Source of the DNA: Saccharomonospora cyanea NA-134
GTDB lineage: Bacteria; Actinomycetota; Actinomycetes; Mycobacteriales; Pseudonocardiaceae
DNA: 64,000 nucleotides
Assembly (NCBI RefSeq): GCF_000244975.1
Contig: NZ_CM001440.1
Location: forward strand, 4,138,325-4,202,324
Direction of reading: 5' to 3'
Positions 1-64,000 of the stretch are shown here, piece after piece. How positions within the stretch are numbered: position 1 is the first letter of the stretch; each line of letters begins with the position of its first letter. The position numbers and the translations under genes were made by a program. Below the pieces are notes generated by a model that saw only the letters and a list, made by a program, of their open reading frames with translations, did not search any database and was not told the origin of the DNA.

Positions 1-489
1 ACCGGTGTCGCGGATCTGCTCCTCGGTGAACAGCGGCTCGCCGTGGAACAACGCGCTCAGCATGCGTTCCCGGAACTGGTCGGTGGCGAGCTTGACGCTG
101 CCCCGCCGGTCCATGCTCAGGCCCACGTCCGGCTCGGTACTCAACCCGGGCGCGCCGCTGACGACGATGCCGCGGACCCGATCGGGGAACCGGCCCGCCA
201 GGTCGATGGCCACCAGCCCGCCCAGCGAGTTGGCGCAGACGACGACCTCGCTGGCTCCCACGTCGTCGCACGACTCCAGGAACGCGTCACCGAGCCGTTC
301 GATGGAGCCCGCCACTCTCGCGTCGACCGCGCAGATCGCCTCGTTCGTGCGCAGCACCGGCCAACCCGCCCGCGACAGGGCGTCGAACGGGTGGTCCCAG
401 ATCCACTTGCCCGCGAACAACGCGGACATGAAGGCGACGAGGGGCCGGTCCGCGGGGGTGTTGTAGTGCTCGGCGGTGAAGGTGGGCAA
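1..489 (-). CDS. alpha/beta hydrolase (C-terminus beyond window edge)
   Basis: This is the last gene of the leftward biosynthetic operon that can be seen here; the window edge removes its C-terminus after 163 codons. The TTG start at 489 is chosen because a GAGGAGTGAGG Shine-Dalgarno lies just upstream and the preceding gene stops 6 bp away. The protein reads as an alpha/beta hydrolase. A nucleophile elbow V-C-A-N-S-L-G-G places the candidate catalytic Ser at residue 88, and strand/helix alternation follows (VVVCANSLGGLVAIDLAGRF). The catalytic Asp and His would lie in the missing part. In this context it could be a thioesterase-like chain-release enzyme or an ester/lactone hydrolase for the cluster product. 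Which of these cannot be decided from the fragment. Confidence 0.75.
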   Translation of the reverse strand, partial: MPTFTAEHYNTPADRPLVAFMSALFAGKWIWDHPFDALSRAGWPVLRTNEAICAVDARVAGSIERLGDAFLESCDDVGASEVVVCANSLGGLVAIDLAGRFPDRVRGIVVSGAPGLSTEPDVGLSMDRRGSVKLATDQFRERMLSALFHGEPLFTEEQIRDTG

Positions 490-495
490 CGGACC

Positions 496-1386
496 TCACT
501 CCTCGCTTCGGGGGAACAGGGGGCTGGGCGGAGGCGTCCACCCGCAGTCGCACGACGCGCCGTCGGCCCCAGCGGCATCGGGGGGCGCGGAGACCATCGT
601 GTCGCAGGAGGGACACCGCACGTAGAGGCTGTCGCGTTCGAGTTGCCACACACTGGTGTAGGCGCCGGTGCACAGACCGCCCCGGAAGAACCTGCGCATG
701 GCACGCTGGTGCGGCCTCGCGTGCACGGCACGGACGGCGGCGAGCGAGTCGAACGCGCTGAGGGTGTACTTCCGGTCGCCGATCTCGAAGATCGCCGCGC
801 CGAGGAAGCCCTTGGTGGTGCTCAGTGATCTGACCACTTCGGTGCTGAGCAGCGTGACGTCGGCGCCCTCCTCCTCGTCCCGGACGTCGAGCCAGGTCAG
901 GGTGAACGCGGCGGGCCGGGTGGCGCGGTCGGTGCCGGAGCGGAAACTCGTGCCGTACTGCAACTCCCGGGTGGGTGGGGGCAGGAACCGGGCGCTGTGG
1001 CCGAGCGAGTCGGCGACGTCAAGACGGTCGTAGTAGCGCCGCGCGTGGACCTGCCCCGCCACGAGGGTGAGCACGTCACAACCCCGCACGCCGGTCACCG
1101 CGGCATCGCCCCCGGTGACCGGGATGCCGAGGTAGGACGCGCGCTGCGGGGCGGAGAGCGTCCACGTGATCACGGCGGTGGACCCGGCGTCGGCGACGGA
1201 CTCCACCTCCAGCGTCCACTTCGGAAACCGCAGGAACACCGTGTCGAGGTGGTGCCTCAACGCCTCGCCCGTCACCGGCTCGGGAGTGTCGGGATCGGCG
1301 AAGGACGTGACCACGGCGGCCACCTCCTCGGCACTACCGTCCCGCCACGCCGACACCCAGCTTCGCGCGGTCTCCGTGAGGTTCAT
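496..1386 (-). CDS. SnoaL-like / ABM-like fusion protein with C-terminal zinc-ribbon-like tail
   Basis: This 296-residue protein appears to have three parts. Residues about 1-130 look like a SnoaL/NTF2-like fold (TARSWVSAWRDGSAEEV opening, conserved aromatic core), a family that includes polyketide cyclases. Residues about 145-230 resemble an antibiotic-biosynthesis-monooxygenase (ABM) dimeric alpha/beta barrel (FTLTWLDVRDEEEGADVTLLSTEVVRSL). Residues about 255-285 hold a CPSC...CDC motif that could bind zinc. SnoaL and ABM proteins usually occur as separate 100-150 aa proteins, so the fusion is unusual. The ATG at 1386 overlaps the stop of the phosphopantetheinyl transferase gene (ATGA), which indicates translational coupling. 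A role as cyclase or oxygenase on the carrier-bound polyketide is inferred from the folds and the context. Confidence 0.6.
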   Translation of the reverse strand: MNLTETARSWVSAWRDGSAEEVAAVVTSFADPDTPEPVTGEALRHHLDTVFLRFPKWTLEVESVADAGSTAVITWTLSAPQRASYLGIPVTGGDAAVTGVRGCDVLTLVAGQVHARRYYDRLDVADSLGHSARFLPPPTRELQYGTSFRSGTDRATRPAAFTLTWLDVRDEEEGADVTLLSTEVVRSLSTTKGFLGAAIFEIGDRKYTLSAFDSLAAVRAVHARPHQRAMRRFFRGGLCTGAYTSVWQLERDSLYVRCPSCDTMVSAPPDAAGADGASCDCGWTPPPSPLFPRSEE

Positions 1387-1841
1387 CCGTTCCCGTCCTC
1401 GTCATTCTCGGGGCCGTCCTCGGGCAGTGGCGCGGACGCCAGCGCCACGGCGAGCGCCAACCCCGCCGCATGGCTGATCGACACCCCGACGCGCGTGCCC
1501 GGCTCCACCCGGCCACGCAGCGCCCCTCGAAGTCGCACGCCGGGCGGGTGTCCGTGCAGGCACGCCGCCGTGCGGCCGCAGAGCGGTGACGGGCGGGGAA
1601 GGATCTCCACCTCGCCGAGCCGTCCGGCGGCCGGGTCCCCGTCCACCCCCAGCAACCGCAGTACGGCGTACTTGGCGGCGAGCCGTCCCGCCCAGTGCTG
1701 GACGGTCCGGCCCCTGCTCGAACGCACGCGCTCGGCGTGGGTGAAGACCGCCTCCAGCGGCAGCGGGTCCACCAGCGCGTCCGGCGTGCTGATCCCGCCG
1801 AACGGCACGGCCGCGCTTCCCCACGGCGTCCCGTACGTCAT
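1383..1841 (-). CDS. AcpS-type 4'-phosphopantetheinyl transferase
   Basis: This 152-residue protein has the AcpS signature. It begins with FTHAERVR (FTxxE-type magnesium/CoA site), continues with HWAGRLAAKYAVLRLLG (the RxAAKxA helix), and ends with VGVSISH. It would transfer the 4'-phosphopantetheine arm of CoA to the active-site serine of the cluster's carrier protein, turning apo-ACP into holo-ACP. It is slightly longer than housekeeping AcpS (about 120-130 aa) and has a Pro/Gly/Glu-rich C-terminal tail. The ATG at 1841 overlaps the stop of the upstream transacylase gene, and its own stop overlaps the next start. A dedicated transferase inside the operon suggests that the ACP is not served efficiently by the housekeeping enzyme. 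Confidence 0.75.
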   Translation of the reverse strand: MTYGTPWGSAAVPFGGISTPDALVDPLPLEAVFTHAERVRSSRGRTVQHWAGRLAAKYAVLRLLGVDGDPAAGRLGEVEILPRPSPLCGRTAACLHGHPPGVRLRGALRGRVEPGTRVGVSISHAAGLALAVALASAPLPEDGPENDEDGNG

Positions 1842-2746
1842 GTCGCGGTCCTCCCCGCCAACGCGCGCAGCGCGGTGGGTGCCGACATGCTGACGCAGCG
1901 GACACCCTCGGTGCGCAGCATTCCCGTCAGCGCCTTACTGTCGCCCACCTCGACACACTGGTCCACGCCGGACAGTGCGCGCATGGTCGACGTCCACCGG
2001 ACCCTCCCGGTGAGCTGCCCGATCAGGGCGTCGACGATCGTGGGGAGGTCGGTGGTCGGCTCGGCGGTGACGTTGGGGATCACGGGGATCTCCGGTGGCC
2101 GCATGGGTGCCGAGCGCACCGCCTCGGCCCAGCCGTCCACCGCACCCGCCATCAACGGCGAGTGGAAGGCGTTGCTCACCTTCAGCGGCACGATCTTGCG
2201 GGCGTCGGCCGCCGCCGCCGTGAACCGTTCGATCGCCCGCGCCGAGCCCGACACCACGGTCTGGTCGGCCGTGTTCTCCAGGCCCACCACCAGGGGCTCG
2301 TCCGGCGCGGCCACCTGCGCGGCGAGCTGCTCGACCCGTTCCACCGGCAGGCCCAGCACCGAGGCCATCGCGCCGGTCTCCGCGAGCTCGGACATCAGCC
2401 GGGACCGGGCGGCCACCAGCCGGATCGTCGTGTCGACGTCCAGCACTCCCGCGGCGCACAGGGCGCTGAGCTCACCGACGCTGTGTCCCGCCACGACGTC
2501 CGGGGTGTGCCCCCGGTCCCGCAGCACCGAGAGCGCGGCGAGGTTGCACGCCGTCACGGCGGGCTGGGCGTGCGCGGTGTCCACCAGCAGAGGCAGCGGA
2601 CCCCGCGCGCACAACGGGCTGATCGGTTCCGGCAACAGCTCGTCCACCCGCCGCACCACCGCGCCGCCGACGGGGTCACGCCGCAGCCAGCCGCCCATGC
2701 CGACCCGTACGGTGCCCTGGCCGGGGAACACGAAACCGATCACCAC
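1838..2746 (-). CDS. malonyl-CoA:ACP transacylase (FabD-like)
   Basis: This 302-residue discrete acyltransferase starts with the family's FVFPGQGT motif. The nucleophile elbow GHSVGE puts the catalytic Ser at residue 89, and AFHSPLM supplies the catalytic His near residue 195. The His followed by Ser (AFHS) is the usual malonyl-specific signature, so it should load malonyl-CoA onto the cluster ACP. A dedicated transacylase is unusual for type II PKS clusters, which normally borrow FabD from primary metabolism. The stop overlaps the next start (ATGA at 1838-1841). The gene lies 16 bp downstream of the epoxide-hydrolase-like gene in the same operon. Confidence 0.88.
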   Translation of the reverse strand: MVIGFVFPGQGTVRVGMGGWLRRDPVGGAVVRRVDELLPEPISPLCARGPLPLLVDTAHAQPAVTACNLAALSVLRDRGHTPDVVAGHSVGELSALCAAGVLDVDTTIRLVAARSRLMSELAETGAMASVLGLPVERVEQLAAQVAAPDEPLVVGLENTADQTVVSGSARAIERFTAAAADARKIVPLKVSNAFHSPLMAGAVDGWAEAVRSAPMRPPEIPVIPNVTAEPTTDLPTIVDALIGQLTGRVRWTSTMRALSGVDQCVEVGDSKALTGMLRTEGVRCVSMSAPTALRALAGRTAT

Positions 2747-2762
2747 GTCCTCCGCTCCCGGG

Positions 2763-3644
2763 TCAGAGCCTGCGCCTGCGGGTCGGCATCGTCGCGGGCT
2801 TCTCGGTGCCGAGGAAGCCCGTCAGCAACTTCGTGGTCAGCTCCGGCTGGTCGAGCGGAATCCAGTGGCTGGAGTTCTCGACGCGCTCGTAGCGCCACGG
2901 GCCCTTGACGAACTTCGCCGAGCCGGTCATGCCCTCCTCCAACATGGCCTGGTCCCCCGTGGACCACACCCCCAGCGTCGGAGCGAGCACGGGCGGGAAG
3001 TTCCGTTCCACGCGCAGCTCGGCCTCGGGCGACCGGTTGGCCCGGTACCAGTTCAGCGCCGCCGTCAGCGCACCCGGCTTCGCGAGCTCCCGGGGGTAGC
3101 GCTGGTAGTCGCCCTCGGTGCCCATGATCTCCTTGAACAACCGCCAGCCGTTGCGCCGCAACAGTTGTTCGCTCACCCCGGGGAACTGGTAGAAGAGCAT
3201 GTACCAGCTCGCCCTGCGCTGCTCGATCGTCGGCGTCGAGAAGACGCCCGGGTGACCCACCGAGAACACCGCGAGGTGGTCGACCCGGCGGGGCATGAGG
3301 AACGCGTACATCCACGCGATGGCCGCGCCCCAGTCGTGCCCGACGAGGTGGGCCTTGGAGATGCCGAGGTGCTGTGTCAGACCCACGACGTCGTTGACGA
3401 TCGTGCGCATGTCGTAGGCCTCGATCTCCTGCGGCTTGCCGGACTCGCCGAACCCGCGCAGGTCGGGTGCGATGACCCGGAAACCGGCCTCCACCAGCGG
3501 ATCGATCTGGTGGCGCCACAGGTAGTGGGAGTCGGGGAAGCCGTGCAGCAGCACGACGGGGTCTCCCTCGCCCTTGTCCACGTAGGCCAGGTCCACCCCG
3601 TTGACGTGGACCGAGTCGGTGAGCAGTGTCTGTCTGGCGATCAT
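2763..3644 (-). CDS. epoxide-hydrolase-like alpha/beta hydrolase
   Basis: This 293-residue protein belongs to the alpha/beta-hydrolase group with an Asp nucleophile. HGFP (residues 34-37) forms the oxyanion-hole motif. GHDWG places the nucleophile Asp at 104, Asp231 follows strand 7, and SSHW gives His260. Tyrosines in the cap region (for example Tyr152 and Tyr200) are candidates for the pair that polarises an epoxide. Haloalkane dehalogenases share the Asp nucleophile but normally have Trp next to it and a different oxyanion motif. The ATG at 3644 overlaps the TGA of the FAD oxidoreductase gene, so the two are translationally coupled. A plausible job is opening an epoxide made on the polyketide by a cluster flavoenzyme; this is inference from context. 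Confidence 0.75.
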   Translation of the reverse strand: MIARQTLLTDSVHVNGVDLAYVDKGEGDPVVLLHGFPDSHYLWRHQIDPLVEAGFRVIAPDLRGFGESGKPQEIEAYDMRTIVNDVVGLTQHLGISKAHLVGHDWGAAIAWMYAFLMPRRVDHLAVFSVGHPGVFSTPTIEQRRASWYMLFYQFPGVSEQLLRRNGWRLFKEIMGTEGDYQRYPRELAKPGALTAALNWYRANRSPEAELRVERNFPPVLAPTLGVWSTGDQAMLEEGMTGSAKFVKGPWRYERVENSSHWIPLDQPELTTKLLTGFLGTEKPATMPTRRRRL

Positions 3645-4885
3645 GCGGTCTCCCTGAACAGGCGCTCCGCGAAGAACTCGCTGAAGCCGAACTCCGGAAC
3701 TTGCTCCGGCGGAACCATGTTGAGCAGGCCGAGCACCTGGGCTGCGGGGTTCTCGGCCATGAGCTTGCGGGCACGGCGTCGGCGTTCCGTCGCCTCGGGT
3801 CCGAACTCGCACTGCAACTTCGCGATGATCGACGCCCCGAACACCAGCCGCTTCATGCGGGCCTCGCGTTCGGTCAGGTACGGCTCGAACGCCTCGGGTG
3901 ACCAGTCGCTCTCGGACAGCAGGATGTCGCACACGACCCGGACGTCGCGCAGCGCGCAGGACAGTCCCGTGCCGAGCACCGTGTCCGCGTTGCCCGCCTC
4001 GTCACCGACGAGCACCGCGCCCTCCGCGACGATGGACTGCTCCGGCCGCAGCGTCATCGAAGGCCACACCTTGAGCGGGCCGATCGGCTTCGCGGCGGCG
4101 TAGACGGACTTGCCGCCGTCCGGCAGGGAGTCCAGCTCGAAGTCGGCGAGGAAGCGTTCCACTCCCCCGGCGCCGCGGTACCGGTGCTTGTTGTGCGTGG
4201 GGAAGTTGATGTACAGCCGGGCCCGGCCGTCGCCCTGGGGGAAGACCATGAAGTTCTTCTCGCCCTCGGTGCCCATCGCCTGGACGTCCATCGGCCAGTC
4301 GTCGAGCCCCTCGACCCGCACACCACCGCCCCAGTGGTGCACGGCCGTCCTCATCGAGACACCGATCTGCCTGCCCACCCTGCCGCCACGACCGGTCGCC
4401 CCGATGATCATCCGCGCGCGGACCTCGTGGGGCTCGCCGTCGAGCTGGTAGCGCACGGAGGGCTCCCGGCCCGCCGTCACCTCACAGCGCTGCGCGCCCA
4501 TCACGACCTTCGCCCCCGAGTCGGCCGCCTGCTCGGCCATCGCCTCGCACACCGTGTGATGCGGGAATCCCAGCGGGCCGCCGACACCGGGTACGAAGTG
4601 CGTCATGTCGACGGTCTCCGCCTCGTCCGGAGCCACCACCTCGTCCCACTGGGTCCACTCGCGGATCTCCCAGCCACCACCGAACGCGATGGCCTCGTCC
4701 ACACCGAGTCGCTGTGCCTCCTGCATGCCCCACGGCGCGAACCACTCGCCGCGGACGATGTCGGTGTAGGACTCCTGTTTTTCGAGCAACACCACCGACA
4801 GTCCGTTCGCGCTCAGGTAGGCGGCGGCCGCCGTACCCGCCATGCCGCCACCCACGATGACGACGTCGGTGTCTTCCACACTCAT
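3641..4885 (-). CDS. FAD-dependent oxidoreductase of the PHBH/halogenase-like fold
   Basis: This 414-residue flavoprotein opens with a Rossmann FAD motif, VVIVGGGMAGTAAAAYL, and keeps a second FAD-contact motif, AVLVGDEAGNADTVLGTGL (the GD box of group A flavoprotein monooxygenases), near residue 300. No WxWxIP motif of flavin-dependent tryptophan halogenases is visible, so halogenation is not supported. The sequence RGEWFAPWGMQEAQRLG after the first domain resembles FAD monooxygenases and reductases such as geranylgeranyl-reductase relatives. It could epoxidise or hydroxylate the product, or reduce double bonds. The ATG at 4885 overlaps the TGA of the nitroreductase gene upstream, and its own stop overlaps the epoxide-hydrolase-like gene. 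That arrangement suggests consecutive tailoring steps. Confidence 0.7.
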   Translation of the reverse strand: MSVEDTDVVIVGGGMAGTAAAAYLSANGLSVVLLEKQESYTDIVRGEWFAPWGMQEAQRLGVDEAIAFGGGWEIREWTQWDEVVAPDEAETVDMTHFVPGVGGPLGFPHHTVCEAMAEQAADSGAKVVMGAQRCEVTAGREPSVRYQLDGEPHEVRARMIIGATGRGGRVGRQIGVSMRTAVHHWGGGVRVEGLDDWPMDVQAMGTEGEKNFMVFPQGDGRARLYINFPTHNKHRYRGAGGVERFLADFELDSLPDGGKSVYAAAKPIGPLKVWPSMTLRPEQSIVAEGAVLVGDEAGNADTVLGTGLSCALRDVRVVCDILLSESDWSPEAFEPYLTEREARMKRLVFGASIIAKLQCEFGPEATERRRRARKLMAENPAAQVLGLLNMVPPEQVPEFGFSEFFAERLFRETA

Positions 4886-5607
4886 GCCTGCCACCTCTCC
4901 CAACTCGTGCGCGACTTCGCCGGATACCGCTTGGCGGGAGCGAAGTCGGTGCCGACCGTGTACGCCACGGGCACCATGCACACCTGTGTCACCCCGGCCG
5001 GGATGCCGAGCAGCTCGCCGACGCGCCGCTCGAACGGAAGGTGCATGCACGTGATCGTGCTGCCCAGTCCTCGGCTACGGAGCGCGAGCTGGAACGACCA
5101 GACGGCGGGGAAGATCGAGCCGTAGAAGATGCTGGCCCGCATGGCACCGATGCGGACGTCGTCGCGGGCCGTCGCCGCGTCGTCGGCCCGCGACCGCAGC
5201 CACTCGGTGTCGATCGCGCCGATGTCCGGTGGCCTGCCCAGCACGCACGGGACGACGAGTACCGGCACCCTCGCGATGTCGCGGGCCAGCTGTGCGGCCG
5301 AGTCGTTGTTGCGCTGCGCCTGACGGCTGTTGCGTCGCCGCCCCGACGCGGTCCAGACCTCCTTCTGGTGGAAGCGCCACGAGATGTCGAACAGCTCCGC
5401 GAGCTGTTCCTTCACCGACGTCTCGGTGATGACGACCCAGCGCCAGTTCTGCTGGTTGTTGGCCGTGGGCGCCTGCACGGCGACCTCCAGCGCCTCCTCG
5501 ATCACCTCCCGGGGCACGGGCCGCTCGAAGTCCAGCCTGCGCCGCACCGAACGCGTGGTGGTGAGCAGGCGGTCGGTTTCGAGCACGTCGAAAGGTGCCG
5601 ACGTCAT
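4882..5607 (-). CDS. nitroreductase-family FMN oxidoreductase
   Basis: This 241-residue protein has the nitroreductase-fold hallmarks. TTRSVRRRLDF near the N-terminus and AVQAPTANNQQNWRWVVI form the FMN-binding region. A C-terminal GLGSTITCMH segment and a PAGVTQVCMVPVAY strand complete the fold. Family members dimerise around FMN and use NAD(P)H; in biosynthetic clusters they act as dehydrogenases, enoyl reductases or oxidative aromatising enzymes. The ATG start at 5607 overlaps the stop of the fused ketosynthase gene (ATGA), so the two are probably translated together. No separate enoyl reductase is present in the cluster, so this enzyme or the neighbouring flavoenzyme is a candidate for double-bond reduction. 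That role is inferred only. Confidence 0.8.
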   Translation of the reverse strand: MTSAPFDVLETDRLLTTTRSVRRRLDFERPVPREVIEEALEVAVQAPTANNQQNWRWVVITETSVKEQLAELFDISWRFHQKEVWTASGRRRNSRQAQRNNDSAAQLARDIARVPVLVVPCVLGRPPDIGAIDTEWLRSRADDAATARDDVRIGAMRASIFYGSIFPAVWSFQLALRSRGLGSTITCMHLPFERRVGELLGIPAGVTQVCMVPVAYTVGTDFAPAKRYPAKSRTSWERWQA

Positions 5608-7868
5608 ACCGCCCCCAGCAGTGTCACGCCGCGCACGGACCCCGGTGCGGAACTGAGCACCAGCGCGGTCCGCACACTCGCGACCGCGTCGGGTTTCGTG
5701 AGGTAGTCGCCGAGCGTTCCGACGCGAGGACTCGCCAGGTCCACGAGTGCGGGTGCGACGCCGTCGCGCACCGCCAGCGCCCCCAGGGCGAGGTTCAGGG
5801 CCCCGGTCGCCGAACGCAGGTCACCTGTCAGTCCCGCCGACGCGGTGAGCGGTCCACCCGGTGCGGCGGAGAGGACGGCGCGGGCCTCCGAGGCGTCGTC
5901 CTCGCCGCCCAAGGCGGACCCGACCACGAGGTCGGCGCCCTCGCCCGCCACGGCGGCGATGCCGCGCTCGACGAGTGTCGCCTCGTCATCACCGACCACC
6001 GAGGTGTGGGACGAGCCCAGCACCCTGGCGTACGGGGTGGCGCCGCGCGCGGCCGCGTGCTCGGCCGACTCCACCACCAGACACACCGCACCGGACGCCG
6101 TCGCCACGGCGGCGGAGTCCGCGTCGTACGGGGTCACCGTGGTTGGGGCGGACGCACCCTCCACCGCCTCGTCCGCGGCCACCACCAGCACCACCTCGGC
6201 CTTGCCGCAGCGGATGGCCTCCATCGCGCAGTCCAGGGCGATCGAAGCCGACGCGTTGCCGTTGCAGATCGTGGTCGTGACACCGCGCAGCCCCAGGGTC
6301 TGGCACACCGCGCCGCCGGTCGCGTTCAGCACCACGTTGGAGAAACTCAGCACAGCCGGCTTGTTCGGGTTGGCCAGCACGCTCTCGTCGAACCCCAGGG
6401 TGCTCTCCACCGACCCCGCGGCGGTGGCGAAGACGACGCCGACGTTCTCCAGCGCCGACCTGCCGAGCTTCAACCGCGCGTCCTCCCACGCCAGCCGCGA
6501 GGCGGCGATCGCCATGCGCGACAGGTGGTTCATGTGCCGCCACAGTGAGCGCGGCGCGAACGTCCGGCCGTCCAGCACGGGTTCGGCGCCGACGGCGGTG
6601 CGGCCCTCGGCGAGTGCCCGCGCGAGCTGGTCGACCCCCGTGCCGAGACCGAGCACGGGCCCGATTCCGGTGATCACGGCTTCCTTGGCCGGCAGTTCGG
6701 TGTACTCGCGCTCCGGTTCCGGTTTGCGCAGCACGAGCGAGGCGTTGTTGCCGCCGAACGCGTAGTTGTTGGACACGACGACGTCCATCGGCAGCGCTCG
6801 CGACGTGTTGGGCACGAAGTCCAACGTCGCCGAGGCGACGGCCTCGTCGGTGAACCCGATGGTGGGTGGCGCGGCCCCGTGCCGGAGCGCGAGCACGCTC
6901 GCCACCGCCTCCACCGCTCCCGCCGCACCGAGGGTGTGGCCGATGAAGGACTTGATGCTGCTGGTCGGCACCGCCCCCGCACGCTCGCCGAAGACGGTGC
7001 GCATGACCTTCTTCTCCATCGCGTCGTTGGCCGGCGTTCCCGTGCCGTGTCCGTTGACGTAGTCGACGTCGTCGGTGGTCAGTCCCGCGTCGGCCAACGC
7101 CCGCCGCACCGCGCTGACCCCGCCGCGTCCCGTGGGGTCGGGGGCGGTGGCGTGGTAGGCGTCGGCGGACAGCCCGTATCCCGCCACCTCGGCGAGCGGC
7201 TCGGCGCCGCGCGCGAGTGCCCGGTCGAGTGGCTCCACCACCAGGAACGCCGCACCCTCACCCAGGTTCAGCCCGTCGGAACGGCTGTAGGGCGCGCACG
7301 GCCGTGAGCTGAGCGCCTGAAGCCCCGCGAAACCCGCGTACGTGCCGAACAGCAGCGGGTCCACGCCACCGGCCAGCACGACGTCGGCCTCACCGGTGAG
7401 GATCTTGTCCTTCGCCAGGCCGACGGCGTTGCCTCCCGCCGCGCACGCCGTGGACACCAGGATGCGGGGGCCACCCGCACCGAGGCGCCTTCCCACCGTG
7501 TCGGCGGTGGCGTGCATCGGTTGGTAGGCCCCCACTCCGTCGGGCGTGGCCTGGCACTTGCCCAGCACCAACCCGAACCGTTCGGCGGGAACCTCGTCGA
7601 GGCGCGCGTGTGCCACGGCCTGGCGCGCCGCGGCCAGTGCCAGCCGGGCTGTCCGGTCGAGACGGTGGTCCGCCTCGGGCAACTGCCCGTCGATCCACTC
7701 GTCCGGCACCTGGCCCGCGAAGCGGGCCTCGAACGCGGAGAACCGCTCGTCGCGCACGGCGGTGATGCCGGACTCGCCCGCCATGAGCCGCCGCCAGAAC
7801 TCGTCCGCGTCACGGCCCACCGCACAGATCACCCCGACCCCGGTGATGACGACAGGGCGCAGCACCAT
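5604..7868 (-). CDS. fused ketosynthase-chain length factor (two FabF-type domains in one chain)
   Basis: This 754-residue protein contains two tandem FabF-like domains. Domain 1 (about 1-400) has a complete ketosynthase active site: Cys142 in VSTACAAGG, His274 in NGHGTGTPAND, Lys306 and His311 in SIKSFIGHTLGAAGA, and the C-terminal NNYAFGGNNAS loop. Domain 2 (about 410-754) restarts with AVITGIGPVLGLG and keeps a Cys535 region (TTTICNGNAS). Its NGHGT motif is not recognisable, and the region equivalent to KSxxGH reads SAGLTGDLRSATGA, with no His. It is therefore probably a catalytically dead partner, as chain length factors are in type II PKS systems, where KS and CLF are normally separate proteins. 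It would catalyse iterative decarboxylative condensation of malonyl-ACP on the cluster ACP. The ATG at 7868 lies 27 bp downstream of the GcvT-like gene. Confidence 0.88.
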   Translation of the reverse strand: MVLRPVVITGVGVICAVGRDADEFWRRLMAGESGITAVRDERFSAFEARFAGQVPDEWIDGQLPEADHRLDRTARLALAAARQAVAHARLDEVPAERFGLVLGKCQATPDGVGAYQPMHATADTVGRRLGAGGPRILVSTACAAGGNAVGLAKDKILTGEADVVLAGGVDPLLFGTYAGFAGLQALSSRPCAPYSRSDGLNLGEGAAFLVVEPLDRALARGAEPLAEVAGYGLSADAYHATAPDPTGRGGVSAVRRALADAGLTTDDVDYVNGHGTGTPANDAMEKKVMRTVFGERAGAVPTSSIKSFIGHTLGAAGAVEAVASVLALRHGAAPPTIGFTDEAVASATLDFVPNTSRALPMDVVVSNNYAFGGNNASLVLRKPEPEREYTELPAKEAVITGIGPVLGLGTGVDQLARALAEGRTAVGAEPVLDGRTFAPRSLWRHMNHLSRMAIAASRLAWEDARLKLGRSALENVGVVFATAAGSVESTLGFDESVLANPNKPAVLSFSNVVLNATGGAVCQTLGLRGVTTTICNGNASASIALDCAMEAIRCGKAEVVLVVAADEAVEGASAPTTVTPYDADSAAVATASGAVCLVVESAEHAAARGATPYARVLGSSHTSVVGDDEATLVERGIAAVAGEGADLVVGSALGGEDDASEARAVLSAAPGGPLTASAGLTGDLRSATGALNLALGALAVRDGVAPALVDLASPRVGTLGDYLTKPDAVASVRTALVLSSAPGSVRGVTLLGAV

Positions 7869-7895
7869 GTTCGCTCCTCACTCGCCTCGCGGCGA

Positions 7896-8975
7896 TCAGA
7901 TGATCGGGGTGCTCCAGCTCTTCGGCGTGATGTACGGGCTCGTCAGCGTGGTCACCTCGGCGTCACCGACCGACAGCGTCAGCCCCGCCGCGGCCAGCTC
8001 GGGAGCGACCCTGGCCAGCCCGAGGGTGGTGCCGAGCGCGATGCTGCGGGCTGCGTGGACGACTTCGCCGACCTGCTCTCCGTCGACCGTCACCGGCGTA
8101 CCGGGCTCGGGCACCGAGTCCCCGCCGGAGAAGCCGATCGTGCGCCGCTTGGCGGGCGCGTTGAACGCGGCCAGCACCGCGTCCCTGCCGAGGAATTCCT
8201 CCTTGGTGATGTCCACGAGCCAGTTCGCGCCCATCTCGATGATGTCCGCGCCGGTCGCCTCGTGGCGCACGACGGGCTGACGCACCTCGAGCATCGCGAG
8301 CTCCAGAGCCTCGTACCCGGCGGGCAGGGCCTGCTCGACGGCTTTGCTCCACAGCTTCTCCACCGAGGTGGCCGAGGCGATGACCTTGTAGCCGTACTCG
8401 GCCGTCGACCCGGTGCGCGCGAAGACGATGTCCTCGCCGTCCCACGTCGTGTCGACCACGGACTCGAACGGCAGCGCCGCCAACTCGCCGTCGATGAGTC
8501 TGCCGACCACGCCCCACGCGTAAGGGCCTTCCAGCGCGAGCACGACCAGCTCGCCGGTGCGGTCGGTGATCGTCACATCGTCGCCCGCCTGCGCCCGCAG
8601 GTGTTCCAGCAGGAGTGCACCGTTACCGACCGAGCTCTCCAGCAGCAGCCCGTCCTCCCGGCCCCACACCACGACCTCGTCCACGACGGAACCCTCGGCG
8701 TCGAGCACGAGGCTCGTCATGCAACGCTCGGCCGTCAGGTACTCGACGTCCCGCGCGAGCACCCGCTGCGCGTACTCCACCGCACCGTCGCCCGTGATCT
8801 CGATCAACCGCGCGCCGGAGAGGTCGAACACGGCGGCGCGGTTGCGGATCGCGTCGTACTCCTGCTCCAGAGTCGAGTAACGCAGGGTCGCGGTGGCCTC
8901 ACCGACGGTGCCGTACACCGTGCCTTCCGGATGCGCCGAACGCAGCGGCGAGGTCAGGGTTGGCGTGTCATTCAC
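7896..8975 (-). CDS. GcvT-like (glycine-cleavage T-protein / aminomethyltransferase family) protein
   Basis: This 359-residue protein matches the folate-binding GcvT fold over its full length. It has an N-terminal segment AVFDLSGARLIEITGDGAVEYAQRVLARDV, the folate-site region SLVLDAEGSVVDEVVVW with acidic residues where T-proteins hold the catalytic Asp, and RTGSTAEYGYKV. The family C-terminal barrel (GRDAVLAAF and SIALGTTLGLARV) follows. Known relatives transfer or accept one-carbon units with tetrahydrofolate (GcvT, dimethylglycine dehydrogenase domains, DmdA demethylase). No other glycine-cleavage genes are nearby, and the gene sits between the dehydratase (6 bp gap) and the fused ketosynthase (27 bp). 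A cluster-specific one-carbon transfer to or from the polyketide, or an O-demethylation, is plausible but unproven. Confidence 0.8.
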   Translation of the reverse strand: MNDTPTLTSPLRSAHPEGTVYGTVGEATATLRYSTLEQEYDAIRNRAAVFDLSGARLIEITGDGAVEYAQRVLARDVEYLTAERCMTSLVLDAEGSVVDEVVVWGREDGLLLESSVGNGALLLEHLRAQAGDDVTITDRTGELVVLALEGPYAWGVVGRLIDGELAALPFESVVDTTWDGEDIVFARTGSTAEYGYKVIASATSVEKLWSKAVEQALPAGYEALELAMLEVRQPVVRHEATGADIIEMGANWLVDITKEEFLGRDAVLAAFNAPAKRRTIGFSGGDSVPEPGTPVTVDGEQVGEVVHAARSIALGTTLGLARVAPELAAAGLTLSVGDAEVTTLTSPYITPKSWSTPII

Positions 8976-8981
8976 GGGTTT

Positions 8982-9461
8982 TCAGACCTTTCCGTTCGAA
9001 CTGGTAGCGGCCGGGTCGGCGATCGTGATCGATCCTTCGGCGACGACGGCGCCGTCCACCCTGGCGTTGACCTTGTACTCGCAGAAGCCGCGGCCACCCG
9101 CGGTGCGTTCCGAAGTCAGCAGCAGCGAGTCCCCCGGCCTCACCGGACGCCGGAACCTCATCGAACGCACCCCGGCCAGGTAACCGATGGGACCCGCCCC
9201 AGCGAGCGCGAAGACCACTCCGGACAGTTGTGCCAGCGCCTCGGCGACCAGCACGCCGGGGAACACGGCGTCGGCCGGGAAGTGCCCCTGGAACCACGGC
9301 TCCGTGGCGGTGACGTTCTTGGTTCCGACTCCCCTGACACCGGGTTCGACCCGCTCGACCCGGTCGAGCAGGAGCATCGGCCACCGGTGCGGCAGGATCT
9401 GTCGAATGCGGTCGTTGTCCAGGCCCGTCAGGGTGGCGGTCGGCTCGCTCGTGGTCGTCAT
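8982..9461 (-). CDS. FabZ-like 3-hydroxyacyl-ACP dehydratase
   Basis: This 159-residue hot-dog-fold protein carries the FabZ active site. His60 lies in FQGHFPADAVFPGV and Glu74 in LVAEALAQLSG, after the typical opening ILPHRWPMLLLDRV. It would dehydrate 3-hydroxyacyl-ACP to trans-2-enoyl-ACP after each ketoreduction. With the ketoreductase, it makes the pathway a reducing (polyene or fatty-acid-like) one rather than a classical aromatic poly-beta-ketone pathway. The ATG at 9461 overlaps the TGA of the ACP gene. Longer in-frame extensions upstream run through the ACP gene and are not used. Confidence 0.9.
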   Translation of the reverse strand: MTTTSEPTATLTGLDNDRIRQILPHRWPMLLLDRVERVEPGVRGVGTKNVTATEPWFQGHFPADAVFPGVLVAEALAQLSGVVFALAGAGPIGYLAGVRSMRFRRPVRPGDSLLLTSERTAGGRGFCEYKVNARVDGAVVAEGSITIADPAATSSNGKV

Positions 9462-9772
9462 GCCGCGCGCTCGCCCGCCCCGGGTTCCGTCTTCGGCAGG
9501 TCGGGGTTGACGTACTCGGCCAACCGCGAGACCGAACCGAACACGGACATGTCGCTGTCGTAGAGCGCCACGCCGAACTCGGCCTCGATGGCGACGTAGA
9601 GTTCGAGCACGTCGAGGCTGTCGAGTTCGAGGCCCCTGCCGAACAGCGGCTGGTCGTCGGTGATCCACTCCGGTTCGATCGGCAGGTCGAGCCGCGACAC
9701 GATCATTTTCTTGATCTGGGCGCAGGTCTGCTGTCGTGCGGCTGCGGCGGCACGGAGTTCGTCGATGGTCAC
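9458..9772 (-). CDS. acyl carrier protein
   Basis: This 104-residue acidic protein has the carrier-protein motif LELDSLDVLEL, with Ser52 as the likely phosphopantetheine attachment site, followed by the helix EAEFGVALYD. It has extra residues at both ends compared with typical 80-residue ACPs, including a C-terminal Pro/Glu/Ala tail. It would carry the growing chain between the fused ketosynthase, ketoreductase and dehydratase. The phosphopantetheinyl transferase at 1383-1841 is the obvious activating partner. Its stop overlaps the dehydratase start (ATGA). Confidence 0.92.
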   Translation of the reverse strand: MTIDELRAAAAARQQTCAQIKKMIVSRLDLPIEPEWITDDQPLFGRGLELDSLDVLELYVAIEAEFGVALYDSDMSVFGSVSRLAEYVNPDLPKTEPGAGERAA

Positions 9773-9795
9773 AATCTCCTCCGAAGGTGCTGTGC

Positions 9796-10542
9796 TCAGC
9801 CGAGACCGCCGCCGTTGGCGACGAACGTCTCGCTGGTGATGTAGGAAGCCCGATCCGAGGCCAAAAAGGTCACCAGGTGGGCGATCTCCTCGGGCCGGCC
9901 CATCCGGCCGAGCCGGATACGCGAGGCGTAGTTCTCCCGCAGCTTCGTGGGAATCATCCTGGTCATATCGGTCTCGACGAAGCCGGGGGCGACCACGTTG
10001 ACCCGCACCCCGTAGGGCGCGGCCTCGTACGACAACGCCTTGCTGAACGCGATGATCGCGCCCTTGGAGGCGACGTAGTTGGTCTGGCCGGGGAAACCGC
10101 CGTCGAGCCCGCTGGCCGAGCTGAGGGTCACGATGGAACCACGGCGCTGGTGCTGCATGATGCGCAGTGCCTCACGGCACGCGAAGAACGTGCCCTTCAT
10201 GTTGATGCCCATCGTCTCGTCGAACAGGTCACTGCTCATCGCCACGAGGTGCTTGTCGCGGGTGACTCCCGCACTGGTCACGAGGACGTCGAGCCTGCCG
10301 TGCTCCGAGCGCAACGACCGGAACATCTCGCGGACGGCGCCCTCGTCGGTGACGTCGGCCCGGATGGTCGACGCCGACCCCCCGTTCGACTCGATCCGTG
10401 CGACCAGTTCCTTGGCCGCCTCCTCCGAACGGGAGTAGTTGATCACCACGTGGTTCCCGTTGGCGGCGAGGTCGAGCGCCACCGCCCGACCGATTCCACG
10501 GGACCCACCGGTGACCAGAGCGACCGAGCCTGCTGCGAACAT
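9796..10542 (-). CDS. FabG-like 3-oxoacyl-ACP reductase
   Basis: This classical short-chain dehydrogenase of 248 residues from ATG 10542 is the first gene of the leftward PKS operon. It has the TGGSRGIG cofactor motif, NAG-type TSAGVTRD, a catalytic Ser in SSASG, and YVASK with Tyr and Lys. RADVTD and an Arg-rich cofactor region suggest NADPH preference. It should reduce the beta-keto group of ACP-bound intermediates. A GTG at 10554 could extend the protein by four residues, but GGAG lies 6 bp upstream of the ATG, so the ATG is preferred. The promoter region upstream carries three 11-bp-spaced repeats that look like SARP sites. Confidence 0.88.
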   Translation of the reverse strand: MFAAGSVALVTGGSRGIGRAVALDLAANGNHVVINYSRSEEAAKELVARIESNGGSASTIRADVTDEGAVREMFRSLRSEHGRLDVLVTSAGVTRDKHLVAMSSDLFDETMGINMKGTFFACREALRIMQHQRRGSIVTLSSASGLDGGFPGQTNYVASKGAIIAFSKALSYEAAPYGVRVNVVAPGFVETDMTRMIPTKLRENYASRIRLGRMGRPEEIAHLVTFLASDRASYITSETFVANGGGLG

Positions 10543-10601
10543 CCGCGACTCCACAAGGGTTTCCGGCGCTTGTCGGACTGCGCCCGTCGGCGTGCCGGCC
10601 C

Positions 10602-10647
10602 AACGTACTGAATCGGGATTTCACCGACTTATCACGCGAATATCAGC
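10602..10647 (-). promoter_or_regulatory. putative SARP-controlled promoter of the PKS operon
   Basis: Read leftward, three related heptamers, GCTGATA, CGTGATA and GGTGAAA, occupy 10647-10619. Each is separated by 4 bp, an exact 11-bp period. A TANNNT hexamer, TACGTT, lies at 10607-10602. SARP activators are known to bind direct heptamer repeats with an 11-bp period placed just upstream of the -10 element, and a SARP gene lies 1.7 kb away. The ketoreductase start is about 60 bp downstream. The match is by eye. Confidence 0.55.
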
Positions 10648-10687
10648 ACCTTGACCGGGGTTCTCGCGGTGCTTCACGCTCAAGCGC

Positions 10688-12310
10688 ATGGCTGACCTCG
10701 AGGTGGACGTCCTCATCGTCGGCGGAGGGCCCGTCGGCCTCACCGCGTCACTGGAGTGTTCCCGGCACGGACTGACCTCGTTGCTGGTCGAACGGCACGA
10801 GAGCACGTCGATCTTTCCCAAGGCACGGCTCGTGTCCACCCGCACGATGGAGCTGGTCCGCGCGTGGGGGCTGCAGGACGAGGTGGAGCGCCTCGGGTTG
10901 CCCAGGGAGGAGAGCCTCGCCGTCGGCGTGGGCAGTTCGCTGACCGCGCCGGACTTCCATCGCGAGGTCGCTCCCATCGTGGAGGACGCGCCGCAGAGCC
11001 CGACCTACACCTACATCTGCGCGCAGGACAAGTTCGAGGTCGTCCTCAAACGCACGGCCGAGTCGATGCCCGGCGCGGACGTCCGGTTCGCCACCACGAT
11101 GACGTCTCTGACGCAGGACTCCGACGGGGTGTCCGCCGTGGTCGAGTCGGCGGCAGGCACGTTCACGGTCCGCGCCGCCTACGCGGTGGCCGCCGACGGA
11201 GCACGCAGCGGTGTCCGGCAGCGGCTCGGCATCGGGGTGGAGGGCCCGCCCCCGCTCGGACACATGATCAGCATCATGTTCGACGCCGACCTCGTTCCCC
11301 TGCTGCACGACCGGATGTGCGCGCTGTACTTCCTCAGAAGCACCATCCCGTGCGCCGTCGAAGCCGTCGACAACCAACGCCGCTGGATCGTCCAGACCGG
11401 GTACGACCCCGAGGAGGGCGGCAGCGCGGCGGACTTCACGCCGGAGTTCTGCGTTCACCTGGTGCGGGAGGCGGTCGGGGTGCCCGACCTGGACGTGGAG
11501 CTGGTGGGCATCATGCCGTGGCTCCAACAGGCCGTGACGGCCGAGCGGTTCCGTGACGGGCGGATCTTCCTCGCGGGCGACGCGGCGCACGTGTCCACCC
11601 CGCAGGGCGGGTTCGGCATGAACTGCGGCATCCAGGACGCGCACAACCTCGTGTGGAAGCTCGCCGCCGTGCTGAAGGGGCTCGCGGGCGAGGGACTGCT
11701 CGACACCTACTCCGCCGAACGGCATCCCGTCGGACAGCGCACGGTCGCCGAGAGCCTCGACAACGCGTTGATCACCTTCCGCATGATGGAGGGTGAGCTG
11801 ACGATGAAGGAGGCCATCGCACTACAGGCGGGCAGGAGACGCAGTGAGGGTCTGGTGCTCGGGTTCCACTACGAGTCGGCCGCGGTGGTTCCGGACGGCA
11901 CCCGGCCGCCCGAACCGGACGATCCCTACCGCACCTACGTCGCGACGGCCCGGCCCGGCCACCGCGCCCCGCACGTCGTGGTGAGTCGCAACGGCACGAA
12001 CATGTCCACTCTGGACTTGATGGGCACGGGTTTCACCCTGTTCACCCCTGACGGGAGCGGCTGGGCGAAGGCGGCGGAGGAGGCCGGCACCCGCACCGGC
12101 GTGCACGTCGTGCCCATCGAGGTCTCCCCGAGGGCGGGCGGAAACGTCGCCGTCACCGCACCACGGTGGGCCGAGGTCTACGGAGTGAGCCCGACGGGAG
12201 CGGTGCTGGTCCGGCCGGACGGTCACGTGGCCTGGCGGGTCGCCGACGGCACGGCGAGCGCGGAGGTCCTCGTGGAGGTCCTGGACACCGTCCTCACGCG
12301 GACACCGTAG
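10688..12310 (+). CDS. FAD-dependent aromatic-hydroxylase-type monooxygenase
   Basis: This 540-residue group A flavoprotein monooxygenase resembles polyketide hydroxylases such as PgaE and RdmE. The FAD Rossmann motif is VDVLIVGGGPVGLTASLE, the DG motif is AVAADGARSGVRQRLG, and the GD motif is IFLAGDAAHVSTPQGGFGMN. A C-terminal thioredoxin-like domain (about 430-540) completes the usual layout. It would insert one oxygen from O2 with NAD(P)H. Family members act on aromatic polyketides, which fits awkwardly with a reducing PKS; the substrate may be a cyclised aromatic or a polyene. It is transcribed rightward, divergent from the PKS operon, and its 3' end overlaps the convergent SARP gene by 17 bp. 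The Shine-Dalgarno is weak. Confidence 0.88.
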   Translation: MADLEVDVLIVGGGPVGLTASLECSRHGLTSLLVERHESTSIFPKARLVSTRTMELVRAWGLQDEVERLGLPREESLAVGVGSSLTAPDFHREVAPIVEDAPQSPTYTYICAQDKFEVVLKRTAESMPGADVRFATTMTSLTQDSDGVSAVVESAAGTFTVRAAYAVAADGARSGVRQRLGIGVEGPPPLGHMISIMFDADLVPLLHDRMCALYFLRSTIPCAVEAVDNQRRWIVQTGYDPEEGGSAADFTPEFCVHLVREAVGVPDLDVELVGIMPWLQQAVTAERFRDGRIFLAGDAAHVSTPQGGFGMNCGIQDAHNLVWKLAAVLKGLAGEGLLDTYSAERHPVGQRTVAESLDNALITFRMMEGELTMKEAIALQAGRRRSEGLVLGFHYESAAVVPDGTRPPEPDDPYRTYVATARPGHRAPHVVVSRNGTNMSTLDLMGTGFTLFTPDGSGWAKAAEEAGTRTGVHVVPIEVSPRAGGNVAVTAPRWAEVYGVSPTGAVLVRPDGHVAWRVADGTASAEVLVEVLDTVLTRTP

Positions 12311-13787
12311 GGGACTGCACGCGGAGTACCGGAGGCGCGGGCGAGTTCAGCCCCGCCGCGGCACGCCGGAGCAGCACCGGGTTCCCACCTGCCATGCCCG
12401 CGATGCGCACAGCGTCCCGCGACTGCCGGTCGACCCAGTCCTCACCCAACAGCAGGGCGAGCAACTCGCGTGACTCTCCCGGCGGCAGCGGGCCGAGCAC
12501 GCTGCGCCGTGCTCCCTGCCGCACGACCAGGTCGCTCAGCGGATCGCGGCTGGTGACGAGCACCCGGCAGTCGGAGCATCCCGGTAGCAGCGGCAACACC
12601 TGGGCCACGTCGACGGCGTCGTCGAGCACCACGAGAAGCCTCTTGCGGGCGACCGTGCTGCGGTAGAGGGCGACCTTCTCGGCGAGGTCGCCCGGCACGG
12701 ACTGCGGTGCCACGCCCAGTGCGTGCAGGAAACGGTCGAGGACCGCGGACGTGGGCACCGGCCTCCCACTCGGGTCGCGCAGATCGGCGAACAACTGGCC
12801 GTGCGGGAACCGCTCCGCCCGCTGGTGTGCCCACCGCAGCGCGAGAGCCGTCTTGCCCACGTCGCCCGGCCCGCACAACACCATCGTGCCGGGGGCGTCC
12901 GGGTGGTCGGCGAGTGCCTCGTCGAGAGCCCGCAGCTCCTGTCCCCGGCCCGCGAAGGGCACCGGTTGCCTCGGCAGTTGCGAGGGAATGGTGGACGCCG
13001 GCGCGACAGGAAGGGACAGTGGCACGGGGGAAGGCGACAGCGCGGGAGCGTCCCGCAGGATGCGCTCGTGAAGTTCCCGCAGCTCGGGGCCGGGTTCGAG
13101 CCCGATCTGCTCCACCAGGACACGGCGGGCGTCCTGGTAGGTCCGCAACGCCTCCGCCCGCCGTCCCGAGCGGTACTGGGCGAGCATGAGCTGCGCCCTC
13201 GCGCGTTCCCGCAGTGGCTGCTCCGCCACCACGGCGGACAACTCGGCGACGATACGGTCGTGCCTGCCGAGCTGGAGTTCGAGCTCCGCACACGTCTCCA
13301 CGGCGTCGAGGCGGGCCTCGTGGAGCCGGTGCGCTTCGACACGCATGCCCGGCAGGTTCTCGAACGGCATACCCCGCCACAGGCCCAGCGCCTCGCGTAG
13401 CAGTGCCACGGCGGCAAGCCGGTCGCCCGCGGCGGCCTTCGCCGCGGCGCGCGCGGTCAGTGACCCGAACCGGAGCCAGTCCGCCGCGTTCTCCTCCAGC
13501 CGGATGAGATAGCCGGGGCTCGCGGTGCCGATGGCCTTGTCCAGTCCCACGACGCTGAGCGCGCGGCGCAGCCGGGACACGCAGATGGCCACCTGGCTGC
13601 GCGCGCTGGCGGGAGGCTCGCCACCCCAGACGGCACCGATGAGCCGGTCGACGCTGACCACCCGGTTCGCATCCAGTACGAGACTGGCCAGAACGGCCCG
13701 TTCGCGGGCCCCTCCGACCCGGATCTCCCGCTCCGCCCGCATGACGCGGACGGGGCCCATGATCTGGATCTGCACCGGGCCGACCAT
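12294..13787 (-). CDS. SARP-family transcriptional activator with NB-ARC ATPase domain
   Basis: This 497-residue regulator has an OmpR-type winged-helix DNA-binding domain (about 1-95), beginning IQIMGPVRVMRAEREI. A bacterial transcriptional activation domain (about 100-245) follows. The NB-ARC ATPase module has Walker A GPGDVGKTALAL and Walker B RLLVVLDDAV. It stops soon after the NB-ARC core and lacks the long TPR region of full AfsR proteins. The ATG at 13787 shares its A with the TGA of the glycosyltransferase gene, so the two are translationally coupled. As a cluster-situated activator it probably recognises the 11-bp-period repeats upstream of the ketoreductase and perhaps of the glycosyltransferase. 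Its 3' end overlaps the convergent monooxygenase gene. Confidence 0.88.
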   Translation of the reverse strand: MVGPVQIQIMGPVRVMRAEREIRVGGARERAVLASLVLDANRVVSVDRLIGAVWGGEPPASARSQVAICVSRLRRALSVVGLDKAIGTASPGYLIRLEENAADWLRFGSLTARAAAKAAAGDRLAAVALLREALGLWRGMPFENLPGMRVEAHRLHEARLDAVETCAELELQLGRHDRIVAELSAVVAEQPLRERARAQLMLAQYRSGRRAEALRTYQDARRVLVEQIGLEPGPELRELHERILRDAPALSPSPVPLSLPVAPASTIPSQLPRQPVPFAGRGQELRALDEALADHPDAPGTMVLCGPGDVGKTALALRWAHQRAERFPHGQLFADLRDPSGRPVPTSAVLDRFLHALGVAPQSVPGDLAEKVALYRSTVARKRLLVVLDDAVDVAQVLPLLPGCSDCRVLVTSRDPLSDLVVRQGARRSVLGPLPPGESRELLALLLGEDWVDRQSRDAVRIAGMAGGNPVLLRRAAAGLNSPAPPVLRVQSPTVSA

Positions 13788-15004
13788 CAGTGTCCCCGCG
13801 CCAGGTGGTCCTCGATGCGTTCCGCTGCGCGGGCCGCGCCTCCGGCCTCGGCCACCGCCTTGCTCATCCGCTCGGCCGCCTCGGCCGCGGCCCGGTCGGC
13901 CAGCACCGAGCGGACGGCCTCGGCGAGCACCTCCGGGGTGATGTCGGCCGGGTCGATCACCACGCCGAGTCCGAGTTCGCCGATCCGCCACCCGGTGGGC
14001 CGGTCCAGCGCGGAGGTGGGGACGCACACCAGCGGTGTGCCCGCGCGCAACGCCTCCATCACCGTGCCCATGCCTCCGTGGGTGACGCACAGGGCCGCGT
14101 GTTCGAGCACGGTCACGTGCGGTACCCAGCGGTGCACCTCGACGTTCGGCGGAAGCGCACCGAGGCTCTCCGGGTCGGTCCCCTCCGCCACGGTCAGCAC
14201 CGCGTGCCACGGCCGGCCCCGGAACGCCTCGACACACGCGCGGAAGATCTCCTCGTGTTCGTTGAACACGGCGCCGAGTGACACCAGCACGACGGGTTCC
14301 TCACCGCCGGGCGGAGTCCACTCCCCGAGGAAGTCACGGTCGCCCACGCACGGCCCGACGAACGTGAACCGCTCGTCGAAGCTGTCCCCCTCGTACTGGA
14401 ACTCGCGGGGAATCGTCACGAGACTGCACTCGGGGACCTCGAACCAGAGTTCGTGCGGCGGGGTGTCCACACCGTGGGCGTGGCTCAGCTCGCCGATCCG
14501 GCGCATCGTCGTGCCGACCCACTCGGGCAGCTCCGCCGGCTTCTCGGTGGCGGGGCCGTCGCCGCCCGCGTCGTTGTACATGGCGTTGAGGTAGGAGAAC
14601 TTCTCGTTCGACGCGAAGAACGGGATGAGCTGCACCGAGGGAACTCCCCAGCGCCGCGAGAGGATCCGGCCCGCGTAGAGCACCGACGTGTCGTAAACGA
14701 CGCCGGCCACCTCACCGATGCCCTCCACTTCGGACACGGCTGTGTGGAGCATCGCCGCGCTCTCGTCCAGCAGCACGGAGAGCAGGTACCCGGGATCCTC
14801 GGCGAGGCGGGTGAAGTCGGCGTCCCGGTAGTGGGAGTCGTACGCCAGCACGGTCGCGCCCGTGGCAGCGACGATGTCACGCATGCTGGGCGCCGTCAGG
14901 TACAGCACCTCGTGACCTCGGCGCACCAGCTCGGCCACCATGGCCAGGCTCGGAATGACGTGCCCGTGGTCGGGATGGCACAGAAACAGGATCTTGCGTG
15001 GCAT
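13787..15004 (-). CDS. macrolide-type UDP/NDP-glycosyltransferase (GT1 family)
   Basis: This 405-residue GT-B glycosyltransferase of the MGT/UGT type has an N-terminal acceptor domain beginning ILFLCHPDHGHVIPSLAMV. Its C-terminal donor domain carries the signature HRWVPHVTVLEHAALCVTHG followed by GMGTVMEAL and the GTPLVCVPTSALDRP segment. It should attach the deoxyaminosugar encoded next door to the polyketide aglycone. The ATG at 15004 is preferred to the GTG at 15016 because GGGAG lies about 8 bp upstream of the ATG. The gene is followed directly by the SARP gene with an overlapping TGATG. Confidence 0.9.
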   Translation of the reverse strand: MPRKILFLCHPDHGHVIPSLAMVAELVRRGHEVLYLTAPSMRDIVAATGATVLAYDSHYRDADFTRLAEDPGYLLSVLLDESAAMLHTAVSEVEGIGEVAGVVYDTSVLYAGRILSRRWGVPSVQLIPFFASNEKFSYLNAMYNDAGGDGPATEKPAELPEWVGTTMRRIGELSHAHGVDTPPHELWFEVPECSLVTIPREFQYEGDSFDERFTFVGPCVGDRDFLGEWTPPGGEEPVVLVSLGAVFNEHEEIFRACVEAFRGRPWHAVLTVAEGTDPESLGALPPNVEVHRWVPHVTVLEHAALCVTHGGMGTVMEALRAGTPLVCVPTSALDRPTGWRIGELGLGVVIDPADITPEVLAEAVRSVLADRAAAEAAERMSKAVAEAGGAARAAERIEDHLARGH

Positions 15005-15041
15005 GTCGGCTCCCACCGGGGATCGGACTCGGCGGCACGGG

Positions 15042-15067
15042 AACGCAGCGGATCACGCGCTGATCAG
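15042..15067 (-). promoter_or_regulatory. possible second SARP site upstream of the glycosyltransferase
   Basis: The plus-strand segment ATCACGCG, 3 bp, ATCAG at 15052-15067 matches ATCACGCG, 3 bp, ATCAG at 10631-10646 almost exactly and again has an 11-bp period. A third repeat is degenerate, and no convincing -10 is visible downstream in the leftward direction. It lies 48 bp upstream of the glycosyltransferase start. Regulation by the cluster SARP is inferred. Confidence 0.4.
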
Positions 15068-15115
15068 GCACTACGGCCGCCGCCGACAACGTAAAGCCGA
15101 CACGAGGCGACCGAA

Positions 15116-15255
15116 ACCCCTACCCGCTCCCCTATCCCCCACGGAGGTGTCCGATACGCGGAACGGAGCAGTGGCGCCGCCCCTGGCAGGGCCGGTCCGC
15201 CCTCCTCACCCGCCGGATTAGGGGTTACCCCTATGGCCTCGCCCGTACCTATGCT
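15116..15255 (+). promoter_or_regulatory. putative LAL-regulator site and promoter of the aminotransferase
   Basis: A perfect inverted repeat, TAGGGG-TTA-CCCCTA, sits at 15219-15233. The TANNNT hexamer TATGCT follows at 15250-15255, and the aminotransferase ATG is at 15296. The palindrome would overlap the -35 position, which suits an activator. Two further CCCCTA half-sites lie at 15117-15122 and 15129-15134. Similar half-sites occur at 18709-18732 and, as GGGGGTTATAA, upstream of the LAL regulator at 23663-23673. Binding by the LAL regulator is inferred from this shared distribution. Confidence 0.45.
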
Positions 15256-15295
15256 GGCGGCAAACCGCGCGAGCCGAAGGGCGACAGGGACGACG

Positions 15296-16405
15296 ATGCC
15301 AACGCTGGTCTGGGACTACCTGCACGAATACCACGACGAGCACGACGACATCCTCGACGCGGTGGAGACGGTGTTCTCGTCGGGCCGGCTCGTCCTCGGA
15401 CGGAGCGTTTCGTCGTTCGAGGCGGAGTTCGCGGACTACCACGGCGTCTCCCACTGCGTCGGCGTCGACAACGGCACCAACGCGATCCGGCTCGCGCTCC
15501 AGGCCATGGGCATCGGCAGGGGCGACGAGGTGATCACCGTGTCGAACACGGCGGCGCCCACGGTCGTGGCGATCGACGCCGTCGGCGCCACCCCGGTCTT
15601 CGTCGACGTCGACCCCGACACCTACCTGATGAACGTCGAGCAGGTCGAGGCGGCGATCACGGCCAGGACGCGGTGTCTGCTGCCCGTCCACCTCTACGGG
15701 CAGTGCGTCGACATGGCACCGCTGCGCGAGTTGGCCGACAGGCACGGCCTGCTCGTCCTGGAGGACTGCGCCCAGGCTCACGGCGCCCGTCACCACGGCA
15801 GGGTGGCCGGGTCCATGGGCACGGCGGCGGCGTTCTCCTTCTACCCCACGAAGGTGCTGGGCGCCTACGGTGACGGGGGCGCGACGATCACCGACGACGC
15901 CACCGTCGACGCCAACCTCCGCCGTCACCGCTACTACGGGATGGAGCAGCGGTACTACGTCGTCGAGACGCCGGGGCACAACTGCAGGCTCGACGAGGTG
16001 CAGGCCGAGATCCTGCGGCGCAAGCTGCGCAGGCTCGACGGCTACGTCAAGGGCAGGCAGGCCGTCGCCGACCGTTACGCCGAGGCGTTGTCCGACACCG
16101 AGCTCGTGCTGCCGACCACCGCCGAGGGCAACACGCACGTGTACTACGTGTACGTCGTGCGTCATCCCCGCCGTGACGAGATCCTCGAAGCCCTGAAGGC
16201 CCACGACATCCAGCTCAACGTCAGCTACCCGTGGCCGGTGCACACGATGACGGGCTTCGCCCACCTCGGCTACGCAGAAGGCAGCCTGCCGGTCACGGAG
16301 GCGGTGGCGAAGGAGATCTTCTCCCTGCCGATGTACCCGTCGCTGCCCCGCGAAACGCAGGACCGCGTGATCGACGCGCTCAGGTCGGTGCTGGCCACGG
16401 TCTAG
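15296..16405 (+). CDS. NDP-hexose 3-aminotransferase (DegT/DnrJ/EryC1 family)
   Basis: This 369-residue PLP enzyme is of the sugar aminotransferase family. The opening LVWDYLHEY is typical of 3-amino sugar enzymes such as TylB, DesV and Eva[14 protein letters not shown] binds the PLP phosphate, [12 protein letters not shown] holds the PLP-contacting Asp, and [17 protein letters not shown] carries the Schiff-base Lys186. It would transaminate the C-3 ketone of a dTDP-2,3,6-trideoxy- or dideoxy-hexulose. The ATG at 15296 is preferred to upstream starts because it gives the conserved N-terminus and follows GGGACGACG. It is transcribed divergently from the glycosyltransferase and is followed by a methyltransferase gene 48 bp downstream. 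Confidence 0.9.
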
Positions 16406-16453
16406 TAGCGGTCCTGCGGGCAGTCGGCGGGCTCGACCCGCTAGTGTCCTCGC

Positions 16454-17107
16454 GTGACCGAGCCCTCACTCCAGACGACAGCGGAGGCCTACGACGCCGT
16501 CGCCGTCCTCTACGCCGAATTCGCTCGCGACGCATTCGACGCCTTTCCCCTGGATCGCGCCGTGCTCGCCGCCTTCGCCGAACTCGTGCGGACCACCGGT
16601 TCCGGAACCGTCGCCGAGCTGGGCTGCGGCCCCGGCCAGACCACCGCGCACCTGCGGGATCTGGGGCTCGACGTCTTCGGCGTCGACCTGTCGCCAGTGA
16701 TGATCGAGCTGGCCCGTGAGGCCTACCCGGACCTGCGGTTCGAACACGGTTCCATGGACGCTCTCGACCTCGCCGACGGAGCGCTCCACGGCATCGTGTC
16801 GTGGTATTCGATCATCCACACCCCACCGCGTGACCTGCCCTCGTACTTCGCCGAGTTCCGCCGCGTACTCGCGCCCGGCGGCCACCTCCTGCTCGCCTTC
16901 TTCGAGTCGGAGGGCGGACCGCTCACGACGTTCGACCACAAGGTGACGACGGCCTACCGGTGGCCGATCGACGACCTCGCGGAGCTGGCGGGCGAAGCGG
17001 GGTTCACCGAGATCGGCAGGATGCTGCGGGAACCGGGCGAGGGGGAACGGTACCGCCGGGGTCACCTGCTGATGCGCCTGGCGGGCGTGACCGGGGCGAA
17101 CGAATAG
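16454..17107 (+). CDS. class I SAM-dependent methyltransferase
   Basis: This 217-residue Rossmann methyltransferase has motif I VAELGCGPGQTT, motif II VFGVDLSPVMIELA, and post-motif SFRRVLAPGGHLLLAFF-like sequence (FRRVLAPGGHLLL). It begins with GTG at 16454, just downstream of the aminotransferase. It could N-methylate the aminosugar or O-methylate the sugar or aglycone. It lacks obvious similarity to the short TylM1/DesVI-type N-methyltransferases in its opening residues, so the acceptor is left open. It is convergent with the 2,3-dehydratase gene. Confidence 0.8.
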   Translation: MTEPSLQTTAEAYDAVAVLYAEFARDAFDAFPLDRAVLAAFAELVRTTGSGTVAELGCGPGQTTAHLRDLGLDVFGVDLSPVMIELAREAYPDLRFEHGSMDALDLADGALHGIVSWYSIIHTPPRDLPSYFAEFRRVLAPGGHLLLAFFESEGGPLTTFDHKVTTAYRWPIDDLAELAGEAGFTEIGRMLREPGEGERYRRGHLLMRLAGVTGANE

Positions 17108-17140
17108 CGTCGGGGCTGTCAGGGAGCTGTCGGCGGCCGG

Positions 17141-18577
17141 TCACGTCACGGCCAGGCTCCGCAGGCACAGCAGCAGGCTGCGCGCCTGGATGTTGACGTA
17201 GAAACTGTGCCGCAACAGCTCGTCGTACTGGGACAGCGTCAGCCAGCGGTAGTCGGGGTCGTCGGCGGCGACGTCCGCGTCGGTCTCCACGATCACGTAC
17301 CGGTTCTGCGCCCCCAGGAACCGGCCGCCCTCCTCGGACAGCACCGTGTCGAACCGGATCCGCTCCGAGCGCAGCACCTCGTCGAGGAACCGGGGACGCG
17401 CCGCGTCGGGAAGCACGTCGTAGTTCTCGGGAGTGCACTGCACGGTGGGGGCGAGCTCGACGACGTCGGCGTAGCCGGGCTCGGTCCTCGCGTGGGTGAG
17501 CACGTGCAGCACACCGTCGATCGTCCTGACGAGGAAGGCGATCACGCCCGTGCCCACCGGCTCGATCATCGGCTGTGACCACGCACCGACCTCCCGGCCC
17601 TCGGCCTTCACGTGCACGCCGACGACGGAGAAGAAGCGACCGCTGCGGTGGGAGATCACACCGTCCTCTGTGCACCACCCAGCGAGTTCCCGCAGCGGGG
17701 TGCGTTCCACCCGCAGCTCGGTGCGGGTCCTGGCCTCGGTGATCCAGCTCAGCACCTCGTCGGTGGTGTGCACGGACGGTGCGGCGGGGTCGGCGGAGCG
17801 CGCCAACGCCGCGAGGAAGTCGTCGCCCGGCCGTGAGGCGACGGCTTCCGACCAGTACGCACCCCCACCCGGCAGGCAGGCCAGCACCGTCCGGGTGTCC
17901 ATGTTCACGAGGTCCGGCACGCTGAGCAGTTCGGCGAGCTGGCGAAGCGTCAGCCAGCAGAACCCGTCGACGGCCTCGACGTCGTCCCCGACCTCCACCA
18001 CCATGTTGCGGTTGCGTTTGCGGTAGAACCAGGCGCCCTGTTCCGACTGCCGGATGTCCACGAGCACCCCGCGCCCGGCGGGTTCGCGGAAGTACTCCAG
18101 GTACGGGATCGCTCGTCCCCTGTGCACTCCCGTGTAGTTGCTGCGGGTCGCCTGCACCGTCGGCGACAGCTGCAGCCCGCCCCCCGGGTTGCCCGGCTCC
18201 TGTTTGGCCTGGATCAGGCAGTGCAGTACCCCGTCGATCTCCTTCACCAGGATTCCGAGAATGCCGATCTCGGGTTGGTTGATGATCGGTTGCCGCCACG
18301 ACGGCACGACGGCGTCGGCTCGCTCCACGGTCACCGCCTCGACGCTGAAGAACCGTCCGGTGTGGTGGCGCAGGAATCCCGTGTCCGGTTCCCGCACCCA
18401 ACCGGCCAGCTCGTCGAGCCCGGCCCGCTGCGTCTCCATCCAGGTGTGCCGCGACAACCCCGCGAGCCAGTCGTGCACCGCGGCCGTGCCGGGAAGGTGG
18501 GAACCCGGCGCAAGCAGCGAGTCGGTCAGGCGGGACGCGGCTTCACCGCGCGACGGGGGGCGAAAGGGAGCGACCAC
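17141..18577 (-). CDS. NDP-hexose 2,3-dehydratase
   Basis: This 478-residue protein is built of two homologous halves (about 40-250 and 270-478). Each contains the HRSGRFFSV / HHTGRFFSV motif, a SQPMIE / RQPIIN motif, and QAKQEPG or HARTEPG followed by ELAPTVQ / QLSPTVQ. This internally duplicated architecture is diagnostic of the TylX3/EvaA/SnogH family. These enzymes remove the 2-hydroxyl of dTDP-4-keto-6-deoxyglucose, the first committed step towards 2,6-dideoxysugars. It is transcribed leftward, with 135 bp between it and the 4-ketoreductase gene; that gap contains an inverted TAGGGG repeat. Confidence 0.92.
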   Translation of the reverse strand: MVAPFRPPSRGEAASRLTDSLLAPGSHLPGTAAVHDWLAGLSRHTWMETQRAGLDELAGWVREPDTGFLRHHTGRFFSVEAVTVERADAVVPSWRQPIINQPEIGILGILVKEIDGVLHCLIQAKQEPGNPGGGLQLSPTVQATRSNYTGVHRGRAIPYLEYFREPAGRGVLVDIRQSEQGAWFYRKRNRNMVVEVGDDVEAVDGFCWLTLRQLAELLSVPDLVNMDTRTVLACLPGGGAYWSEAVASRPGDDFLAALARSADPAAPSVHTTDEVLSWITEARTRTELRVERTPLRELAGWCTEDGVISHRSGRFFSVVGVHVKAEGREVGAWSQPMIEPVGTGVIAFLVRTIDGVLHVLTHARTEPGYADVVELAPTVQCTPENYDVLPDAARPRFLDEVLRSERIRFDTVLSEEGGRFLGAQNRYVIVETDADVAADDPDYRWLTLSQYDELLRHSFYVNIQARSLLLCLRSLAVT

Positions 18578-18708
18578 CGAGCGACTCCTTCGGCAGGACT
18601 GGCGTTTCCGCGATGCCGGTGATCGACCGTGGTGGGCCCCGCGGCCGACACAGCCGCCGGCACCGGCAAGCTTCGTCGCGCGCGTTTCCGGTGGTCAACC
18701 ACAGCCCT

Positions 18709-18732
18709 ACCCCTAATTCCCGGAATAGGGGT
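18709..18732. promoter_or_regulatory. imperfect inverted repeat with ACCCCT/AGGGGT arms
   Basis: ACCCCT and AGGGGT bracket ATTCC and GGAAT in a 24-bp near-palindrome with one inserted base. It overlaps the stop codon of the 4-ketoreductase gene and lies 132 bp upstream of the 2,3-dehydratase start. Its outer arms match the perfect TAGGGG palindrome at 15219-15233, so it may be a regulator site for the dehydratase gene. A short terminator is the alternative, but no T-tract follows. Confidence 0.35.
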
Positions 18733-19723
18733 CGCTCGCCCGGCCCTCCCGGGCCGCCACGGCCGCGACGGTCGCGTCGATTCCGTCGGCCAGACCGACC
18801 GCGGCGCGCCATCCGGTCGCCGCCGTGAACGCCGTGGAATCGGCGACCAGGCTGCGCACGTCCATCGCGGTGGCCTGCTGCGGCGGCGGCACGGACACCA
18901 CCGGCACCGGTGGCCGTCCGGTGTGGGCGGCCACGGACGCCGCTATCCGATCGAACAGCTCGCGCACCCCGACGCCACGTCCGGAGCCCAGCAGCCAGTG
19001 CCGTCCCGCGAGTCGACGGGCGTCGACGACGGCGTGGACGAACGCGTTCGCGACGTCGTCGACGAAGACGAGGTCCCGCTCCATCGCACCGTCACCCCAC
19101 ACCGTCAGCGGCACTCCCGCCAGTGCCCTGCGGACCATCGCGGTCACCACGCCACGGTCGAGCGCGACCGGCGCGGGTCCGTAGACCGTGGGCAATCGCA
19201 GGCTGACGCCGCCGCCGTCGAGCACCACGCGTTCGGCCGCCAGTTTCTGCCGGTCGTACTCGGTGGTCGGCTCGTCCGGTTCCGTGCCGTCGATGCGGTC
19301 GCGCGCCCCGGAACCGACCTGCGACGTCGACCCGGCGAACACCACCACGCATCCCGCCGTCACGGAAGCGAGCACCGAACGCACGACGGAGACGTTCACC
19401 CGTGCCGCCGCGGCGGCTTCGTGCTCACCGACCCGGTACGTGCCACCGCCCGTGTACAGCACGAGCGGCAGCACCACGTCCGCGTCCGCGATCACCTCGG
19501 CCACCCGGCCGGGCTCGGTCAGATCGGCGGCCACCCCCTCGACGTCGGCGCAGGGGGCACGGCCGCTCGACGACACCGACCGCACTGTCGCGCCCACCGC
19601 CGCGAACCGCGCGGCCACGGCCGAACCGATGAAACCCGAGCCGCCGAGCACGACCACGCGGGTCCCCGCGGGCAGGGACCCCACCGTCAGACCACGTGCA
19701 CGTTCGGCACGTACCGGATCCAT
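18713..19723 (-). CDS. NDP-hexose 4-ketoreductase (extended SDR)
   Basis: This 336-residue NAD(P)-dependent epimerase/dehydratase-family protein has the Rossmann motif VVVLGGSGFIGSAVAARF and an active site with Ser in FAGSTSQVG and Tyr-Lys in TEYDRQKLAAE. It resembles the 4-ketoreductases TylCIV, EvaE and AveBIV that finish deoxysugar synthesis by reducing C-4. The ATG at 19723 overlaps the methyltransferase gene by 37 bp but has GGGAGG upstream. A GTG at 19684 would remove the overlap but has no Shine-Dalgarno. The stereochemistry produced at C-4 cannot be predicted here. Confidence 0.85.
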   Translation of the reverse strand: MDPVRAERARGLTVGSLPAGTRVVVLGGSGFIGSAVAARFAAVGATVRSVSSSGRAPCADVEGVAADLTEPGRVAEVIADADVVLPLVLYTGGGTYRVGEHEAAAAARVNVSVVRSVLASVTAGCVVVFAGSTSQVGSGARDRIDGTEPDEPTTEYDRQKLAAERVVLDGGGVSLRLPTVYGPAPVALDRGVVTAMVRRALAGVPLTVWGDGAMERDLVFVDDVANAFVHAVVDARRLAGRHWLLGSGRGVGVRELFDRIAASVAAHTGRPPVPVVSVPPPQQATAMDVRSLVADSTAFTAATGWRAAVGLADGIDATVAAVAAREGRASDPYSGN

Positions 19724-20931
19724 CGGCCACCCGCCTCCCGGAACGCCCGCTCCTTGGCCATGATCTCGTCAGCGTGGTTCCACGCGAACAGCAACGCGTA
19801 CGGCGGGTAGTCCTCGGCGAACGCCTCCGGTGGCCGCACCGGGATGTGCGCGCCCGGCGTGAGCTTGTGCTGCTTCGCCGGAGTGGTGTCGCACACGAAC
19901 TCCACCAACTCCGGCCCGATACCGCAGAAGTTCGTCACCGTGGCGCTCTTCGCGGTAGCGCCGTAACCCACGATGCGGTGGCCCTCCGCACGCAGGCGGG
20001 TCAGAAGCTCCACCAGGTCGTCCCTGACGGCGCGTACCCGGTCGGCGAAGCCCTCCAGCACGGCGAGTTCACCGAGGCCGGTGCGGCGTTCCTCGGCGAG
20101 CAACTCGGCGACCGCCGAGGAGCGCCTGCGCGCTCCGGGACGCGCGAGTGTGTAACGGACCTCGCCGCCGTGCACGGGAAGGCGTTCCACGTCGACCAGT
20201 TCGAGGTCGTGCCTGCGGGCCATCTCGTCGACGGAGCTCGCGCTGAAGAAGAAGAAATGCTCGTCGTAGATCTGGTCGAAGGACGTGCGCTCGACGATGT
20301 CACCGAGATAGGGGTCCTCGAACACGAACACGCCGTTCGGCTTCAACAGTGCCGTGACTCCCCGCAGGATCGAGGACATGTACGGGATGTGGCACAGGGT
20401 GTTGGCCGCGTAGACGACGTCGGCCCGGCCCTCGGTGTCGGCGATGTCGAGGGCCGTGGCCTCCTCGAAGAAGTCCTTCCGCACCCGAACGCCCTCCCCG
20501 GCCGCCAGGTCGGCCACGGCGCCCGAAGGTTCCACCCCCAGGTGCCGGACCCCCGCGTCGGCCACGGTCTTCAGCATGGTGCCGTCGTTGCAACCCAGCT
20601 CGACGATGAACGAGTCCTCTCCGGACAACTCCGTCGCGAGGAACCTCTCGGCCAGCGAGCGGAAGTGCTCGCGCATCACCGCCGAGCCGCGCGACAGGTA
20701 CGGATAGTCCTCGTGGAACATCTCCTCGCGCGGTACCTCCTCCGTCAACTGCACCATGCCGCACGTTCCGCACAGGCCGACCGCGAGCCGGAAGGTGAAC
20801 TCCTCCGTCACGTCGGCGGGGTCGCGGAACGCGTCCGACAGGGGCTGGGTGCCGAAGTCGAGGAACTCGGCGACCGCGGCACCGCAGATCCGGCAGTGGG
20901 GTGCGGCGGGTTCGTGGGGTTCGGGTGCCAT
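19687..20931 (-). CDS. NDP-hexose 3-C-methyltransferase
   Basis: This 414-residue protein has the three-part layout of the TylC3/EvaC family. An N-terminal zinc-binding domain carries CRICG and CGTCGMVQL. A central SAM domain has IVELGCNDGTML. A C-terminal Rossmann-like domain contains VGYGATAKSATVTNF. A SFDQIYDEHFFFFSASSV segment matches the family's conserved YxExxxYF-type catalytic region. It would C-methylate carbon 3 of the keto-sugar, producing a branched sugar. The ATG at 20931, with GGAG upstream, gives the usual family length. With the aminotransferase, 2,3-dehydratase and ketoreductase it defines a vancosamine-like pathway. Confidence 0.92.
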   Translation of the reverse strand: MAPEPHEPAAPHCRICGAAVAEFLDFGTQPLSDAFRDPADVTEEFTFRLAVGLCGTCGMVQLTEEVPREEMFHEDYPYLSRGSAVMREHFRSLAERFLATELSGEDSFIVELGCNDGTMLKTVADAGVRHLGVEPSGAVADLAAGEGVRVRKDFFEEATALDIADTEGRADVVYAANTLCHIPYMSSILRGVTALLKPNGVFVFEDPYLGDIVERTSFDQIYDEHFFFFSASSVDEMARRHDLELVDVERLPVHGGEVRYTLARPGARRRSSAVAELLAEERRTGLGELAVLEGFADRVRAVRDDLVELLTRLRAEGHRIVGYGATAKSATVTNFCGIGPELVEFVCDTTPAKQHKLTPGAHIPVRPPEAFAEDYPPYALLFAWNHADEIMAKERAFREAGGRWIRYVPNVHVV

Positions 20932-20965
20932 GGACGTTCTCCGTTTCGTGGTTCGCGAACAGGAC

Positions 20966-23614
20966 TCAGGCACCCGTGCCGTAGACGTCGACGGGAATGC
21001 CCAGTTCTCGCGGGAGTTCGGCACGGCCCTTCACTCCCAGCTTTCGGTACACCCGGGTGAGGTGCTGTTCGACCGTGCTCACCGTGATGTAGAGCAGGGC
21101 GCTGATCTCGCGGTTGGTGTGTCCGGTCGCGGCGAGCTCGGCGACCTTTCGTTCGGAGTCGCTCAACGTCGACACCCCTGAGGACCCGTGCGGCGAACAC
21201 GCCGGGATGTCCTGAGGTGCCGAGTGGTCGGCGGGGACCGGCCCGCCGTGGGAGAGCAGGTCGAGTCGGTGCCGCGCCTTCGCGAGCTCCTGGCCGTCGC
21301 CGGAGGCCTTCAACAGCTCGACCGACTCCCTCAACAGGCCGATACGGTCATGCGGAGCGCTCAACTCGGCCAGGATGCGCAACGCGATGCCCCGGGTCCG
21401 GCGGCCGACCTTCGGCCTCGTGAGCTGCTCGGTGACGAGGTCACGTGCGGCGTCGTGCCTGCCGAGCGCGATGTTGGCCTCCGCGAGGTCGAGCCTCCAC
21501 GGCGCCACCAACGGCAGGTCCGATCCCCACTTCTCCATCTTCAGACCACAGTGCTGGAAGTCGCTGATGGCGGCGAGCGCACGGCCGCGCGCAAGCTGGG
21601 CGTGTCCCCGGGCGTGCAGGTAGAACAGGCCGATGACGTTGTCGAACATCGCCTCGGGAACCGGCAGCCGCAGCAGTTCCTCCAGCAGGTGCGTCTCCCC
21701 GAGTTCCGCGAGAGCGGTGAGCAGCACGGCGGCGGGGTAGCCGATCAACACGCCCCAGCTCTGCGTCGGCAACAGCCTCAGCGCGGACTCGGCGAGCCGG
21801 AAGGCCGTCGCCGGATCCCCCCGCCGCAAGGTCAGGTGGGCCCGCACGACCTCGAAGAACGCCTGCCACGTCCGCACGCCACCCTTGAGGGCCTCGTCGA
21901 TCACCCGGCCGCACCAGTGCGCGGCGGCTCCGACGTCCCCCGCGAAGACCAGCACCAGAAGCGCGGTGGCGACCACTTCCGGTGCCATCTCACCGGGACG
22001 GCTGCTCTTGAGGACGTGCTCCGCCGCGGCCACCGCCCGCCGGTCGAACTTCGTGGTCCAGAACTGTCCGAGCGCACGCCCGGCCTCGGCCCACGGGTCG
22101 GAGCCCGACGGCACCATCGCCAGCCCGCCCGCGTACCCCACGCCCACGCCGTGGAACTGGCAGACGATCCTCAACTCCGCCGCCGACTGGACGTCGAGGA
22201 GGTCGGGGTTCTCCCGGCACACTCCCAGCACGCGGTCGACCGTGGTGTGGTCACCGGTCCACAGGGCGTGCCACAGCAGGACCACCACGTCCCGGCCGTG
22301 CAACCGGCCTGCCCACATCGCCGTGCGCAGCGGTTCGAGGTGCGCGGCCGACGCCGACGGGTTGATCCGCCACAGCGCGCGCACGAGCATCCGGCTCACG
22401 TCGAGGTGTTGCGACCCGGTAGCCGCGGCCAGCGCGAGTTCCAGGCACCGGATCGCGGCGTCGACGTCGTCGGCCGACAGCGCCTGTTCGGCCGCGACCC
22501 GCAGCACGTCGACCGCCCAGGGGGCGTACTCGGCATCGATCCGGCCGAGCGCGAGCAGGTGTGCCGCGACCGTGGTGGCGTCGTCGCCACGGCGGTAGAG
22601 CACCTCGGCCGCCCGACCGTGCAACGCGGAACGTTCGTCGGTGGAGAGGCTGTGCAACACCGCCGCTCGCGCACCGGGATGCCGGAACCGGGTGTCCAGC
22701 ACCAGCCCCGACGTACCCAGAAACGCCACGAGTTGCCTCGCGACCTCGGTGGTGACCGCCGCGAGCCGTGCGACGAGGTCCACGGAGCAGTCGTCGCCGA
22801 GCACCGCCATCGCCTGGGCGACAGCCGTGATCGACGGCTCCCAGCGGTGCAGCGCCGCGAGCACCGAACCGACGGCGGCGGGTCCGAGCCCTTCCTCGTC
22901 GGCGGCGTGGCCCGTGGCGAGGTCGTCGATCATCGCGCGCACCAGCATCACGTTGCCGCCGCTCCACCGGAGCCACAGTGGCGCGAGCCGCGAGGCCGTC
23001 GCGGAATCGGTGTGCTCCGCGAGTAGCGCGGCGATCCCCGACTCGCTCAGGGGACCGAGCCAGATCCGGCGGGTCGGCCTCTGGTCGACCTCCGCGTGCA
23101 GCCGCATCGACAGGGGGTGGGAGTGGTCCCACTTGCCGAGGACCAGCAGGATCCGCGCCGAGGACACCCTCCGGCGCAGTTGGAGCAGGAACCGCTGGGA
23201 CAGACAGTCGGCGAACTGCACGTCGTCGATGCTGACCACGACCGGCCGCCTGCACGACAGCTCCAGCAACTCCGCACACAGCTCGTGGAGCAGGCGAGCG
23301 CTCGACCGGTGCTCGGGTACCTGCCCGACGCAGGGCTTGATCAGCTCGGCGAGCCGGTCGGCGACCTCGGGCGGCAGGCCGGAACTGTGCGCGAGCTGGT
23401 CCAGTACCCCTGCGGGCAGCGACTGCTCGCTCCACGCCCCGCCCGCGGACAACACCAGCGCTCCGGCCTCACCGGCATGATCGGTGAACCGCTGCAACAG
23501 TTCGGTCTTCCCACTACCGAGCCCGCCGGTGACCAACGCGAGCCCGCCCCGGCCTTCCACGCAACCGGCCAGCAACGCGGTGAGCTCGCCGAAGGCGGCT
23601 CTGTGGTCCGGCAT
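20966..23614 (-). CDS. LAL-family LuxR regulator (large ATP-binding)
   Basis: This 882-residue regulator has an N-terminal AAA/MalT-like ATPase with Walker A LVTGGLGSGKTELL and Walker B PVVVSIDDVQFAD. A long helical/TPR-like middle follows. The LuxR helix-turn-helix at the C-terminus reads LSDSERKVAELAATGHTNRE, then STVEQHLTRVYRKLGV. LAL proteins usually activate specialised-metabolite clusters. The ATG at 23614 is preferred to a GTG at 23620 because AGGGGG lies 5-10 bp upstream. It is the last cluster gene before prfA, and GGGGGTTATAA in its promoter resembles the TAGGGG sites found near the sugar genes. Confidence 0.9.
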   Translation of the reverse strand: MPDHRAAFGELTALLAGCVEGRGGLALVTGGLGSGKTELLQRFTDHAGEAGALVLSAGGAWSEQSLPAGVLDQLAHSSGLPPEVADRLAELIKPCVGQVPEHRSSARLLHELCAELLELSCRRPVVVSIDDVQFADCLSQRFLLQLRRRVSSARILLVLGKWDHSHPLSMRLHAEVDQRPTRRIWLGPLSESGIAALLAEHTDSATASRLAPLWLRWSGGNVMLVRAMIDDLATGHAADEEGLGPAAVGSVLAALHRWEPSITAVAQAMAVLGDDCSVDLVARLAAVTTEVARQLVAFLGTSGLVLDTRFRHPGARAAVLHSLSTDERSALHGRAAEVLYRRGDDATTVAAHLLALGRIDAEYAPWAVDVLRVAAEQALSADDVDAAIRCLELALAAATGSQHLDVSRMLVRALWRINPSASAAHLEPLRTAMWAGRLHGRDVVVLLWHALWTGDHTTVDRVLGVCRENPDLLDVQSAAELRIVCQFHGVGVGYAGGLAMVPSGSDPWAEAGRALGQFWTTKFDRRAVAAAEHVLKSSRPGEMAPEVVATALLVLVFAGDVGAAAHWCGRVIDEALKGGVRTWQAFFEVVRAHLTLRRGDPATAFRLAESALRLLPTQSWGVLIGYPAAVLLTALAELGETHLLEELLRLPVPEAMFDNVIGLFYLHARGHAQLARGRALAAISDFQHCGLKMEKWGSDLPLVAPWRLDLAEANIALGRHDAARDLVTEQLTRPKVGRRTRGIALRILAELSAPHDRIGLLRESVELLKASGDGQELAKARHRLDLLSHGGPVPADHSAPQDIPACSPHGSSGVSTLSDSERKVAELAATGHTNREISALLYITVSTVEQHLTRVYRKLGVKGRAELPRELGIPVDVYGTGA

Positions 23615-23843
23615 CCACACCCCCTGCTCGGTGTCACGACAGACCTTCTCCGACCACCGGTATGGGGGTTATAACACGGACCGCGCCCTGTCGAGGGCTC
23701 CCTGAAAAAGGTCAAAAGCGGCACTGAGAAACGGCGGATCCGCGGGAGACCACTTACGACACACCGAGCCGGTCGAACCGACTACCGGGCTCTCGGCGCG
23801 GCTGCCACCGTCAGCCCGACCACGAACGGTTGGGAACAGTCGC
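23615..23843. other. intergenic region, LAL promoter
   Basis: This 229-bp gap separates prfA from the LAL gene, both transcribed leftward. Read leftward it holds TCGACA, 15 bp, TATAAC as a possible promoter. The GGGGGTTATAA element lies at 23663-23673. No gene is supported; a short leftward frame through it has no Shine-Dalgarno. Confidence 0.35.
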
Positions 23844-24920
23844 TCAGGCGCCCGACTGGGCCTGCGCCATGCGCTCCTCGCGGTCGGCGGCGCGCAGCGC
23901 GTCCAGCACACCCGTCAGCTCGCCGTCCAGCACCTGGTCCAGGTTGTAGGCCTTGTAGTTGACGCGGTGGTCGGAGATCCGGTTCTCGGGGAAGTTGTAG
24001 GTGCGCACGCGCTCGGAGCGGTCCACCGTCCGCACCTGCGAGCGGCGGGCGTCGGCGGCCTTCGCCGCGGCCTCCTCCTCCGCCAGCGCCTGCAACCGTG
24101 CCTGCAGCACCTGGATGGCGCGCGCCCGGTTCTGGATCTGCGACTTCTCGTTCTGGCACGACACCACGATGCCGGTGGGCAGGTGGGTGACCCGGACCGC
24201 CGAATCGGTGGTGTTCACGCTCTGCCCGCCCGGCCCTGACGACCGGAACACGTCGATGCGCAGGTCGTTGGGGTCGATCTCGACCTCGACCTCCTCCGGC
24301 TCGGGGTAGATCAACACCCCCGCCGCCGAGGTGTGGATGCGGCCCTGCGACTCGGTGGCGGGCACCCGCTGCACGCGGTGCACCCCGCCCTCGAACTTCA
24401 GGCGGGCCCACACACCGTCGACGTCCGTGCCCTTGCTCTTGATGGCCACGGTCACGTCCTTGTAGCCGCCGAGGTCCGAGGCCGTGGCGTCGAGGATCTC
24501 CGTCGACCAGCCCTGCCGTTCGGCGAACCGCAGGTACATGCGCAGCAGGTCACCGGCGAACAGCGCGGACTCCTCGCCGCCCTCACCGGACTTGATCTCC
24601 ATGACGGCGTCCGAACCGTCGTACGGGTCGCGGGGCAGCAGCAGCTCCGTCAGCCGCGCCTCCAGCGCCGGGAGCCGCTCGGCCAGCCCCTGGGCCTCTT
24701 CGGCGAACGTCTCGTCCTCCGCGGCCAACTCCCTGGCCGCGACCAGGTCCGAGCGGGTGGACTCCAGCTCCCTGACCGTCTTGACGACGGGTGACAACTC
24801 CGCGTAGCGGCGTCCCAGCTTGCGGGCACGAGCCTGATCGGCATGCACTGCCGGGTCCGCCAACTGCTCTTCGAGCTCGGCGTACTCGTCGAGCAATCCT
24901 CGCAGTGATTCCGACTCCAC
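23844..24920 (-). CDS. prfA: peptide chain release factor 1
   Basis: This 358-residue class I release factor contains the RF1 codon-recognition tripeptide PAT in [14 protein letters not shown]2 has SPF there. The catalytic GGQ lies in [20 protein letters not shown]. It releases peptides at UAA and UAG. The GTG at 24920, preceded by GAGAGGTAAGG, is used; longer in-frame extensions run into the rpmE terminator. In actinobacteria prfA is normally followed by prmC, which methylates the GGQ glutamine. Here the next gene downstream is the cluster's LAL regulator. Confidence 0.96.
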
Positions 24921-24965
24921 GGCCTTACCTCTCTCGAACGCCTTCCTCGCGGACCCCAGGCACTG

Positions 24966-25015
24966 TGAAAAGCGAAACGGCGCCCGCTCCTGCCGCACGA
25001 GCAGAAGCGAGCGCC
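24966..25015 (-). terminator. intrinsic terminator of rpmE
   Basis: A 14-bp stem (25015-25002 with 24992-24979, two G-U pairs in the RNA) and a 9-nt loop are followed in the leftward direction by GTTTCGCTTTTC. It begins 10 bp after the rpmE stop and lies upstream of the prfA start. Confidence 0.75.
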
Positions 25016-25025
25016 GTCCACCAAG

Positions 25026-25238
25026 CTACTTCTTGCGCTTGCCGTAGCGAGCCTCGAAGCGCGCCACCCGACCACCGGTGTCGAGGATCTTCTGCTTGCC
25101 CGTGTAGAACGGGTGGCAGTTCGAGCAGACCTCGACATTGATCGAGTCGGAGGCGGCGGTGCTGCGGGTGGTGAAGGTGTTGCCGCAACCGCAGTTCACA
25201 GTGGTGACGTGGTAGTCCGGGTGAATACCGCTCTTCAT
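25026..25238 (-). CDS. rpmE: 50S ribosomal protein L31 (zinc-binding type)
   Basis: This 70-residue ribosomal protein opens [19 protein letters not shown] and contains [13 protein letters not shown]. The CxC...CxxC pattern marks the zinc-binding (C+) form, the version replaced by a cysteine-free paralogue under zinc limitation. It ends in a basic RYGKRKK tail. The ATG at 25238 follows GAGGAGAGGAC. It lies directly upstream of prfA, with its own terminator between. Confidence 0.97.
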
Positions 25239-25368
25239 GGTGTCCTCTCCTCGTGGCCGCCGGATCCCCACACAACCGCGTGGGGTGAACCGGAGCCGGA
25301 CGTCAGCGGAACAAGTCTGCCAGAGGGACAGACGAAGCCTTCAACGCACCCTCGTGGGTGAGTATTCC

Positions 25369-26724
25369 TCACGACACGACCGTGCTCAGGGCGAGCGCGG
25401 CGGCACACCCGGTCAAGCCCACGATCGTCTTCATGGCCGTCCAGGACTTCAGCGTGTCGGCGACCGACATCCCGAAGTAGCGGTTGGCCATCCAGAAACC
25501 GGAGTCGTTGACGTGGGAGAACGCCGTGCCGCCACACGCGATCGCGATGCAGGTCAGCGCGAGCATCCCGCCGCCGACGCCCATCAGCTCGGCGACCGGC
25601 GCCGTCAGTGTCGCACCGGTGATCATCGCGACGGTGCCGGAGCCCTGCGAGATGCGGACCACCGCCGAGGTGAGGAAGCCGAACAGGATGATCGGCATGT
25701 TCATGCCCTGCATCCAGTCGGCGAGCGTGTCGCCGACTCCCGACTCCACGAGCAGACCGCCGAACACTCCACCCGCGCCGGTGATCAGGATGATCACGCC
25801 GGCGGGGCCGAGCGCGCGGGTGCTCAGCGCTTGGAGTTCGTCGCGTGAGGCACCTCGCCGCACTCCGAAGAAGTACAGCGTGTAGAGGCAGGTCAGCAGC
25901 AACGCGATCACCGGATGCCCGATGAAGCTGAGCACCGTGTGCGGCACCGAGCCCTCCGCGAGCACGGCGTCGGCCGTCGTCCCACCCAGGATCAGCACGA
26001 GCGGCAGCAGCAGGGCCCCGACGACACTGGCGAAGCTCGGCAGCGGGTTGCCGTCCGAAGCGTCGTCCGCCTGGCCGGCCGCGAGCTCCTCCGGCACGGG
26101 CACGAAGAGCCGTTTCGAGATGAAGCGGCCGAAGACCGGGCCCGCGACGAGCATGGCGGGCACCCCGCACAGCACGCCGAACAGGATGACCAGGCCGAGG
26201 TCCGCTCCCATGATCCCCGCGGTCGCGATGGGCCCAGGGGTGGGCGGGATGAAGGTGTGGGTCACACTCAGGCCCGCCGCGAGCGGGATCCCGTAGAACA
26301 GCAGGGACTTCCCGGTCCGGCGCGCGATGCCGTACAGCATCGGCACCAGGATGACGATCGCGACGTCGATGAACACGGCGATCGAGACGAGGAAACCGGC
26401 GAACCCGAGCCCGTACGCGACGTTCCGGTCGGAGAACCGTTCCACCAGTGTCGAGGCCAGGCGCTGGGCCGCCCCGGCTCTCTGGAGGACTTCACCGAAG
26501 ACCGACCCGAGTCCGATGACGAGGGCGACCTGGCCGAGGCCACCACCCATCTCGTCGACGATCAGATCGACCAGTTCGAGGGCGTCGACGCCGGTCGCCA
26601 GGCCGAACCCGATGCTCACCATGAGCAGCGCGACGAACGCCTGGAGCTTGACCCAGATCACCAGCACGAGCAGCAGAGCAACCGCGAGGACGGCGGCGAG
26701 GAGTGTCCACGTGGTCGTTGTCAT
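25369..26724 (-). CDS. GntP-family gluconate:H+ symporter
   Basis: This 451-residue membrane protein has about 12-14 hydrophobic segments and the GntP family motifs GLGSVFGEVLQRAGAA and FIPPTPGPIATAG. It should import gluconate or a related aldonic acid with protons. It lies 51 bp downstream of the sugar-acid dehydratase gene on the same strand, and a divergent GntR regulator follows, forming a compact uptake/dehydration module. The exact substrate is not determined by sequence. Confidence 0.9.
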   Translation of the reverse strand: MTTTTWTLLAAVLAVALLLVLVIWVKLQAFVALLMVSIGFGLATGVDALELVDLIVDEMGGGLGQVALVIGLGSVFGEVLQRAGAAQRLASTLVERFSDRNVAYGLGFAGFLVSIAVFIDVAIVILVPMLYGIARRTGKSLLFYGIPLAAGLSVTHTFIPPTPGPIATAGIMGADLGLVILFGVLCGVPAMLVAGPVFGRFISKRLFVPVPEELAAGQADDASDGNPLPSFASVVGALLLPLVLILGGTTADAVLAEGSVPHTVLSFIGHPVIALLLTCLYTLYFFGVRRGASRDELQALSTRALGPAGVIILITGAGGVFGGLLVESGVGDTLADWMQGMNMPIILFGFLTSAVVRISQGSGTVAMITGATLTAPVAELMGVGGGMLALTCIAIACGGTAFSHVNDSGFWMANRYFGMSVADTLKSWTAMKTIVGLTGCAAALALSTVVS

Positions 26725-26775
26725 GGCATCACCATTGATGTCGATGGGGAAAGGGGAAGGGGAAGGGATCGCGGG

Positions 26776-28527
26776 TCACCGCGCGCGGGGAACCGAACCG
26801 CGCTGCTCGCGCGCCCGCAGGAACCGGAAGTCGCAGCCGTGCTCGGCCTGGGTCACCTGCTCGACGAACAGGCGCGCGTAGCCTCGCTCGGGCGGCTCGA
26901 CCGCGGCTGTGGTGCCGGAGGTGTCGGCCTGCTCGCGGCGGCGCAGCTCCTCGGGCGGGATTTCGACATCGAGGCGGCGCTCGCTGATGCTGAGCCGCAC
27001 CATGTCGCCGGTCCGGACATGCTTGAGCGGTCCGCCGACCGCTGCCTCGGGGGACACGTGCAGCACGATCGTGCCCGCGGCCGTTCCGGACATGCGGCCG
27101 TCGGAGATCCTGACCATGTCCTTGACTCCGGCCCTGGCCAGCTTCTTCGGGATCGGAATGTAGCCGGCCTCGGGCATTCCCGGCGCACCCACCGGGCCGA
27201 TGTTCTTCAGCACGAGCACGTCGTCGGCGGTGACGTCGAGGTCGTCGTCGTCGATGCGCCGGGCGAGGTCGGCCGAGTTCTCGAACACCACGGCCCTTCC
27301 CCGGTGCTCCAGCAGTTCGGGAGAGGCCGCCGCCTGCTTGACGATGGCACCGCCGGGTGCGAGGTTGCCGCGGAGGACGGCGATGCCACCCGAGGCGTAG
27401 ACCGGGTTGTCGCGGGTCCTGATGACGTCCTGGGGGAAGTCCTCACGCCGCTCGTCGAGCTCCTCCCCCAGCGTGCGCCCGGTGACGGTGAGCGCGTCCA
27501 GGTTGAGCTGGTCGCGAAGCTCGTTCAGCAGCCGCGGAACCCCACCGGCCCGGTGCAGGTCCTCCATGTAGTGACTGCCCGCCGGCTTCAGGTTCACCAG
27601 GACCGGAGTCTCACGGCTGAGCGCGTCGAAGGTGTCGAGGTCGATGTCGAAACCCAGCCGGCCCGCGATCGCCGCCAGGTGCACGATTCCGTTCGTCGAC
27701 CCGCCGAGCGCCAGTAGTACCCGCAACGCGTTCTCGAAGGCGTCCTCGGTGAGGATGCGGTCGATCGTCAGGCCTTCTGCGGCCAGCCCGACCGCGCGGC
27801 GCCCCGTCTCCTCGGCCACGCGGGCCCGGTCGGCGGTGACTGCGGGCGGGGTGGCACTGCCGGGCAGCGCGATGCCCATCGCCTCGGAAACACACGCCAT
27901 CGTGCTGGCCGTGCCCATCACCGAGCACGTTCCCACACTGCCCACGAGCCGGGAGTTGACCTCGGTGATCTCGGCGTCGTCGATCTCCCCACCGCGGTAG
28001 GAACCCCAGTACGCGCGGCAGTCCGTGCACGCCCCGACCCGCCGGCCCCGGTAGCCGCCGGTGAGCATGGAGCCGGTCACGAGCTGGATGGCCGGGATCC
28101 CCGCGGACGCAGCGCCCATCAGTTGCGCGGGCACGGTCTTGTCGCAACCACCGATCAGCACCACCGCGTCGAGCGGCAACGCCTTGATCATCTCCTCGGT
28201 GTCCATCGACATGAGGTTGCGCAGGTACATGCTCGTCGGATTGGAGAAGCTCTCGTGCAACGAGATTGTCGGAAACTCGACGGGGAGCCCTCCGGCGAGC
28301 AGCACTCCACGCTTGACGGCCTCCACCAGTTGGGCCGCGTTGCCGTGGCAGGGGTTGAAGCCGCTGCCCGTGTCGACGATGCCGACCACGGTGCGGTCGA
28401 GCGCGTCGTCGGTGTAGCCGGCGCCTTTGATGAACGCCTTGCGCAGGAACAGGGAGAAGCCGGGATCGCCGTAGTTCGGCAGCCCCTTCGCCATGCCCGT
28501 GCCTGATGTGTGCCGATCCACTGTCAT
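26776..28527 (-). CDS. IlvD/Edd-family sugar-acid dehydratase
   Basis: This 583-residue protein belongs to the dihydroxyacid/6-phosphogluconate dehydratase family. Cysteines for the Fe-S cluster are seen in TGSGFNPCHGN, LIGGCDKTVPAQLMG and GTCSVMGTASTMA, and GACTDCRAYWG is also present. The opening KGLPNYGDPGFSLFLRKAF is typical of the aldonate branch (arabonate, xylonate or gluconate dehydratases) rather than IlvD itself. It would dehydrate the imported aldonate to a 2-keto-3-deoxy acid. The start is uncertain: ATG 28527 is given, but AAGG is better spaced for the GTG at 28521, and MAKGL at 28494 is possible. Confidence 0.85.
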   Translation of the reverse strand: MTVDRHTSGTGMAKGLPNYGDPGFSLFLRKAFIKGAGYTDDALDRTVVGIVDTGSGFNPCHGNAAQLVEAVKRGVLLAGGLPVEFPTISLHESFSNPTSMYLRNLMSMDTEEMIKALPLDAVVLIGGCDKTVPAQLMGAASAGIPAIQLVTGSMLTGGYRGRRVGACTDCRAYWGSYRGGEIDDAEITEVNSRLVGSVGTCSVMGTASTMACVSEAMGIALPGSATPPAVTADRARVAEETGRRAVGLAAEGLTIDRILTEDAFENALRVLLALGGSTNGIVHLAAIAGRLGFDIDLDTFDALSRETPVLVNLKPAGSHYMEDLHRAGGVPRLLNELRDQLNLDALTVTGRTLGEELDERREDFPQDVIRTRDNPVYASGGIAVLRGNLAPGGAIVKQAAASPELLEHRGRAVVFENSADLARRIDDDDLDVTADDVLVLKNIGPVGAPGMPEAGYIPIPKKLARAGVKDMVRISDGRMSGTAAGTIVLHVSPEAAVGGPLKHVRTGDMVRLSISERRLDVEIPPEELRRREQADTSGTTAAVEPPERGYARLFVEQVTQAEHGCDFRFLRAREQRGSVPRAR

Positions 28528-28531
28528 CCTT

Positions 28532-28543
28532 ATTATCAATAAT
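28532..28543. promoter_or_regulatory. probable GntR operator ATTATCAATAAT
   Basis: A perfect ATTAT-CA-ATAAT palindrome lies 5 bp upstream of the dehydratase ATG, in an AT-rich patch unusual for this DNA. It sits between the dehydratase and the divergent GntR gene. Autoregulated repression of the module by that GntR protein is the simplest reading. Confidence 0.55.
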
Positions 28544-28578
28544 CTATGCGATAAAATCGGCGTCATCTAAGCACGCGT

Positions 28579-29283
28579 GTGACGCGCTGGGCAAGAGCCG
28601 TGCCAGACTTGACAGTCAGTCAGGCAGCCGCACGACGGAGGGACAGCGCCTTGTCGCTGGTGGAACAGCTGGAAGAGGAAATCGTGCTCGGACTCCGCTA
28701 CCCGAGGGAGCGGCTCGTCGAGGACGATCTGATGCGCAGCTTCTCAGCCAAGCGACACGTCGTGCGAAGCGCTCTCCAGGAACTGGAGAACAGGGGACTC
28801 GTCGAGCGCAAGCCCAACGTGGGGGCGTTCGTCAGGGCCTACACCGCCAAGGAAGTGCACGACGTGTACGCGGTGCGGGAACTGCTCGAGGTGCACTGCG
28901 CGAAGCTGATCCCGCTGCCGGTCGAGCAGTCACGTCTGGACCGGTTGACCGAGATCCAGCGGCAGCACGACAGGATGGTGGAGACGAACGACCTCCGCGG
29001 GGTCGTGAAGACCAACATGGAGTTCCACCACGAACTGTTCAGCCTGTCGGACAACACCGTGCTGGTGGACGCCATCCGCAGGCACGCACAGATGACCTAC
29101 GCCATCAGGTCGGTCACCGTGACCTCACCCGAGTACCTCCACCGCAGCCAGCAGGAGCACTGGGAAATGATCCAGGCGTTGCGACGGCAGGACTCCGACG
29201 CCCTCGCCGAGACCTGCCGCGCCCACCTCCTGCCATCCCGGGACGCCTACCTGTCCCGGCTCACCTCGCTGCGCGGCCTCTGA
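28579..29283 (+). CDS. GntR-family (FCD) transcriptional regulator
   Basis: This protein is 234 residues from the GTG at 28579. It has an N-terminal winged helix (GLRYPRERLVEDDLMRSFS, then LQELENRGLVERKPNVGAFV) and an all-helical FCD effector domain with metal-ligand-like His residues (FHHELFS and SQQEHWEMI). It is divergent from the aldonate dehydratase and probably represses that module until a sugar acid is present. The start is uncertain: a TTG at 28651 has the best Shine-Dalgarno (GGAGGGAC) and would give a 210-residue protein. Confidence 0.85.
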   Translation: MTRWARAVPDLTVSQAAARRRDSALSLVEQLEEEIVLGLRYPRERLVEDDLMRSFSAKRHVVRSALQELENRGLVERKPNVGAFVRAYTAKEVHDVYAVRELLEVHCAKLIPLPVEQSRLDRLTEIQRQHDRMVETNDLRGVVKTNMEFHHELFSLSDNTVLVDAIRRHAQMTYAIRSVTVTSPEYLHRSQQEHWEMIQALRRQDSDALAETCRAHLLPSRDAYLSRLTSLRGL

Positions 29284-29320
29284 AGAACACTGAAGAACAC
29301 TGAAGAACACTGAAGAACAC
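29281..29320. repeat. four perfect tandem copies of TGAAGAACAC
   Basis: A 10-bp unit is repeated four times without mismatch. The first copy contains the stop codon of the gntR-type gene. The array lies just before the shared terminator that separates this gene from rho. Its low GC content contrasts with the surroundings. No function is evident. Confidence 0.9.
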
Positions 29321-29350
29321 CGAGACGAACATCGCCCTGAAAACCGAAAC

Positions 29351-29390
29351 GGGGCCTGCCCGGTGTCGCTGTGACTACCGGGCAGGCCCC
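29351..29390. terminator. bidirectional intrinsic terminator between gntR and rho
   Basis: A perfect 14-bp GC-rich stem, GGGGCCTGCCCGGT with its complement, encloses a 12-nt loop. In the rho direction it is followed by GTTTCGGTTTTC, a good T-tract. It serves the two convergent genes. Confidence 0.88.
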
Positions 29391-29417
29391 GACTACCGCC
29401 TTCGTGGGCGCGACGTC

Positions 29418-31433
29418 TCAGTCGTCGTCCATGCCGGGCGCGGTCTTGGAGACCTGCATCAGGAACTCGATGTTGGTCTTCGTCTTGCGCAGCCGGTCCA
29501 GCAACAGGTCGATGGCCTGCTGCGAGTCGAGCGCGTGCAGCACCCGGTGCAGCTTGTGGGTCACCGCCAGCTCGTCGGGCGAGAGCAGCAGCTCCTCCTT
29601 GCGGGTACCCGACGGGTTGACGTCCACGGCCGGGAACACCCGACGCTCGGCGATCTTGCGGTCGAGCTTGAGCTCGGCGTTGCCGGTGCCCTTGAACTCC
29701 TCGAAGATCACCGTGTCACCCGTGGAACCCGTCTCCACCATCGCCGTGGCGAAGATGGTGAGCGAGCCGCCGCCCTCGATGTTGCGGGCCGCGCCCAGGA
29801 ACCGCTTCGGCGGGAACAGCGCAGTGGAGTCGACACCACCCGACAGGATGCGCCCGGACGCCGGGGCGGCCAGGTTGTAGGCACGGCCGAGACGGGTGAT
29901 CGAGTCGAGCAGCACCACGACGTCGTGCCCCATCTCGACGAGCCGCTTGGCCCGCTCGATGGACAGCTCGGCCACCGAGGTGTGATCTGACGGCGGGCGG
30001 TCGAACGTCGAGGCGATGACCTCGCCCTTCACCGACCGCTGCATGTCGGTGACCTCTTCGGGCCGTTCGTCCACCAGCACCACCATGAGGTGGCACTCCG
30101 GGTTGTTCGTCGTGATCGCGTTCGCGATGTCCTGCATGATCGTCGTCTTGCCCGCCTTCGGCGGCGACACGATCAGCGCACGCTGCCCCTTGCCGACCGG
30201 CATCACCAGGTCGATGACCCGCGTGGTGAGCTTGTTCGGCGTGGTCTCCAGCCGCAGTCGCTCGTTCGGGTACAGCGGGGTCAGCTTGTGGAACTCGGGG
30301 CGCTTCTTCGCGACCTCGGGGTCGAGCCCGTTGATCGAGTCGACACGCACCAGCGGGTTGAACTTCTGACGCTGCTGCTCGCCCTCACGCGGCTGCTTCA
30401 CGACACCCGTGATGGCGTCACCACGGCGCAGGCCGTACTTGCGCACCAGCGACAACGACACGTAGACGTCGTTGGGTCCGGGCAGGTAGCCGGAGGTCCG
30501 GACGAACGCGTAGTTCTCCAGCACGTCGAGGATGCCCGCGACGGGGAGGAGGACGTCGTCCTCCCTGATCTCGGTGTCGGCACCGCCGCCACCCTCGCCC
30601 CGGCCACGGCGGCGACGGTCACGGAAGCGCCTGCTGCGGCGACCGCCCCGATCGTCGTCCTCGCCCTGGTTGTTGCCGTTCTGGCCACCGCCCGCGTTGC
30701 CGCCCTGGCCGCGCTGCTGGTTGCCGGCCTGCTTGCCGTCGGACTTGCCGTCCTGCTTGCTCTCGGGCTTGCCGGAGTCGGACTTGCCGTCCTTCTCGCC
30801 GCCGTCACGCTGGCCCGACTCGTCGTCGGAGCGCTGCGCGGCACCGCCCTCGGCCACGCCCGAGCCGCCCCGCGAGCCACGCCGACGCCTGTTCGGCCTG
30901 CTCCCGCTGTCGTCCTGGGCGTCACCGGTGGGCTTGGCGTCCTTGCCGCCGTCCTTACCGTCACCGGAGTCCTTGCCGGTGTTGCCTGTGTCGGCGTCGC
31001 TCCCAGCAGCCTGCTCGGACGGACCCCCGTCCTGACCGGCGCCTCCGCGCTTGGCCGACCGCTTCTCCTTGGCGTCACCGGCGTCACCGGCCGTGTCGGC
31101 CTGGCCCACTCCGTCGAGAGGCAGGGTCGCCTCCTTGGCGGCCTCGGGAGCCGCAGCGGTGTCCTTGGCCGTCGACCTCGTGCGCTTCGTCTTGCCCTGG
31201 CGCTCGCGAATGGCCGCGATCAGATCGCCCTTGCGCATGCCCGTGGTGTCGCCGATGCCCAACTCGGTGGCGAGTGCACGGAGTTCGGCGATCACCATGC
31301 CCGACAGGCCGCCGGGACGCCGCTTCGGGGCCGATCCCGCGCCGTTGGACTGCGGCGTCCGCTCACCCGAGTCGGACGATGCAGATGGGGCTGCCTGGGT
31401 CTCGTCGCCGCTCAACAGATCGGTGTTGCTCAC
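29418..31433 (-). CDS. rho: transcription termination factor Rho
   Basis: This 671-residue Rho has a Rho N-domain (LSGMVIAELRALATELGI, about 46-84). A long low-complexity insert (about 90-270) rich in Gly, Asp, Lys, Asn and Arg follows. The RNA-binding CSD (GILDVLENYAFVRTSGYLPG) and the ATPase core with Walker A VSPPKAGKTTIMQ come next. The enzyme is an ATP-driven hexameric RNA translocase that ends transcription. The insert is typical of actinobacterial Rho and makes the protein about 250 residues longer than E. coli Rho. The GTG at 31433 is used, with AGGAAGGA 5 bp upstream. Confidence 0.96.
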   Translation of the reverse strand: MSNTDLLSGDETQAAPSASSDSGERTPQSNGAGSAPKRRPGGLSGMVIAELRALATELGIGDTTGMRKGDLIAAIRERQGKTKRTRSTAKDTAAAPEAAKEATLPLDGVGQADTAGDAGDAKEKRSAKRGGAGQDGGPSEQAAGSDADTGNTGKDSGDGKDGGKDAKPTGDAQDDSGSRPNRRRRGSRGGSGVAEGGAAQRSDDESGQRDGGEKDGKSDSGKPESKQDGKSDGKQAGNQQRGQGGNAGGGQNGNNQGEDDDRGGRRSRRFRDRRRRGRGEGGGGADTEIREDDVLLPVAGILDVLENYAFVRTSGYLPGPNDVYVSLSLVRKYGLRRGDAITGVVKQPREGEQQRQKFNPLVRVDSINGLDPEVAKKRPEFHKLTPLYPNERLRLETTPNKLTTRVIDLVMPVGKGQRALIVSPPKAGKTTIMQDIANAITTNNPECHLMVVLVDERPEEVTDMQRSVKGEVIASTFDRPPSDHTSVAELSIERAKRLVEMGHDVVVLLDSITRLGRAYNLAAPASGRILSGGVDSTALFPPKRFLGAARNIEGGGSLTIFATAMVETGSTGDTVIFEEFKGTGNAELKLDRKIAERRVFPAVDVNPSGTRKEELLLSPDELAVTHKLHRVLHALDSQQAIDLLLDRLRKTKTNIEFLMQVSKTAPGMDDD

Positions 31434-31755
31434 ACATGTCCTTCCTGACCGGTCAACGCTCCATGCGCGGACCAGCGGACCACCGCCCGCGTCCGAATTG
31501 CGAGACGGCGTACTGGGATCCCTGTGCGGTCGGTTCGTCGCCGAGCATGCGAGACACAGCGAGAACCGCCGGCAAGAGATCAATCGATCACCGTGTTTAC
31601 CCGAAACCCCGTCGAGAACCAACGGAAAAGATCCGATCCGGAAGAGGCTCCGGAACCAGCACCGGGTGCGGAAACCGCACGGTGACCGAACGCCTCCGAG
31701 GGTAGACCGCCCAGGCACGCGGTGCAACAACCACCCCCCACATGGCGCCGCCCTT
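31434..31755. other. intergenic region upstream of rho
   Basis: This stretch of more than 300 bp lies between thrB and rho, both leftward. It is less GC-rich near 31560-31640 and presumably holds the rho promoter and leader. No gene, RNA element or strong hairpin could be recognised with confidence. Confidence 0.4.
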
Positions 31756-31777
31756 TTCCGATCATCTTCCGATCATC
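31756..31777. repeat. two direct copies of TTCCGATCATC
   Basis: Two perfect adjacent 11-bp repeats cover the thrB stop codon and the bases after it. The second copy extends into the small palindrome CCGATCATCGG. It may be a weak 3' hairpin; no T-tract is present. Confidence 0.7.
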
Positions 31778-32693
31778 GGAGGGAGTCGCCACGGGGCCGT
31801 CCCGGCGCCGTCACGGAGTCCGCTCCGAGGCGGACTCCGACCGGATCGATGGGTAACTCCATGACCTCGAATCCCGTAACGTCCACGCCTTCCGGAAGTA
31901 TTCCCGTGGTGGTCAACGCGAGCACGGTGGGTCCTGCGCCCGAGATCACAGCGGCGACCCCCCGCGACCGCAGGGCCCGCATCAGCCGCACCGAAGCCGG
32001 ATACGCGGGCTCACGGTACTCCTGGTGCAGCCGGTCCTCCGTCGCCGCGAACAGCAGGTCCGGTCGCGTCGTCACGGCGTGCACGGCCAACGCGCTACGG
32101 CTCGCCGTGAACGCGGCGTCGCCGTGCGGAACGTAGTCGGGCAGCAGTCCCCGCGTCTGGTCCGTGGCCGACCGCTCGTCGGGCACGGCCACCACCGGCC
32201 TGATCGCGGAGTGCGGCGAAAGCCGCTCCGCGTGGAACGTCGCACCCGACTGCCACGCCACCACGAACCCGCCCAGCAGGCTCGCCGCGGCGTTGTCGGC
32301 GTGGCCCTCGAACTCCGAGGCGAGTTGCAGCGCGCCCTCGTCGATGTCCTTGCCCGCCAACGCGTATCCCGCCGCGACCCCCGCGACGACCGCCGCGGCC
32401 GACGAGCCGAGTCCCCGCGCGTGCGGGATGGCGTTGTGACACCGCAGCGCCACACCGGGCACCGCCACGTCCAGATGACGACAGGCACGTCGCAGCGCGC
32501 GCACCACGAGGTGGGACTCGTCGGTGGGCACGCCGGACATGTCCCCCGCTCCGGCGTCGATCACCTCGACGCTGAGGCCGGACCCGGTCACCTCGACCTC
32601 GACGACGTCGTGCAGTGCCAACGCCAGGCCGAACGTGTCGAACCCCGGACCGAGGTTCGCCGTCGACGCCGGGACGGTGATCGTGTACTTCAC
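31773..32693 (-). CDS. thrB: homoserine kinase
   Basis: This 306-residue GHMP kinase phosphorylates homoserine in threonine synthesis. It has the N-terminal VPASTANLGPGFDTFGLAL motif, the ATP-binding P-loop HARGLGSSAAAVVAGVAAG, and the C-terminal GVAAVISGAGPTVLAL motif. The GTG at 32693 is the start, 25 bp after thrC. It is the third gene of the hom-thrC-thrB operon. Confidence 0.95.
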   Translation of the reverse strand: MKYTITVPASTANLGPGFDTFGLALALHDVVEVEVTGSGLSVEVIDAGAGDMSGVPTDESHLVVRALRRACRHLDVAVPGVALRCHNAIPHARGLGSSAAAVVAGVAAGYALAGKDIDEGALQLASEFEGHADNAAASLLGGFVVAWQSGATFHAERLSPHSAIRPVVAVPDERSATDQTRGLLPDYVPHGDAAFTASRSALAVHAVTTRPDLLFAATEDRLHQEYREPAYPASVRLMRALRSRGVAAVISGAGPTVLALTTTGILPEGVDVTGFEVMELPIDPVGVRLGADSVTAPGRPRGDSLR

Positions 32694-32718
32694 GCCAACA
32701 CTCGTTTCCCGGCGGCGG

Positions 32719-33810
32719 CTACAGCTGTAGCGCCGCCGCGACGGCCCGCGGATCGACCGCGAGCGGCTCGACCTCCACGTTGCCCTCCAGGGCTGTCGCG
32801 GGGTCCTTGAGACCATGGCCTGTGACCGTGCACACCACCGTCGAGCCCTTCGGCAGCCGCCCGTCGGCCGCCGTCAGCAGCAACCCGGCGACGCTCGTCG
32901 CCGACGCGGGCTCCACGAACACGCCCTCGCGCCGGGCCAGAAGCCGGTAGGCGTCCAGGATGCGTTCGTCGGTCACGGCCTCGAAAAGCCCGCCGCTGGC
33001 GGTCTTCGCCTTCACCGCCGACTCCCACGACGCCGGGCTACCCACGCGGATCGCCGTCGCCACCGTCTCCGGCTCCTTCACCGGCTCGCCCTTCACCAGC
33101 GGAGCGGCGCCCGCGGCCTGGAAGCCGAACATCCGGGGCACGGTGCTGACGACATCGTCGGCGGCGTACTCGGTGTAGCCGGCCCAGTAGGCGGTGATGT
33201 TGCCCGCGTTGCCCACCGGGAGACAGTGGATGTCGGGGGCCTGCCCCAGCGCGTCACAGATCTCCCACGCCGCGGTCTTCTGCCCCACCAGCCGGACCGG
33301 GTTCACCGAGTTGACCAGCGTCACCGGGTAGTCGGCCGCCGTCTTACGCGCCAACTCCAGGCAGTCGTCGAAGTTACCGTCGATCTGCAGGATGCGGGCA
33401 CCGTGCGTCACCGCCTGGGCCATCTTGCCCATCGCGATCTTGCCCTGGGGCACCAGCACCGCCGTGGTGAGCCCCGCCCGGGCGGCGTAGGCGGACGCCG
33501 AGGCCGAGGTGTTGCCCGTGGACGCGCAGATGACGGCCTTCAACCCGCTGGCCAGGGCATGCGTGATCGCCACCGTCATACCGCGGTCCTTGAACGAGCC
33601 GGTGGGGTTGGCCCCCTCGACCTTCAGGTACACGGTGCAGCCGGTGAGCTCGGACAGGTGCGGAGCGAACAGCAGCGGTGTGTTGCCCTCGCCCAGCGTG
33701 ATGATCTCGGCGCCCTCCGGGATCGGGATGCGCGACGCGTACGCCGCGATGATGCCCGGCCAGCCCGGGCGCACACCCTGTCCCGCCGCCGAAGAGCTCT
33801 GCGCGTTCAC
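32719..33810 (-). CDS. thrC: threonine synthase
   Basis: This 363-residue PLP enzyme converts O-phosphohomoserine to threonine. The PLP lysine lies in [11 protein letters not shown], the phosphate-binding loop is [12 protein letters not shown], and [18 protein letters not shown] is the substrate loop. Its GTG start overlaps the hom stop codon (GTGA at 33807-33810), giving translational coupling. Confidence 0.96.
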
Positions 33811-35123
33811 GAGTCCTCGCCTTCCACCCGCATCACACTGACCACTTCCCGTACCACGTCCAACTTGCTGATCTCGCTGACCGTGGCCTGCAGCGCCGCG
33901 TCCGGCGCCAGGTGCGTCACCACCACGAGGCTGGCGGTGGAGTGCTTGTCCCGCTGCCGCACCGCCGCGATGCTCACCCCGTGCACGGCGAAGACCTGCG
34001 CGATCTGCGCGAGCACACCCGGCTTGTCGGCCACGTCGAGGCTGATGTGGTAGCGCGTCGGCGTCTGCCCCATCGGCCGTACCGGCAACGCGGCGTGCGC
34101 GGACTCGCGCGGCCCCCGGCCGCCCGCGACGCGGTTGCGGGCAGCCGCCACGAAGTCGCCCAGCACGGCACTGGCCGTGGGAGCGCCTCCGGCACCCTGC
34201 CCGTAGAACATGAGCTCGCCCGCGGCCTCCGCCTCGACGTACACCGCGTTGAAAGCGCCGCCCACACCCGCGAGCTGGTGATTCCTCGGAATCATCACCG
34301 GGTGCACCCGCGCCGACACCGACTCGGTGCCGTCGGCGCCTTCCCCGGCCGTCACCCGCTCACAGATCGCGAGCAGTTTCACCGTGCGGTTCAACCGCTT
34401 CGCCGCGACGATGTCCGACGCGCTGATGCCCGTGATGCCCTCACGGTGCACATCGGACGCCGTCACCCGCGTGTGGAAGGCCAGTGACGCGAGGATCGCC
34501 GCCTTCGACGCGGCGTCGTAGCCGTCCACGTCGGCGCTGGGGTCCGCCTCCGCGTATCCGAGGCGGGTCGCCTCGTCGAGCGTCTCGGCATAGCTCGCAC
34601 CCGTGGAGTCCATCGCGGACAGGATGAAGTTCGTGGTGCCGTTGACGATGCCCATGACGCGCGTGATCCGGTCACCCGCCAGAGACTCCCGAAGCGGGCG
34701 CAGCAGCGGAATCGCACCCGCCACCGCGGCCTCGTAGTAGAGGTCGGCACCCGACTCGCCCGCCGCGGCGGCGAGTTCCGCGCCGTGCTCCGCCAGCAAC
34801 GCCTTGTTACCGGTGACCACCGACTTTCCCTTGCGCAGGGCGGTCAGCAGCCAACCGCGCACGGGCTCGATGCCACCGATCAACTCGATCACGACGTCCA
34901 CGTCGGACTCGACGAGCTCGCCCGCGTCGGCCGTCAGCAGGTGCTGTGGCAGCTCCGGGTGCTTGTCGGGTCTACGCACCGCGATACCGGCCAGCTCGAC
35001 GGGCGCGCCGATCCTCGCGGCCAGTTCGTCGGCGTCACCCAGCAACCGGCGGGTGACCTCACTGCCGACCGTGCCGCAACCCAGCAACGCGACCCGGACG
35101 GGAGCCTCACGACGCTCGTTCAC
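33807..35123 (-). CDS. hom: homoserine dehydrogenase
   Basis: This 438-residue enzyme reduces aspartate semialdehyde to homoserine. The Rossmann motif is [13 protein letters not shown]. The catalytic core contains [14 protein letters not shown] and [27 protein letters not shown]-terminal ACT domain (about 350-430, [21 protein letters not shown]) suggests threonine feedback control. The GTG at 35123 is preceded by CTGGAGGTGTC. It follows lysA by 121 bp. Confidence 0.96.
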
Positions 35124-35259
35124 GACACCTCCAGCATGCTCGCGACATCTCCAGTGCCCTGCGGGACACCCTCCCCATCCGCGGCCCTTGCCGCGAAGGG
35201 GGCCCACCCCGGTCGGTGCCCGCGAGTGCCCACACGATGCTCACTCACGACACCTCCAG
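35120..35259. repeat. 15-bp direct repeats flanking the lysA-hom gap
   Basis: TCACGACACCTCCAG occurs at 35120-35134 (hom start and Shine-Dalgarno) and again at 35245-35259 (lysA stop). A partial copy, CGACATCTCCAG, lies at 35142-35153. The arrangement suggests that hom once overlapped the lysA stop directly and that a duplication opened the present gap. Confidence 0.75.
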
Positions 35260-36684
35260 TCGGAACATGTCCTCGTTCGTCTCCCGCCTCAGCAACAGCC
35301 TGTGGTTGCCGTTGCGCACCGCCACCACAGCGGGCCTCGGCTGCTTGTTGTAGTTGCTCGCCATCGAGTAGCAGTACGCACCCGTCGCCGCCACGGCGAG
35401 CAGGTCGCCCGGAGCCAGGGTGTCCGGCAACCAGCAGTCGCGGACCACGATGTCGCCGGACTCACAGTGCTTTCCCACGACCCGGGACAGCACGGCGCGC
35501 ACCTCACCTGGCTGGCCGTCGTCGCTGGCCCGCGACACCAGCCGGCAGTCGTACGCCGCGTCGTACAGGGCGGTGCGGATGTTGTCGCTCATACCGCCGT
35601 CCACGCTCACGTAACGCCGCGCCGCGTCCTCACCGAGAGTGACGTCCTTGATGGTGCCCACCTCGTACAGGGTCACGGTGCCCGGCCCGGCGATGGCGCG
35701 TCCCGGCTCACCGGCGATCCGTGGCACGGGCAGGTCGGCGAACTCGCACTCCTTGCGCACGATGTCCCGGATCTGCGTGATCATCTGGGCGGGCGGCGGG
35801 GGGTTGTCGCGATCGGTGTAGGAGATGCCGAAGCCGCCGCCGAGGTCCACGACCGACAGTTGGTCGAGCAGCTCCGGACCGTGCTCCTTGCGCAGCTCGG
35901 CGAGCAGGCCGACGACACGACGCGCGGCGACCTCGAAGCCGTCGGTGTCGAAGATCTGCGAGCCGATGTGGCTGTGCAGGCCGACGAGCTTCAACGACGT
36001 GCTGTTCAGCACCCGGCGCACCGCCTCCGCGGCGTCACCGGAGGCCAGCGAGAACCCGAACTTCTGGTCCTCGTGGGCCGTGGCGATGAACTCGTGCGTG
36101 TGCGCCTCGACACCCACGGTGACCCTGACCATGACCGCCTGCACCACACCGTGTCGCTCCGCGATCTCGGCGAGCCGCGCGATCTCGTGGTAGGAGTCGA
36201 GCACCACGGTGCCCACGCCGGCCTCGACGGCCTGCTCCAGCTCGGCGAGCGACTTGTTGTTGCCGTGGAACGCGATGCGTTCGGGCGGAAACTCCGCCCG
36301 CAGCGCGATGGCCAGCTCACCGCCGCTGCACACGTCGAGGCTGAGGCCCTTCTCGGCCACCCAGCGGGCGACCTCCGTGCACAGGAACGCCTTGGCGGCG
36401 TAGTGCACCAGGGCCGGGTCCTCGAACGCCTCGGCGTACTCGGCGCAGCGCGCCTTGAAGTCCACCTCGTCGATCACGAACAGCGGCGTGCCGTACGTCC
36501 GGGCGAGTTCCCGCACGTCCACCCCCGCGATGCGGACGACACCGTCGGGGGCGCGGTAGGTGTTGCGTGGCCAGACCTTCGGGTAGAGCCGGTCGATTTC
36601 CTCCGAAGTGGACGGCGGGAAACCCGCCTGGTCCGCGTGTGGGTAGACCTCCGCGTGCCGGGGCCCCGCGGGATGTGCGCACAT
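35245..36684 (-). CDS. lysA: diaminopimelate decarboxylase
   Basis: This 479-residue fold-III PLP enzyme decarboxylates meso-diaminopimelate to lysine. The PLP Lys lies in [11 protein letters not shown], the His of [11 protein letters not shown] binds the cofactor, and the glycine-rich [12 protein letters not shown] and the EPGRAIAG motif are present. [14 protein letters not shown] carries the catalytic Cys and Asp of the C-terminal barrel. It lies between argS and hom, as in many actinobacteria. Confidence 0.97.
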
Positions 36685-36787
36685 TGCTACGTTCCTTTAC
36701 GGCGATCCCGTGCGACGCCGAAGCATCGCCGGGGCATTGCAGTTGGCCACGGCTCGGCACTCGCGCGCCGAGTCGCCGGACGCCCTG

Positions 36788-38443
36788 CTACATCCGCTCC
36801 GGTGCGGACACTCCGAGCAGTGACAGCCCGTTGGCGATCACCTGACGGGCGGCCTCACACAGGGCGAGCCGGGCGTACGTGAGTGGGGTCGGCTCCTCGT
36901 CCCCCTGCGGCAGGACCCGTGCGGCGTCGTAGAACTTGTGGTAGGCCGACGCCAGCGATTCGAGGTAGCGGGCGACGCGGTGCGGTTCCCGCAGTTCGGC
37001 CGCCTTCTTCAACACCGAGGGGAACTCCCCGATCGTCCTGATCAGGTCACCCTCCCTCGGGTGGGTCAACAGGCTGACGTCCGCGTCGGGACGCGGTTCG
37101 AGGTTCAGCTCGGCCGCGTTGCGTTGCAGGGAGGCCAGCCTGGCGTGTGCGTACTGCACGTAGAAGACCGGGTTGTCGTTGCTGCGCTTGCGCAGCAGGT
37201 CCAGGTCCACGTCCAGGGAGGAGTCGACGGAGTACCGCGACAGCTCATAGCGGGCGGCGTCCACGCCGACGGCCTCGACCAGGTCCTCCATCGTGACGAC
37301 CGTGCCAGCACGCTTGCTCATGCGCACCGGCTTGCCACCACTGACGAGGTTGACGAGCTGCCCGATCAGCACTTCGACGGTGTCGGGGCTGTGCCCCATC
37401 GCCGCCGCGGCGGCCTTGAGCCGCGCGATGTAGCCGTGGTGGTCGGCACCCAGCATGTAGATGCACAGGTCGAAGCCACGGTTGATCTTGTCGCGCAGGT
37501 AGGCGAGGTCACCCGCGATGTAGGCGGGTGCTCCGTCGGACTTGATGACGACACGGTCCTTGTCGTCGCCGTGCTCGGTGGAGCGCAGCCACCAGGCGTT
37601 GTCGGCGAAGTAGAGGCTGTCGCCGGCCTTGAGCTCCTCCACCACCGAGTCGACCGCACCGGAGGCGTGCAGGGAGTCCTCGTGGAAGAACACGTCGAAG
37701 TCGGTGCCGAACTCGTGCAGGCTCTTCTTGATCTCCGAGAACATGAGCCCGACACCGATGCGGCGGAACGTCTCGTGACGCTCGTCCTCCGACAGTGCCA
37801 GCGCGTTCGGCTCCTCGCGCAGCACCTGCGCGGCGATGTCGTTCACGTACGTGCCCGCGTACCCGTCCTCGGGCACGGGCTCGCCCTTCGCTGCCGCGAT
37901 CAGCGAGCGCACGAACCGGTCGATCTGGGCGCCCGCGTCGTTGAAGTAGTACTCGCGCGTCACCTCGGCGCCCTGCGCGGCGAGCAACCTGCCGAGCGCG
38001 TCGCCGACGGCGGCCCACCGGGTGCCACCGAGGTGGATGGGACCGGTCGGGTTCGCCGACACGAACTCCAGGTTGATCCTGCGACCTTCGTAGGTCGTGC
38101 CGCGGCCGTACGCCGTCCCCTCCCGCAGCACCTGCCACACGATCTGACCCTGGGCGTCGGCGGCGAGGCGGAGGTTGAGGAAGCCCGGACCCGCGACCTC
38201 GGCCGAGTCGATACCGGGTGAGGCAGAGATCACATCGGCGAGTTCCTGCGCGAACTCCCGGGGCTTCAACCCGGCCTTTTTCGCCACCTGGAGGGCGAGA
38301 TTCGTGGCGTAGTCGCCGTGCTCGGGATTGCGAGGTCGCTCCACTGTCACCCGTTCGGGCAGGATGCCGTGATCGAGCCCACGATCGGAGAAGATCCGGG
38401 CGGCGGACGTGCGAACGAGATCAGCAAGAGCGGCGGGAGTCAC
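36788..38443 (-). CDS. argS: arginyl-tRNA synthetase
   Basis: This 551-residue class I synthetase has the HIGH-equivalent HLGG in [16 protein letters not shown] and the KMSKS-equivalent [10 protein letters not shown]. Its N-terminal Arg-tRNA domain begins [13 protein letters not shown], and the DALR anticodon-binding domain ends in [12 protein letters not shown]. The GTG at 38443 is chosen. A divergent promoter region of about 100 bp separates it from the DUF3105 gene. Confidence 0.97.
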
Positions 38444-38546
38444 GAGGCGAGTGTAAGTCCGGCGACGTCCACGGTTGACACCGGTCGTCGGTAGTATCAC
38501 TACACTTCAGAGCGGGTAACCGTCGCCGGACGAAACGACAGGAGCC

Positions 38547-39401
38547 ATGGCCAACGGAAAGCAGAAGAAGGGCGCCGCGAAGAAGAAGGGCAGCGTCGCC
38601 GCGGCCCGGGGTTCGGTGGTCGCCGGAAAGCAGACTCCGTGGGGCACCATCGCCGCGGTCGTGGGCATCGTTCTGCTTGCCGCCGGCGTGTTCGGTTACT
38701 ACTACGTGGCCTCCAGCGACCAACGCGCTCAGCGCGACCGGGAGGAGGCCGCGGCCAGCTTCGCGCCGAGCGAGAACAACCCCGACCCCTCCGGCAAGAT
38801 CGAGGGTGTGGTGAAGCAGGAGTACGTGGGCGGTGCTCACGTACTGCCAACCGAACGCGTCGCCTACGACAAGACCCCGCCGTTCGGCGGCCCGCACGAC
38901 GGCTTCTGGGCCGCGTGCAACGGCGTCGTCTACCCGCAGGCCGTGCGGACCGAGAACATGGTCCACTCGCTCGAACACGGTGCGGTGTGGGTCGCCTACG
39001 ACCCGGACCGGATCAAGGGCGAGGCCCTGGAGCAGCTCAAGCTCCGCGTCGAGGGCGAGCCGTTCATGATGATGTCGCCGTATCCCGGGCTCGACTCGCC
39101 CATCTCGCTGCAGTCGTGGGGCCACCAGCTCAAGCTCGACAGCGTCGAGGACGAGCGCATCGACCAGTTCATCGCCGCGCTGCGCCGCAACCCGAACACC
39201 TACCCGGAGATCGGCGCCTCCTGTGACGCGCTGGGGCCGGGCATGTTCGACCCGGACAACCCGCCCGCGTTCAACGCCGAGCCTCCCGGTCCGGACGCCA
39301 AGCCGATGGACTACCAGGGCAGCGAGGGCGCCGCTGACGAGAGCATGGGAACCCAGCTGCCGCAGCAGCAGTCGGAGTCGTCGACGCCGAGCGAGGGCTG
39401 A
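38547..39401 (+). CDS. DUF3105 membrane-anchored protein
   Basis: This 284-residue protein has a Lys/Ala-rich cytoplasmic N-terminus, one transmembrane helix (about 31-55, TIAAVVGIVLLAAGVFGYYYV) and an extracellular DUF3105 domain. The DUF3105 core carries the family residues YDKTPPFGGPHDGFWAACNGVVY and ENMVHSLEHGAVWVAYDP. The conserved His residues suggest metal binding, but the function of the family is not known. The tail (after 240) is acidic and Gln/Ser-rich. It begins an operon with the DUF305 gene 3 bp downstream. Confidence 0.85.
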   Translation: MANGKQKKGAAKKKGSVAAARGSVVAGKQTPWGTIAAVVGIVLLAAGVFGYYYVASSDQRAQRDREEAAASFAPSENNPDPSGKIEGVVKQEYVGGAHVLPTERVAYDKTPPFGGPHDGFWAACNGVVYPQAVRTENMVHSLEHGAVWVAYDPDRIKGEALEQLKLRVEGEPFMMMSPYPGLDSPISLQSWGHQLKLDSVEDERIDQFIAALRRNPNTYPEIGASCDALGPGMFDPDNPPAFNAEPPGPDAKPMDYQGSEGAADESMGTQLPQQQSESSTPSEG

Positions 39402-39404
39402 GTG

Positions 39405-40163
39405 ATGGCGGCGCAGGAGCAGTCCGGCCCGGAGACGTCCGCCGAGACGGCGGGCCCTCCGCGCAGCGCGCCGCCCACGTGGTCCCGCGCGGTGATCTTC
39501 GGTGCCGCGGCCCTCGCGGCGCTGCTGATCGGAGCCACGATCGGGCTCGTCATCGGGCAGAGTCGCGCGGGTGACGAGCCCCCGGCGTCCCCGCAGGCAG
39601 GCTCGGTCGCGGTTGGATTCGCCCAGGACATGTCGCGGCATCACCTCCAGGCCGTCACGATGGCCAACTGGGCTCGTGACCACAGTGACGACCCGGCGAT
39701 CAAGCAGCTCGCGTTCGACATCGCGAGTGTTCAGCTCGAACAGGTGGGGCGGATGAAGGGCTGGCTCATGTTGTGGAGCCAGCCCGAGGAGCCGCTGGGC
39801 GAACCGATGACGTGGATGTCGGGTCCGCAGGGACACGCCCACGGTTCGAGCGGCGGGGCCGTGTCCGATGCGTCCGATGCGCCCGATGCGTCCGACGACG
39901 GCCGGATGCCCGGCATGGCCAGTGAGGAGGAGTTGGCCAAGCTGCGCTCGCTGTCGGGCGAAGAGCTGGACGTCTACTTCCTCCAGCTCATGCTGCGCCA
40001 CCACCAGGGTGGTGTCGAGATGGCCCAGTACGGCTACGACCACTCGTCTGTGCGGGCGGTGAAGACGCTCGCGAACAGCATGCTCGTCTCACAGGACGCC
40101 GAGATGGACACGATGCGCGGGATGCTGGCCGAACGCGGGGCGCAGCCACTGCCGTTCCCCTGA
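39405..40163 (+). CDS. DUF305 membrane-anchored protein
   Basis: This protein is 252 residues from the ATG at 39405; a GTG at 39402 would add one residue. A transmembrane helix (about 31-52) anchors an extracellular DUF305 domain with FAQDMSRHHLQAVTMANWA and FLQLMLRHHQGGVEMAQYG, each bearing the paired-His/Met helix motif. A Met/His/Gly-rich linker (WMSGPQGHAHGSSGG) lies between them. The His/Met content suggests copper or other metal handling; this is inferred. Paired DUF3105/DUF305 genes are common in actinobacteria. Confidence 0.85.
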   Translation: MAAQEQSGPETSAETAGPPRSAPPTWSRAVIFGAAALAALLIGATIGLVIGQSRAGDEPPASPQAGSVAVGFAQDMSRHHLQAVTMANWARDHSDDPAIKQLAFDIASVQLEQVGRMKGWLMLWSQPEEPLGEPMTWMSGPQGHAHGSSGGAVSDASDAPDASDDGRMPGMASEEELAKLRSLSGEELDVYFLQLMLRHHQGGVEMAQYGYDHSSVRAVKTLANSMLVSQDAEMDTMRGMLAERGAQPLPFP

Positions 40164-40167
40164 CCGG

Positions 40168-41091
40168 TCACCAGCGCAGTTGCGCGCAGCGGCGGGCCGA
40201 CTCCTTCGGCTCCACCTGGAGTGTGGCGTGCTCGATCGCGTAGCGCGAGGACAGCAGCTGTTGCGCTGACGTGAGCACCTCGGCCGGGTCGGTGCCCGCG
40301 TCGACAGTGAGGTGTGCCGAGGCGACCTCCATCCCGGAGGTCAGCGTCCAGACGTGCAGGTCGTGCACGTCCTCGACGCCCGGCAGCCCGTGCAGATCAC
40401 TGTTGAGCGCCGCCACGTCGATGCCGTGGGGTGCGTGCTGGAAGAGGATGCGCAGCGCCCGGCGGGCGAGCACGAAGGTGCGGGGCAGCACGAACACGCC
40501 GATGGCCACACCGATGATCGGGTCGGCGTAACGCCAGCCGGTGGTGAGGGTCAGTGCGCCGCTGACGAGCACGCCGATCGAACCGACGAGGTCTGCGAGC
40601 ACCTCCAGGTAGGCGCCGCGCACGTTGAGACTCTCCTCGGCACCCCGGCGCAGCAGGAGGAAGGCGATCACGTTCGCCACGAGGCCGAGTGCCGCCACCA
40701 GCAGGACGGGCAGTCCGGGAACCTCGGGCGGATCGGTGAGGCGGCCGACGGCCTCGTAGACGACGTATCCGGCGACCCCGAACAACAGCACGGCGTTGGC
40801 GAGGGCGGCCAGCACTTCGGCGCGGTACATGCCGAACGTCCGCGTGAAGGTCGGCCCGCTGCGGCGGGCGAGCTGGACGGCGACGAGCGCCATGCCGATC
40901 CCGAGCACGTCGGTGAGCATGTGAGCGGCGTCGGAGATGAGCGCCAGCGACGAGGTCGCGAACCCCACGCCGAACTCGACGACCATGACGACCGCGCCGA
41001 GCACGAGCGCGACGCCCAGGCTCACGACGTAGCGTCCGGATGCGCTCGCCCCCTGCGGAGGCAGGTGCCCGTGTCCGTGGCCGTGTCCCAT
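40168..41091 (-). CDS. cation diffusion facilitator (CDF) metal exporter
   Basis: This 307-residue transporter starts with a metal-binding MGHGHGHGH tail. It has six transmembrane helices and a C-terminal cytoplasmic ferredoxin-like domain (HDLHVWTLTSGMEVASAHL). The first transport-site motif SDAAHMLTDVLG (HxxxD) is intact. The second, expected as HxxxD, reads EVLADLVGS, with Glu in place of His. Zinc or cobalt export is typical of the group, and the substitution may alter selectivity. The ATG at 41091 follows GGAAGGCGAGGCG. An AT-rich ATATAAGCACATGCGCATG patch upstream could be a metal-sensor operator. Confidence 0.88.
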   Translation of the reverse strand: MGHGHGHGHLPPQGASASGRYVVSLGVALVLGAVVMVVEFGVGFATSSLALISDAAHMLTDVLGIGMALVAVQLARRSGPTFTRTFGMYRAEVLAALANAVLLFGVAGYVVYEAVGRLTDPPEVPGLPVLLVAALGLVANVIAFLLLRRGAEESLNVRGAYLEVLADLVGSIGVLVSGALTLTTGWRYADPIIGVAIGVFVLPRTFVLARRALRILFQHAPHGIDVAALNSDLHGLPGVEDVHDLHVWTLTSGMEVASAHLTVDAGTDPAEVLTSAQQLLSSRYAIEHATLQVEPKESARRCAQLRW

Positions 41092-41301
41092 CGCCTCGCC
41101 TTCCTCCGACCGTGTCGAGGGCGAACATATAAGCACATGCGCATGAATGCAAGGATGGCGCGACGCGTCCAAGCGACGCCTCCCGCCGCCGTCGGAGCTT
41201 CCCTGCGCCCAGCGCGACAAAACCCGGGATCGCGGAAAGCAACCCACCGGAACGGGCCCTACGGGGTATGCGCTAAGCTTCACTCGTCGCACACGCGATG
41301 G

Positions 41302-41374
41302 GCCCTCGTAGCTCAGTGGATAGAGCACTGCCCTCCGGAGGCAGGTGTCGCAGGTTCGAATCCTGCCGAGGGCG
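41302..41374 (+). tRNA. tRNA-Arg (anticodon CCG)
   Basis: A full cloverleaf can be drawn. The acceptor GCCCTCG/CGAGGGC is perfect, the D-arm is GCTC...GAGC, and the anticodon arm CTGCC/GGCAG holds CTCCGGA with anticodon CCG at 41335-41337. The T-arm is GCAGG-TTCGAAT-CCTGC. CCA is not encoded. It reads CGG arginine codons. Confidence 0.97.
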
Positions 41375-41395
41375 CCCCACGCGCAGCACAATAAA

Positions 41396-41431
41396 CGGGC
41401 CTCGACCAGCGGAAACGCCAGTCGGGGCCCG
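41396..41431 (+). terminator. hairpin downstream of tRNA-Arg
   Basis: A near-complete stem starting CGGGCCTCGAC, with a small symmetric internal CA/CA loop and a GCG-GAAA-CGC tetraloop cap, lies 21 bp after the tRNA. No long T-tract follows. It probably ends or processes the tRNA transcript. Confidence 0.7.
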
Positions 41432-41579
41432 ATCTCGTCTTACCCGACCGAACCCGGTGACACCCGATCGAGTCCGGTCGTCCGTGGACAACGACGGCAA
41501 CGTCAGCATCGCGCGAACCGTTGTTTCCACAGGTCGCCAGTTCGCACGAGCCCAACCGCTCCCAACCCCTACCGAAGCG

Positions 41580-41612
41580 GGTCTCGCGAGTTCGGATCCC
41601 GCCGACGGTGCC
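41580..41612 (+). repeat. degenerate duplicate of the tRNA-Arg 3' end
   Basis: These 33 bases match 41344-41376 (variable loop, T-arm and acceptor 3' strand of tRNA-Arg) at 26 positions. The T-loop TTCGGAT and the GCCGA run are kept. The T-stem has one mismatch. ACCGTTG at about 41516 could pair with the CGACGGT end, so a decayed tRNA is also possible. It may be an old attachment-site scar. Confidence 0.5.
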
Positions 41613-41928
41613 GCCGAGAGCGTTCCAACCCCAGTCGAGATCGTTCGCGGGGCACATTCGGGTCGCACACCGCCCGGTCCATGCGAACGGCGACCTCGCC
41701 CAGACGGTTCGGGAACAGGCGCCCGTGGAGATCGAGCGCCATCGTCGCGGTCTCCCTCCCCCGCGACATCGCCGCTGCCGTCTGCGGTGCCCGGATCACC
41801 CGACGGTAGCGGCGGAACCGGACGACAGGGCAGGCCACGGGTTGACGTTCTCGCAGGTCAGCCATACCGGCCGGTTTGGCCTCCGTATGGCCTTGGCCCA
41901 CTGCGTCCCGGTTCCCACCATCCATCCC

Positions 41929-42180
41929 ATGATCGCCTACCAGCAGCTCCAGGACGTGAATCCGGATGCGTTCGCAGCGGTGGCCGACGACTGGCTCACC
42001 GTGGCCAAGGAGGCCGGGCCCACTGCGGACGACATCTACGGGAGCGACACCGGTGACATCGAGGACAACCGGACGGAACTCGATCGACCGTGCCGGGAAG
42101 TTCCGACCGTCCCGAGTCCGTCGGCCAACATCCACAACACGCATTCCCTTGATCGGCATGCGGTGACCGACGATCGATGA
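41929..42180 (+). pseudogene. fragment of a WXG100/ESX-like protein gene
   Basis: The 83-codon frame begins MIAYQQLQDVNPDAFAAVAD and continues DWLTVAKEAGPTADDIY. This resembles the N-terminus of long WXG100-like or ESX-associated actinobacterial proteins. After about residue 40 the sequence becomes compositionally random and stops early. No Shine-Dalgarno is visible. It is read as a truncated remnant. Confidence 0.4.
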
Positions 42181-42426
42181 CGCCGGTTGTCACCCAATCC
42201 TGACCGCACAGAAACACACCGAACTCGTGACATGATCTCCGACCACCCGAACCGGCCTGACCGCCACCCCGAGACTGACGTCAGCGGTGTTCGTTTGTGC
42301 GTTCAGCGTTGTACAACGTCGTGAGCACGGTCGGCCACCGGTCAGCTTAGCAACGGGTGCTCTTGGCGCGATTCTCCATCGTTGTCCCCAGTACCACGGC
42401 GAAGACGTCCAAGTGCAGGAGAACCT

Positions 42427-42822
42427 GTGATCCGCCACCAACGACCATCGACCCGAAACGAATGGCGTCCGGTTTCCGGCCAGATAAACGACTTCCTCGT
42501 CTCGGTGGTCGCCGTGCTCCTCGCGCCGCGACTGGGCAACCGGTGCGACATCGAGGACCTCGCGGCGTTCAGCGACGAGGTCGCCGCCGGGCACCGGAGC
42601 GAGCGGCGACCGGTCAACGAGTTCGTCGTGGAGGAGATCCTCCGCCACATCTACGGATTTCCGCAGCTCTTCCAGACGGTTCCCGTACCTCCCACAGCCG
42701 TCACGTGGGCGGGCGCGGCGATCGTGCGGCACCTGAACAACACGGACACCAGCATCGCCGCCGACATCGATCGGGTCCTCGACACGGCCGTGGACCTCCA
42801 CAAACGCCGCCCCCGGCATTGA
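42427..42822 (+). CDS. hypothetical protein
   Basis: This 131-residue protein has no recognised domain. The GTG at 42427 has AGGAG 7 bp upstream. The sequence has coding-like composition, with several predicted helices (QINDFLVSVVAVLLAP, AAFSDEVAAGHRSE, NEFVVEEILRHIYGF). It is soluble by appearance, with one hydrophobic stretch. It stands alone between the tRNA-proximal remnant and the TetR/monooxygenase module, and may be cargo of the former element. Confidence 0.55.
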   Translation: MIRHQRPSTRNEWRPVSGQINDFLVSVVAVLLAPRLGNRCDIEDLAAFSDEVAAGHRSERRPVNEFVVEEILRHIYGFPQLFQTVPVPPTAVTWAGAAIVRHLNNTDTSIAADIDRVLDTAVDLHKRRPRH

Positions 42823-42998
42823 CGAGCGATTGTCGGGACTCGTGGGTGAGTCGAGGTTCGAACCGCTTCGCGCCGTTCGACGAAGTGGCCTTTCCCGAAG
42901 CGGACGCCGGAGCGGACGAAGACGACGAGAGGGATCCCGGAGCAGGCGCTGAAGACCAACTCCTGCGCTGGTCACAAGCACGGTCAGAGACCTTGGGA

Positions 42999-43646
42999 CT
43001 ACTTCGGGTCGTGCCCCTTGGTCGCCGCTCGGCTTGCGGGGGCACCGTGTCGTGTGGGTGCGGCGGTGACCTCCTCGACCAGTGTGGTGACCGTGTGCCG
43101 GATGCGTGCGTGCAGCTCGGCCTCGGGAGTGGCGGTGAGCACGAGGTGGTGCAGTACGCCGACAAGTGCGAGCGCCAGCACCGCCGGCTGTGCCGTACTG
43201 GCGACCCGCCCGAGCCGCTGCTCGTCGGCGAGGTAGCGCGCGGCGGCGGTCTCGATCGCGCCGAGGCCAGCCGTCCGGTCGCCGAGTACGGCCTGAACAC
43301 GCCCTGTCAGTTCCGGTCGCGAGACGAGCAACCTGGCAAGGGTCAGAAGGGTCTGCGGCGGCGTCGCCAGCACGGCGTCGCACAGGTTCTCCGCCACGCT
43401 TCCGGTCCCGGCCCGTTCCGGCAGGTTCGCGGCCTCTGCGGAAACCAGGAAGGACCGATCGACGGCGTACGCCGTCAGGAAGTCGTCGAGGTCGGCGAAG
43501 TGCGCGTGGAGCAGTCCGGTCGCGACGCCGGCTTCCGCGGTGACAGCGCGTCCGCTGAGCCTGCCAGGGCCGTCCCGCGTGATCACGCGTTCCACGGCGG
43601 AGAACAGCTGTTGCCTGAGCTCGGGGATGGCGACGCCTCTGGGCAC
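42999..43646 (-). CDS. TetR-family transcriptional regulator
   Basis: This 215-residue regulator has an N-terminal helix-turn-helix (RQQLFSAVERVITRDGPGRL, then AEAGVATGLLHAHFADLDDFL) and an all-helical effector domain. It is divergent from an FAD monooxygenase gene. The GTG at 43646 lies 6 bp after a strong -10, TACAAT (43658-43653), so the transcript is probably leaderless. The palindrome TGAACATGTGTTCA would overlap the -35 region, which fits autorepression. Confidence 0.8.
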   Translation of the reverse strand: MPRGVAIPELRQQLFSAVERVITRDGPGRLSGRAVTAEAGVATGLLHAHFADLDDFLTAYAVDRSFLVSAEAANLPERAGTGSVAENLCDAVLATPPQTLLTLARLLVSRPELTGRVQAVLGDRTAGLGAIETAAARYLADEQRLGRVASTAQPAVLALALVGVLHHLVLTATPEAELHARIRHTVTTLVEEVTAAPTRHGAPASRAATKGHDPK

Positions 43647-43676
43647 GTCCGGATTGTAGCTGACTTGCCATGCGTT

Positions 43677-43708
43677 TGAACATGTGTTCATACTGGTTTG
43701 AACACATG
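43677..43708. promoter_or_regulatory. TetR-type operator TGAACATGTGTTCA plus a second half-site
   Basis: A perfect 14-bp palindrome at 43677-43690 is followed by another TGAACA half-site at 43699, exactly 22 bp (two helical turns) away. Both lie in the 88-bp gap between the divergent TetR and FAD monooxygenase genes. Confidence 0.65.
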
Positions 43709-43734
43709 ACCAAACAAAGCGGAGGAGCAAAACC

Positions 43735-44946
43735 GTGGTGAATGGGGCGGGCCGTACTGCGCGGGCAGGCCGAGTGATCGTCGTGGGCGCCGGGATCGCA
43801 GGCCTGGCGACGGCGCTGCGATGCCACCAGGCTGGCTGGAACGTGCTCGTTGTCGAGCGCGCGCCGGGAAGGCGCAGCAGCGGTTACCTGGTGAACCTGC
43901 TGGGATACGGCTATGACGCCGCGGACCGGCTGGGTGTGCTCCCCGAACTGACAGGCCGGGACATCGGCGCGTTCACCTCGGTCCTCGTCAAGGCCGACGG
44001 CCGGCCGAAGTTCGCTGTTCCAGCCGAACTCGCTCAGTCCGCACTCGGGTCTCGGGCGATCACGGTGTTCCGCGGCGATCTGGAATCCGCCCTGTTCGAG
44101 GCTGTACGCGACATCGTCCCCATCCGCTTCGGCACCACCGTGCACACCGTCACACAGAGCGCCGATGAGGTCGAGGTCGTACTCAGTGACGGCACCTCCG
44201 AGCGCGCCGACCTTCTCGTCGGCGCCGATGGCGTGCACTCCGGTGTCCGCGAGCTCGTGTTCGGCCCGGAGACCGACTTCCGCGTGGACTTCCGGCACCT
44301 TGTCGCGGCGTTCCCCCTGGAGCGGGTTCCGCAGGACGTGCCGGAGGGGGCCGGTACCACCTACATCGGCCCTGGACGTACGGCGGCGGTGATCAACTTG
44401 GGGCCGGGGCGGTCATCGGCCTTCTTCACCTACCGCGACGCGGACCCGGAAGCCGAGCTGACGAAAGGACCGGGGCGAGCCCTCACCACGGCTTTCGGAG
44501 ATCTGGGCGGAGGCGTTCCCGCCGTTCTCCGCCAGCTCGCCGCCGACCCGGCCGACGCCTATTTCGATTCGGTCAGCCAGATCACGATGGACTCGTGGAG
44601 CCGGGGTCGAGTGGTGCTGGTCGGCGACGCGGCCTGGTGCGTCACGCTGTTCGCCGGTTACGGTGCAGCCCTCGCGCTCACCGGGGCCGACCAGCTCGGC
44701 GCCGCCCTCGAAGCGCACGGCCGTGACGTCCCCTCGGCGTTGACGCACTGGGAGAAGCCGCTGCGCACCGAGGTCCGCAAACGACAGGCACTGGCCCGTA
44801 AGGGAATGAGTCAGTACGCACCGCCCTCCACGGCTCACGTCTTGGCGCGCGAACTGATGATCCGCGCTATCCGGTTGCCCCCGCTGCGCAAGCTGGTCCA
44901 GCGGTCCGTCCAACGCGCGAACGCCCGCACCACCGACCGACCGTGA
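43735..44946 (+). CDS. FAD-dependent monooxygenase (TetX-like)
   Basis: This 403-residue single-component flavoprotein has the FAD motif VIVVGAGIAGLATALRC, the DG motif LLVGADGVHSGVRELVF and the GD motif VVLVGDAAWCVTLFAGYGA. It would hydroxylate an organic substrate with NAD(P)H and O2; relatives inactivate tetracyclines or oxidise aromatics. The GTG at 43735 has GCGGAGGAG upstream. Control by the adjacent TetR regulator suggests induction by its substrate. The 3' end is convergent with the DUF385 gene, 7 bp away. Confidence 0.85.
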   Translation: MVNGAGRTARAGRVIVVGAGIAGLATALRCHQAGWNVLVVERAPGRRSSGYLVNLLGYGYDAADRLGVLPELTGRDIGAFTSVLVKADGRPKFAVPAELAQSALGSRAITVFRGDLESALFEAVRDIVPIRFGTTVHTVTQSADEVEVVLSDGTSERADLLVGADGVHSGVRELVFGPETDFRVDFRHLVAAFPLERVPQDVPEGAGTTYIGPGRTAAVINLGPGRSSAFFTYRDADPEAELTKGPGRALTTAFGDLGGGVPAVLRQLAADPADAYFDSVSQITMDSWSRGRVVLVGDAAWCVTLFAGYGAALALTGADQLGAALEAHGRDVPSALTHWEKPLRTEVRKRQALARKGMSQYAPPSTAHVLARELMIRAIRLPPLRKLVQRSVQRANARTTDRP

Positions 44947-44953
44947 CAGGTGG

Positions 44954-45430
44954 TCAACCGGCGCCCCCGGCCTCACCCTTCGACACGACCCGGAAGACGG
45001 GGTAACCCGAAGCCACCCGCTCGAACTCCGCCAGCGGCGCGTTCTTGCCGACCGGCAGGTGCGCCCTGGCGTTGGGCGCCCGGTGCAGATATGCCTTGAG
45101 GACCGGAGCCCGTCGCTCGGGTCCCACCTCTTCCAGCCGCACCCGCTCACGACGGCCGTGGCGGAGGACGACCTCACCCCGCGCGGCTCGCACGTTGCGC
45201 ACCCAGTTCGCACCGCCGCCGAGCATCGAGACGAGATAGCGCTCGCCACCGACAACGGTCATGACCAGCGGCAGCATGACGATCCTGCCCGAACTCCGCC
45301 CTGCCACCTCCAACGTGACGAGGCGGTTCGGGGCCACTCCCCTGGCGTACAGCGCCGCGGTGGCTCGGTCGAGCAGGCGGGCGAGCCGATTCGGGTGCCC
45401 GCCGCGATAGAACCACGTCTTCAAACCCAT
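44954..45430 (-). CDS. DUF385 / deazaflavin-dependent nitroreductase-family protein
   Basis: This 158-residue protein has the split beta-barrel family pattern LVTLEVAGRSSGRIVMLPLVM and GGGANWVRNVRAARGEVVL, as in F420-dependent Ddn-like enzymes. It would reduce a substrate with F420H2. The ATG at 45430 follows GAGGAG. It is divergent from a second TetR gene, with palindromic sequence between them. The upstream frame extension through the TetR promoter is not used. Confidence 0.8.
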   Translation of the reverse strand: MGLKTWFYRGGHPNRLARLLDRATAALYARGVAPNRLVTLEVAGRSSGRIVMLPLVMTVVGGERYLVSMLGGGANWVRNVRAARGEVVLRHGRRERVRLEEVGPERRAPVLKAYLHRAPNARAHLPVGKNAPLAEFERVASGYPVFRVVSKGEAGGAG

Positions 45431-45441
45431 CGCCCACTCCT

Positions 45442-45490
45442 CTACAACGTACATGTACACCGTACAGGGCCCCTTTACGCTGTACAATCG
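45442..45490. promoter_or_regulatory. divergent promoter with GTACATGTAC palindrome
   Basis: GTACATGTAC at 45449-45458 is embedded in a longer imperfect inverted repeat with ACAAC and CCGTACA arms. TACAAT at 45483-45488 is a good -10 for the TetR gene (ATG 45498). The arrangement fits an autoregulated TetR operator. Confidence 0.5.
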
Positions 45491-45497
45491 CGCAGCG

Positions 45498-46163
45498 ATG
45501 GCACACGAAGCAGTCGACACGGAAAGGCCCCCTCTCACTCCTCGGACAGTGGTCGGCGCGGCACTCTCACTCGCCGAATCCGCCGGTCTGGAATCGGTCA
45601 CGATCCGGCGACTGGCCAAGGAGTTGGGCGTGACGCCCATGGCGCTCTACTGGCACTTCCGCAACAAGGACGAGCTGCTGGACGGTATGGTCGGCGAACT
45701 CTACTCACAGATGGAGCCCACTGCGGACTCTTCAGCGCCCTGGCCTCGACAGCTCCGGGACCTCCTCGGCTCGGTCATCGACGTTCTGCGCAGGTACCCG
45801 TCGGCCGCGCCCTTGTTCGCCACCCGCAGCCCGGCGTCCGAAAGCAGCCTGCGGATCACCGAGGCACTGCTCGACATCCTGAGGCGCGGCGGGTTCTCAC
45901 CGAGGGACGCAACACAGATCGCGAGGCACGCACTGAGCACTCTCGCCCATCTCGTCGAAGCGGTCCCCCGGCCGGACAACCCCGAGCTGACGGAGACCCG
46001 ACGCCGGATGCGGCTCTTTCTGGAGTCGCTGGAACCCGACCGGTTCCCCCGTCTTGCCGAGGCGGCGAACCCGTTGAGCGAGTGCGAGGACCCCGAACGC
46101 CACATCCGGTTCGGCCTCGACCTCCTCGTCGGAGGTGTCGAAGCGATGGCCCGCAACAGATGA
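45498..46163 (+). CDS. TetR-family transcriptional regulator (TetR_C class)
   Basis: This 221-residue protein has the helix-turn-helix SVTIRRLAKELGVTPMALYW followed by HFRNKDELLDGM. Its C-terminal domain resembles that of classical TetR, with RQLRDLLGSVIDVLRRYP. It is divergent from the DUF385 gene and probably represses it and itself. The very short leader suggests weak or leaderless translation. Confidence 0.88.
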   Translation: MAHEAVDTERPPLTPRTVVGAALSLAESAGLESVTIRRLAKELGVTPMALYWHFRNKDELLDGMVGELYSQMEPTADSSAPWPRQLRDLLGSVIDVLRRYPSAAPLFATRSPASESSLRITEALLDILRRGGFSPRDATQIARHALSTLAHLVEAVPRPDNPELTETRRRMRLFLESLEPDRFPRLAEAANPLSECEDPERHIRFGLDLLVGGVEAMARNR

Positions 46164-46184
46164 GACCGGACTCCCGGGAGAACG

Positions 46185-46700
46185 TCACTTCCTCGGCAGG
46201 CCGCACGCCGCTTCACCGTGGGTGGTGGCGGTGAGGTAGCGGTTCGACTCCGGACGGAACATCGACACCAGCGCGGCGACCACCGCGCCGAGGTGCACGA
46301 CACGACTCACCGCGAACAGCCAGTCAGCGGCGGCGAAGGCCGCGAGGGTTTCGCCGAGGTCGTTGCCGTCCAGTAGCCATCGGACCGGATCGATCAGCAG
46401 AGACGCCCCGCCGAGCATCCCCAACAGCAGTGTCAACGCCCAGCGAGCCCAGTTCCGCCCTCCGAGCAGCCGGACGACGAGGCAACCGGCCACGACGAAG
46501 ACGACGAGCCGCACACCCGCACCCGTGACAAGCTCGCCGAACGGAACCGGCCGCTCTCCGAGCAGTCCGACGATCGCCAGCACCGTCTCGAACACACCAG
46601 CCGCGATGGCGACCACCCACAGGATCGCAGCGGTCCGAACAGGACGCGGCGCACGACTGGACTCCGCGGTCGTGACCGCGGTGACGTTGTGAGGAGACAT
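46185..46700 (-). CDS. small integral membrane protein
   Basis: This 171-residue protein has four hydrophobic helices (TAAILWVVAIAAGVFETVLA, LVVFVVAGCLVVRLL, ALTLLLGMLGGASLLI, VVHLGAVVAALVSMF). No named family could be assigned with confidence; such proteins are often annotated as hypothetical membrane proteins. The ATG at 46700 has AAAGGG upstream. It is convergent with the TetR gene. Confidence 0.65.
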   Translation of the reverse strand: MSPHNVTAVTTAESSRAPRPVRTAAILWVVAIAAGVFETVLAIVGLLGERPVPFGELVTGAGVRLVVFVVAGCLVVRLLGGRNWARWALTLLLGMLGGASLLIDPVRWLLDGNDLGETLAAFAAADWLFAVSRVVHLGAVVAALVSMFRPESNRYLTATTHGEAACGLPRK

Positions 46701-46964
46701 CGAGACCCTTTCGACGGGAGCGCTGGTGTCACCGTTCACTCTCGTCCGCAGGTCCCTGCTCGCACACGCCTGCGTACCACCGCATCCACCGTGGGGACCG
46801 CCCCACCCCACGGTGAGTGCGCTCAACAATTCCCGCCACACGGGCTCGGCTGGTTTCCGCACCGTGCCGTCAGTACGGAAGGCAGGGCACCCGGTGGAGG
46901 CGCGACCGAATCAGGGAAGCCCGGAATGGTTGCTTTCAACTTACCGTTAGTTCATACTTACCAA

Positions 46965-47312
46965 GTGTCCGTTCCTCCCGAAGTCGTACTGGACGCGCTG
47001 GGCGATGCGACCCGGCGCGCGATCGTGGAGCGCTTGTCCGCAGGCCCCCTGCCTGTCCGGGTGCTCGCCGACCAGCTGCCCGTCTCACGGCCGGCGGTCT
47101 CCCAGCACTTGCGGGTACTCAAGGAAGCCGAGTTGGTGATCGTCCGGGTGGAAGGAACCCGGCACCTGTACGAGCTGAATCCGTCGGGCGCCGATGCCGT
47201 GCGGGACTACCTCGACCGTTTCTGGGACACCACGTTGTCTCGGTTCGCCGCGCTGGCCAGAGCCGAGGCAGCACATCACGACGCCTCCGCCGACAATCAC
47301 GAGGAGACTTGA
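46965..47312 (+). CDS. ArsR-family transcriptional regulator
   Basis: This 115-residue winged-helix protein contains LDALGDATRRAIVERLSAG, LPVSRPAVSQHLRVLKEAEL and VRVEGTRHLYELN. It belongs to the SdpR-like group that controls AHSA1-type genes rather than metal sensors; no metal-binding cysteines are present. The GTG at 46965 is chosen because TTGCTT and CATACT lie 17 bp apart just upstream, implying a leaderless transcript. An ATG at 46926 with GGGAAG upstream is the alternative. Its stop overlaps the next start (TGATG). Confidence 0.85.
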   Translation: MSVPPEVVLDALGDATRRAIVERLSAGPLPVRVLADQLPVSRPAVSQHLRVLKEAELVIVRVEGTRHLYELNPSGADAVRDYLDRFWDTTLSRFAALARAEAAHHDASADNHEET

Positions 47313-47788
47313 TGACAAGCGAACAGACCACCGAGGTTCAGGTTCACCGCACGGTCACGGTGCCGTTGAGCCCGGCGAAGGCCTTCGACCTGTTCACTGC
47401 CCGGATGAGCGAGTTCTGGCCCACGGAGCACTCGATAGGCACCTCGCCGATCGCCGAGGTCGTTGTCGAGCCCGAAGTCGAGGGGCGTTGGTACGAACGC
47501 GGAACCGATGGCGTCGAGTGCCCGTGGGGCCGGGTCGCGGTGTGGGAACCGCCCGAGCGGGTCGTGCTGTTGTGGCAGATCGGCGCCGACTTCCGCTACG
47601 ACCCGCGACTGGAGACGGAGGTCGAGGTGACCTTCACCGCGGAGTCCGCCAGCCGGACAGTGGTGGAACTCCGGCATCGCCACCTCGAACGTTACGGCGA
47701 CCAGGCCGACAGGATGTACGCGGTGTTCGACTCCCCTGGTGGCTGGACCGGCACGCTGGACCGCTTCGTCGAGGCCGCCACCCGATGA
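47312..47788 (+). CDS. SRPBCC / AHSA1-domain protein
   Basis: This 158-residue helix-grip protein contains the family features VPLSPAKAFDLFTARMSEFW and GRWYERGTDGVECPWGRVA. The C-terminal pattern is GGWTGTLDRFVEAA. AHSA1-like proteins paired with an ArsR regulator are common in actinobacteria; they bind hydrophobic ligands and their precise role is usually unknown. It is translationally coupled to the ArsR gene. Confidence 0.88.
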   Translation: MTSEQTTEVQVHRTVTVPLSPAKAFDLFTARMSEFWPTEHSIGTSPIAEVVVEPEVEGRWYERGTDGVECPWGRVAVWEPPERVVLLWQIGADFRYDPRLETEVEVTFTAESASRTVVELRHRHLERYGDQADRMYAVFDSPGGWTGTLDRFVEAATR

Positions 47789-47813
47789 CCGCCGTGCCGC
47801 CCTCCGGCGGCGG

Positions 47814-47860
47814 CGCCGTGTGGTCGTCGGCCCGCCCTCGCGACCGGCGACCACACGGCG
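47814..47860. terminator. 17-bp stem terminator
   Basis: CGCCGTGTGGTCGTCGG pairs with CCGGCGACCACACGGCG through 17 positions with one G-U, enclosing a 13-nt loop. It lies between the convergent AHSA1 and M15-peptidase genes. There is no long T-tract, as is common in high-GC actinobacteria. Confidence 0.75.
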
Positions 47861-47867
47861 TCAGCAG

Positions 47868-48608
47868 TCAGCAGTTAGGGGCGCTCCAGAACCGGCTCGC
47901 CTTGTTACCCACGTGCACGTGGTCGTTGTGGCCCGGATAGCCCGGCCCGAGGATCTCCTCGAAACCGGCCGACTTCGAGCCGTGGAACATCTGGCACTGC
48001 GTCGGCGAGCTGCTCAGCCCGAGGTCGGCCGCCTGCCCGTACATGTGCAGGCTGGTGGACGACCCACCCACCGACGAGTTGCACGACACGCTGCGGAAGC
48101 CGGAGGTCACCACCAGCGGGCGGTCACCGAGCTTGTGTCGCAGCGCTTCGAGCTGCCACATGATGCGGCGCATGTTCTCCCTGGCCGTGGCCGCCGTGAC
48201 CTTCCCGCCGTTGTAGTTACGGGCGCCGCAGTTGTAGTTGAACTCGGAGTGGCTGAAGTGGATCGGCGTGCAGTCGGCGTCCTGCAACTGGTAGATCTTG
48301 TTGAAGGTGTTGGTACCGGCCACGCCGTCCGCGCTCAGTCCGTATCCACTTTGGAATCGCTTGACCGCCGCCTCGGTGGCGGGGCCGTAGCTGCCGTCGA
48401 TGGCGAGGTTCTCTCCCGAAGCGACCCAGCCGGCCACCCGGATCTGCAGTTCCCTCACGTCACTGCCGCTCATACCGCGTTTGAGCACGCGGCTCCACGT
48501 GTAGCACTCGTCGGCCGACGCGGTGGCGGGCGCCAGCACGCCCGTCACGACGGTGCCACTGAGTACGAGTGCCAGAACGGCGAGCACATATCCGATCCGT
48601 CTACGCAT
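47868..48608 (-). CDS. secreted peptidoglycan-binding M15 D,D-carboxypeptidase-like protein
   Basis: This 246-residue protein has a signal peptide (RRRIGYVLAVLALVLSG, cleavage near ATASA). A PG_binding_1 domain (about 40-110, SDVRELQIRVAGWV, then PATEAAVKRFQSGYGL) and a peptidase M15 domain (about 130-246) follow. Zinc ligands are suggested by SLHMYGQAADLG and HNDHVHVG. It resembles the zinc D-Ala-D-Ala carboxypeptidase of Streptomyces albus G and should trim peptidoglycan stem peptides outside the cell. Multiple cysteines suggest disulfides. Confidence 0.88.
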   Translation of the reverse strand: MRRRIGYVLAVLALVLSGTVVTGVLAPATASADECYTWSRVLKRGMSGSDVRELQIRVAGWVASGENLAIDGSYGPATEAAVKRFQSGYGLSADGVAGTNTFNKIYQLQDADCTPIHFSHSEFNYNCGARNYNGGKVTAATARENMRRIMWQLEALRHKLGDRPLVVTSGFRSVSCNSSVGGSSTSLHMYGQAADLGLSSSPTQCQMFHGSKSAGFEEILGPGYPGHNDHVHVGNKASRFWSAPNC

Positions 48609-48717
48609 TGCGCCTCCGCAAGATGAGTGCGTCGTGCAGGGTTCGTCGCACGGTCCGCATCGTGCGGTGACGATCTCGCGGAGTCAATGCGGATTTCGAA
48701 AACTTCCGTCCAACAGC

Positions 48718-49436
48718 TCAGTACCGGACCGGCGGTTGCGGGGACGTCACACCTGCCGCCACCAGGGACTTCACCTTCGCGCAGCCGTAGAGCAGGTACC
48801 CGGCCGAACAGCACCGCGGCGAGGAAGTGCACCAGATACGCCAGCGGAGGGCCTACTCAGGTGATCGGGTGCCACCACATCACCGCCGCCTGGCCGCGCC
48901 CGACGGCGATCCAGTCGACCAGCACCACGAGCGGCGTCGGCAGGTGCTCGAACAGCGACCCGGTCTCACTGAGGTCACCGCCCATCAACGTCAGGAACGT
49001 GCCCGGCACGAGCAGCAGCAACACGGCGGTGGCCCCGCGCAGCCACGGCGAGTTCGGCTCGTGTCGCCGTCCTCCCGTGAACGCCGGGTACAGCAGTAGC
49101 CCCATGTAGACGATCGCGGTGAACAGGCTCGCCTGCCGACTCAGCCCGGCATCACCGCGTCGAATCCCACGTCGCCGACGATGGCGAAGAAACCGGTGCA
49201 GGCGAACACCACGACGAGCAGACGCCCGGAGGCTGACCCCGACGAGAACACCGACCGGAACCCGTCGCGGCTGCTGGGGGTCGCTGCCAGTGGGGTGAGT
49301 ACCCGTGCGGGGGGCGGTGCCGACTGCGGCGAAGAGGGAAGAGGCGGGATCTGCCACTGCGGCACCTGCCCCGGTGGTCCCGGCGGCGATTGTCACAGCG
49401 GCACCTGCGGTGGCGGCATCCGCTGTGGAGACACGT
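48718..49436 (-). pseudogene. broken Pr6Pr-like membrane protein gene
   Basis: Pieces of one membrane protein can be traced leftward. A Pro-rich N-terminus (QIPPLPSSPQSAPPP) has an in-frame TGA near 49396. A helix LLVVVFACTGFFAIVGDV ends at a frameshift near 49141. Then comes LFTAIVYMGLLLYPAF and a conserved VLVDWIAVGRGQAAVMWWHP, followed by TGA at 48857-48859 where Trp is expected. The frame continues VGPPLAYLVHFLAAVLFG and shifts again near 48810 before a final stop at 48718. At least two stops and two frameshifts mean it is not functional. Confidence 0.6.
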
Positions 49437-49589
49437 GTCCCGGCGCGCCTCTGTACGGATGGGACTGGTTCGTCCTCGCTCCCCCGGAATCACGGCTCGG
49501 ACGGCGAACCAGCCTGGCCGGGGAGGCGGACACTCGCGTGCCACTTCGTGTGATCCGCGGTCAGGACGCGAGCCCGCCCCTGCCCTGTC

Positions 49590-49952
49590 TCAACGGGAGT
49601 CCCGCTGCTCCTTCTCCTCGTAGTACTCCAGGAACGCCGCGTACGCCCGCGCGCCGTACACGGTGGCGGGCCCCCCGTTCATCAGGAACGTCACACCGAT
49701 CGCCTCCGCGGCCTCCTGCGGCTGGGCACCGTGGTGCACGGCGGCCTGGGCGTGCGCGGCGACGCAGCCGTCGCACTGCTCGCTCACCGCGATGGCCAGC
49801 GCGATGAGCTCCTTCGTCCGGGTGTCGAGTGCGCCCGCTTCCATTGCCGCGCCGTGCAACCGTGCGTATCCCTCATACGCGCCGGGGATCGCGCTCCGCA
49901 GTGCGCGCGTGGGTTCCCGCAGGCCGTGCCGTACCTCTCTGCCGTAGGTCAT
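49590..49952 (-). CDS. AhpD-like carboxymuconolactone-decarboxylase-family protein
   Basis: This 120-residue helical protein has the CxxCxxxH motif in EQCDGCVAAHAQAAVHHG, as in AhpD-type alkylhydroperoxidases. ELIALAIAVSEQ precedes it. Such proteins are thiol-based antioxidant or decarboxylase-like enzymes. The ATG at 49952 with GAGGAGG upstream is preferred to longer extensions. It is divergent from the F420-type oxidoreductase gene. Confidence 0.88.
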   Translation of the reverse strand: MTYGREVRHGLREPTRALRSAIPGAYEGYARLHGAAMEAGALDTRTKELIALAIAVSEQCDGCVAAHAQAAVHHGAQPQEAAEAIGVTFLMNGGPATVYGARAYAAFLEYYEEKEQRDSR

Positions 49953-50066
49953 GCCGCCTCCTCGCTCACGAAACGGGGTGCCCGGTGGATGCCCGTCCGG
50001 TTCGAGAACGACACCACGGCGGTGTGACGGGATACACTTCATCTCTCAACTACCAGGGGGCTGCAC

Positions 50067-50960
50067 ATGGGCGGCTACGGACACGACCCGCGGTTCGGCA
50101 CGTTCCTCACGCCGAAGGCGGCGCAACCGGAACAGGTGGTGCACCTCGCCCAGCTCAGTGAGCAGGCAGGGCTCGACCTCGTCACGTTCCAGGACCACCC
50201 GTACCAACCCGCGTTCCTGGACACCTGGACGCTGCTGTCGTTCGTCGCCGCCCGCACCGAGCGCGTGCTGCTCGCACCCAACGTCGCGAACCTGCCGCTG
50301 CGACCTCCCGCGGTCCTCGCCAGGGCCGCGGCAAGCCTCGACCTCCTCAGCGGCGGCCGGGTCGAACTCGGTCTCGGTGCAGGCGGGTTCTGGGACGCCA
50401 TCGAGGCCATGGGAGGCCGGCGGCTGACACCGGGCGAGGCCGTGGCCGCACTCGCGGAGGCGATCGAGATCATCCGGGACCTCTGGGACACCTCCCAGCG
50501 CGGTGGTGTGCGCCACGACGGTGAGCGCTACCAGGTCGTGGGCGCGAAACGCGGGCCCGCACCCGCGCACGACGTCCCGATCGTTCTCGGCGCCTACAAG
50601 CCCCGGATGCTGCGCCTGGTCGGACGCGCGGCCGACGGCTGGCTGCCTTCGCTTCCCTACCTCCCCGGCCCGGAAGCCCTCGCCGGTATGAACGAGATCA
50701 TCGATGCCGCCGCGGTCGAGGCGGGCCGGAAGCCGACCGAGATCCGGCGCTGGTTGAACATCACTCCGCAGGACCTCGACCCACGGGTGTTGACCGACAT
50801 CGTGTTGAAGTACGGCGTGTCCACGTTCGTCCTCGCCACCGACGACCCGGACACGGTCGCCGAGTTCGGCGACCGGATCGCTCCGGCCGTGAAGGAGCTC
50901 GTCGCGGCCGAGCGCGACGAACCCGGTGCGGCTCCCGGCACCTCCGTTCCTCCCGTGTGA
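50067..50960 (+). CDS. LLM-class F420-dependent oxidoreductase
   Basis: This 297-residue luciferase-like monooxygenase-fold protein contains FGTFLTPKAAQPEQVVHLAQ, TERVLLAPNVANLPLRPPAVLARAA, LDLLSGGRVELGLGAGGFWDA and PIVLGAYKPRMLRLVGR. The pattern points to coenzyme F420 as cofactor rather than FMN. It would oxidise or reduce a small organic substrate that cannot be specified. A strong terminator follows. Confidence 0.85.
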   Translation: MGGYGHDPRFGTFLTPKAAQPEQVVHLAQLSEQAGLDLVTFQDHPYQPAFLDTWTLLSFVAARTERVLLAPNVANLPLRPPAVLARAAASLDLLSGGRVELGLGAGGFWDAIEAMGGRRLTPGEAVAALAEAIEIIRDLWDTSQRGGVRHDGERYQVVGAKRGPAPAHDVPIVLGAYKPRMLRLVGRAADGWLPSLPYLPGPEALAGMNEIIDAAAVEAGRKPTEIRRWLNITPQDLDPRVLTDIVLKYGVSTFVLATDDPDTVAEFGDRIAPAVKELVAAERDEPGAAPGTSVPPV

Positions 50961-51107
50961 CGCGCCGGTGCTGGACCACCTGGAGGCCGGTGCTCACCGA
51001 CGCTCTGCCGCCGCGCTCCGCCCCCGGAGGGAAGAAACCGCTGGGACCGCTTTCCCCAACGCATCCGGGGCAGCGTTGAGGGAACCGTCCACTCCGTACG
51101 AAACGGA

Positions 51108-51152
51108 ACACGCCACACCCGGCCGATGACTCACCGGCCGGGTGTGGCGTGT
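51108..51152. terminator. perfect 18-bp stem bidirectional terminator
   Basis: ACACGCCACACCCGGCCG pairs perfectly with its complement around a 9-nt loop. It separates the convergent oxidoreductase and transglycosylase genes. Confidence 0.88.
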
Positions 51153-51177
51153 GTTACAGGAAACGTCCGCTGTCGGA

Positions 51178-52044
51178 TCAGTAGCCGCGGTAGCCGCCAC
51201 CCGCGGCCATCTGGGCCAGGCCGGGGTGCTCGGCGAAGCTGCCGTAGCGGCTCAACGTGTACCGGGTGCCGGCGATGATGTTGGACACCGGGTCGTAGAT
51301 GTCGTCGTAGCCGGGCAGCTTGTGGGCGTTGAACGTCGAGTCGATGGTCTGCATCAGACCCTTGGACGGAGTACCGCGCTTGGCGTTGATGTCCCACAGG
51401 TTGATGGCCCGGGGGTCACCGCTGGACTCCTTCTCGATGACGGTCCGGATGCTGGGGATGTCCGCTTCGGACACGGGGATGCCGTTGGCCTGCATCACGT
51501 CGATCGCCGTCCGGATCCAGCCGTCGAGCTCGTCGACCGGCTCGACCGGTGCCGGAGGCTGGGCACCGCCGCCCTGGGCGTTCGCTGCGGGCTCGGCCTG
51601 CTGCGGGGCTGGCTCCGGCTGCGCCGCGGGCTCGGGGGCGGCCTCCTGCTTCTCTGCGACGGCAGGCTCGTCGTGCGCGGCGGGGTCACCGCTCCTCGGG
51701 GCGGGAGCGCCACCGCCGACGGGACCGGCGGCGTCGTTCTTGTTCTCCGCGTTCTCCGCCTTGTCACCGCCGTCGGCGTTCTTGCCCGGCTGGGCGTTGC
51801 TCTGCTGGACGACGGCAGCGGTGTCAGCCGCCACAACCTTCGTTGCTTCCTCGTCCGTGCCCGCCATCACAGCGGGGCTCGCCACTCCGGTGACGAACAG
51901 AGCGAGCACACCGACCGAGGCGTAGCCGCGGGCGACGTCCCGCATGGACCGGCCGAGCGACATCGCAGGCGCGGAGATGTTCCGGGTCGGGGCCTGAAGC
52001 GCGATCATCTTCTTCACGCGCTCGAACATCTTGTGGTCTGCCAC
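51178..52044 (-). CDS. secreted/anchored lytic transglycosylase (SLT domain)
   Basis: This 288-residue protein has a basic N-terminus and one hydrophobic segment (VGVLALFVTGVASPAVMAG, signal or anchor). A long Pro/Ala/Glu-rich spacer (about 70-180) follows. The C-terminal goose-lysozyme-like SLT domain has catalytic Glu in IEKESSGDPRAINLWD and the GLMQTIDSTFNAH motif. It would cleave peptidoglycan glycan strands. The GTG at 52044 has GAAGGAG upstream at a long spacing. The spacer probably spans the cell wall. Confidence 0.85.
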   Translation of the reverse strand: MADHKMFERVKKMIALQAPTRNISAPAMSLGRSMRDVARGYASVGVLALFVTGVASPAVMAGTDEEATKVVAADTAAVVQQSNAQPGKNADGGDKAENAENKNDAAGPVGGGAPAPRSGDPAAHDEPAVAEKQEAAPEPAAQPEPAPQQAEPAANAQGGGAQPPAPVEPVDELDGWIRTAIDVMQANGIPVSEADIPSIRTVIEKESSGDPRAINLWDINAKRGTPSKGLMQTIDSTFNAHKLPGYDDIYDPVSNIIAGTRYTLSRYGSFAEHPGLAQMAAGGGYRGY

Positions 52045-52577
52045 GAGCGTGGATCTCCTTCTCGCTGAGGTACCGCCGGTACTGTTCGGGGGCTTCGACC
52101 GACGGCTGCTTCGCGCGACCCCTCGGGGGAAAGGTTCGGTCAACGCGAAGACCTGTGCGAGATTACGAAACGGAAACACCAAAAATCACTAACGGGTGGC
52201 CAGGAACACAGATCGACTGCGTTTGGCCCGCGCCAGTGCGGTTTACCCAACCAGGTTTCGTCGCTCTGACCAGCGAAAATGTCTGAACATGACGTCGTTC
52301 ACTCTCGATCGGGAATTATGATCTCCACAGCGGCACGGGTCACGTACCCACCATCTCGTTCGCGTAGCGAAATAGCTGACTGCCCGTATCCAATTGCAGT
52401 CGTTGCAGTGGGATCCGACACTGATTCCCGACCAAAAGGAAGCACAGCGTCGCCATTCAGCAGATCAAATTCAACAGCAGGAATCGGAAAGGTTGCTCCG
52501 CGTGACCAGCCTCACCCTTCACCGGGGCGCGGTGGGGTCCGCCGCCCACGGGTGTGGTGGCAGCGGGGCAGGGTCAC
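52045..52577. other. long intergenic region upstream of the transglycosylase
   Basis: This region of more than 500 bp is less GC-rich than its surroundings, especially 52280-52500. It presumably holds the promoter and a long leader for the transglycosylase gene. CCCCCGAAC and GAACCTTTCCCCCGAGGGG-type motifs occur in the leader, but a c-di-AMP riboswitch could not be established. A short leftward frame around 52315-52450 looks weakly coding, without support. Confidence 0.35.
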
Positions 52578-53741
52578 TCACCGCGCACGTTCTCTCGCCG
52601 TCATGGTCCACAGTGGCCGATTACGGCGCGGCGGGCCGGGACGGCGCAGCCCGTACGGCAGGAACAGCGCGATCGCCACCGACAACACGACCACCGCATC
52701 GGCCTGTCCCAGCGCCCACGCGGCGTAGACCAGCATGCACGCCAGCTCTGTGCCCAGCCCGACGAACGACGTGACGGTGGCGCGTTCACCGCCACGAATG
52801 CGTTCCTGCACCCAGGTGTTGGCCACCACGAGCACGGCCCGGTAGGTGGCGTAGAACACCGCCACGCCCACGAGTCCACCCGTCTGCCCCACCAGCACTG
52901 CGACGGCGAACACACCGACGGCCGCGCCGAAGAGCGACGCCAGGGTGCTCGGGCGAACGTGTGTGAGCCGCCCCGCCCACACGGAACCGAGCGCTCCGGC
53001 GATCGGGATGCCCACCACCGCCGCGGGGATCCACTGCGTGGGCACACCCCAGTCACGGGCCAGGAGACCGAAGTACTCCTCCATCGCATCCAGCGACGTC
53101 AGCAGCGCCACCGCCGTTACGGCCCCGCGCAGCACCGGGTTGGTCAGCGCCTCGACGGCTCCGGCCCGGAGCACGCCGACGTAGCTGTCCGGCTGCCCGA
53201 CCTCCTCGGGACTGTCCGGCTGCGCCCTCGGCGGCTCCGGAAGGCACGCGGCCGATACGGCCGCCGCCGCGCAGACACCGACACTCACCCAGCCGACCAG
53301 TGAGAAGCCACCGGCGGCGAACAACGTGGTGGCAGCCACGGCGGCGGGCACGTTGGCGGCGAGCTGGATGGCGTCGAGCTGCCCGTAGAACCGGCCGAAC
53401 TTCTCGGCAGCGCCCACCGCCGACAGCCCGTCGTACAGCAGCGCCTCCATCGCCCCGGACACCAGAGCCCCACCGACTCCCCACAGCACGAAGCCGAGAG
53501 CGAACGAGGTGAACCCCGGCCAAGCGGTCCACAACACGTAGGCAGAAGCCTGGGCGAGCCCACCCAGCGCCATCGAACCCCGGCGGGAGAAGCGGTCGGC
53601 CAGCGCGCCGCTGGGCACCTCGGCGAGGATGCCTGTCACCGACCAGGCGACGAACAACCACGAGATCTCGGCGTCCGACAGTCCGACGTCGGCGAACAAC
53701 AGCGCGTACAGCGGATAGAACGGAACGGATTCCGAAAGCAA
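52578..53741 (-). CDS. MFS transporter
   Basis: This protein of about 387 residues has about 12 transmembrane helices and the MFS motif GALADRFSRRGSM between helices 2 and 3. The start is uncertain: no ATG or GTG fits, and TTG 53741 (LSESVPFYPLYALLF) is given. The real start may lie about ten codons upstream, where RRLRLWALLSES reads as protein. It is probably an exporter of small molecules or drugs, but the substrate is unknown. Confidence 0.8.
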   Translation of the reverse strand: MLSESVPFYPLYALLFADVGLSDAEISWLFVAWSVTGILAEVPSGALADRFSRRGSMALGGLAQASAYVLWTAWPGFTSFALGFVLWGVGGALVSGAMEALLYDGLSAVGAAEKFGRFYGQLDAIQLAANVPAAVAATTLFAAGGFSLVGWVSVGVCAAAAVSAACLPEPPRAQPDSPEEVGQPDSYVGVLRAGAVEALTNPVLRGAVTAVALLTSLDAMEEYFGLLARDWGVPTQWIPAAVVGIPIAGALGSVWAGRLTHVRPSTLASLFGAAVGVFAVAVLVGQTGGLVGVAVFYATYRAVLVVANTWVQERIRGGERATVTSFVGLGTELACMLVYAAWALGQADAVVVLSVAIALFLPYGLRRPGPPRRNRPLWTMTARERAR

Positions 53742-53852
53742 CGCCCACAGGCGCAGCCGGCGAACGAGTACGCGTTCGGGTCCGGTCGGACGTCGCGGTC
53801 GCGTCAGTCAACATCGGGTGCGCATGACCGCGATGCTACTACGAGACCTTCG

Positions 53853-54317
53853 TCACCGAGAGCCCTTTTCTCCGCCTTCTCCGGCGCTCTTCACGATCCC
53901 GAGCCGGGCGCGGACCACGGCCATGCACTCGTCCTCGACGTAGAGCATCCCCGCGTCCTCCGCCAGTGCCCGTGCCTCGGCCGACGCGATGCCCAGTTGC
54001 AGCCACACCGCCCGCGCACCGACCCGCACGGCGTCCCGTGTCACCGCAGCGGCCTCGGGTGAAGGCCGGAACACGTTGACGACCTCGATCGGCCTGCCCG
54101 CCTCCGCCGCCTCGCCGAGGTTGCGGAACACGGTCTCGGTGAGCAGCACGCTCCCCGGCTCGGCGACCGGGTTCACCGGGATGACCCGAAAGCCCGCGTC
54201 ACGCATCGCGGCAGGCACCGAGTGCGCCTCCTTCGCGGGGTCGCGGCTGAGTCCCACCACGGCGATGGTGTCGAACTCGCGCAGGATCCGTTCGGCCGGT
54301 GGTCGGCTGGTCGTCAT
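53853..54317 (-). CDS. CoA-binding domain protein (YccU-like)
   Basis: This 154-residue Rossmann-like protein opens with ILREFDTIAVVGLSRDPAKEAHSVP and contains RVIPVNPVA and ARAVWLQLGIAS. These are features of stand-alone CoA-binding proteins related to the succinyl-CoA synthetase alpha N-domain. Its physiological role is unknown. The ATG at 54317 has AGGGACGAC upstream. It lies 46 bp downstream of the ThDP enzyme gene. Confidence 0.85.
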   Translation of the reverse strand: MTTSRPPAERILREFDTIAVVGLSRDPAKEAHSVPAAMRDAGFRVIPVNPVAEPGSVLLTETVFRNLGEAAEAGRPIEVVNVFRPSPEAAAVTRDAVRVGARAVWLQLGIASAEARALAEDAGMLYVEDECMAVVRARLGIVKSAGEGGEKGSR

Positions 54318-54363
54318 GGTGTCGTCCCTTCCCGAGTGCCCCGCTGTACTACCACGTGTTCTG

Positions 54364-56007
54364 CTACCGATACCAGCGGGACGACGTGTTCAGCGGCGGG
54401 CGCAGCTCCGCGCTCACCACGAGCACGTTCGGCTCGTCCGAGCGCGTGAACTCGCGCAGCAGCCGCCGGAACGCCCTCCCGAAGCCGTCGACGCGATCGG
54501 CGTAGACGCCGAACGACTTGGCGAGCCCCACGAAGTCCGGCGTCACGAGGTCGACGCCGTGGTGTTCGAACCCCGCGTGAGCCTGGTCGTAGCGCAACAT
54601 GCCGTAACCACCGTCGTCGACGATCACCACGGTGACGGGCAGCTTCTCCTGGATGGCTGTCGCCAACTCCGCGCATCCGGGCAGGAATCCGCCGTCACCC
54701 GTCACGCACACGGCCCGCACCGCACCCGCGGCGGCGACGCCCAACGCCGCGGGGAAACCGAAACCCACGGTGCCCCAGCCCGTCGGCAGGGCGAGCTGCC
54801 TCGGCCCCGACACCCGGTGGAAGCCACCGATCCAGTACCCCGCCACACACATGTCCGACACGAGGACGGAGCCCTCGGGCAGCGTCTCCTTGAGCGCGGA
54901 CAGGAACTCGGCGGCGTGCGGCTCCTCCTTGCGCACCCGTCTGCGCACCCGCACCTCGATCTCGTCGAGCCTGCGCGTCAGCTCGTCGAGACCGGGCTTC
55001 GGGGAGATGCCCAGCGACAACTCCTCCACGACCTCCCGCGCGTCACCGAGCAGCAGCAAATCCGGTGGGTAGTTCTTCGCCGCGTCCTCGGCGTCGATGT
55101 TCACCGCGATGAGGCCCGGCGGCTGCGGCATGCGCCCGTTCTGCGTCATCGTGCCGTCGAAGTCGGTGCCCACCGCGAGCACGACGTCGGCCTCGTCCCA
55201 TAACGCACCCACCTCGGGCGCGTGCACCGGGTTGGACGCCAGGCACGGGTGATCGGGCGGCACGATGCCGCGCGCGGCGAACGTGGTGATGATGGGTGCG
55301 GCGAGCCGCTCGGCGAGGCCGCCGATCGCCTCACCCGCCCCCGAGCGCAGGGCACCTCCGCCCACCCAGATCAGCGGACGCCGGGCCTCCACCAGCGCCT
55401 CCCGCGCGCGCTCCACGTCCTCGCTCGCCACCGACGGCGGTCCGGGCACGACCGGGCCTGCGGGCTCCGGCTGCTCCATGACCGGCTCACCGAGGAAGTC
55501 CGCCGGAATACCGACGTACACGGGACCGCTCTGCGGCCGCATCGCGATCTCGGCCGCCCGGCGCACCACGGCGGCGATCTCGGTCGGCTGCTCCACCGTG
55601 AAGGCCGCCTTCGTCAGCGGCTCGAAGAGCCTCTCCTGGCAGTCGATCTCCTGCGCCGAGCCACGTCCGGTGCCTGCTGCTCGCGGGGTGGAAGGCACGT
55701 CCGTGGCGATCACCAGCACGGGCGAGGCCGACGCCCTCGCCTCCCCGACCGCGCGCAACGTGTTGACCGCGCCCGGGCCCGTCGTCACGAGGGCGACGCC
55801 GAGCGAGCCCACCGCCCTGGAGTAGCCGTCGGCTGCGTGGGCCGCTGCCTGTTCGTGCCGCACACCGACGAGCCGGATACCTCCGAGTTCGCTGTCGGCC
55901 AGCGCGTCCCAGATCGGCAGGCTGTGCGCACCGGGGAGCCCGAAGGCGGCGTCGACTCCGAGCTCGGTCAGAGTCCTCACGAGACTGCGCGCACCGTTCA
56001 CCGCCAC
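54364..56007 (-). CDS. thiamine-diphosphate-dependent enzyme (acetolactate-synthase-like)
   Basis: This 547-residue protein has the three domains of the POX/ALS family. The N-terminal Pyr domain carries the ThDP-activating Glu in RHEQAAAHAADGYSR. A central domain (about 190-330) follows, and the C-terminal PP domain has the GDGGFLPGCAEL...VDDGGYGM motif. The usual NN at the motif end is DD here, which affects a magnesium ligand. It could be an acetolactate synthase, a decarboxylase or an oxidase-like enzyme; no regulatory subunit is nearby. The GTG at 56007 is the start. Confidence 0.8.
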   Translation of the reverse strand: MAVNGARSLVRTLTELGVDAAFGLPGAHSLPIWDALADSELGGIRLVGVRHEQAAAHAADGYSRAVGSLGVALVTTGPGAVNTLRAVGEARASASPVLVIATDVPSTPRAAGTGRGSAQEIDCQERLFEPLTKAAFTVEQPTEIAAVVRRAAEIAMRPQSGPVYVGIPADFLGEPVMEQPEPAGPVVPGPPSVASEDVERAREALVEARRPLIWVGGGALRSGAGEAIGGLAERLAAPIITTFAARGIVPPDHPCLASNPVHAPEVGALWDEADVVLAVGTDFDGTMTQNGRMPQPPGLIAVNIDAEDAAKNYPPDLLLLGDAREVVEELSLGISPKPGLDELTRRLDEIEVRVRRRVRKEEPHAAEFLSALKETLPEGSVLVSDMCVAGYWIGGFHRVSGPRQLALPTGWGTVGFGFPAALGVAAAGAVRAVCVTGDGGFLPGCAELATAIQEKLPVTVVIVDDGGYGMLRYDQAHAGFEHHGVDLVTPDFVGLAKSFGVYADRVDGFGRAFRRLLREFTRSDEPNVLVVSAELRPPLNTSSRWYR

Positions 56008-56028
56008 GCGGCGAGGATACGATCTTCG

Positions 56029-57030
56029 TCACCACTGGGCGGGCAGGGTCTCCTCGCGCGGAGGCGGCCCGGGTGGAGTGCCGTCGCCGAAGGGACGTCC
56101 GCCGAGCGCCTCGCGGCCGTGGGGCGTGGCCCACAACGACAGGTCGGGGCCCTTCGGCACGATCCGCGTCGGGTTGATCCCCTCGTGCACCTGGTAGTAG
56201 TGCCGCTTGATGTGGTCGAAGTCGACCGTGTCACCGAACCCGGGAGTCTGGAACAGGTCCCGCGCGTACGCCCACAGCACGGGCAGCTCCGTGAGCTTGT
56301 CGCGGTTGCACTTGAAGTGACCGTGGTAGACGGCGTCGAACCGGACGAGCGTGGTGAACAGCCGGACGTCCGCCTCCGTGATCGTGTCACCCACCAGGTA
56401 GCGCTGCGTCTCCAGCCGCTCCGACAGCGCGTCGAGGCGTGCGAACAGGCGGTCGTAGGCGTCGTCGTACGCCTCCTGCTTCGTGGCGAACCCCGCCTCG
56501 TAGACGGCCGCGTTGACGTCGGCGTAGACGGCGGCGTTCACCTCGTCGATCTCGTCCCGCAGTGCCTCGGGGTAGAGGTCGGGAGCGCCGGGCCGGTGGT
56601 GGGCGGTCCACTCCGTCGACAGATCGAGCGTGATCTGCGGATAGTCGTTGGTCACCACCTTCCCACTGGGTATGTCCACGATCGCGGGCACGCTGATGCC
56701 ACCCGAGTAGTCCGGGTCGGCCTTGGCGTAGGCCTCGCCGAGGAAACGGATACCGAGCACGGGGTCGCGGCCGTCCGGATCGAGGGTGAAGCGCCAGCTG
56801 CGTTCGTCCTGGATCGGGTCGGCCACGGCGACCGACAGCGCGTGCTCCAGTCCGAGGAGCCGTCGCACGACGAGTGCCCGGCTGGCCCACGGGCACGCGC
56901 GGCTGACGACGAGGCGGTAGCGGCCGGGTTCGACGGGCCACCCGTCACGGCCGTCGGCGGTGATACGGGAGGCGAAGTGATTGGGAGCGCGGTGGAACTG
57001 CCCGGTCTCCGGGTCCGTCTCGATGCTCAT
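56029..57030 (-). CDS. glutathionyl-hydroquinone reductase family (Xi-class GST)
   Basis: This 333-residue thioredoxin-fold/GST protein has the catalytic Cys in VVSRACPWASRALVVRRL (CPWA) and the family motifs GISVPAIVD, GDTITEADVRLFTTLVRFD and FKCNRDKL. In bacteria with glutathione these enzymes reduce glutathionyl-hydroquinones. Actinobacteria normally use mycothiol instead, so the thiol partner here is probably mycothiol. It lies 21 bp from the ThDP gene and may be co-transcribed. Confidence 0.88.
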   Translation of the reverse strand: MSIETDPETGQFHRAPNHFASRITADGRDGWPVEPGRYRLVVSRACPWASRALVVRRLLGLEHALSVAVADPIQDERSWRFTLDPDGRDPVLGIRFLGEAYAKADPDYSGGISVPAIVDIPSGKVVTNDYPQITLDLSTEWTAHHRPGAPDLYPEALRDEIDEVNAAVYADVNAAVYEAGFATKQEAYDDAYDRLFARLDALSERLETQRYLVGDTITEADVRLFTTLVRFDAVYHGHFKCNRDKLTELPVLWAYARDLFQTPGFGDTVDFDHIKRHYYQVHEGINPTRIVPKGPDLSLWATPHGREALGGRPFGDGTPPGPPPREETLPAQW

Positions 57031-57107
57031 GGCGCCGACGCTAGTACTCCGGTGAACCGTAGACTCACCGGCACGGCGTGCTGGGACGGCGATGAGGTGG
57101 GGCGCTG

Positions 57108-58475
57108 ATGAGGTTGATGCCGGTCACCGACTCCATGTTCCTCGCGCTCGAAACGCGGGAGCACCCCATGCACGTCGGTGGCCTCGCGTTGTTCACCCCT
57201 CCTGCCGACGCGGACCGCGACCACCTGCGAACACTGCGGGAGGACCTGCTCACGAACTCCAGTGTCCGCGACGTGTTCCGGCTCCGGCCCGCGACCCCAC
57301 TGAGCACCCGCGGGTACCTGTCGTGGGTCGAGGACACCGAACTGGACCTCGACTACCACTTCCGGCACTCGGCGTTGCCGCGTCCCGGGCGCATCCGCGA
57401 ACTGCTCGAAGTGACGTCGCGATGGCACAGCACGCCGCTCGACCGGCACCGGCCGCTGTGGGAGATCCACCTCGTGGAGGGTCTCGCCGACGGCCGCTTC
57501 GCCCTCTACAGCAAGGTGCACCACGCGCTCCTGGACGGAGTGTCGGCACTGCGCCATCTCCAGAGCTTTCTCACCGACGACCCGACCGCGCGTGACTGTC
57601 CGCCTCCCTGGGGCTCCCGCGACGTGCGGGGCGACCGCGAGCGCCCGGGCCTGCGCCCACGCACGATGCTGCGGGCCGGCCGTCGCGCGGTGAGCGAGTT
57701 GGCCGGCATGGCGCCGCTCGCCGCCCGCGTGGCAGGCGAGGCGTTCCGGGAACACCGGCTCACCCTGCCCCTGCAGGCGCCGAGGACGATGTTCAACGTT
57801 CCGGTGGGCGGTGCTCGCCGGTTCGCCGCGCAGTCGTGGGAGCTGGAACGACTCGGAGCCGTGGCCTCGGCGGCGGGCGTGTCCCGTAACGACGTGATGC
57901 TCGCGATGTGCTCGGCCGCGTTGCGGAGCTACCTGCTCGATCACGACGCCCTGCCGGACGCACCGCTGGTGGCGATGGTTCCGGTGTCCCTGCGCCCGCA
58001 CGCGGGGGGCGAGACGTCGGGCAACCGCATCGGTGCGCTGTTGTGCGACCTCGGCACCCACCTGGCGGATCCGGCCGACCGGCTCGCGGTGATCCGGCGA
58101 TCGATGGCGGACGGCAAGCGGTTGTTCAGCGACCTGTCGCCGCTGCAGGCGTTGCTGCTGTCGGCGTTGAACGTCGCGCCGTTCGCCGCCGCACCGTTGC
58201 CCGGGTTCGTCACCCACACCCGCCCGGCGTTCAACGTCGTGATCTCGAACGTGCCGGGTCCACGCACTCGGCTGTACTGGAACGGCGCCCGCCTCGACGG
58301 CCTCTACCCGGCTTCGGTGCTGCTCGACGGGCTGGCCCTGAACATCACGACGACCACGAGCGGCGACACACTCGACGTCGGCATCACGGGCTGTCGCCGC
58401 CGCGTACCGCACCTCCAACGTCTCCTCACCCACCTGGAGGACGGCCTGGCGGCCCTGGAACGCGCGGTGCTGTAA
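57108..58475 (+). CDS. wax ester synthase / diacylglycerol acyltransferase (WS/DGAT)
   Basis: This 455-residue acyltransferase has the catalytic HHxxxDG motif (KVHHALLDG, His pair 138-139). The opening MRLMPVTDSMFLALETREHPMHVG and the C-terminal FNVVISNVPGPRTRLYWNGA are typical of actinobacterial triacylglycerol synthases (Tgs). It would esterify acyl-CoA to diacylglycerol or long-chain alcohols for storage lipid. It is convergent with the amidase gene across a repeat array. Confidence 0.92.
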   Translation: MRLMPVTDSMFLALETREHPMHVGGLALFTPPADADRDHLRTLREDLLTNSSVRDVFRLRPATPLSTRGYLSWVEDTELDLDYHFRHSALPRPGRIRELLEVTSRWHSTPLDRHRPLWEIHLVEGLADGRFALYSKVHHALLDGVSALRHLQSFLTDDPTARDCPPPWGSRDVRGDRERPGLRPRTMLRAGRRAVSELAGMAPLAARVAGEAFREHRLTLPLQAPRTMFNVPVGGARRFAAQSWELERLGAVASAAGVSRNDVMLAMCSAALRSYLLDHDALPDAPLVAMVPVSLRPHAGGETSGNRIGALLCDLGTHLADPADRLAVIRRSMADGKRLFSDLSPLQALLLSALNVAPFAAAPLPGFVTHTRPAFNVVISNVPGPRTRLYWNGARLDGLYPASVLLDGLALNITTTTSGDTLDVGITGCRRRVPHLQRLLTHLEDGLAALERAVL

Positions 58476-58486
58476 CCACCAACACC

Positions 58487-58595
58487 GTGTCCGCAGGTTA
58501 CGTACGCGTGTCCGCACTTCTCGCACGCGTGTTTGCACTTCCTGTACACACCGCCGTACGGAAACTGCGAACACCCGTACACAGGCTGCGGACAC
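58487..58595. repeat. five-copy 21-bp repeat array, three direct and two inverted
   Basis: Units of 21 bp start at 58487, 58508 and 58529 (direct) and, on the opposite strand, occupy 58554-58574 and 58575-58595. Units share GTGTYYGCA at one end and GTACRS or a close variant at the other. A 4-bp gap (58550-58553) separates the two orientations, so the array can fold back on itself. It lies exactly between the convergent DGAT and amidase stop codons. Confidence 0.9.
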
Positions 58596-58617
58596 GGTGG
58601 TTCGGTGGAGCGCCGGG

Positions 58618-60024
58618 TCAGTCCCGGGAACCCGCTGGGCGATCGGTCGGCCACGGGCTGATCTCCTCGACCAGCTTGGCCACGGCCAGCACCAGGTCGT
58701 CGGAGTGGCGGGGCCCGACGATCTGCAGTCCCACGGGCAGCCCCTTCGAGGTGAACCCCGCGGGCACGGTGATGGCGGGCTGCTGCGTCATGTTGAACGG
58801 GTAGGTGAACCGCGTCCACTCCGGCCAGCTCCCGTAGTCGCCGCCGGGTGGCACGTCGTGTCCCACCTCGAACGGCGCGATCGGCATGGTGGGCGTGAGC
58901 AGCACGTCGTAGGCCGTGTGGAACTCTCCCATGTGGATGCCCAACGCGATTCGCTCGGCGTTGGCCTCCAGGTAGTCGCTCGCGGAGTAGGTCCGGCCGC
59001 GCTCCCACACCTCACGCAGGCCGGGATCGACCTTCTCCTCGGATCCCGGTGGGAACGAGTCGAGCCATTTGGCGGCCCCCGTGGACCACAACACCCCGAA
59101 CGCGGCGGCCGGGTCGCTGAAGCCCGGATCGGCGTCCTCGACCGTCAACCCGGCTTCGCTCAGTTTCGCCACCAGCGCCACGACGATCTGCGCGATCTCC
59201 GGATCGACGTCGACGTAGCCGAGGTCGGCCGAGTAGGCCACGCGCAGCCCCCGCACGTCACGGCGAACCGCCTCACGGTAGGTGCCGGGCGGCGGCGGCA
59301 GCGACGACGGGTCGCGGTGGTCGGACGTGGTGAGCACGTCGAGGAGCAGCGCCACGTCGTCCACAGAGCGAGCGATCGGACCCGCGTGCGAGAGCGGGCC
59401 GAACGGACCCGCCGGGTACAGGGGGATGCGACCTCCCGTGGGCTTGAACCCGACCACGCCGCAGAACGACGCGGGAATGCGTACCGACCCACCGCCGTCC
59501 GTGCCGACGGACAGCTCCCCCATCCCGGTGGCCACCGCCACCGCGCTGCCACCGCTCGACCCGCCGGGGGTCAGCGCCGGGTTCCACGGGTTACGTGTGA
59601 TGCCGTCGAGCGGGCTGTCCGTCACGGCCTTCCAGCCCAGCTCCGGCGTGGTGGTCTTGCCGAGCAGCACGAGACCGTTCTCCCGCATCCGGGCGGTGAC
59701 GGGGCTGTCGACCTCCCACGCCTGGTCCTGGTCGATACACAGCGATCCGCGCAGCGTCGGCCAGCCCTGGGTGAGGAACATGTCCTTGACCGATGCGGGA
59801 ACGCCGTCGAGCCACCCGATCGGGTTTCCCTCGCGCCACCGCTCCTCGGAACCGCGGGCCGCGTCGAGCGCCACCTCGGGGTCGACGAGTGTGAACGCCC
59901 GGTAGTCGGAGTCGCGCTCGACGATCACGTCGAGCGCGGCCCGCGTGGCCTCGACGGGCGACAGCTCACCGGACGAGTACGCGGCGACGAGTTCGCTCGC
60001 GGTCAGCATGGGTGTGCTCGACAT
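58618..60024 (-). CDS. amidase (amidase-signature family)
   Basis: This 468-residue protein has the Ser-cisSer-Lys triad. Lys lies in GVPASVKDMF, cis-Ser in TPGGSSGGSAVAVATG, and the nucleophile Ser is in TDGGGSVRIPASF. It would hydrolyse a carboxamide to acid and ammonia. It is followed by a 2-hydroxyacid dehydrogenase gene upstream and lies in a group with two Asp/Glu-racemase-like enzymes and a GntR regulator, suggesting joint catabolism of an amide or imide. The substrate is unknown. Confidence 0.9.
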   Translation of the reverse strand: MSSTPMLTASELVAAYSSGELSPVEATRAALDVIVERDSDYRAFTLVDPEVALDAARGSEERWREGNPIGWLDGVPASVKDMFLTQGWPTLRGSLCIDQDQAWEVDSPVTARMRENGLVLLGKTTTPELGWKAVTDSPLDGITRNPWNPALTPGGSSGGSAVAVATGMGELSVGTDGGGSVRIPASFCGVVGFKPTGGRIPLYPAGPFGPLSHAGPIARSVDDVALLLDVLTTSDHRDPSSLPPPPGTYREAVRRDVRGLRVAYSADLGYVDVDPEIAQIVVALVAKLSEAGLTVEDADPGFSDPAAAFGVLWSTGAAKWLDSFPPGSEEKVDPGLREVWERGRTYSASDYLEANAERIALGIHMGEFHTAYDVLLTPTMPIAPFEVGHDVPPGGDYGSWPEWTRFTYPFNMTQQPAITVPAGFTSKGLPVGLQIVGPRHSDDLVLAVAKLVEEISPWPTDRPAGSRD

Positions 60025-60062
60025 GACTCTCCTCGTGCTCGTCGACGACGGCCGCTCGCGCG

Positions 60063-61040
60063 TCAGGGCGTCGAGGGTACATAGCCCAGACGCTTGTCCA
60101 CGACATTGCGCAGGGGTCTACCACCGCACCACCGGGCGAAGTTGTCGGCGAAGACCTCCACGAGCGCGTTGCGCCAGCCCACGAAGTCACCGGACATGTG
60201 CGCGGAGACCAGGACGTTCTCCATCGCCCACAACGGACTCTCGGGCGGTAGTGGCTCCTGCTCGAACACGTCGAGAGCCGCGCCGGAGAGGTGTCCGCCG
60301 CGCAGGGCCGACACCAGGTCCTCGGTGACCACCAGCTCGCCCCGGCCGACGTTGACGAACCGGGCGCCCGGCCGCATCGCCGCGAAGGCGCGCGCGTCGA
60401 ACATGCCCCTGGTCTGCTCGGTCAGGGGGGCCACGGCGACCACGACGTCGAAGTCGGGCAGGTGCCGGGTGAGGTCCTCCGACGCCACGACCCGCCCGAA
60501 GTCGGGATCACCGTCCCTGGCACGGCGACCGGCTCCGGTGACGCGCATACCCACGGCACCCAGCAGGCGCGCGATCGCTCTGCCGATCGGGCCCGTTCCC
60601 ACGACGAGGGCGGAGGTGCCCGCGACGCGCTCGGTCTCGCGGTGCCGCCACGCGCGTTGCTGCTGCAGGCGCAGCGAACCGGCGAAGTCCTTGGCGAAGG
60701 CGATCACCACGCCGAGGACGTACTCCGCGATCGCCGAGTCGAACACCCCACGGGAGTTGGTGAGCACGACGTCGCTGTCACGCAGCTCGGGGAACATCAC
60801 CGGGTCGACGCCCGCGCTGGCGATGTGCAGCCACCTCAGCCGGTCGGCGGCGTGCCACGCGCCGGGGACGGCCCGCGACAGGAAGTCGTAGACGAACAGC
60901 GCGTCGGCACCGCGAAGGGCGTCGGGGAGTTCGTCCGCGCGGGCGTAACGAACTGTCGCCGCTCGTTCGATGGGTTCCATGTCCGGGGGACGCCGGTCGC
61001 CGCACAAAACGGCGAGAACCGGACTTTCCGTGCCGCTCAC
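60063..61040 (-). CDS. D-2-hydroxyacid dehydrogenase family protein
   Basis: This 325-residue protein has the NAD-binding motif SALVVGTGPIGRAIARLLGAV and the catalytic set Arg (NVGRGELV), Glu (DVFEQEPLP) and His (VLVSAHMSG). It would interconvert a 2-keto acid and a D-2-hydroxy acid. Read leftward, TTGACA, 17 bp, TACCGT places transcription start on or next to the GTG at 61040, so the mRNA is probably leaderless. The -35 lies inside the operator at 61067-61080, so the adjacent GntR regulator likely controls it. Confidence 0.85.
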   Translation of the reverse strand: MSGTESPVLAVLCGDRRPPDMEPIERAATVRYARADELPDALRGADALFVYDFLSRAVPGAWHAADRLRWLHIASAGVDPVMFPELRDSDVVLTNSRGVFDSAIAEYVLGVVIAFAKDFAGSLRLQQQRAWRHRETERVAGTSALVVGTGPIGRAIARLLGAVGMRVTGAGRRARDGDPDFGRVVASEDLTRHLPDFDVVVAVAPLTEQTRGMFDARAFAAMRPGARFVNVGRGELVVTEDLVSALRGGHLSGAALDVFEQEPLPPESPLWAMENVLVSAHMSGDFVGWRNALVEVFADNFARWCGGRPLRNVVDKRLGYVPSTP

Positions 61041-61066
61041 GTTGACACGGTATGAGGCAGTCGTAT

Positions 61067-61080
61067 GATTGTCAACAATC
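61067..61080. promoter_or_regulatory. GntR operator GATTGTCAACAATC (copy 1)
   Basis: A perfect GATTGT-CA-ACAATC palindrome lies between the divergent hydroxyacid dehydrogenase and racemase-like genes. It contains the TTGACA -35 of the dehydrogenase promoter. It is identical to the site at 61896-61909. Confidence 0.75.
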
Positions 61081-61134
61081 CGAGGAGTCCCCCCGGAGGT
61101 CCCTTCATGCACAAAAGCCGTCGGAGGTCGACCC

Positions 61135-61884
61135 TTGGATTTCGCAGCACTCGACATCCCTTCGTTCGACGGCCCGCTCGCGCAGCGCGGCATCGGCGTG
61201 ATCGCACCCTTCGACCTCGCCCTCGAACGCGAACTGTGGCGCTGGGTGCCCATGGAGGTGTCACTGCATCTCGCGCGGACTCCGTACGAGCCCGTTCCCG
61301 TCAGCATGGAGATGGCCCACCTGGTCAGCAACTCGGTTCACCTCGCCGCCGCCACACGTGACGTCCTCCACGTGGAGCCGGAGGTCGTGGCCTATCTGTG
61401 CACGTCGGGCAGCTTCGTCAACGGGGTCTGCGCCGAGGAGTCGCTGCGCAAGGTCATCTGCGACGCGGGCGCGCCCGAGGCCGTCACCACCTCGGGAGCG
61501 CTCGCCGAGGTGCTGCGACGGCTCGACCTGCGCCGGATCTCCGTGCTCACGCCCTACGACGCCGACCTGACCGAACGGCTGCACGAGTTCCTCGGCGAAC
61601 TGGGGGTCGACACCGTGACCAGCGACCATCTCGGTCTCGGCGGCGGCATCTGGAAGGTCAGCTACCGCACGATCGCCGAACGCATCCTCGCCGCCGACCA
61701 CACCGAGGCTCAGGCGATCTTCGTCAGCTGCACGAACCTCCCCACCTACGACGTCATCGAGCCGCTCGAGAAGGCGCTCGGCAAGCCGGTGCTCACGGCC
61801 AACCAGCTCACGATGTGGGACTGCCTGCGGCGCATGGAGCTGCCGATCGTGGGACCGGGCCAGTGGTTGCGCGAAGTGTCCTGA
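61135..61884 (+). CDS. Asp/Glu racemase superfamily protein (maleate isomerase-like)
   Basis: This 249-residue protein has the duplicated two-domain fold with one cysteine in each half, VVAYLCTSGSFVNG and AIFVSCTNLPTYDVIEPLE. This is the pattern of maleate isomerases and two-base racemases. The TTG at 61135 with GGAGG 7 bp upstream is the start. It follows operator copy 1. Maleate, a substituted malonate or an aspartate-like compound are possible substrates. Confidence 0.85.
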   Translation: MDFAALDIPSFDGPLAQRGIGVIAPFDLALERELWRWVPMEVSLHLARTPYEPVPVSMEMAHLVSNSVHLAAATRDVLHVEPEVVAYLCTSGSFVNGVCAEESLRKVICDAGAPEAVTTSGALAEVLRRLDLRRISVLTPYDADLTERLHEFLGELGVDTVTSDHLGLGGGIWKVSYRTIAERILAADHTEAQAIFVSCTNLPTYDVIEPLEKALGKPVLTANQLTMWDCLRRMELPIVGPGQWLREVS

Positions 61885-61895
61885 TTTTTGAGTAG

Positions 61896-61909
61896 GATTG
61901 TCAACAATC
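61896..61909. promoter_or_regulatory. GntR operator GATTGTCAACAATC (copy 2)
   Basis: Identical to the site at 61067-61080, this palindrome lies in the 43-bp gap between the two racemase-superfamily genes. It suggests an internal promoter under the same GntR control. Confidence 0.72.
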
Positions 61910-61927
61910 TGCCGTAGGAGGTGCCCG

Positions 61928-62677
61928 TTGTCGCCCACCCAGCAGGACAGCACGGCCGTCTCGGTCGGGTTCATCTATCCGGACCACGCCGCCGAGGACG
62001 ACTACCCGTACGCCGAGAAGCTCCTCGGCGGCACGGCGCGACTGCCGGTCGAGCACATCTACGGCATCGACCTCCACGCGGTTCCCGAACTGCTCGACCT
62101 CGGCAGCCCGGCCCGGCTCGCGGAAGGAGCCGCCCAACTCGCCGCGCACGAGCCCGCAGCGGTGGTGTGGGCGTGCACGAGCGGTAGTTTCGTCTACGGC
62201 TGGGACGGTGCGCACACGCAGGTCGAGCAGCTCTCCGCCGCGGCGGGCGGGCTGCCCGCCTCCAGCACCTCGTTCGCGTTCGTCCGGGCCGCCAGGGCTC
62301 TCGGTGTGCGCACGGTGGCCGTCGCCGCCAGCTACCCGGACGACGTGGCCGAGCTGTTCGTCGAGTTCCTCCGCCGTGGCGGTGTGGACGTCGTGGGCAT
62401 GTCGAGTGCCGATATCGTCACTGCGGCCGAGGTCGGTCGGCTCTCCCCCGACGCCGTGGTGGAGCTGATCGCCGGCCGCGACCGGCCGGACGCCGACGCG
62501 CTGCTCGTACCCGACACGGCCATGCGCACACTCGCGCTGGTCGACCTCCTCGAACAGCGTCTCGGCAAACCCGTCCTGACCGCCAACCAGGTGACCGTGT
62601 GGGAGGGTCTGCGTCTCGTCGGTGACATCCCCACCGTGCCCGGACTGGGCACCCTGTTCCGAAGGAAAGGCACGTAG
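61928..62677 (+). CDS. Asp/Glu racemase superfamily protein lacking the second cysteine
   Basis: This protein is 249 residues long, the same as its neighbour, with the N-terminal cysteine motif VVWACTSGSFVYGWDG. The C-terminal half reads LLVPDTAMRTLALVDLLEQ where the neighbour has SCTNLPTYDVIE, so the second catalytic Cys is missing. Single-Cys members include arylmalonate decarboxylases, so a decarboxylase or altered isomerase role is possible. The TTG at 61928 has AGGAGG upstream. It is followed 2 bp later by the GntR gene. Confidence 0.82.
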   Translation: MSPTQQDSTAVSVGFIYPDHAAEDDYPYAEKLLGGTARLPVEHIYGIDLHAVPELLDLGSPARLAEGAAQLAAHEPAAVVWACTSGSFVYGWDGAHTQVEQLSAAAGGLPASSTSFAFVRAARALGVRTVAVAASYPDDVAELFVEFLRRGGVDVVGMSSADIVTAAEVGRLSPDAVVELIAGRDRPDADALLVPDTAMRTLALVDLLEQRLGKPVLTANQVTVWEGLRLVGDIPTVPGLGTLFRRKGT

Positions 62678-62679
62678 CC

Positions 62680-63381
62680 ATGCTGGCCGACATCGAACCC
62701 GTCAACCGGGAGTCGACCGCGTCGATCATCGCCCGTCAGCTCCGGGACGCGATCATGACCGGCACCCTGCCACCGGGTACCCAGCTCGGCGAGGCGGAGC
62801 TGGCCTCCCGGTTCGAGGTGTCACGCGGCCCGCTGCGTGAGGCCATGCAGCGGTTGGTTTCCGAAGGGCTGCTGCGCAGCGAACCGCATCGCGGCCTGTT
62901 CGTGATCGACCTCGAACCCGACGACGTGCACGACATCTACTGGGCCCGCTCGGCCGTCGAGAGGGCGGCGGCCCAACGTGTCGTGCGCGGGCCCGACCGC
63001 GACCGCGTCGCCGACGTCCTCTCGGACGCGGTCGCCGCGATGGCCGAGGCCGACGAGCAGGACGACCCCACCGCGCTCAGCGAGGCCGATCTCGCCTTCC
63101 ACGAGGCGCTCATCGGGGCGGCGGGAAGCAGGCGGCTCGCGCGCATGGCCAGCACGCTGCTCATCGAGACCCGGATGTGTCTGTCCGCGCTGCAGAGCAC
63201 GTACCGGCGCAACTCCCAGGGCGTCGACGAGCGGATCGCCGAGCACAACCGCATCATCGAGGCCCTGCGTGACGGCGACGAGGAACTCCTGCTCGCGCTG
63301 CTGGAAGCGCACATGGAGGACGCCGTGCAACGCCTGGCGCCGGAGAAGAGCCTGGTCACGGGTGCCACCCCGGAGCCGTGA
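62680..63381 (+). CDS. GntR-family (FCD) transcriptional regulator
   Basis: This 233-residue regulator has the winged helix IARQLRDAIMTGTLPPGTQL, then LASRFEVSRGPLREAMQRL. Its FCD domain has potential metal ligands in LAFHEALIG and IAEHNRIIEAL. It is co-transcribed with the racemase-like genes (2-bp gap). The two identical GATTGTCAACAATC sites are of FadR/VanR type and are its likely targets. The 3' end overlaps the convergent GNAT gene by 26 bp. Confidence 0.9.
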   Translation: MLADIEPVNRESTASIIARQLRDAIMTGTLPPGTQLGEAELASRFEVSRGPLREAMQRLVSEGLLRSEPHRGLFVIDLEPDDVHDIYWARSAVERAAAQRVVRGPDRDRVADVLSDAVAAMAEADEQDDPTALSEADLAFHEALIGAAGSRRLARMASTLLIETRMCLSALQSTYRRNSQGVDERIAEHNRIIEALRDGDEELLLALLEAHMEDAVQRLAPEKSLVTGATPEP

Positions 63382-63898
63382 CGGCGGACGAGCGACGCAG
63401 GTCGCGGCGCATGGCGGCCCTTGGCCACCGATCAAGGCCACGTGCGGCCTCGTCCGCCCGGATCGCGCGCAGTTCGGGTCCCACTTCGGCGTCGGTCAGG
63501 TAGCGGAATCCGCAGCGCTGGTAGTAGGGGCCGTTCCACGGCACCTCGGTGAAGGTCGTCAGCGTCAGGGCTTCGACGTGCCGTCGGCGGGCCCACTGGG
63601 CGAGGTGTTCGACGAGTGCCCGGCCCAGGCGTCGCCTCGCGTGTGTGGGGCAGACCGAAACCTGCTCGATGTGCGCGGCACCGTCGACCATCGAGGCAAG
63701 CAGGTAGGCGGCCGGAACGTCGTCGTCGTCGACGTGGACCCACGCCCGGCCCGAGCGCTGGAACGCACGGAGAACGTCCAGGCCCGGTGGCTCGTCCTCG
63801 GCCACTGCCGACATGCCGAGGTCGGCGAACGGCGCTCCCGCCGCGCGCTCGATCTCCTGGCAGATCGTCAGGTCACCTTCTCGTGCTGCGCGTATCAC
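63356..63898 (-). CDS. GNAT-family N-acetyltransferase
   Basis: This 180-residue GNAT protein has motif A VSVCPTHARRRLGRALVEHL (acetyl-CoA pyrophosphate loop) and PWNGPYYQRCGFRYL near the C-terminus. It transfers an acetyl group to an amine that cannot be identified here. The GTG at 63898 has GGGAGGATC upstream. Its 3' end overlaps the GntR gene on the other strand. Confidence 0.9.
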   Translation of the reverse strand: MIRAAREGDLTICQEIERAAGAPFADLGMSAVAEDEPPGLDVLRAFQRSGRAWVHVDDDDVPAAYLLASMVDGAAHIEQVSVCPTHARRRLGRALVEHLAQWARRRHVEALTLTTFTEVPWNGPYYQRCGFRYLTDAEVGPELRAIRADEAARGLDRWPRAAMRRDLRRSSAVTAPGWHP

Positions 63899-63945
63899 GA
63901 TCCTCCCTTTCCGGAACCAGCGCCGTCGGCGTCCGGGCGCCGGTC

Positions 63946-64000
63946 TCAGGAGGCCAGTGCTCCCAGCGCCGTGGCCGCGGCGGCACTGCCCACGGCCGTG
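63946..64000 (-). CDS. C-terminal fragment of a gene entering from the right
   Basis: Read leftward, the last 17 codons encode an Ala-rich hydrophobic tail (TAVGSAAAATALGALAS) ending in TGA at 63948-63946. The gene continues beyond the window, so no function can be given. It lies 47 bp upstream of the GNAT gene. Confidence 0.4.
   Translation of the reverse strand, partial: TAVGSAAAATALGALAS

What the first reader, a model, noticed from the sequence alone, without database searches (positions are those of the whole stretch)
5604..7868. Single-chain ketosynthase-chain length factor at the core of a reducing PKS cluster
Two FabF domains are fused in one 754-residue protein. Only the first keeps Cys142/His274/His311; the second has lost the active-site histidines. 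In type II PKS systems KSalpha and the chain length factor are separate proteins, so a covalent version would fix a 1:1 pairing. It sits with discrete KR, DH, ACP, transacylase and AcpS genes, which points to an iterative, reducing assembly line that may be undescribed.
Basis: partly seen in the sequence, partly recalled or inferred. Interest (0 to 1): 0.82.

Follow-up and report, generated by a model that had tools for sequence, protein, structure and literature searches.

The report
Fused ketosynthase pair in polyketide cluster
A soil-type bacterium carries one protein that fuses a working chain-building enzyme to a catalytically empty twin, inside a gene cluster shared by many actinobacteria that probably makes a sugar-decorated polyene-type natural product; similar fusions turn out to be a wider, little-noticed branch of a known enzyme class.

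Summary
The 754-aa protein is real, on the minus strand (7868 to 5604). Domain 1 is a complete FabF-type ketosynthase (C142, H274, K306, H311 invariant in 29 of 29 proteins); domain 2 has lost that set but is under purifying selection. AlphaFold2 gives one two-lobed particle (pTM 0.90) whose top PDB fold match is 6riw, the covalent KS-CLF of the PUFA synthase PfaC, so a covalent KS-CLF is not new in itself. One of two trees places domains 1 and 2 with the KS and CLF of an unfused, ishigamide-like pair; the other does not.

The order KR-ACP-DH-GcvT-KS/CLF recurs on a Priestia plasmid. That GcvT-fold neighbour has lost the T-protein catalytic Asp. I found no paper describing a fused KS-CLF in a type II PKS, but only open-access papers were searchable. 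Product, chain length and GcvT role are unknown. New variant of a known kind.

The parts
5604..7868 (-). Fused KS-KSbeta (CLF-like) protein, 754 aa
   Evidence: AlphaFold2 model pTM 0.90; top fold hit 6riw PfaC KS-CLF
6720..7868 (-). Domain 1 (residues 1-383): catalytic ketosynthase, C142/H274/K306/H311
   Evidence: 29 of 29 invariant; median dN/dS 0.22 over 28 comparisons
6681..6725 (-). Linker, about 15 residues (382-396), between the last strand of domain 1 and the first of domain 2 in the model
   Evidence: DSSP of the model; alignment
5607..6692 (-). Domain 2 (residues 393-754): KSbeta/CLF-like, catalytic set replaced (N, S, A, D)
   Evidence: median dN/dS 0.40 overall and 0.20 for residues 440-567
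7896..8975 (-). GcvT-fold (T-protein-like) protein
   Evidence: Pfam GCV_T 118.7 bits; model pLDDT 92.9, top fold hit 1yx2 TM 0.90; T-protein catalytic Asp replaced; 28 of 28 relatives
8982..9470 (-). FabZ-type dehydratase (start approximate)
   Evidence: NCBIfam FabZ 139.2 bits, cut-off 113; 28 of 28 relatives
9458..9772 (-). Acyl carrier protein
   Evidence: Pfam PP-binding 38.4 bits; 28 of 28
9796..10554 (-). FabG-type ketoreductase
   Evidence: NCBIfam 3oxo_ACP_reduc 273.7 bits, cut-off 297.75; FabG subfamily NF009466 233.9 bits, cut-off 222; 28 of 28
4882..5607 (-). Nitroreductase-family flavoenzyme
   Evidence: Pfam 70.6 bits; 28 of 28
3641..4885 (-). FAD-dependent oxidoreductase (start approximate)
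   Evidence: Pfam FAD_binding_3 76.7 bits; 27 of 28
2763..3641 (-). Alpha/beta hydrolase with an HDWG motif, epoxide-hydrolase-like (start approximate; reading of the motif recalled)
   Evidence: Pfam Abhydrolase_1 113.7 bits; 27 of 28
1838..2746 (-). Malonyl-CoA:ACP transacylase-like
   Evidence: Pfam Acyl_transf_1 124.5 bits; NCBIfam fabD 216.9 bits, cut-off 260.9; 27 of 28
1383..1841 (-). Possible AcpS-like phosphopantetheinyl transferase
   Evidence: Weak: NCBIfam 21.7 bits, cut-off 124; 27 of 28
496..1386 (-). SnoaL-like protein
   Evidence: Pfam SnoaL_2 33.7 bits; 27 of 28
10688..12310 (+). Aromatic-hydroxylase-type FAD monooxygenase
   Evidence: NCBIfam RdmE 469.7 bits, below cut-off 700; 28 of 28
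12294..13730 (-). SARP regulator
   Evidence: Pfam BTAD 148.9 bits; 28 of 28
13787..15016 (-). Macrolide-family glycosyltransferase
   Evidence: NCBIfam MGT 393.1 bits, above cut-off 260; 22 of 28
15233..16405 (+). DegT-family sugar aminotransferase
   Evidence: Pfam 377.3 bits; 22 of 28
16454..17107 (+). SAM methyltransferase
   Evidence: Pfam Methyltransf_25 76.3 bits; 0 of 28 within the flanks held
17141..18577 (-). NDP-hexose 2,3-dehydratase
   Evidence: Pfam 530.1 bits; 11 of 28
18713..19723 (-). NAD-dependent epimerase/ketoreductase family
   Evidence: Pfam Epimerase 128.7 bits; 0 of 28 within the flanks held
19687..21024 (-). Sugar C-methyltransferase family
   Evidence: Pfam Methyltransf_14 191.6 bits; 10 of 28
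20966..23620 (-). LuxR-type large regulator
   Evidence: Pfam GerE 47.1 and AAA_16 52.9 bits; 0 of 28 within the flanks held

Best explanation
The protein is a single-chain KS-CLF of a reducing, iterative type II polyketide synthase. Shown by sequence and model: domain 1 is a complete ketosynthase; domain 2 is a conserved KSbeta without the catalytic set; the chain is predicted to fold as one intramolecular thiolase-type pair like PfaC KS-CLF. Inferred: AT loads malonyl onto the ACP; domain 1 condenses; KR and FabZ-type DH reduce and dehydrate each beta-ketone without enoyl reduction, giving a polyenoyl-ACP whose length domain 2 helps set; the fusion guarantees pairing. The GcvT-fold neighbour acts as a dedicated accessory of this synthase, probably on ACP-bound intermediates and not as a glycine-cleavage aminomethyltransferase (least certain step). 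FAD, nitroreductase, hydrolase and SnoaL-type enzymes then tailor the chain and an amino-deoxysugar is attached.
For: Catalytic residues invariant in 29 of 29, absent from domain 2. AlphaFold2 pTM 0.90. Foldseek top hit 6riw at TMq 0.77 over 916 columns, while single FabF chains reach about 0.46. In the FabF-rooted careful tree, 25 fused KSbeta domains plus the CLF of an unfused pair form one clade (99/100) and 27 fused KS domains plus the KS of that pair another (98/94); that CLF's best PDB match is 6kxd_B, 113 bits, which I identify as ishigamide Iga12 from recall. KR, ACP, DH, GcvT and KS-KS are present in 28 of 28 relatives and in the same order on Priestia pBM500, whose GcvT-like protein matches my profile at 269 bits. 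Purifying selection on both domains. T-protein catalytic Asp replaced in the GcvT-like protein.
Against: No product, chain length or activity is known. The grouping with the reducing pair holds only in the second tree, made after I dropped four long-branch rows; in the first, quick tree that pair's CLF sat at the midpoint root beside another long row and its KS lay with the unfused KSs. Only one such pair was sampled and its CLF branch is very long (2.01). By sequence profile, domain 2 matches KSs as well as CLFs: 9s5h_B 82, 9s5h_C 76, FabFs about 75, 6kxd_A 63, 1tqy_B 48 bits, and 6kxd_B is not among the 51 hits at E<=1e-10. Domain 1 scores higher against FabF (up to 281 bits) than against 6kxd_A (234.5). 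In the distant fused protein of L064, domain 2 keeps a cysteine and one histidine. No thioesterase, cyclase or starter ligase is clearly identified. Absence of an enoyl reductase rests on family scans, and the KR also hits the FabL enoyl-reductase model below its cut-off (188 against 328).
Confidence: 0.7

Rival explanations
1. Domain 2 is not a chain-length factor but a cyclisation factor, as in AmcF-AmcG of cispentacin and coronafacic acid: one condensation followed by ring closure.
For: The KS domain matches the NCBIfam cispentacin AmcF model at 261 bits, and a distant fused relative (L064) exceeds that model's cut-off (346 against 325). AmcG is likewise a motif-poor KS partner (PMC10698177 sections 7 and 9 read).
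Against: The window protein is below the AmcF cut-off (261 against 325) and scores higher on FabF (402.6 over two stretches). The DH matches FabZ (139 bits, above cut-off 113) much better than AmcE (59.5, cut-off 140). No AMP-binding family hit, as expected of an AmcH-like ligase, among the 20 proteins scanned against Pfam. A KR is present.
Confidence: 0.12
2. The set is a dedicated fatty-acid-type synthase making an acyl side chain, and the tailoring enzymes act on another scaffold.
For: The core parts are FAS-like. In Lachnospira a fused KS-KS sits with FabZ, AT, an ACC subunit and PlsX.
Against: No enoyl reductase or KSIII recognised among the scanned cluster genes; no other scaffold-forming gene recognised among those scanned.
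Confidence: 0.1
3. Domain 2 is a decaying duplicate without function.
For: It is less conserved than domain 1 (mean majority fraction 0.77 against 0.87).
Against: dN/dS median 0.40 over 28 comparisons, and 0.20 for its core, as low as domain 1; retained in 28 of 28 relatives and in fused proteins of Bacillota.
Confidence: 0.02

Closest known systems
PfaC KS-CLF didomain of PUFA synthase (PDB 6riw; Santin et al. 2020 seen only as cited in PMC12895367)
   Same: Catalytic KS covalently joined to a CLF; same two-lobed fold
   Different: 19% identity in the fold alignment; PfaC belongs to a multidomain PUFA synthase (PMC12895367 passages), whereas here the KS-CLF is a free-standing protein beside discrete partners
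Highly reducing type II PKS (ishigamide Iga11-Iga12, PDB 6kxd; names recalled)
   Same: KS plus KSbeta, discrete KR, FabZ-like DH and ACP; grouping in one of two trees with an unfused pair whose CLF best matches 6kxd_B
   Different: KS and CLF are separate chains there (6kxd chains A and B); no GcvT-like partner that I recall
Cispentacin/coronafacic acid AmcF-AmcG (PMC10698177)
   Same: FabF-like KS with a motif-poor partner outside classical aromatic PKS
   Different: Separate proteins, starter ligase AmcH, decarboxylating hot-dog AmcE; family cut-offs not met here
Glycine cleavage T-protein (GcvT)
   Same: Fold of the neighbour gene: TM 0.90 to 1yx2 and 1woo
   Different: Catalytic Asp (Asp96 in 1woo) is E in the window and Q in the 28 close relatives; Tyr83 and the GARD motif are not kept in the window protein
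PDB 9s5h (two-chain '3-oxoacyl-ACP synthase', system not identified by me)
   Same: Best sequence match in the PDB for both domain 1 (309 bits) and domain 2 (82 bits)
   Different: Chains B and C are separate; I do not know its biology

Membership tests
Highly reducing type II PKS | KSalpha with Cys-His-His | tested here: met
   29 of 29
Highly reducing type II PKS | KSbeta partner lacking the catalytic set | tested here: met
   N, S, A, D at the aligned positions; domain conserved
Highly reducing type II PKS | Discrete KR, FabZ-like DH and ACP, no enoyl reductase | tested here: met
   absence of ER judged from family scans only
Highly reducing type II PKS | KS and CLF as separate polypeptides | tested here: not met
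   One frame in 29 of 29; hence 'variant', not plain member
Highly reducing type II PKS | Phylogenetic grouping with reducing KS and CLF | tested here: inconclusive
   Clades 98/94 and 99/100 include the one unfused reducing pair sampled, but the quick tree with the dropped rows did not show this
Highly reducing type II PKS | Polyene product | not testable with these tools
   No chemistry available
PUFA synthase KS-CLF (PfaC) | Covalent KS-CLF fold | tested here: met
   6riw top hit, TMq 0.77
PUFA synthase KS-CLF (PfaC) | Part of a multidomain PUFA synthase | tested here: not met
   The protein ends after the KSbeta domain; partners are discrete
Cispentacin-type AmcF-AmcG | AmcF and AmcE family cut-offs | tested here: not met
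   261 against 325 bits and 59.5 against 140 bits
Cispentacin-type AmcF-AmcG | AmcH-like 2-oxoglutaryl-ACP ligase | tested here: not met
   No AMP-binding hit among the 20 proteins scanned against Pfam; the ABC genes and outer flanks were not scanned
GcvT aminomethyltransferase (neighbour gene) | Catalytic aspartate | tested here: not met
   Second Asp of the IIDD motif is E, Q, A or I in 37 of 37 aligned proteins; its catalytic role is recalled, supported by PDB titles of D97N and D552A mutants

The most novel reading that the evidence does not exclude
Single-chain KS-CLFs with an adjacent GcvT-fold protein form a distinct, phylum-crossing subclass of type II polyketide synthases. The GcvT-fold protein, stripped of its T-protein active site, is a previously unrecognised core component that acts on the ACP-bound chain (for example isomerising, cyclising or gating it).
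Probability: 0.35. Interest if true: 0.75.

Novelty: new variant of a known kind. Interest (0 to 1): 0.55.

Why it matters
One published catalogue of type II PKS clusters required a KS and a CLF gene within 2 kb of each other (PMC10132072, passages seen); a search of that kind could miss fused proteins. A single-chain KS-CLF is also a convenient object: stoichiometry is fixed, and chain-length control could be tested by mutating one gene. The recurring GcvT-fold partner is a candidate new component of reducing type II synthases, testable with a small plasmid-borne cassette from Priestia megaterium.

Tried and rejected
Considered and set aside: a cispentacin/coronafacic-type cyclising pair (family cut-offs not met); a decaying second domain (dN/dS); a fusion unique to this cluster (28 relatives plus distant fusions). 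I tried to name the product through literature; the ten paper searches (not all aimed at the product) listed no cluster that I recognised as this one. A structural second look (pdb_via) was not available. I looked for unfused domain-2 relatives: the weaker hits lie in open frames of 372-494 aa (not examined further, except the own-genome pair) or in other long frames; no clear unfused sister of domain 2 was seen. GcvT is not universal for fusions: 10 of 18 fetched actinobacterial loci, and three of four plasmid regions read (Lachnospira, a Streptomyces plasmid, Pseudalkalibacillus) show no GcvT-like gene beside the KS-KS gene.

Rows dropped: from the second tree I removed four long-branch rows (L005_own0, L005_own1, Phwa_d2, L086_d2) and added E. 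coli FabF; the grouping of the fused domains with the unfused reducing pair appears only there and not in the first tree. L065 and L089 were in neither tree because my gene caller did not return their KS-KS gene. The 28 close relatives plus the window were represented in the trees by 7 of 29 proteins.
Full report
Observation. Pfam finds ketoacyl-synthase N- and C-terminal domains (two stretches of PF00109, one of PF02801). Cys142, His274 and His311 are numbered correctly. In an alignment of the window protein with 28 relatives, Cys142, His274, Lys306 and His311 are invariant in 29 of 29. The aligned positions of domain 2 read N, S, A, D.

Surroundings. Read on the minus strand, the operon runs KR, ACP, FabZ-type DH, GcvT-like protein, KS-KS, nitroreductase, FAD oxidoreductase, alpha/beta hydrolase, malonyl transacylase, a weak AcpS-like gene and a SnoaL-like protein. 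On the plus strand lies a RdmE-like FAD monooxygenase; beyond it are a SARP regulator, a glycosyltransferase and deoxysugar genes including a 2,3-dehydratase, a DegT aminotransferase, a C-methyltransferase and an epimerase-family gene. Left of the window, in the same genome, are an alpha/beta hydrolase split between two frames, a second weak ACPS-like gene, a beta-helix protein and three genes that I read as ABC transporter genes. From the translations printed the cluster appears to sit between housekeeping genes (ATP synthase on the left; prfA-like and threonine/homoserine genes on the right); these names are my reading, not family scans.

Relatives. A scan of genome contigs returned 28 loci, each with a match over nearly the whole query, and all 28 are single unbroken frames. 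By tblastn, KR, ACP, DH, GcvT, KS-KS, nitroreductase, FAD monooxygenase and SARP were found in 28 of 28. Transacylase, hydrolase, FAD oxidoreductase, SnoaL-like and AcpS-like genes were found in 27 of 28 (the miss is the short contig L022). The beta-helix gene and two of the ABC genes were found in 26 of 28 (misses: the short contigs L022 and L038), the third ABC gene in 25. Glycosyltransferase and DegT were found in 22 of 28, the 2,3-dehydratase in 11, the C-methyltransferase in 10 (flanks were at most 10 kb, so absences of outer genes are not proof). In genome samples, own genome included, the full fused protein occurs in 6 of 394 genomes of the class (E<=1e-200) and 13 of 200 of the family (E<=1e-120).

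More distant fusions. A domain-2 profile search and a search with the L064 protein (25 of 249 genomes of that genome's family, itself included, E<=1e-100) led me to fetch 18 loci, a choice from those hits. In 8 of 18 (L064, L087-L092, L097) a GcvT-like gene adjoins the KS-KS gene, with KR, ACP and DH nearby; in six of these eight a protein of 675-733 aa lies between DH and GcvT (a GNAT domain was seen in the two that I scanned, L087 and L090). In 10 of 18 (L065-L069, L086, L093-L096) there is no GcvT, and 9 of these 10 have separate KS-type genes as well (in L065 and L089 the KS-KS gene is seen by tblastn, not by my gene caller). On plasmids, tblastn found 20 records at E<=1e-60, each match covering 70-73% of the query, 7 of them from Bacillota. 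In the four regions read, a profile search finds KS-type matches in both halves of the protein. Priestia megaterium pBM500 has KR-ACP-FabZ-GcvT-KS-KS in the window's order; the other three show no GcvT-like gene (the plasmid gene tables are incomplete). In six fused proteins compared, domain 1 has the full catalytic set in 6 of 6 and domain 2 lacks the full set in 6 of 6, though in L064 it keeps a cysteine and one histidine.

Structure. AlphaFold2 on the 29-row alignment gave pTM 0.90 and mean pLDDT 82.5, with low confidence at residues 181-198, 238-242 and 492-511. Foldseek's best PDB match is 6riw, the PfaC KS-CLF, aligned over 916 columns with TMq 0.77 (rmsd 7.1, 19% identity); single FabF chains reach about 0.46. 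Both lobes therefore superpose together on a known covalent KS-CLF, though the high rmsd warns against reading detail.

Evolution. In a FabF-rooted maximum-likelihood tree of 67 domains, all 25 fused KSbeta domains plus the CLF of an unfused pair in the same genome form a clade (99/100), and all 27 fused KS domains plus that pair's KS form another (98/94). The unfused CLF's best PDB match is 6kxd_B (113 bits). This needs two cautions. First, four long-branch rows were dropped for this tree; in the earlier quick tree of 70 rows the 27 fused KS domains were a clade on their own (SH-aLRT 98), the unfused reducing pair was not with the fused domains, and the fused KSbeta domains were not one clade. 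Second, in the careful tree the fused KS domains alone formed a clade in 17% of bootstraps and the fused KSbeta domains alone in 0%. So the number of fusions or fissions, and the exact tie to reducing KS-CLFs, are open. By profile scores domain 2 matches solved KSs as well as solved CLFs. Both domains are under purifying selection (median dN/dS 0.22 and 0.40; 0.20 for residues 440-567; 28 comparisons, simple counting method).

GcvT-like protein. It has the T-protein fold (model pLDDT 92.9, TM 0.90 to 1yx2 and 1woo). Counting along the 1woo alignment, the second Asp of IIDD is Asp96, which I recall as catalytic; entries 3a8k (D97N) and 3gsi (D552A) fit that. In 37 of 37 aligned proteins this position is not Asp: E in the window, Q in the 28 close relatives, E in L064 and L097, A in L087-L089, I in L090-L092. 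The RTG.T.EYGY motif is kept (R187, G189, T191 and E193-Y196 invariant). I infer a non-canonical role tied to the synthase, because the gene is its neighbour in two phyla.

Mechanism. The most likely scheme is iterative condensation by domain 1, length control by domain 2, and keto-reduction and dehydration by KR and DH, giving a polyenoyl-ACP that is tailored and glycosylated. The sequence, the conservation and the modelled fold are shown; the chemistry is inferred. The sugar is probably an amino-, perhaps C-methyl-branched, deoxyhexose (from the family names; sugar logic recalled).

Literature. Searches for fused KS-CLF wording listed five papers, by their titles four on PUFA synthases or their producers and one review of carrier proteins (passages seen of one, PMC12895367). 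Three papers on type II PKS or KS classification were searched for 'fused' and related words (passages only: PMC10132072, PMC12664062, PMC9582728); the passages did not mention a fused KS-CLF in type II systems. Papers on cinnamoyl and related clusters speak of KS-CLF pairs (passages of PMC9381841 and PMC13311259). The cispentacin paper (PMC10698177: outline, find passages, sections 7 and 9) describes separate proteins. Only open-access papers were searchable, so absence from print is not established.

Verdict. The GcvT-fold partner is the more surprising part.

Noticed in passing
window 1-489 and L009 left edge (about -285 to 489): The alpha/beta hydrolase at the left window edge is split between two frames in this genome, whereas 27 of 27 relatives that hold both halves have it in one frame; a mutation or an assembly error.
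   Followed up: partly
L009:18184-19230 (left of the window): A right-handed beta-helix protein is found in 26 of 28 relatives; its role in the pathway is unexplained.
   Followed up: no
L070:12866-17948 (same genome): A separate, unfused KS/CLF cluster with ACP and what I read as a hot-dog protein; its CLF best matches 6kxd_B.
   Followed up: partly
   Followed up: no
L103 (Lachnospira eligens megaplasmid): A fused KS-KS with ACP, KR, FabZ, transacylase and an acetyl-CoA carboxylase subunit in a Clostridia species.
   Followed up: no
window 16454-23620: The methyltransferase, epimerase-family and LuxR regulator genes at the sugar end have no match within the flanks held for any of the 28 relatives, which may reflect swapping of sugar modules or only the limited flanks.
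   Followed up: no
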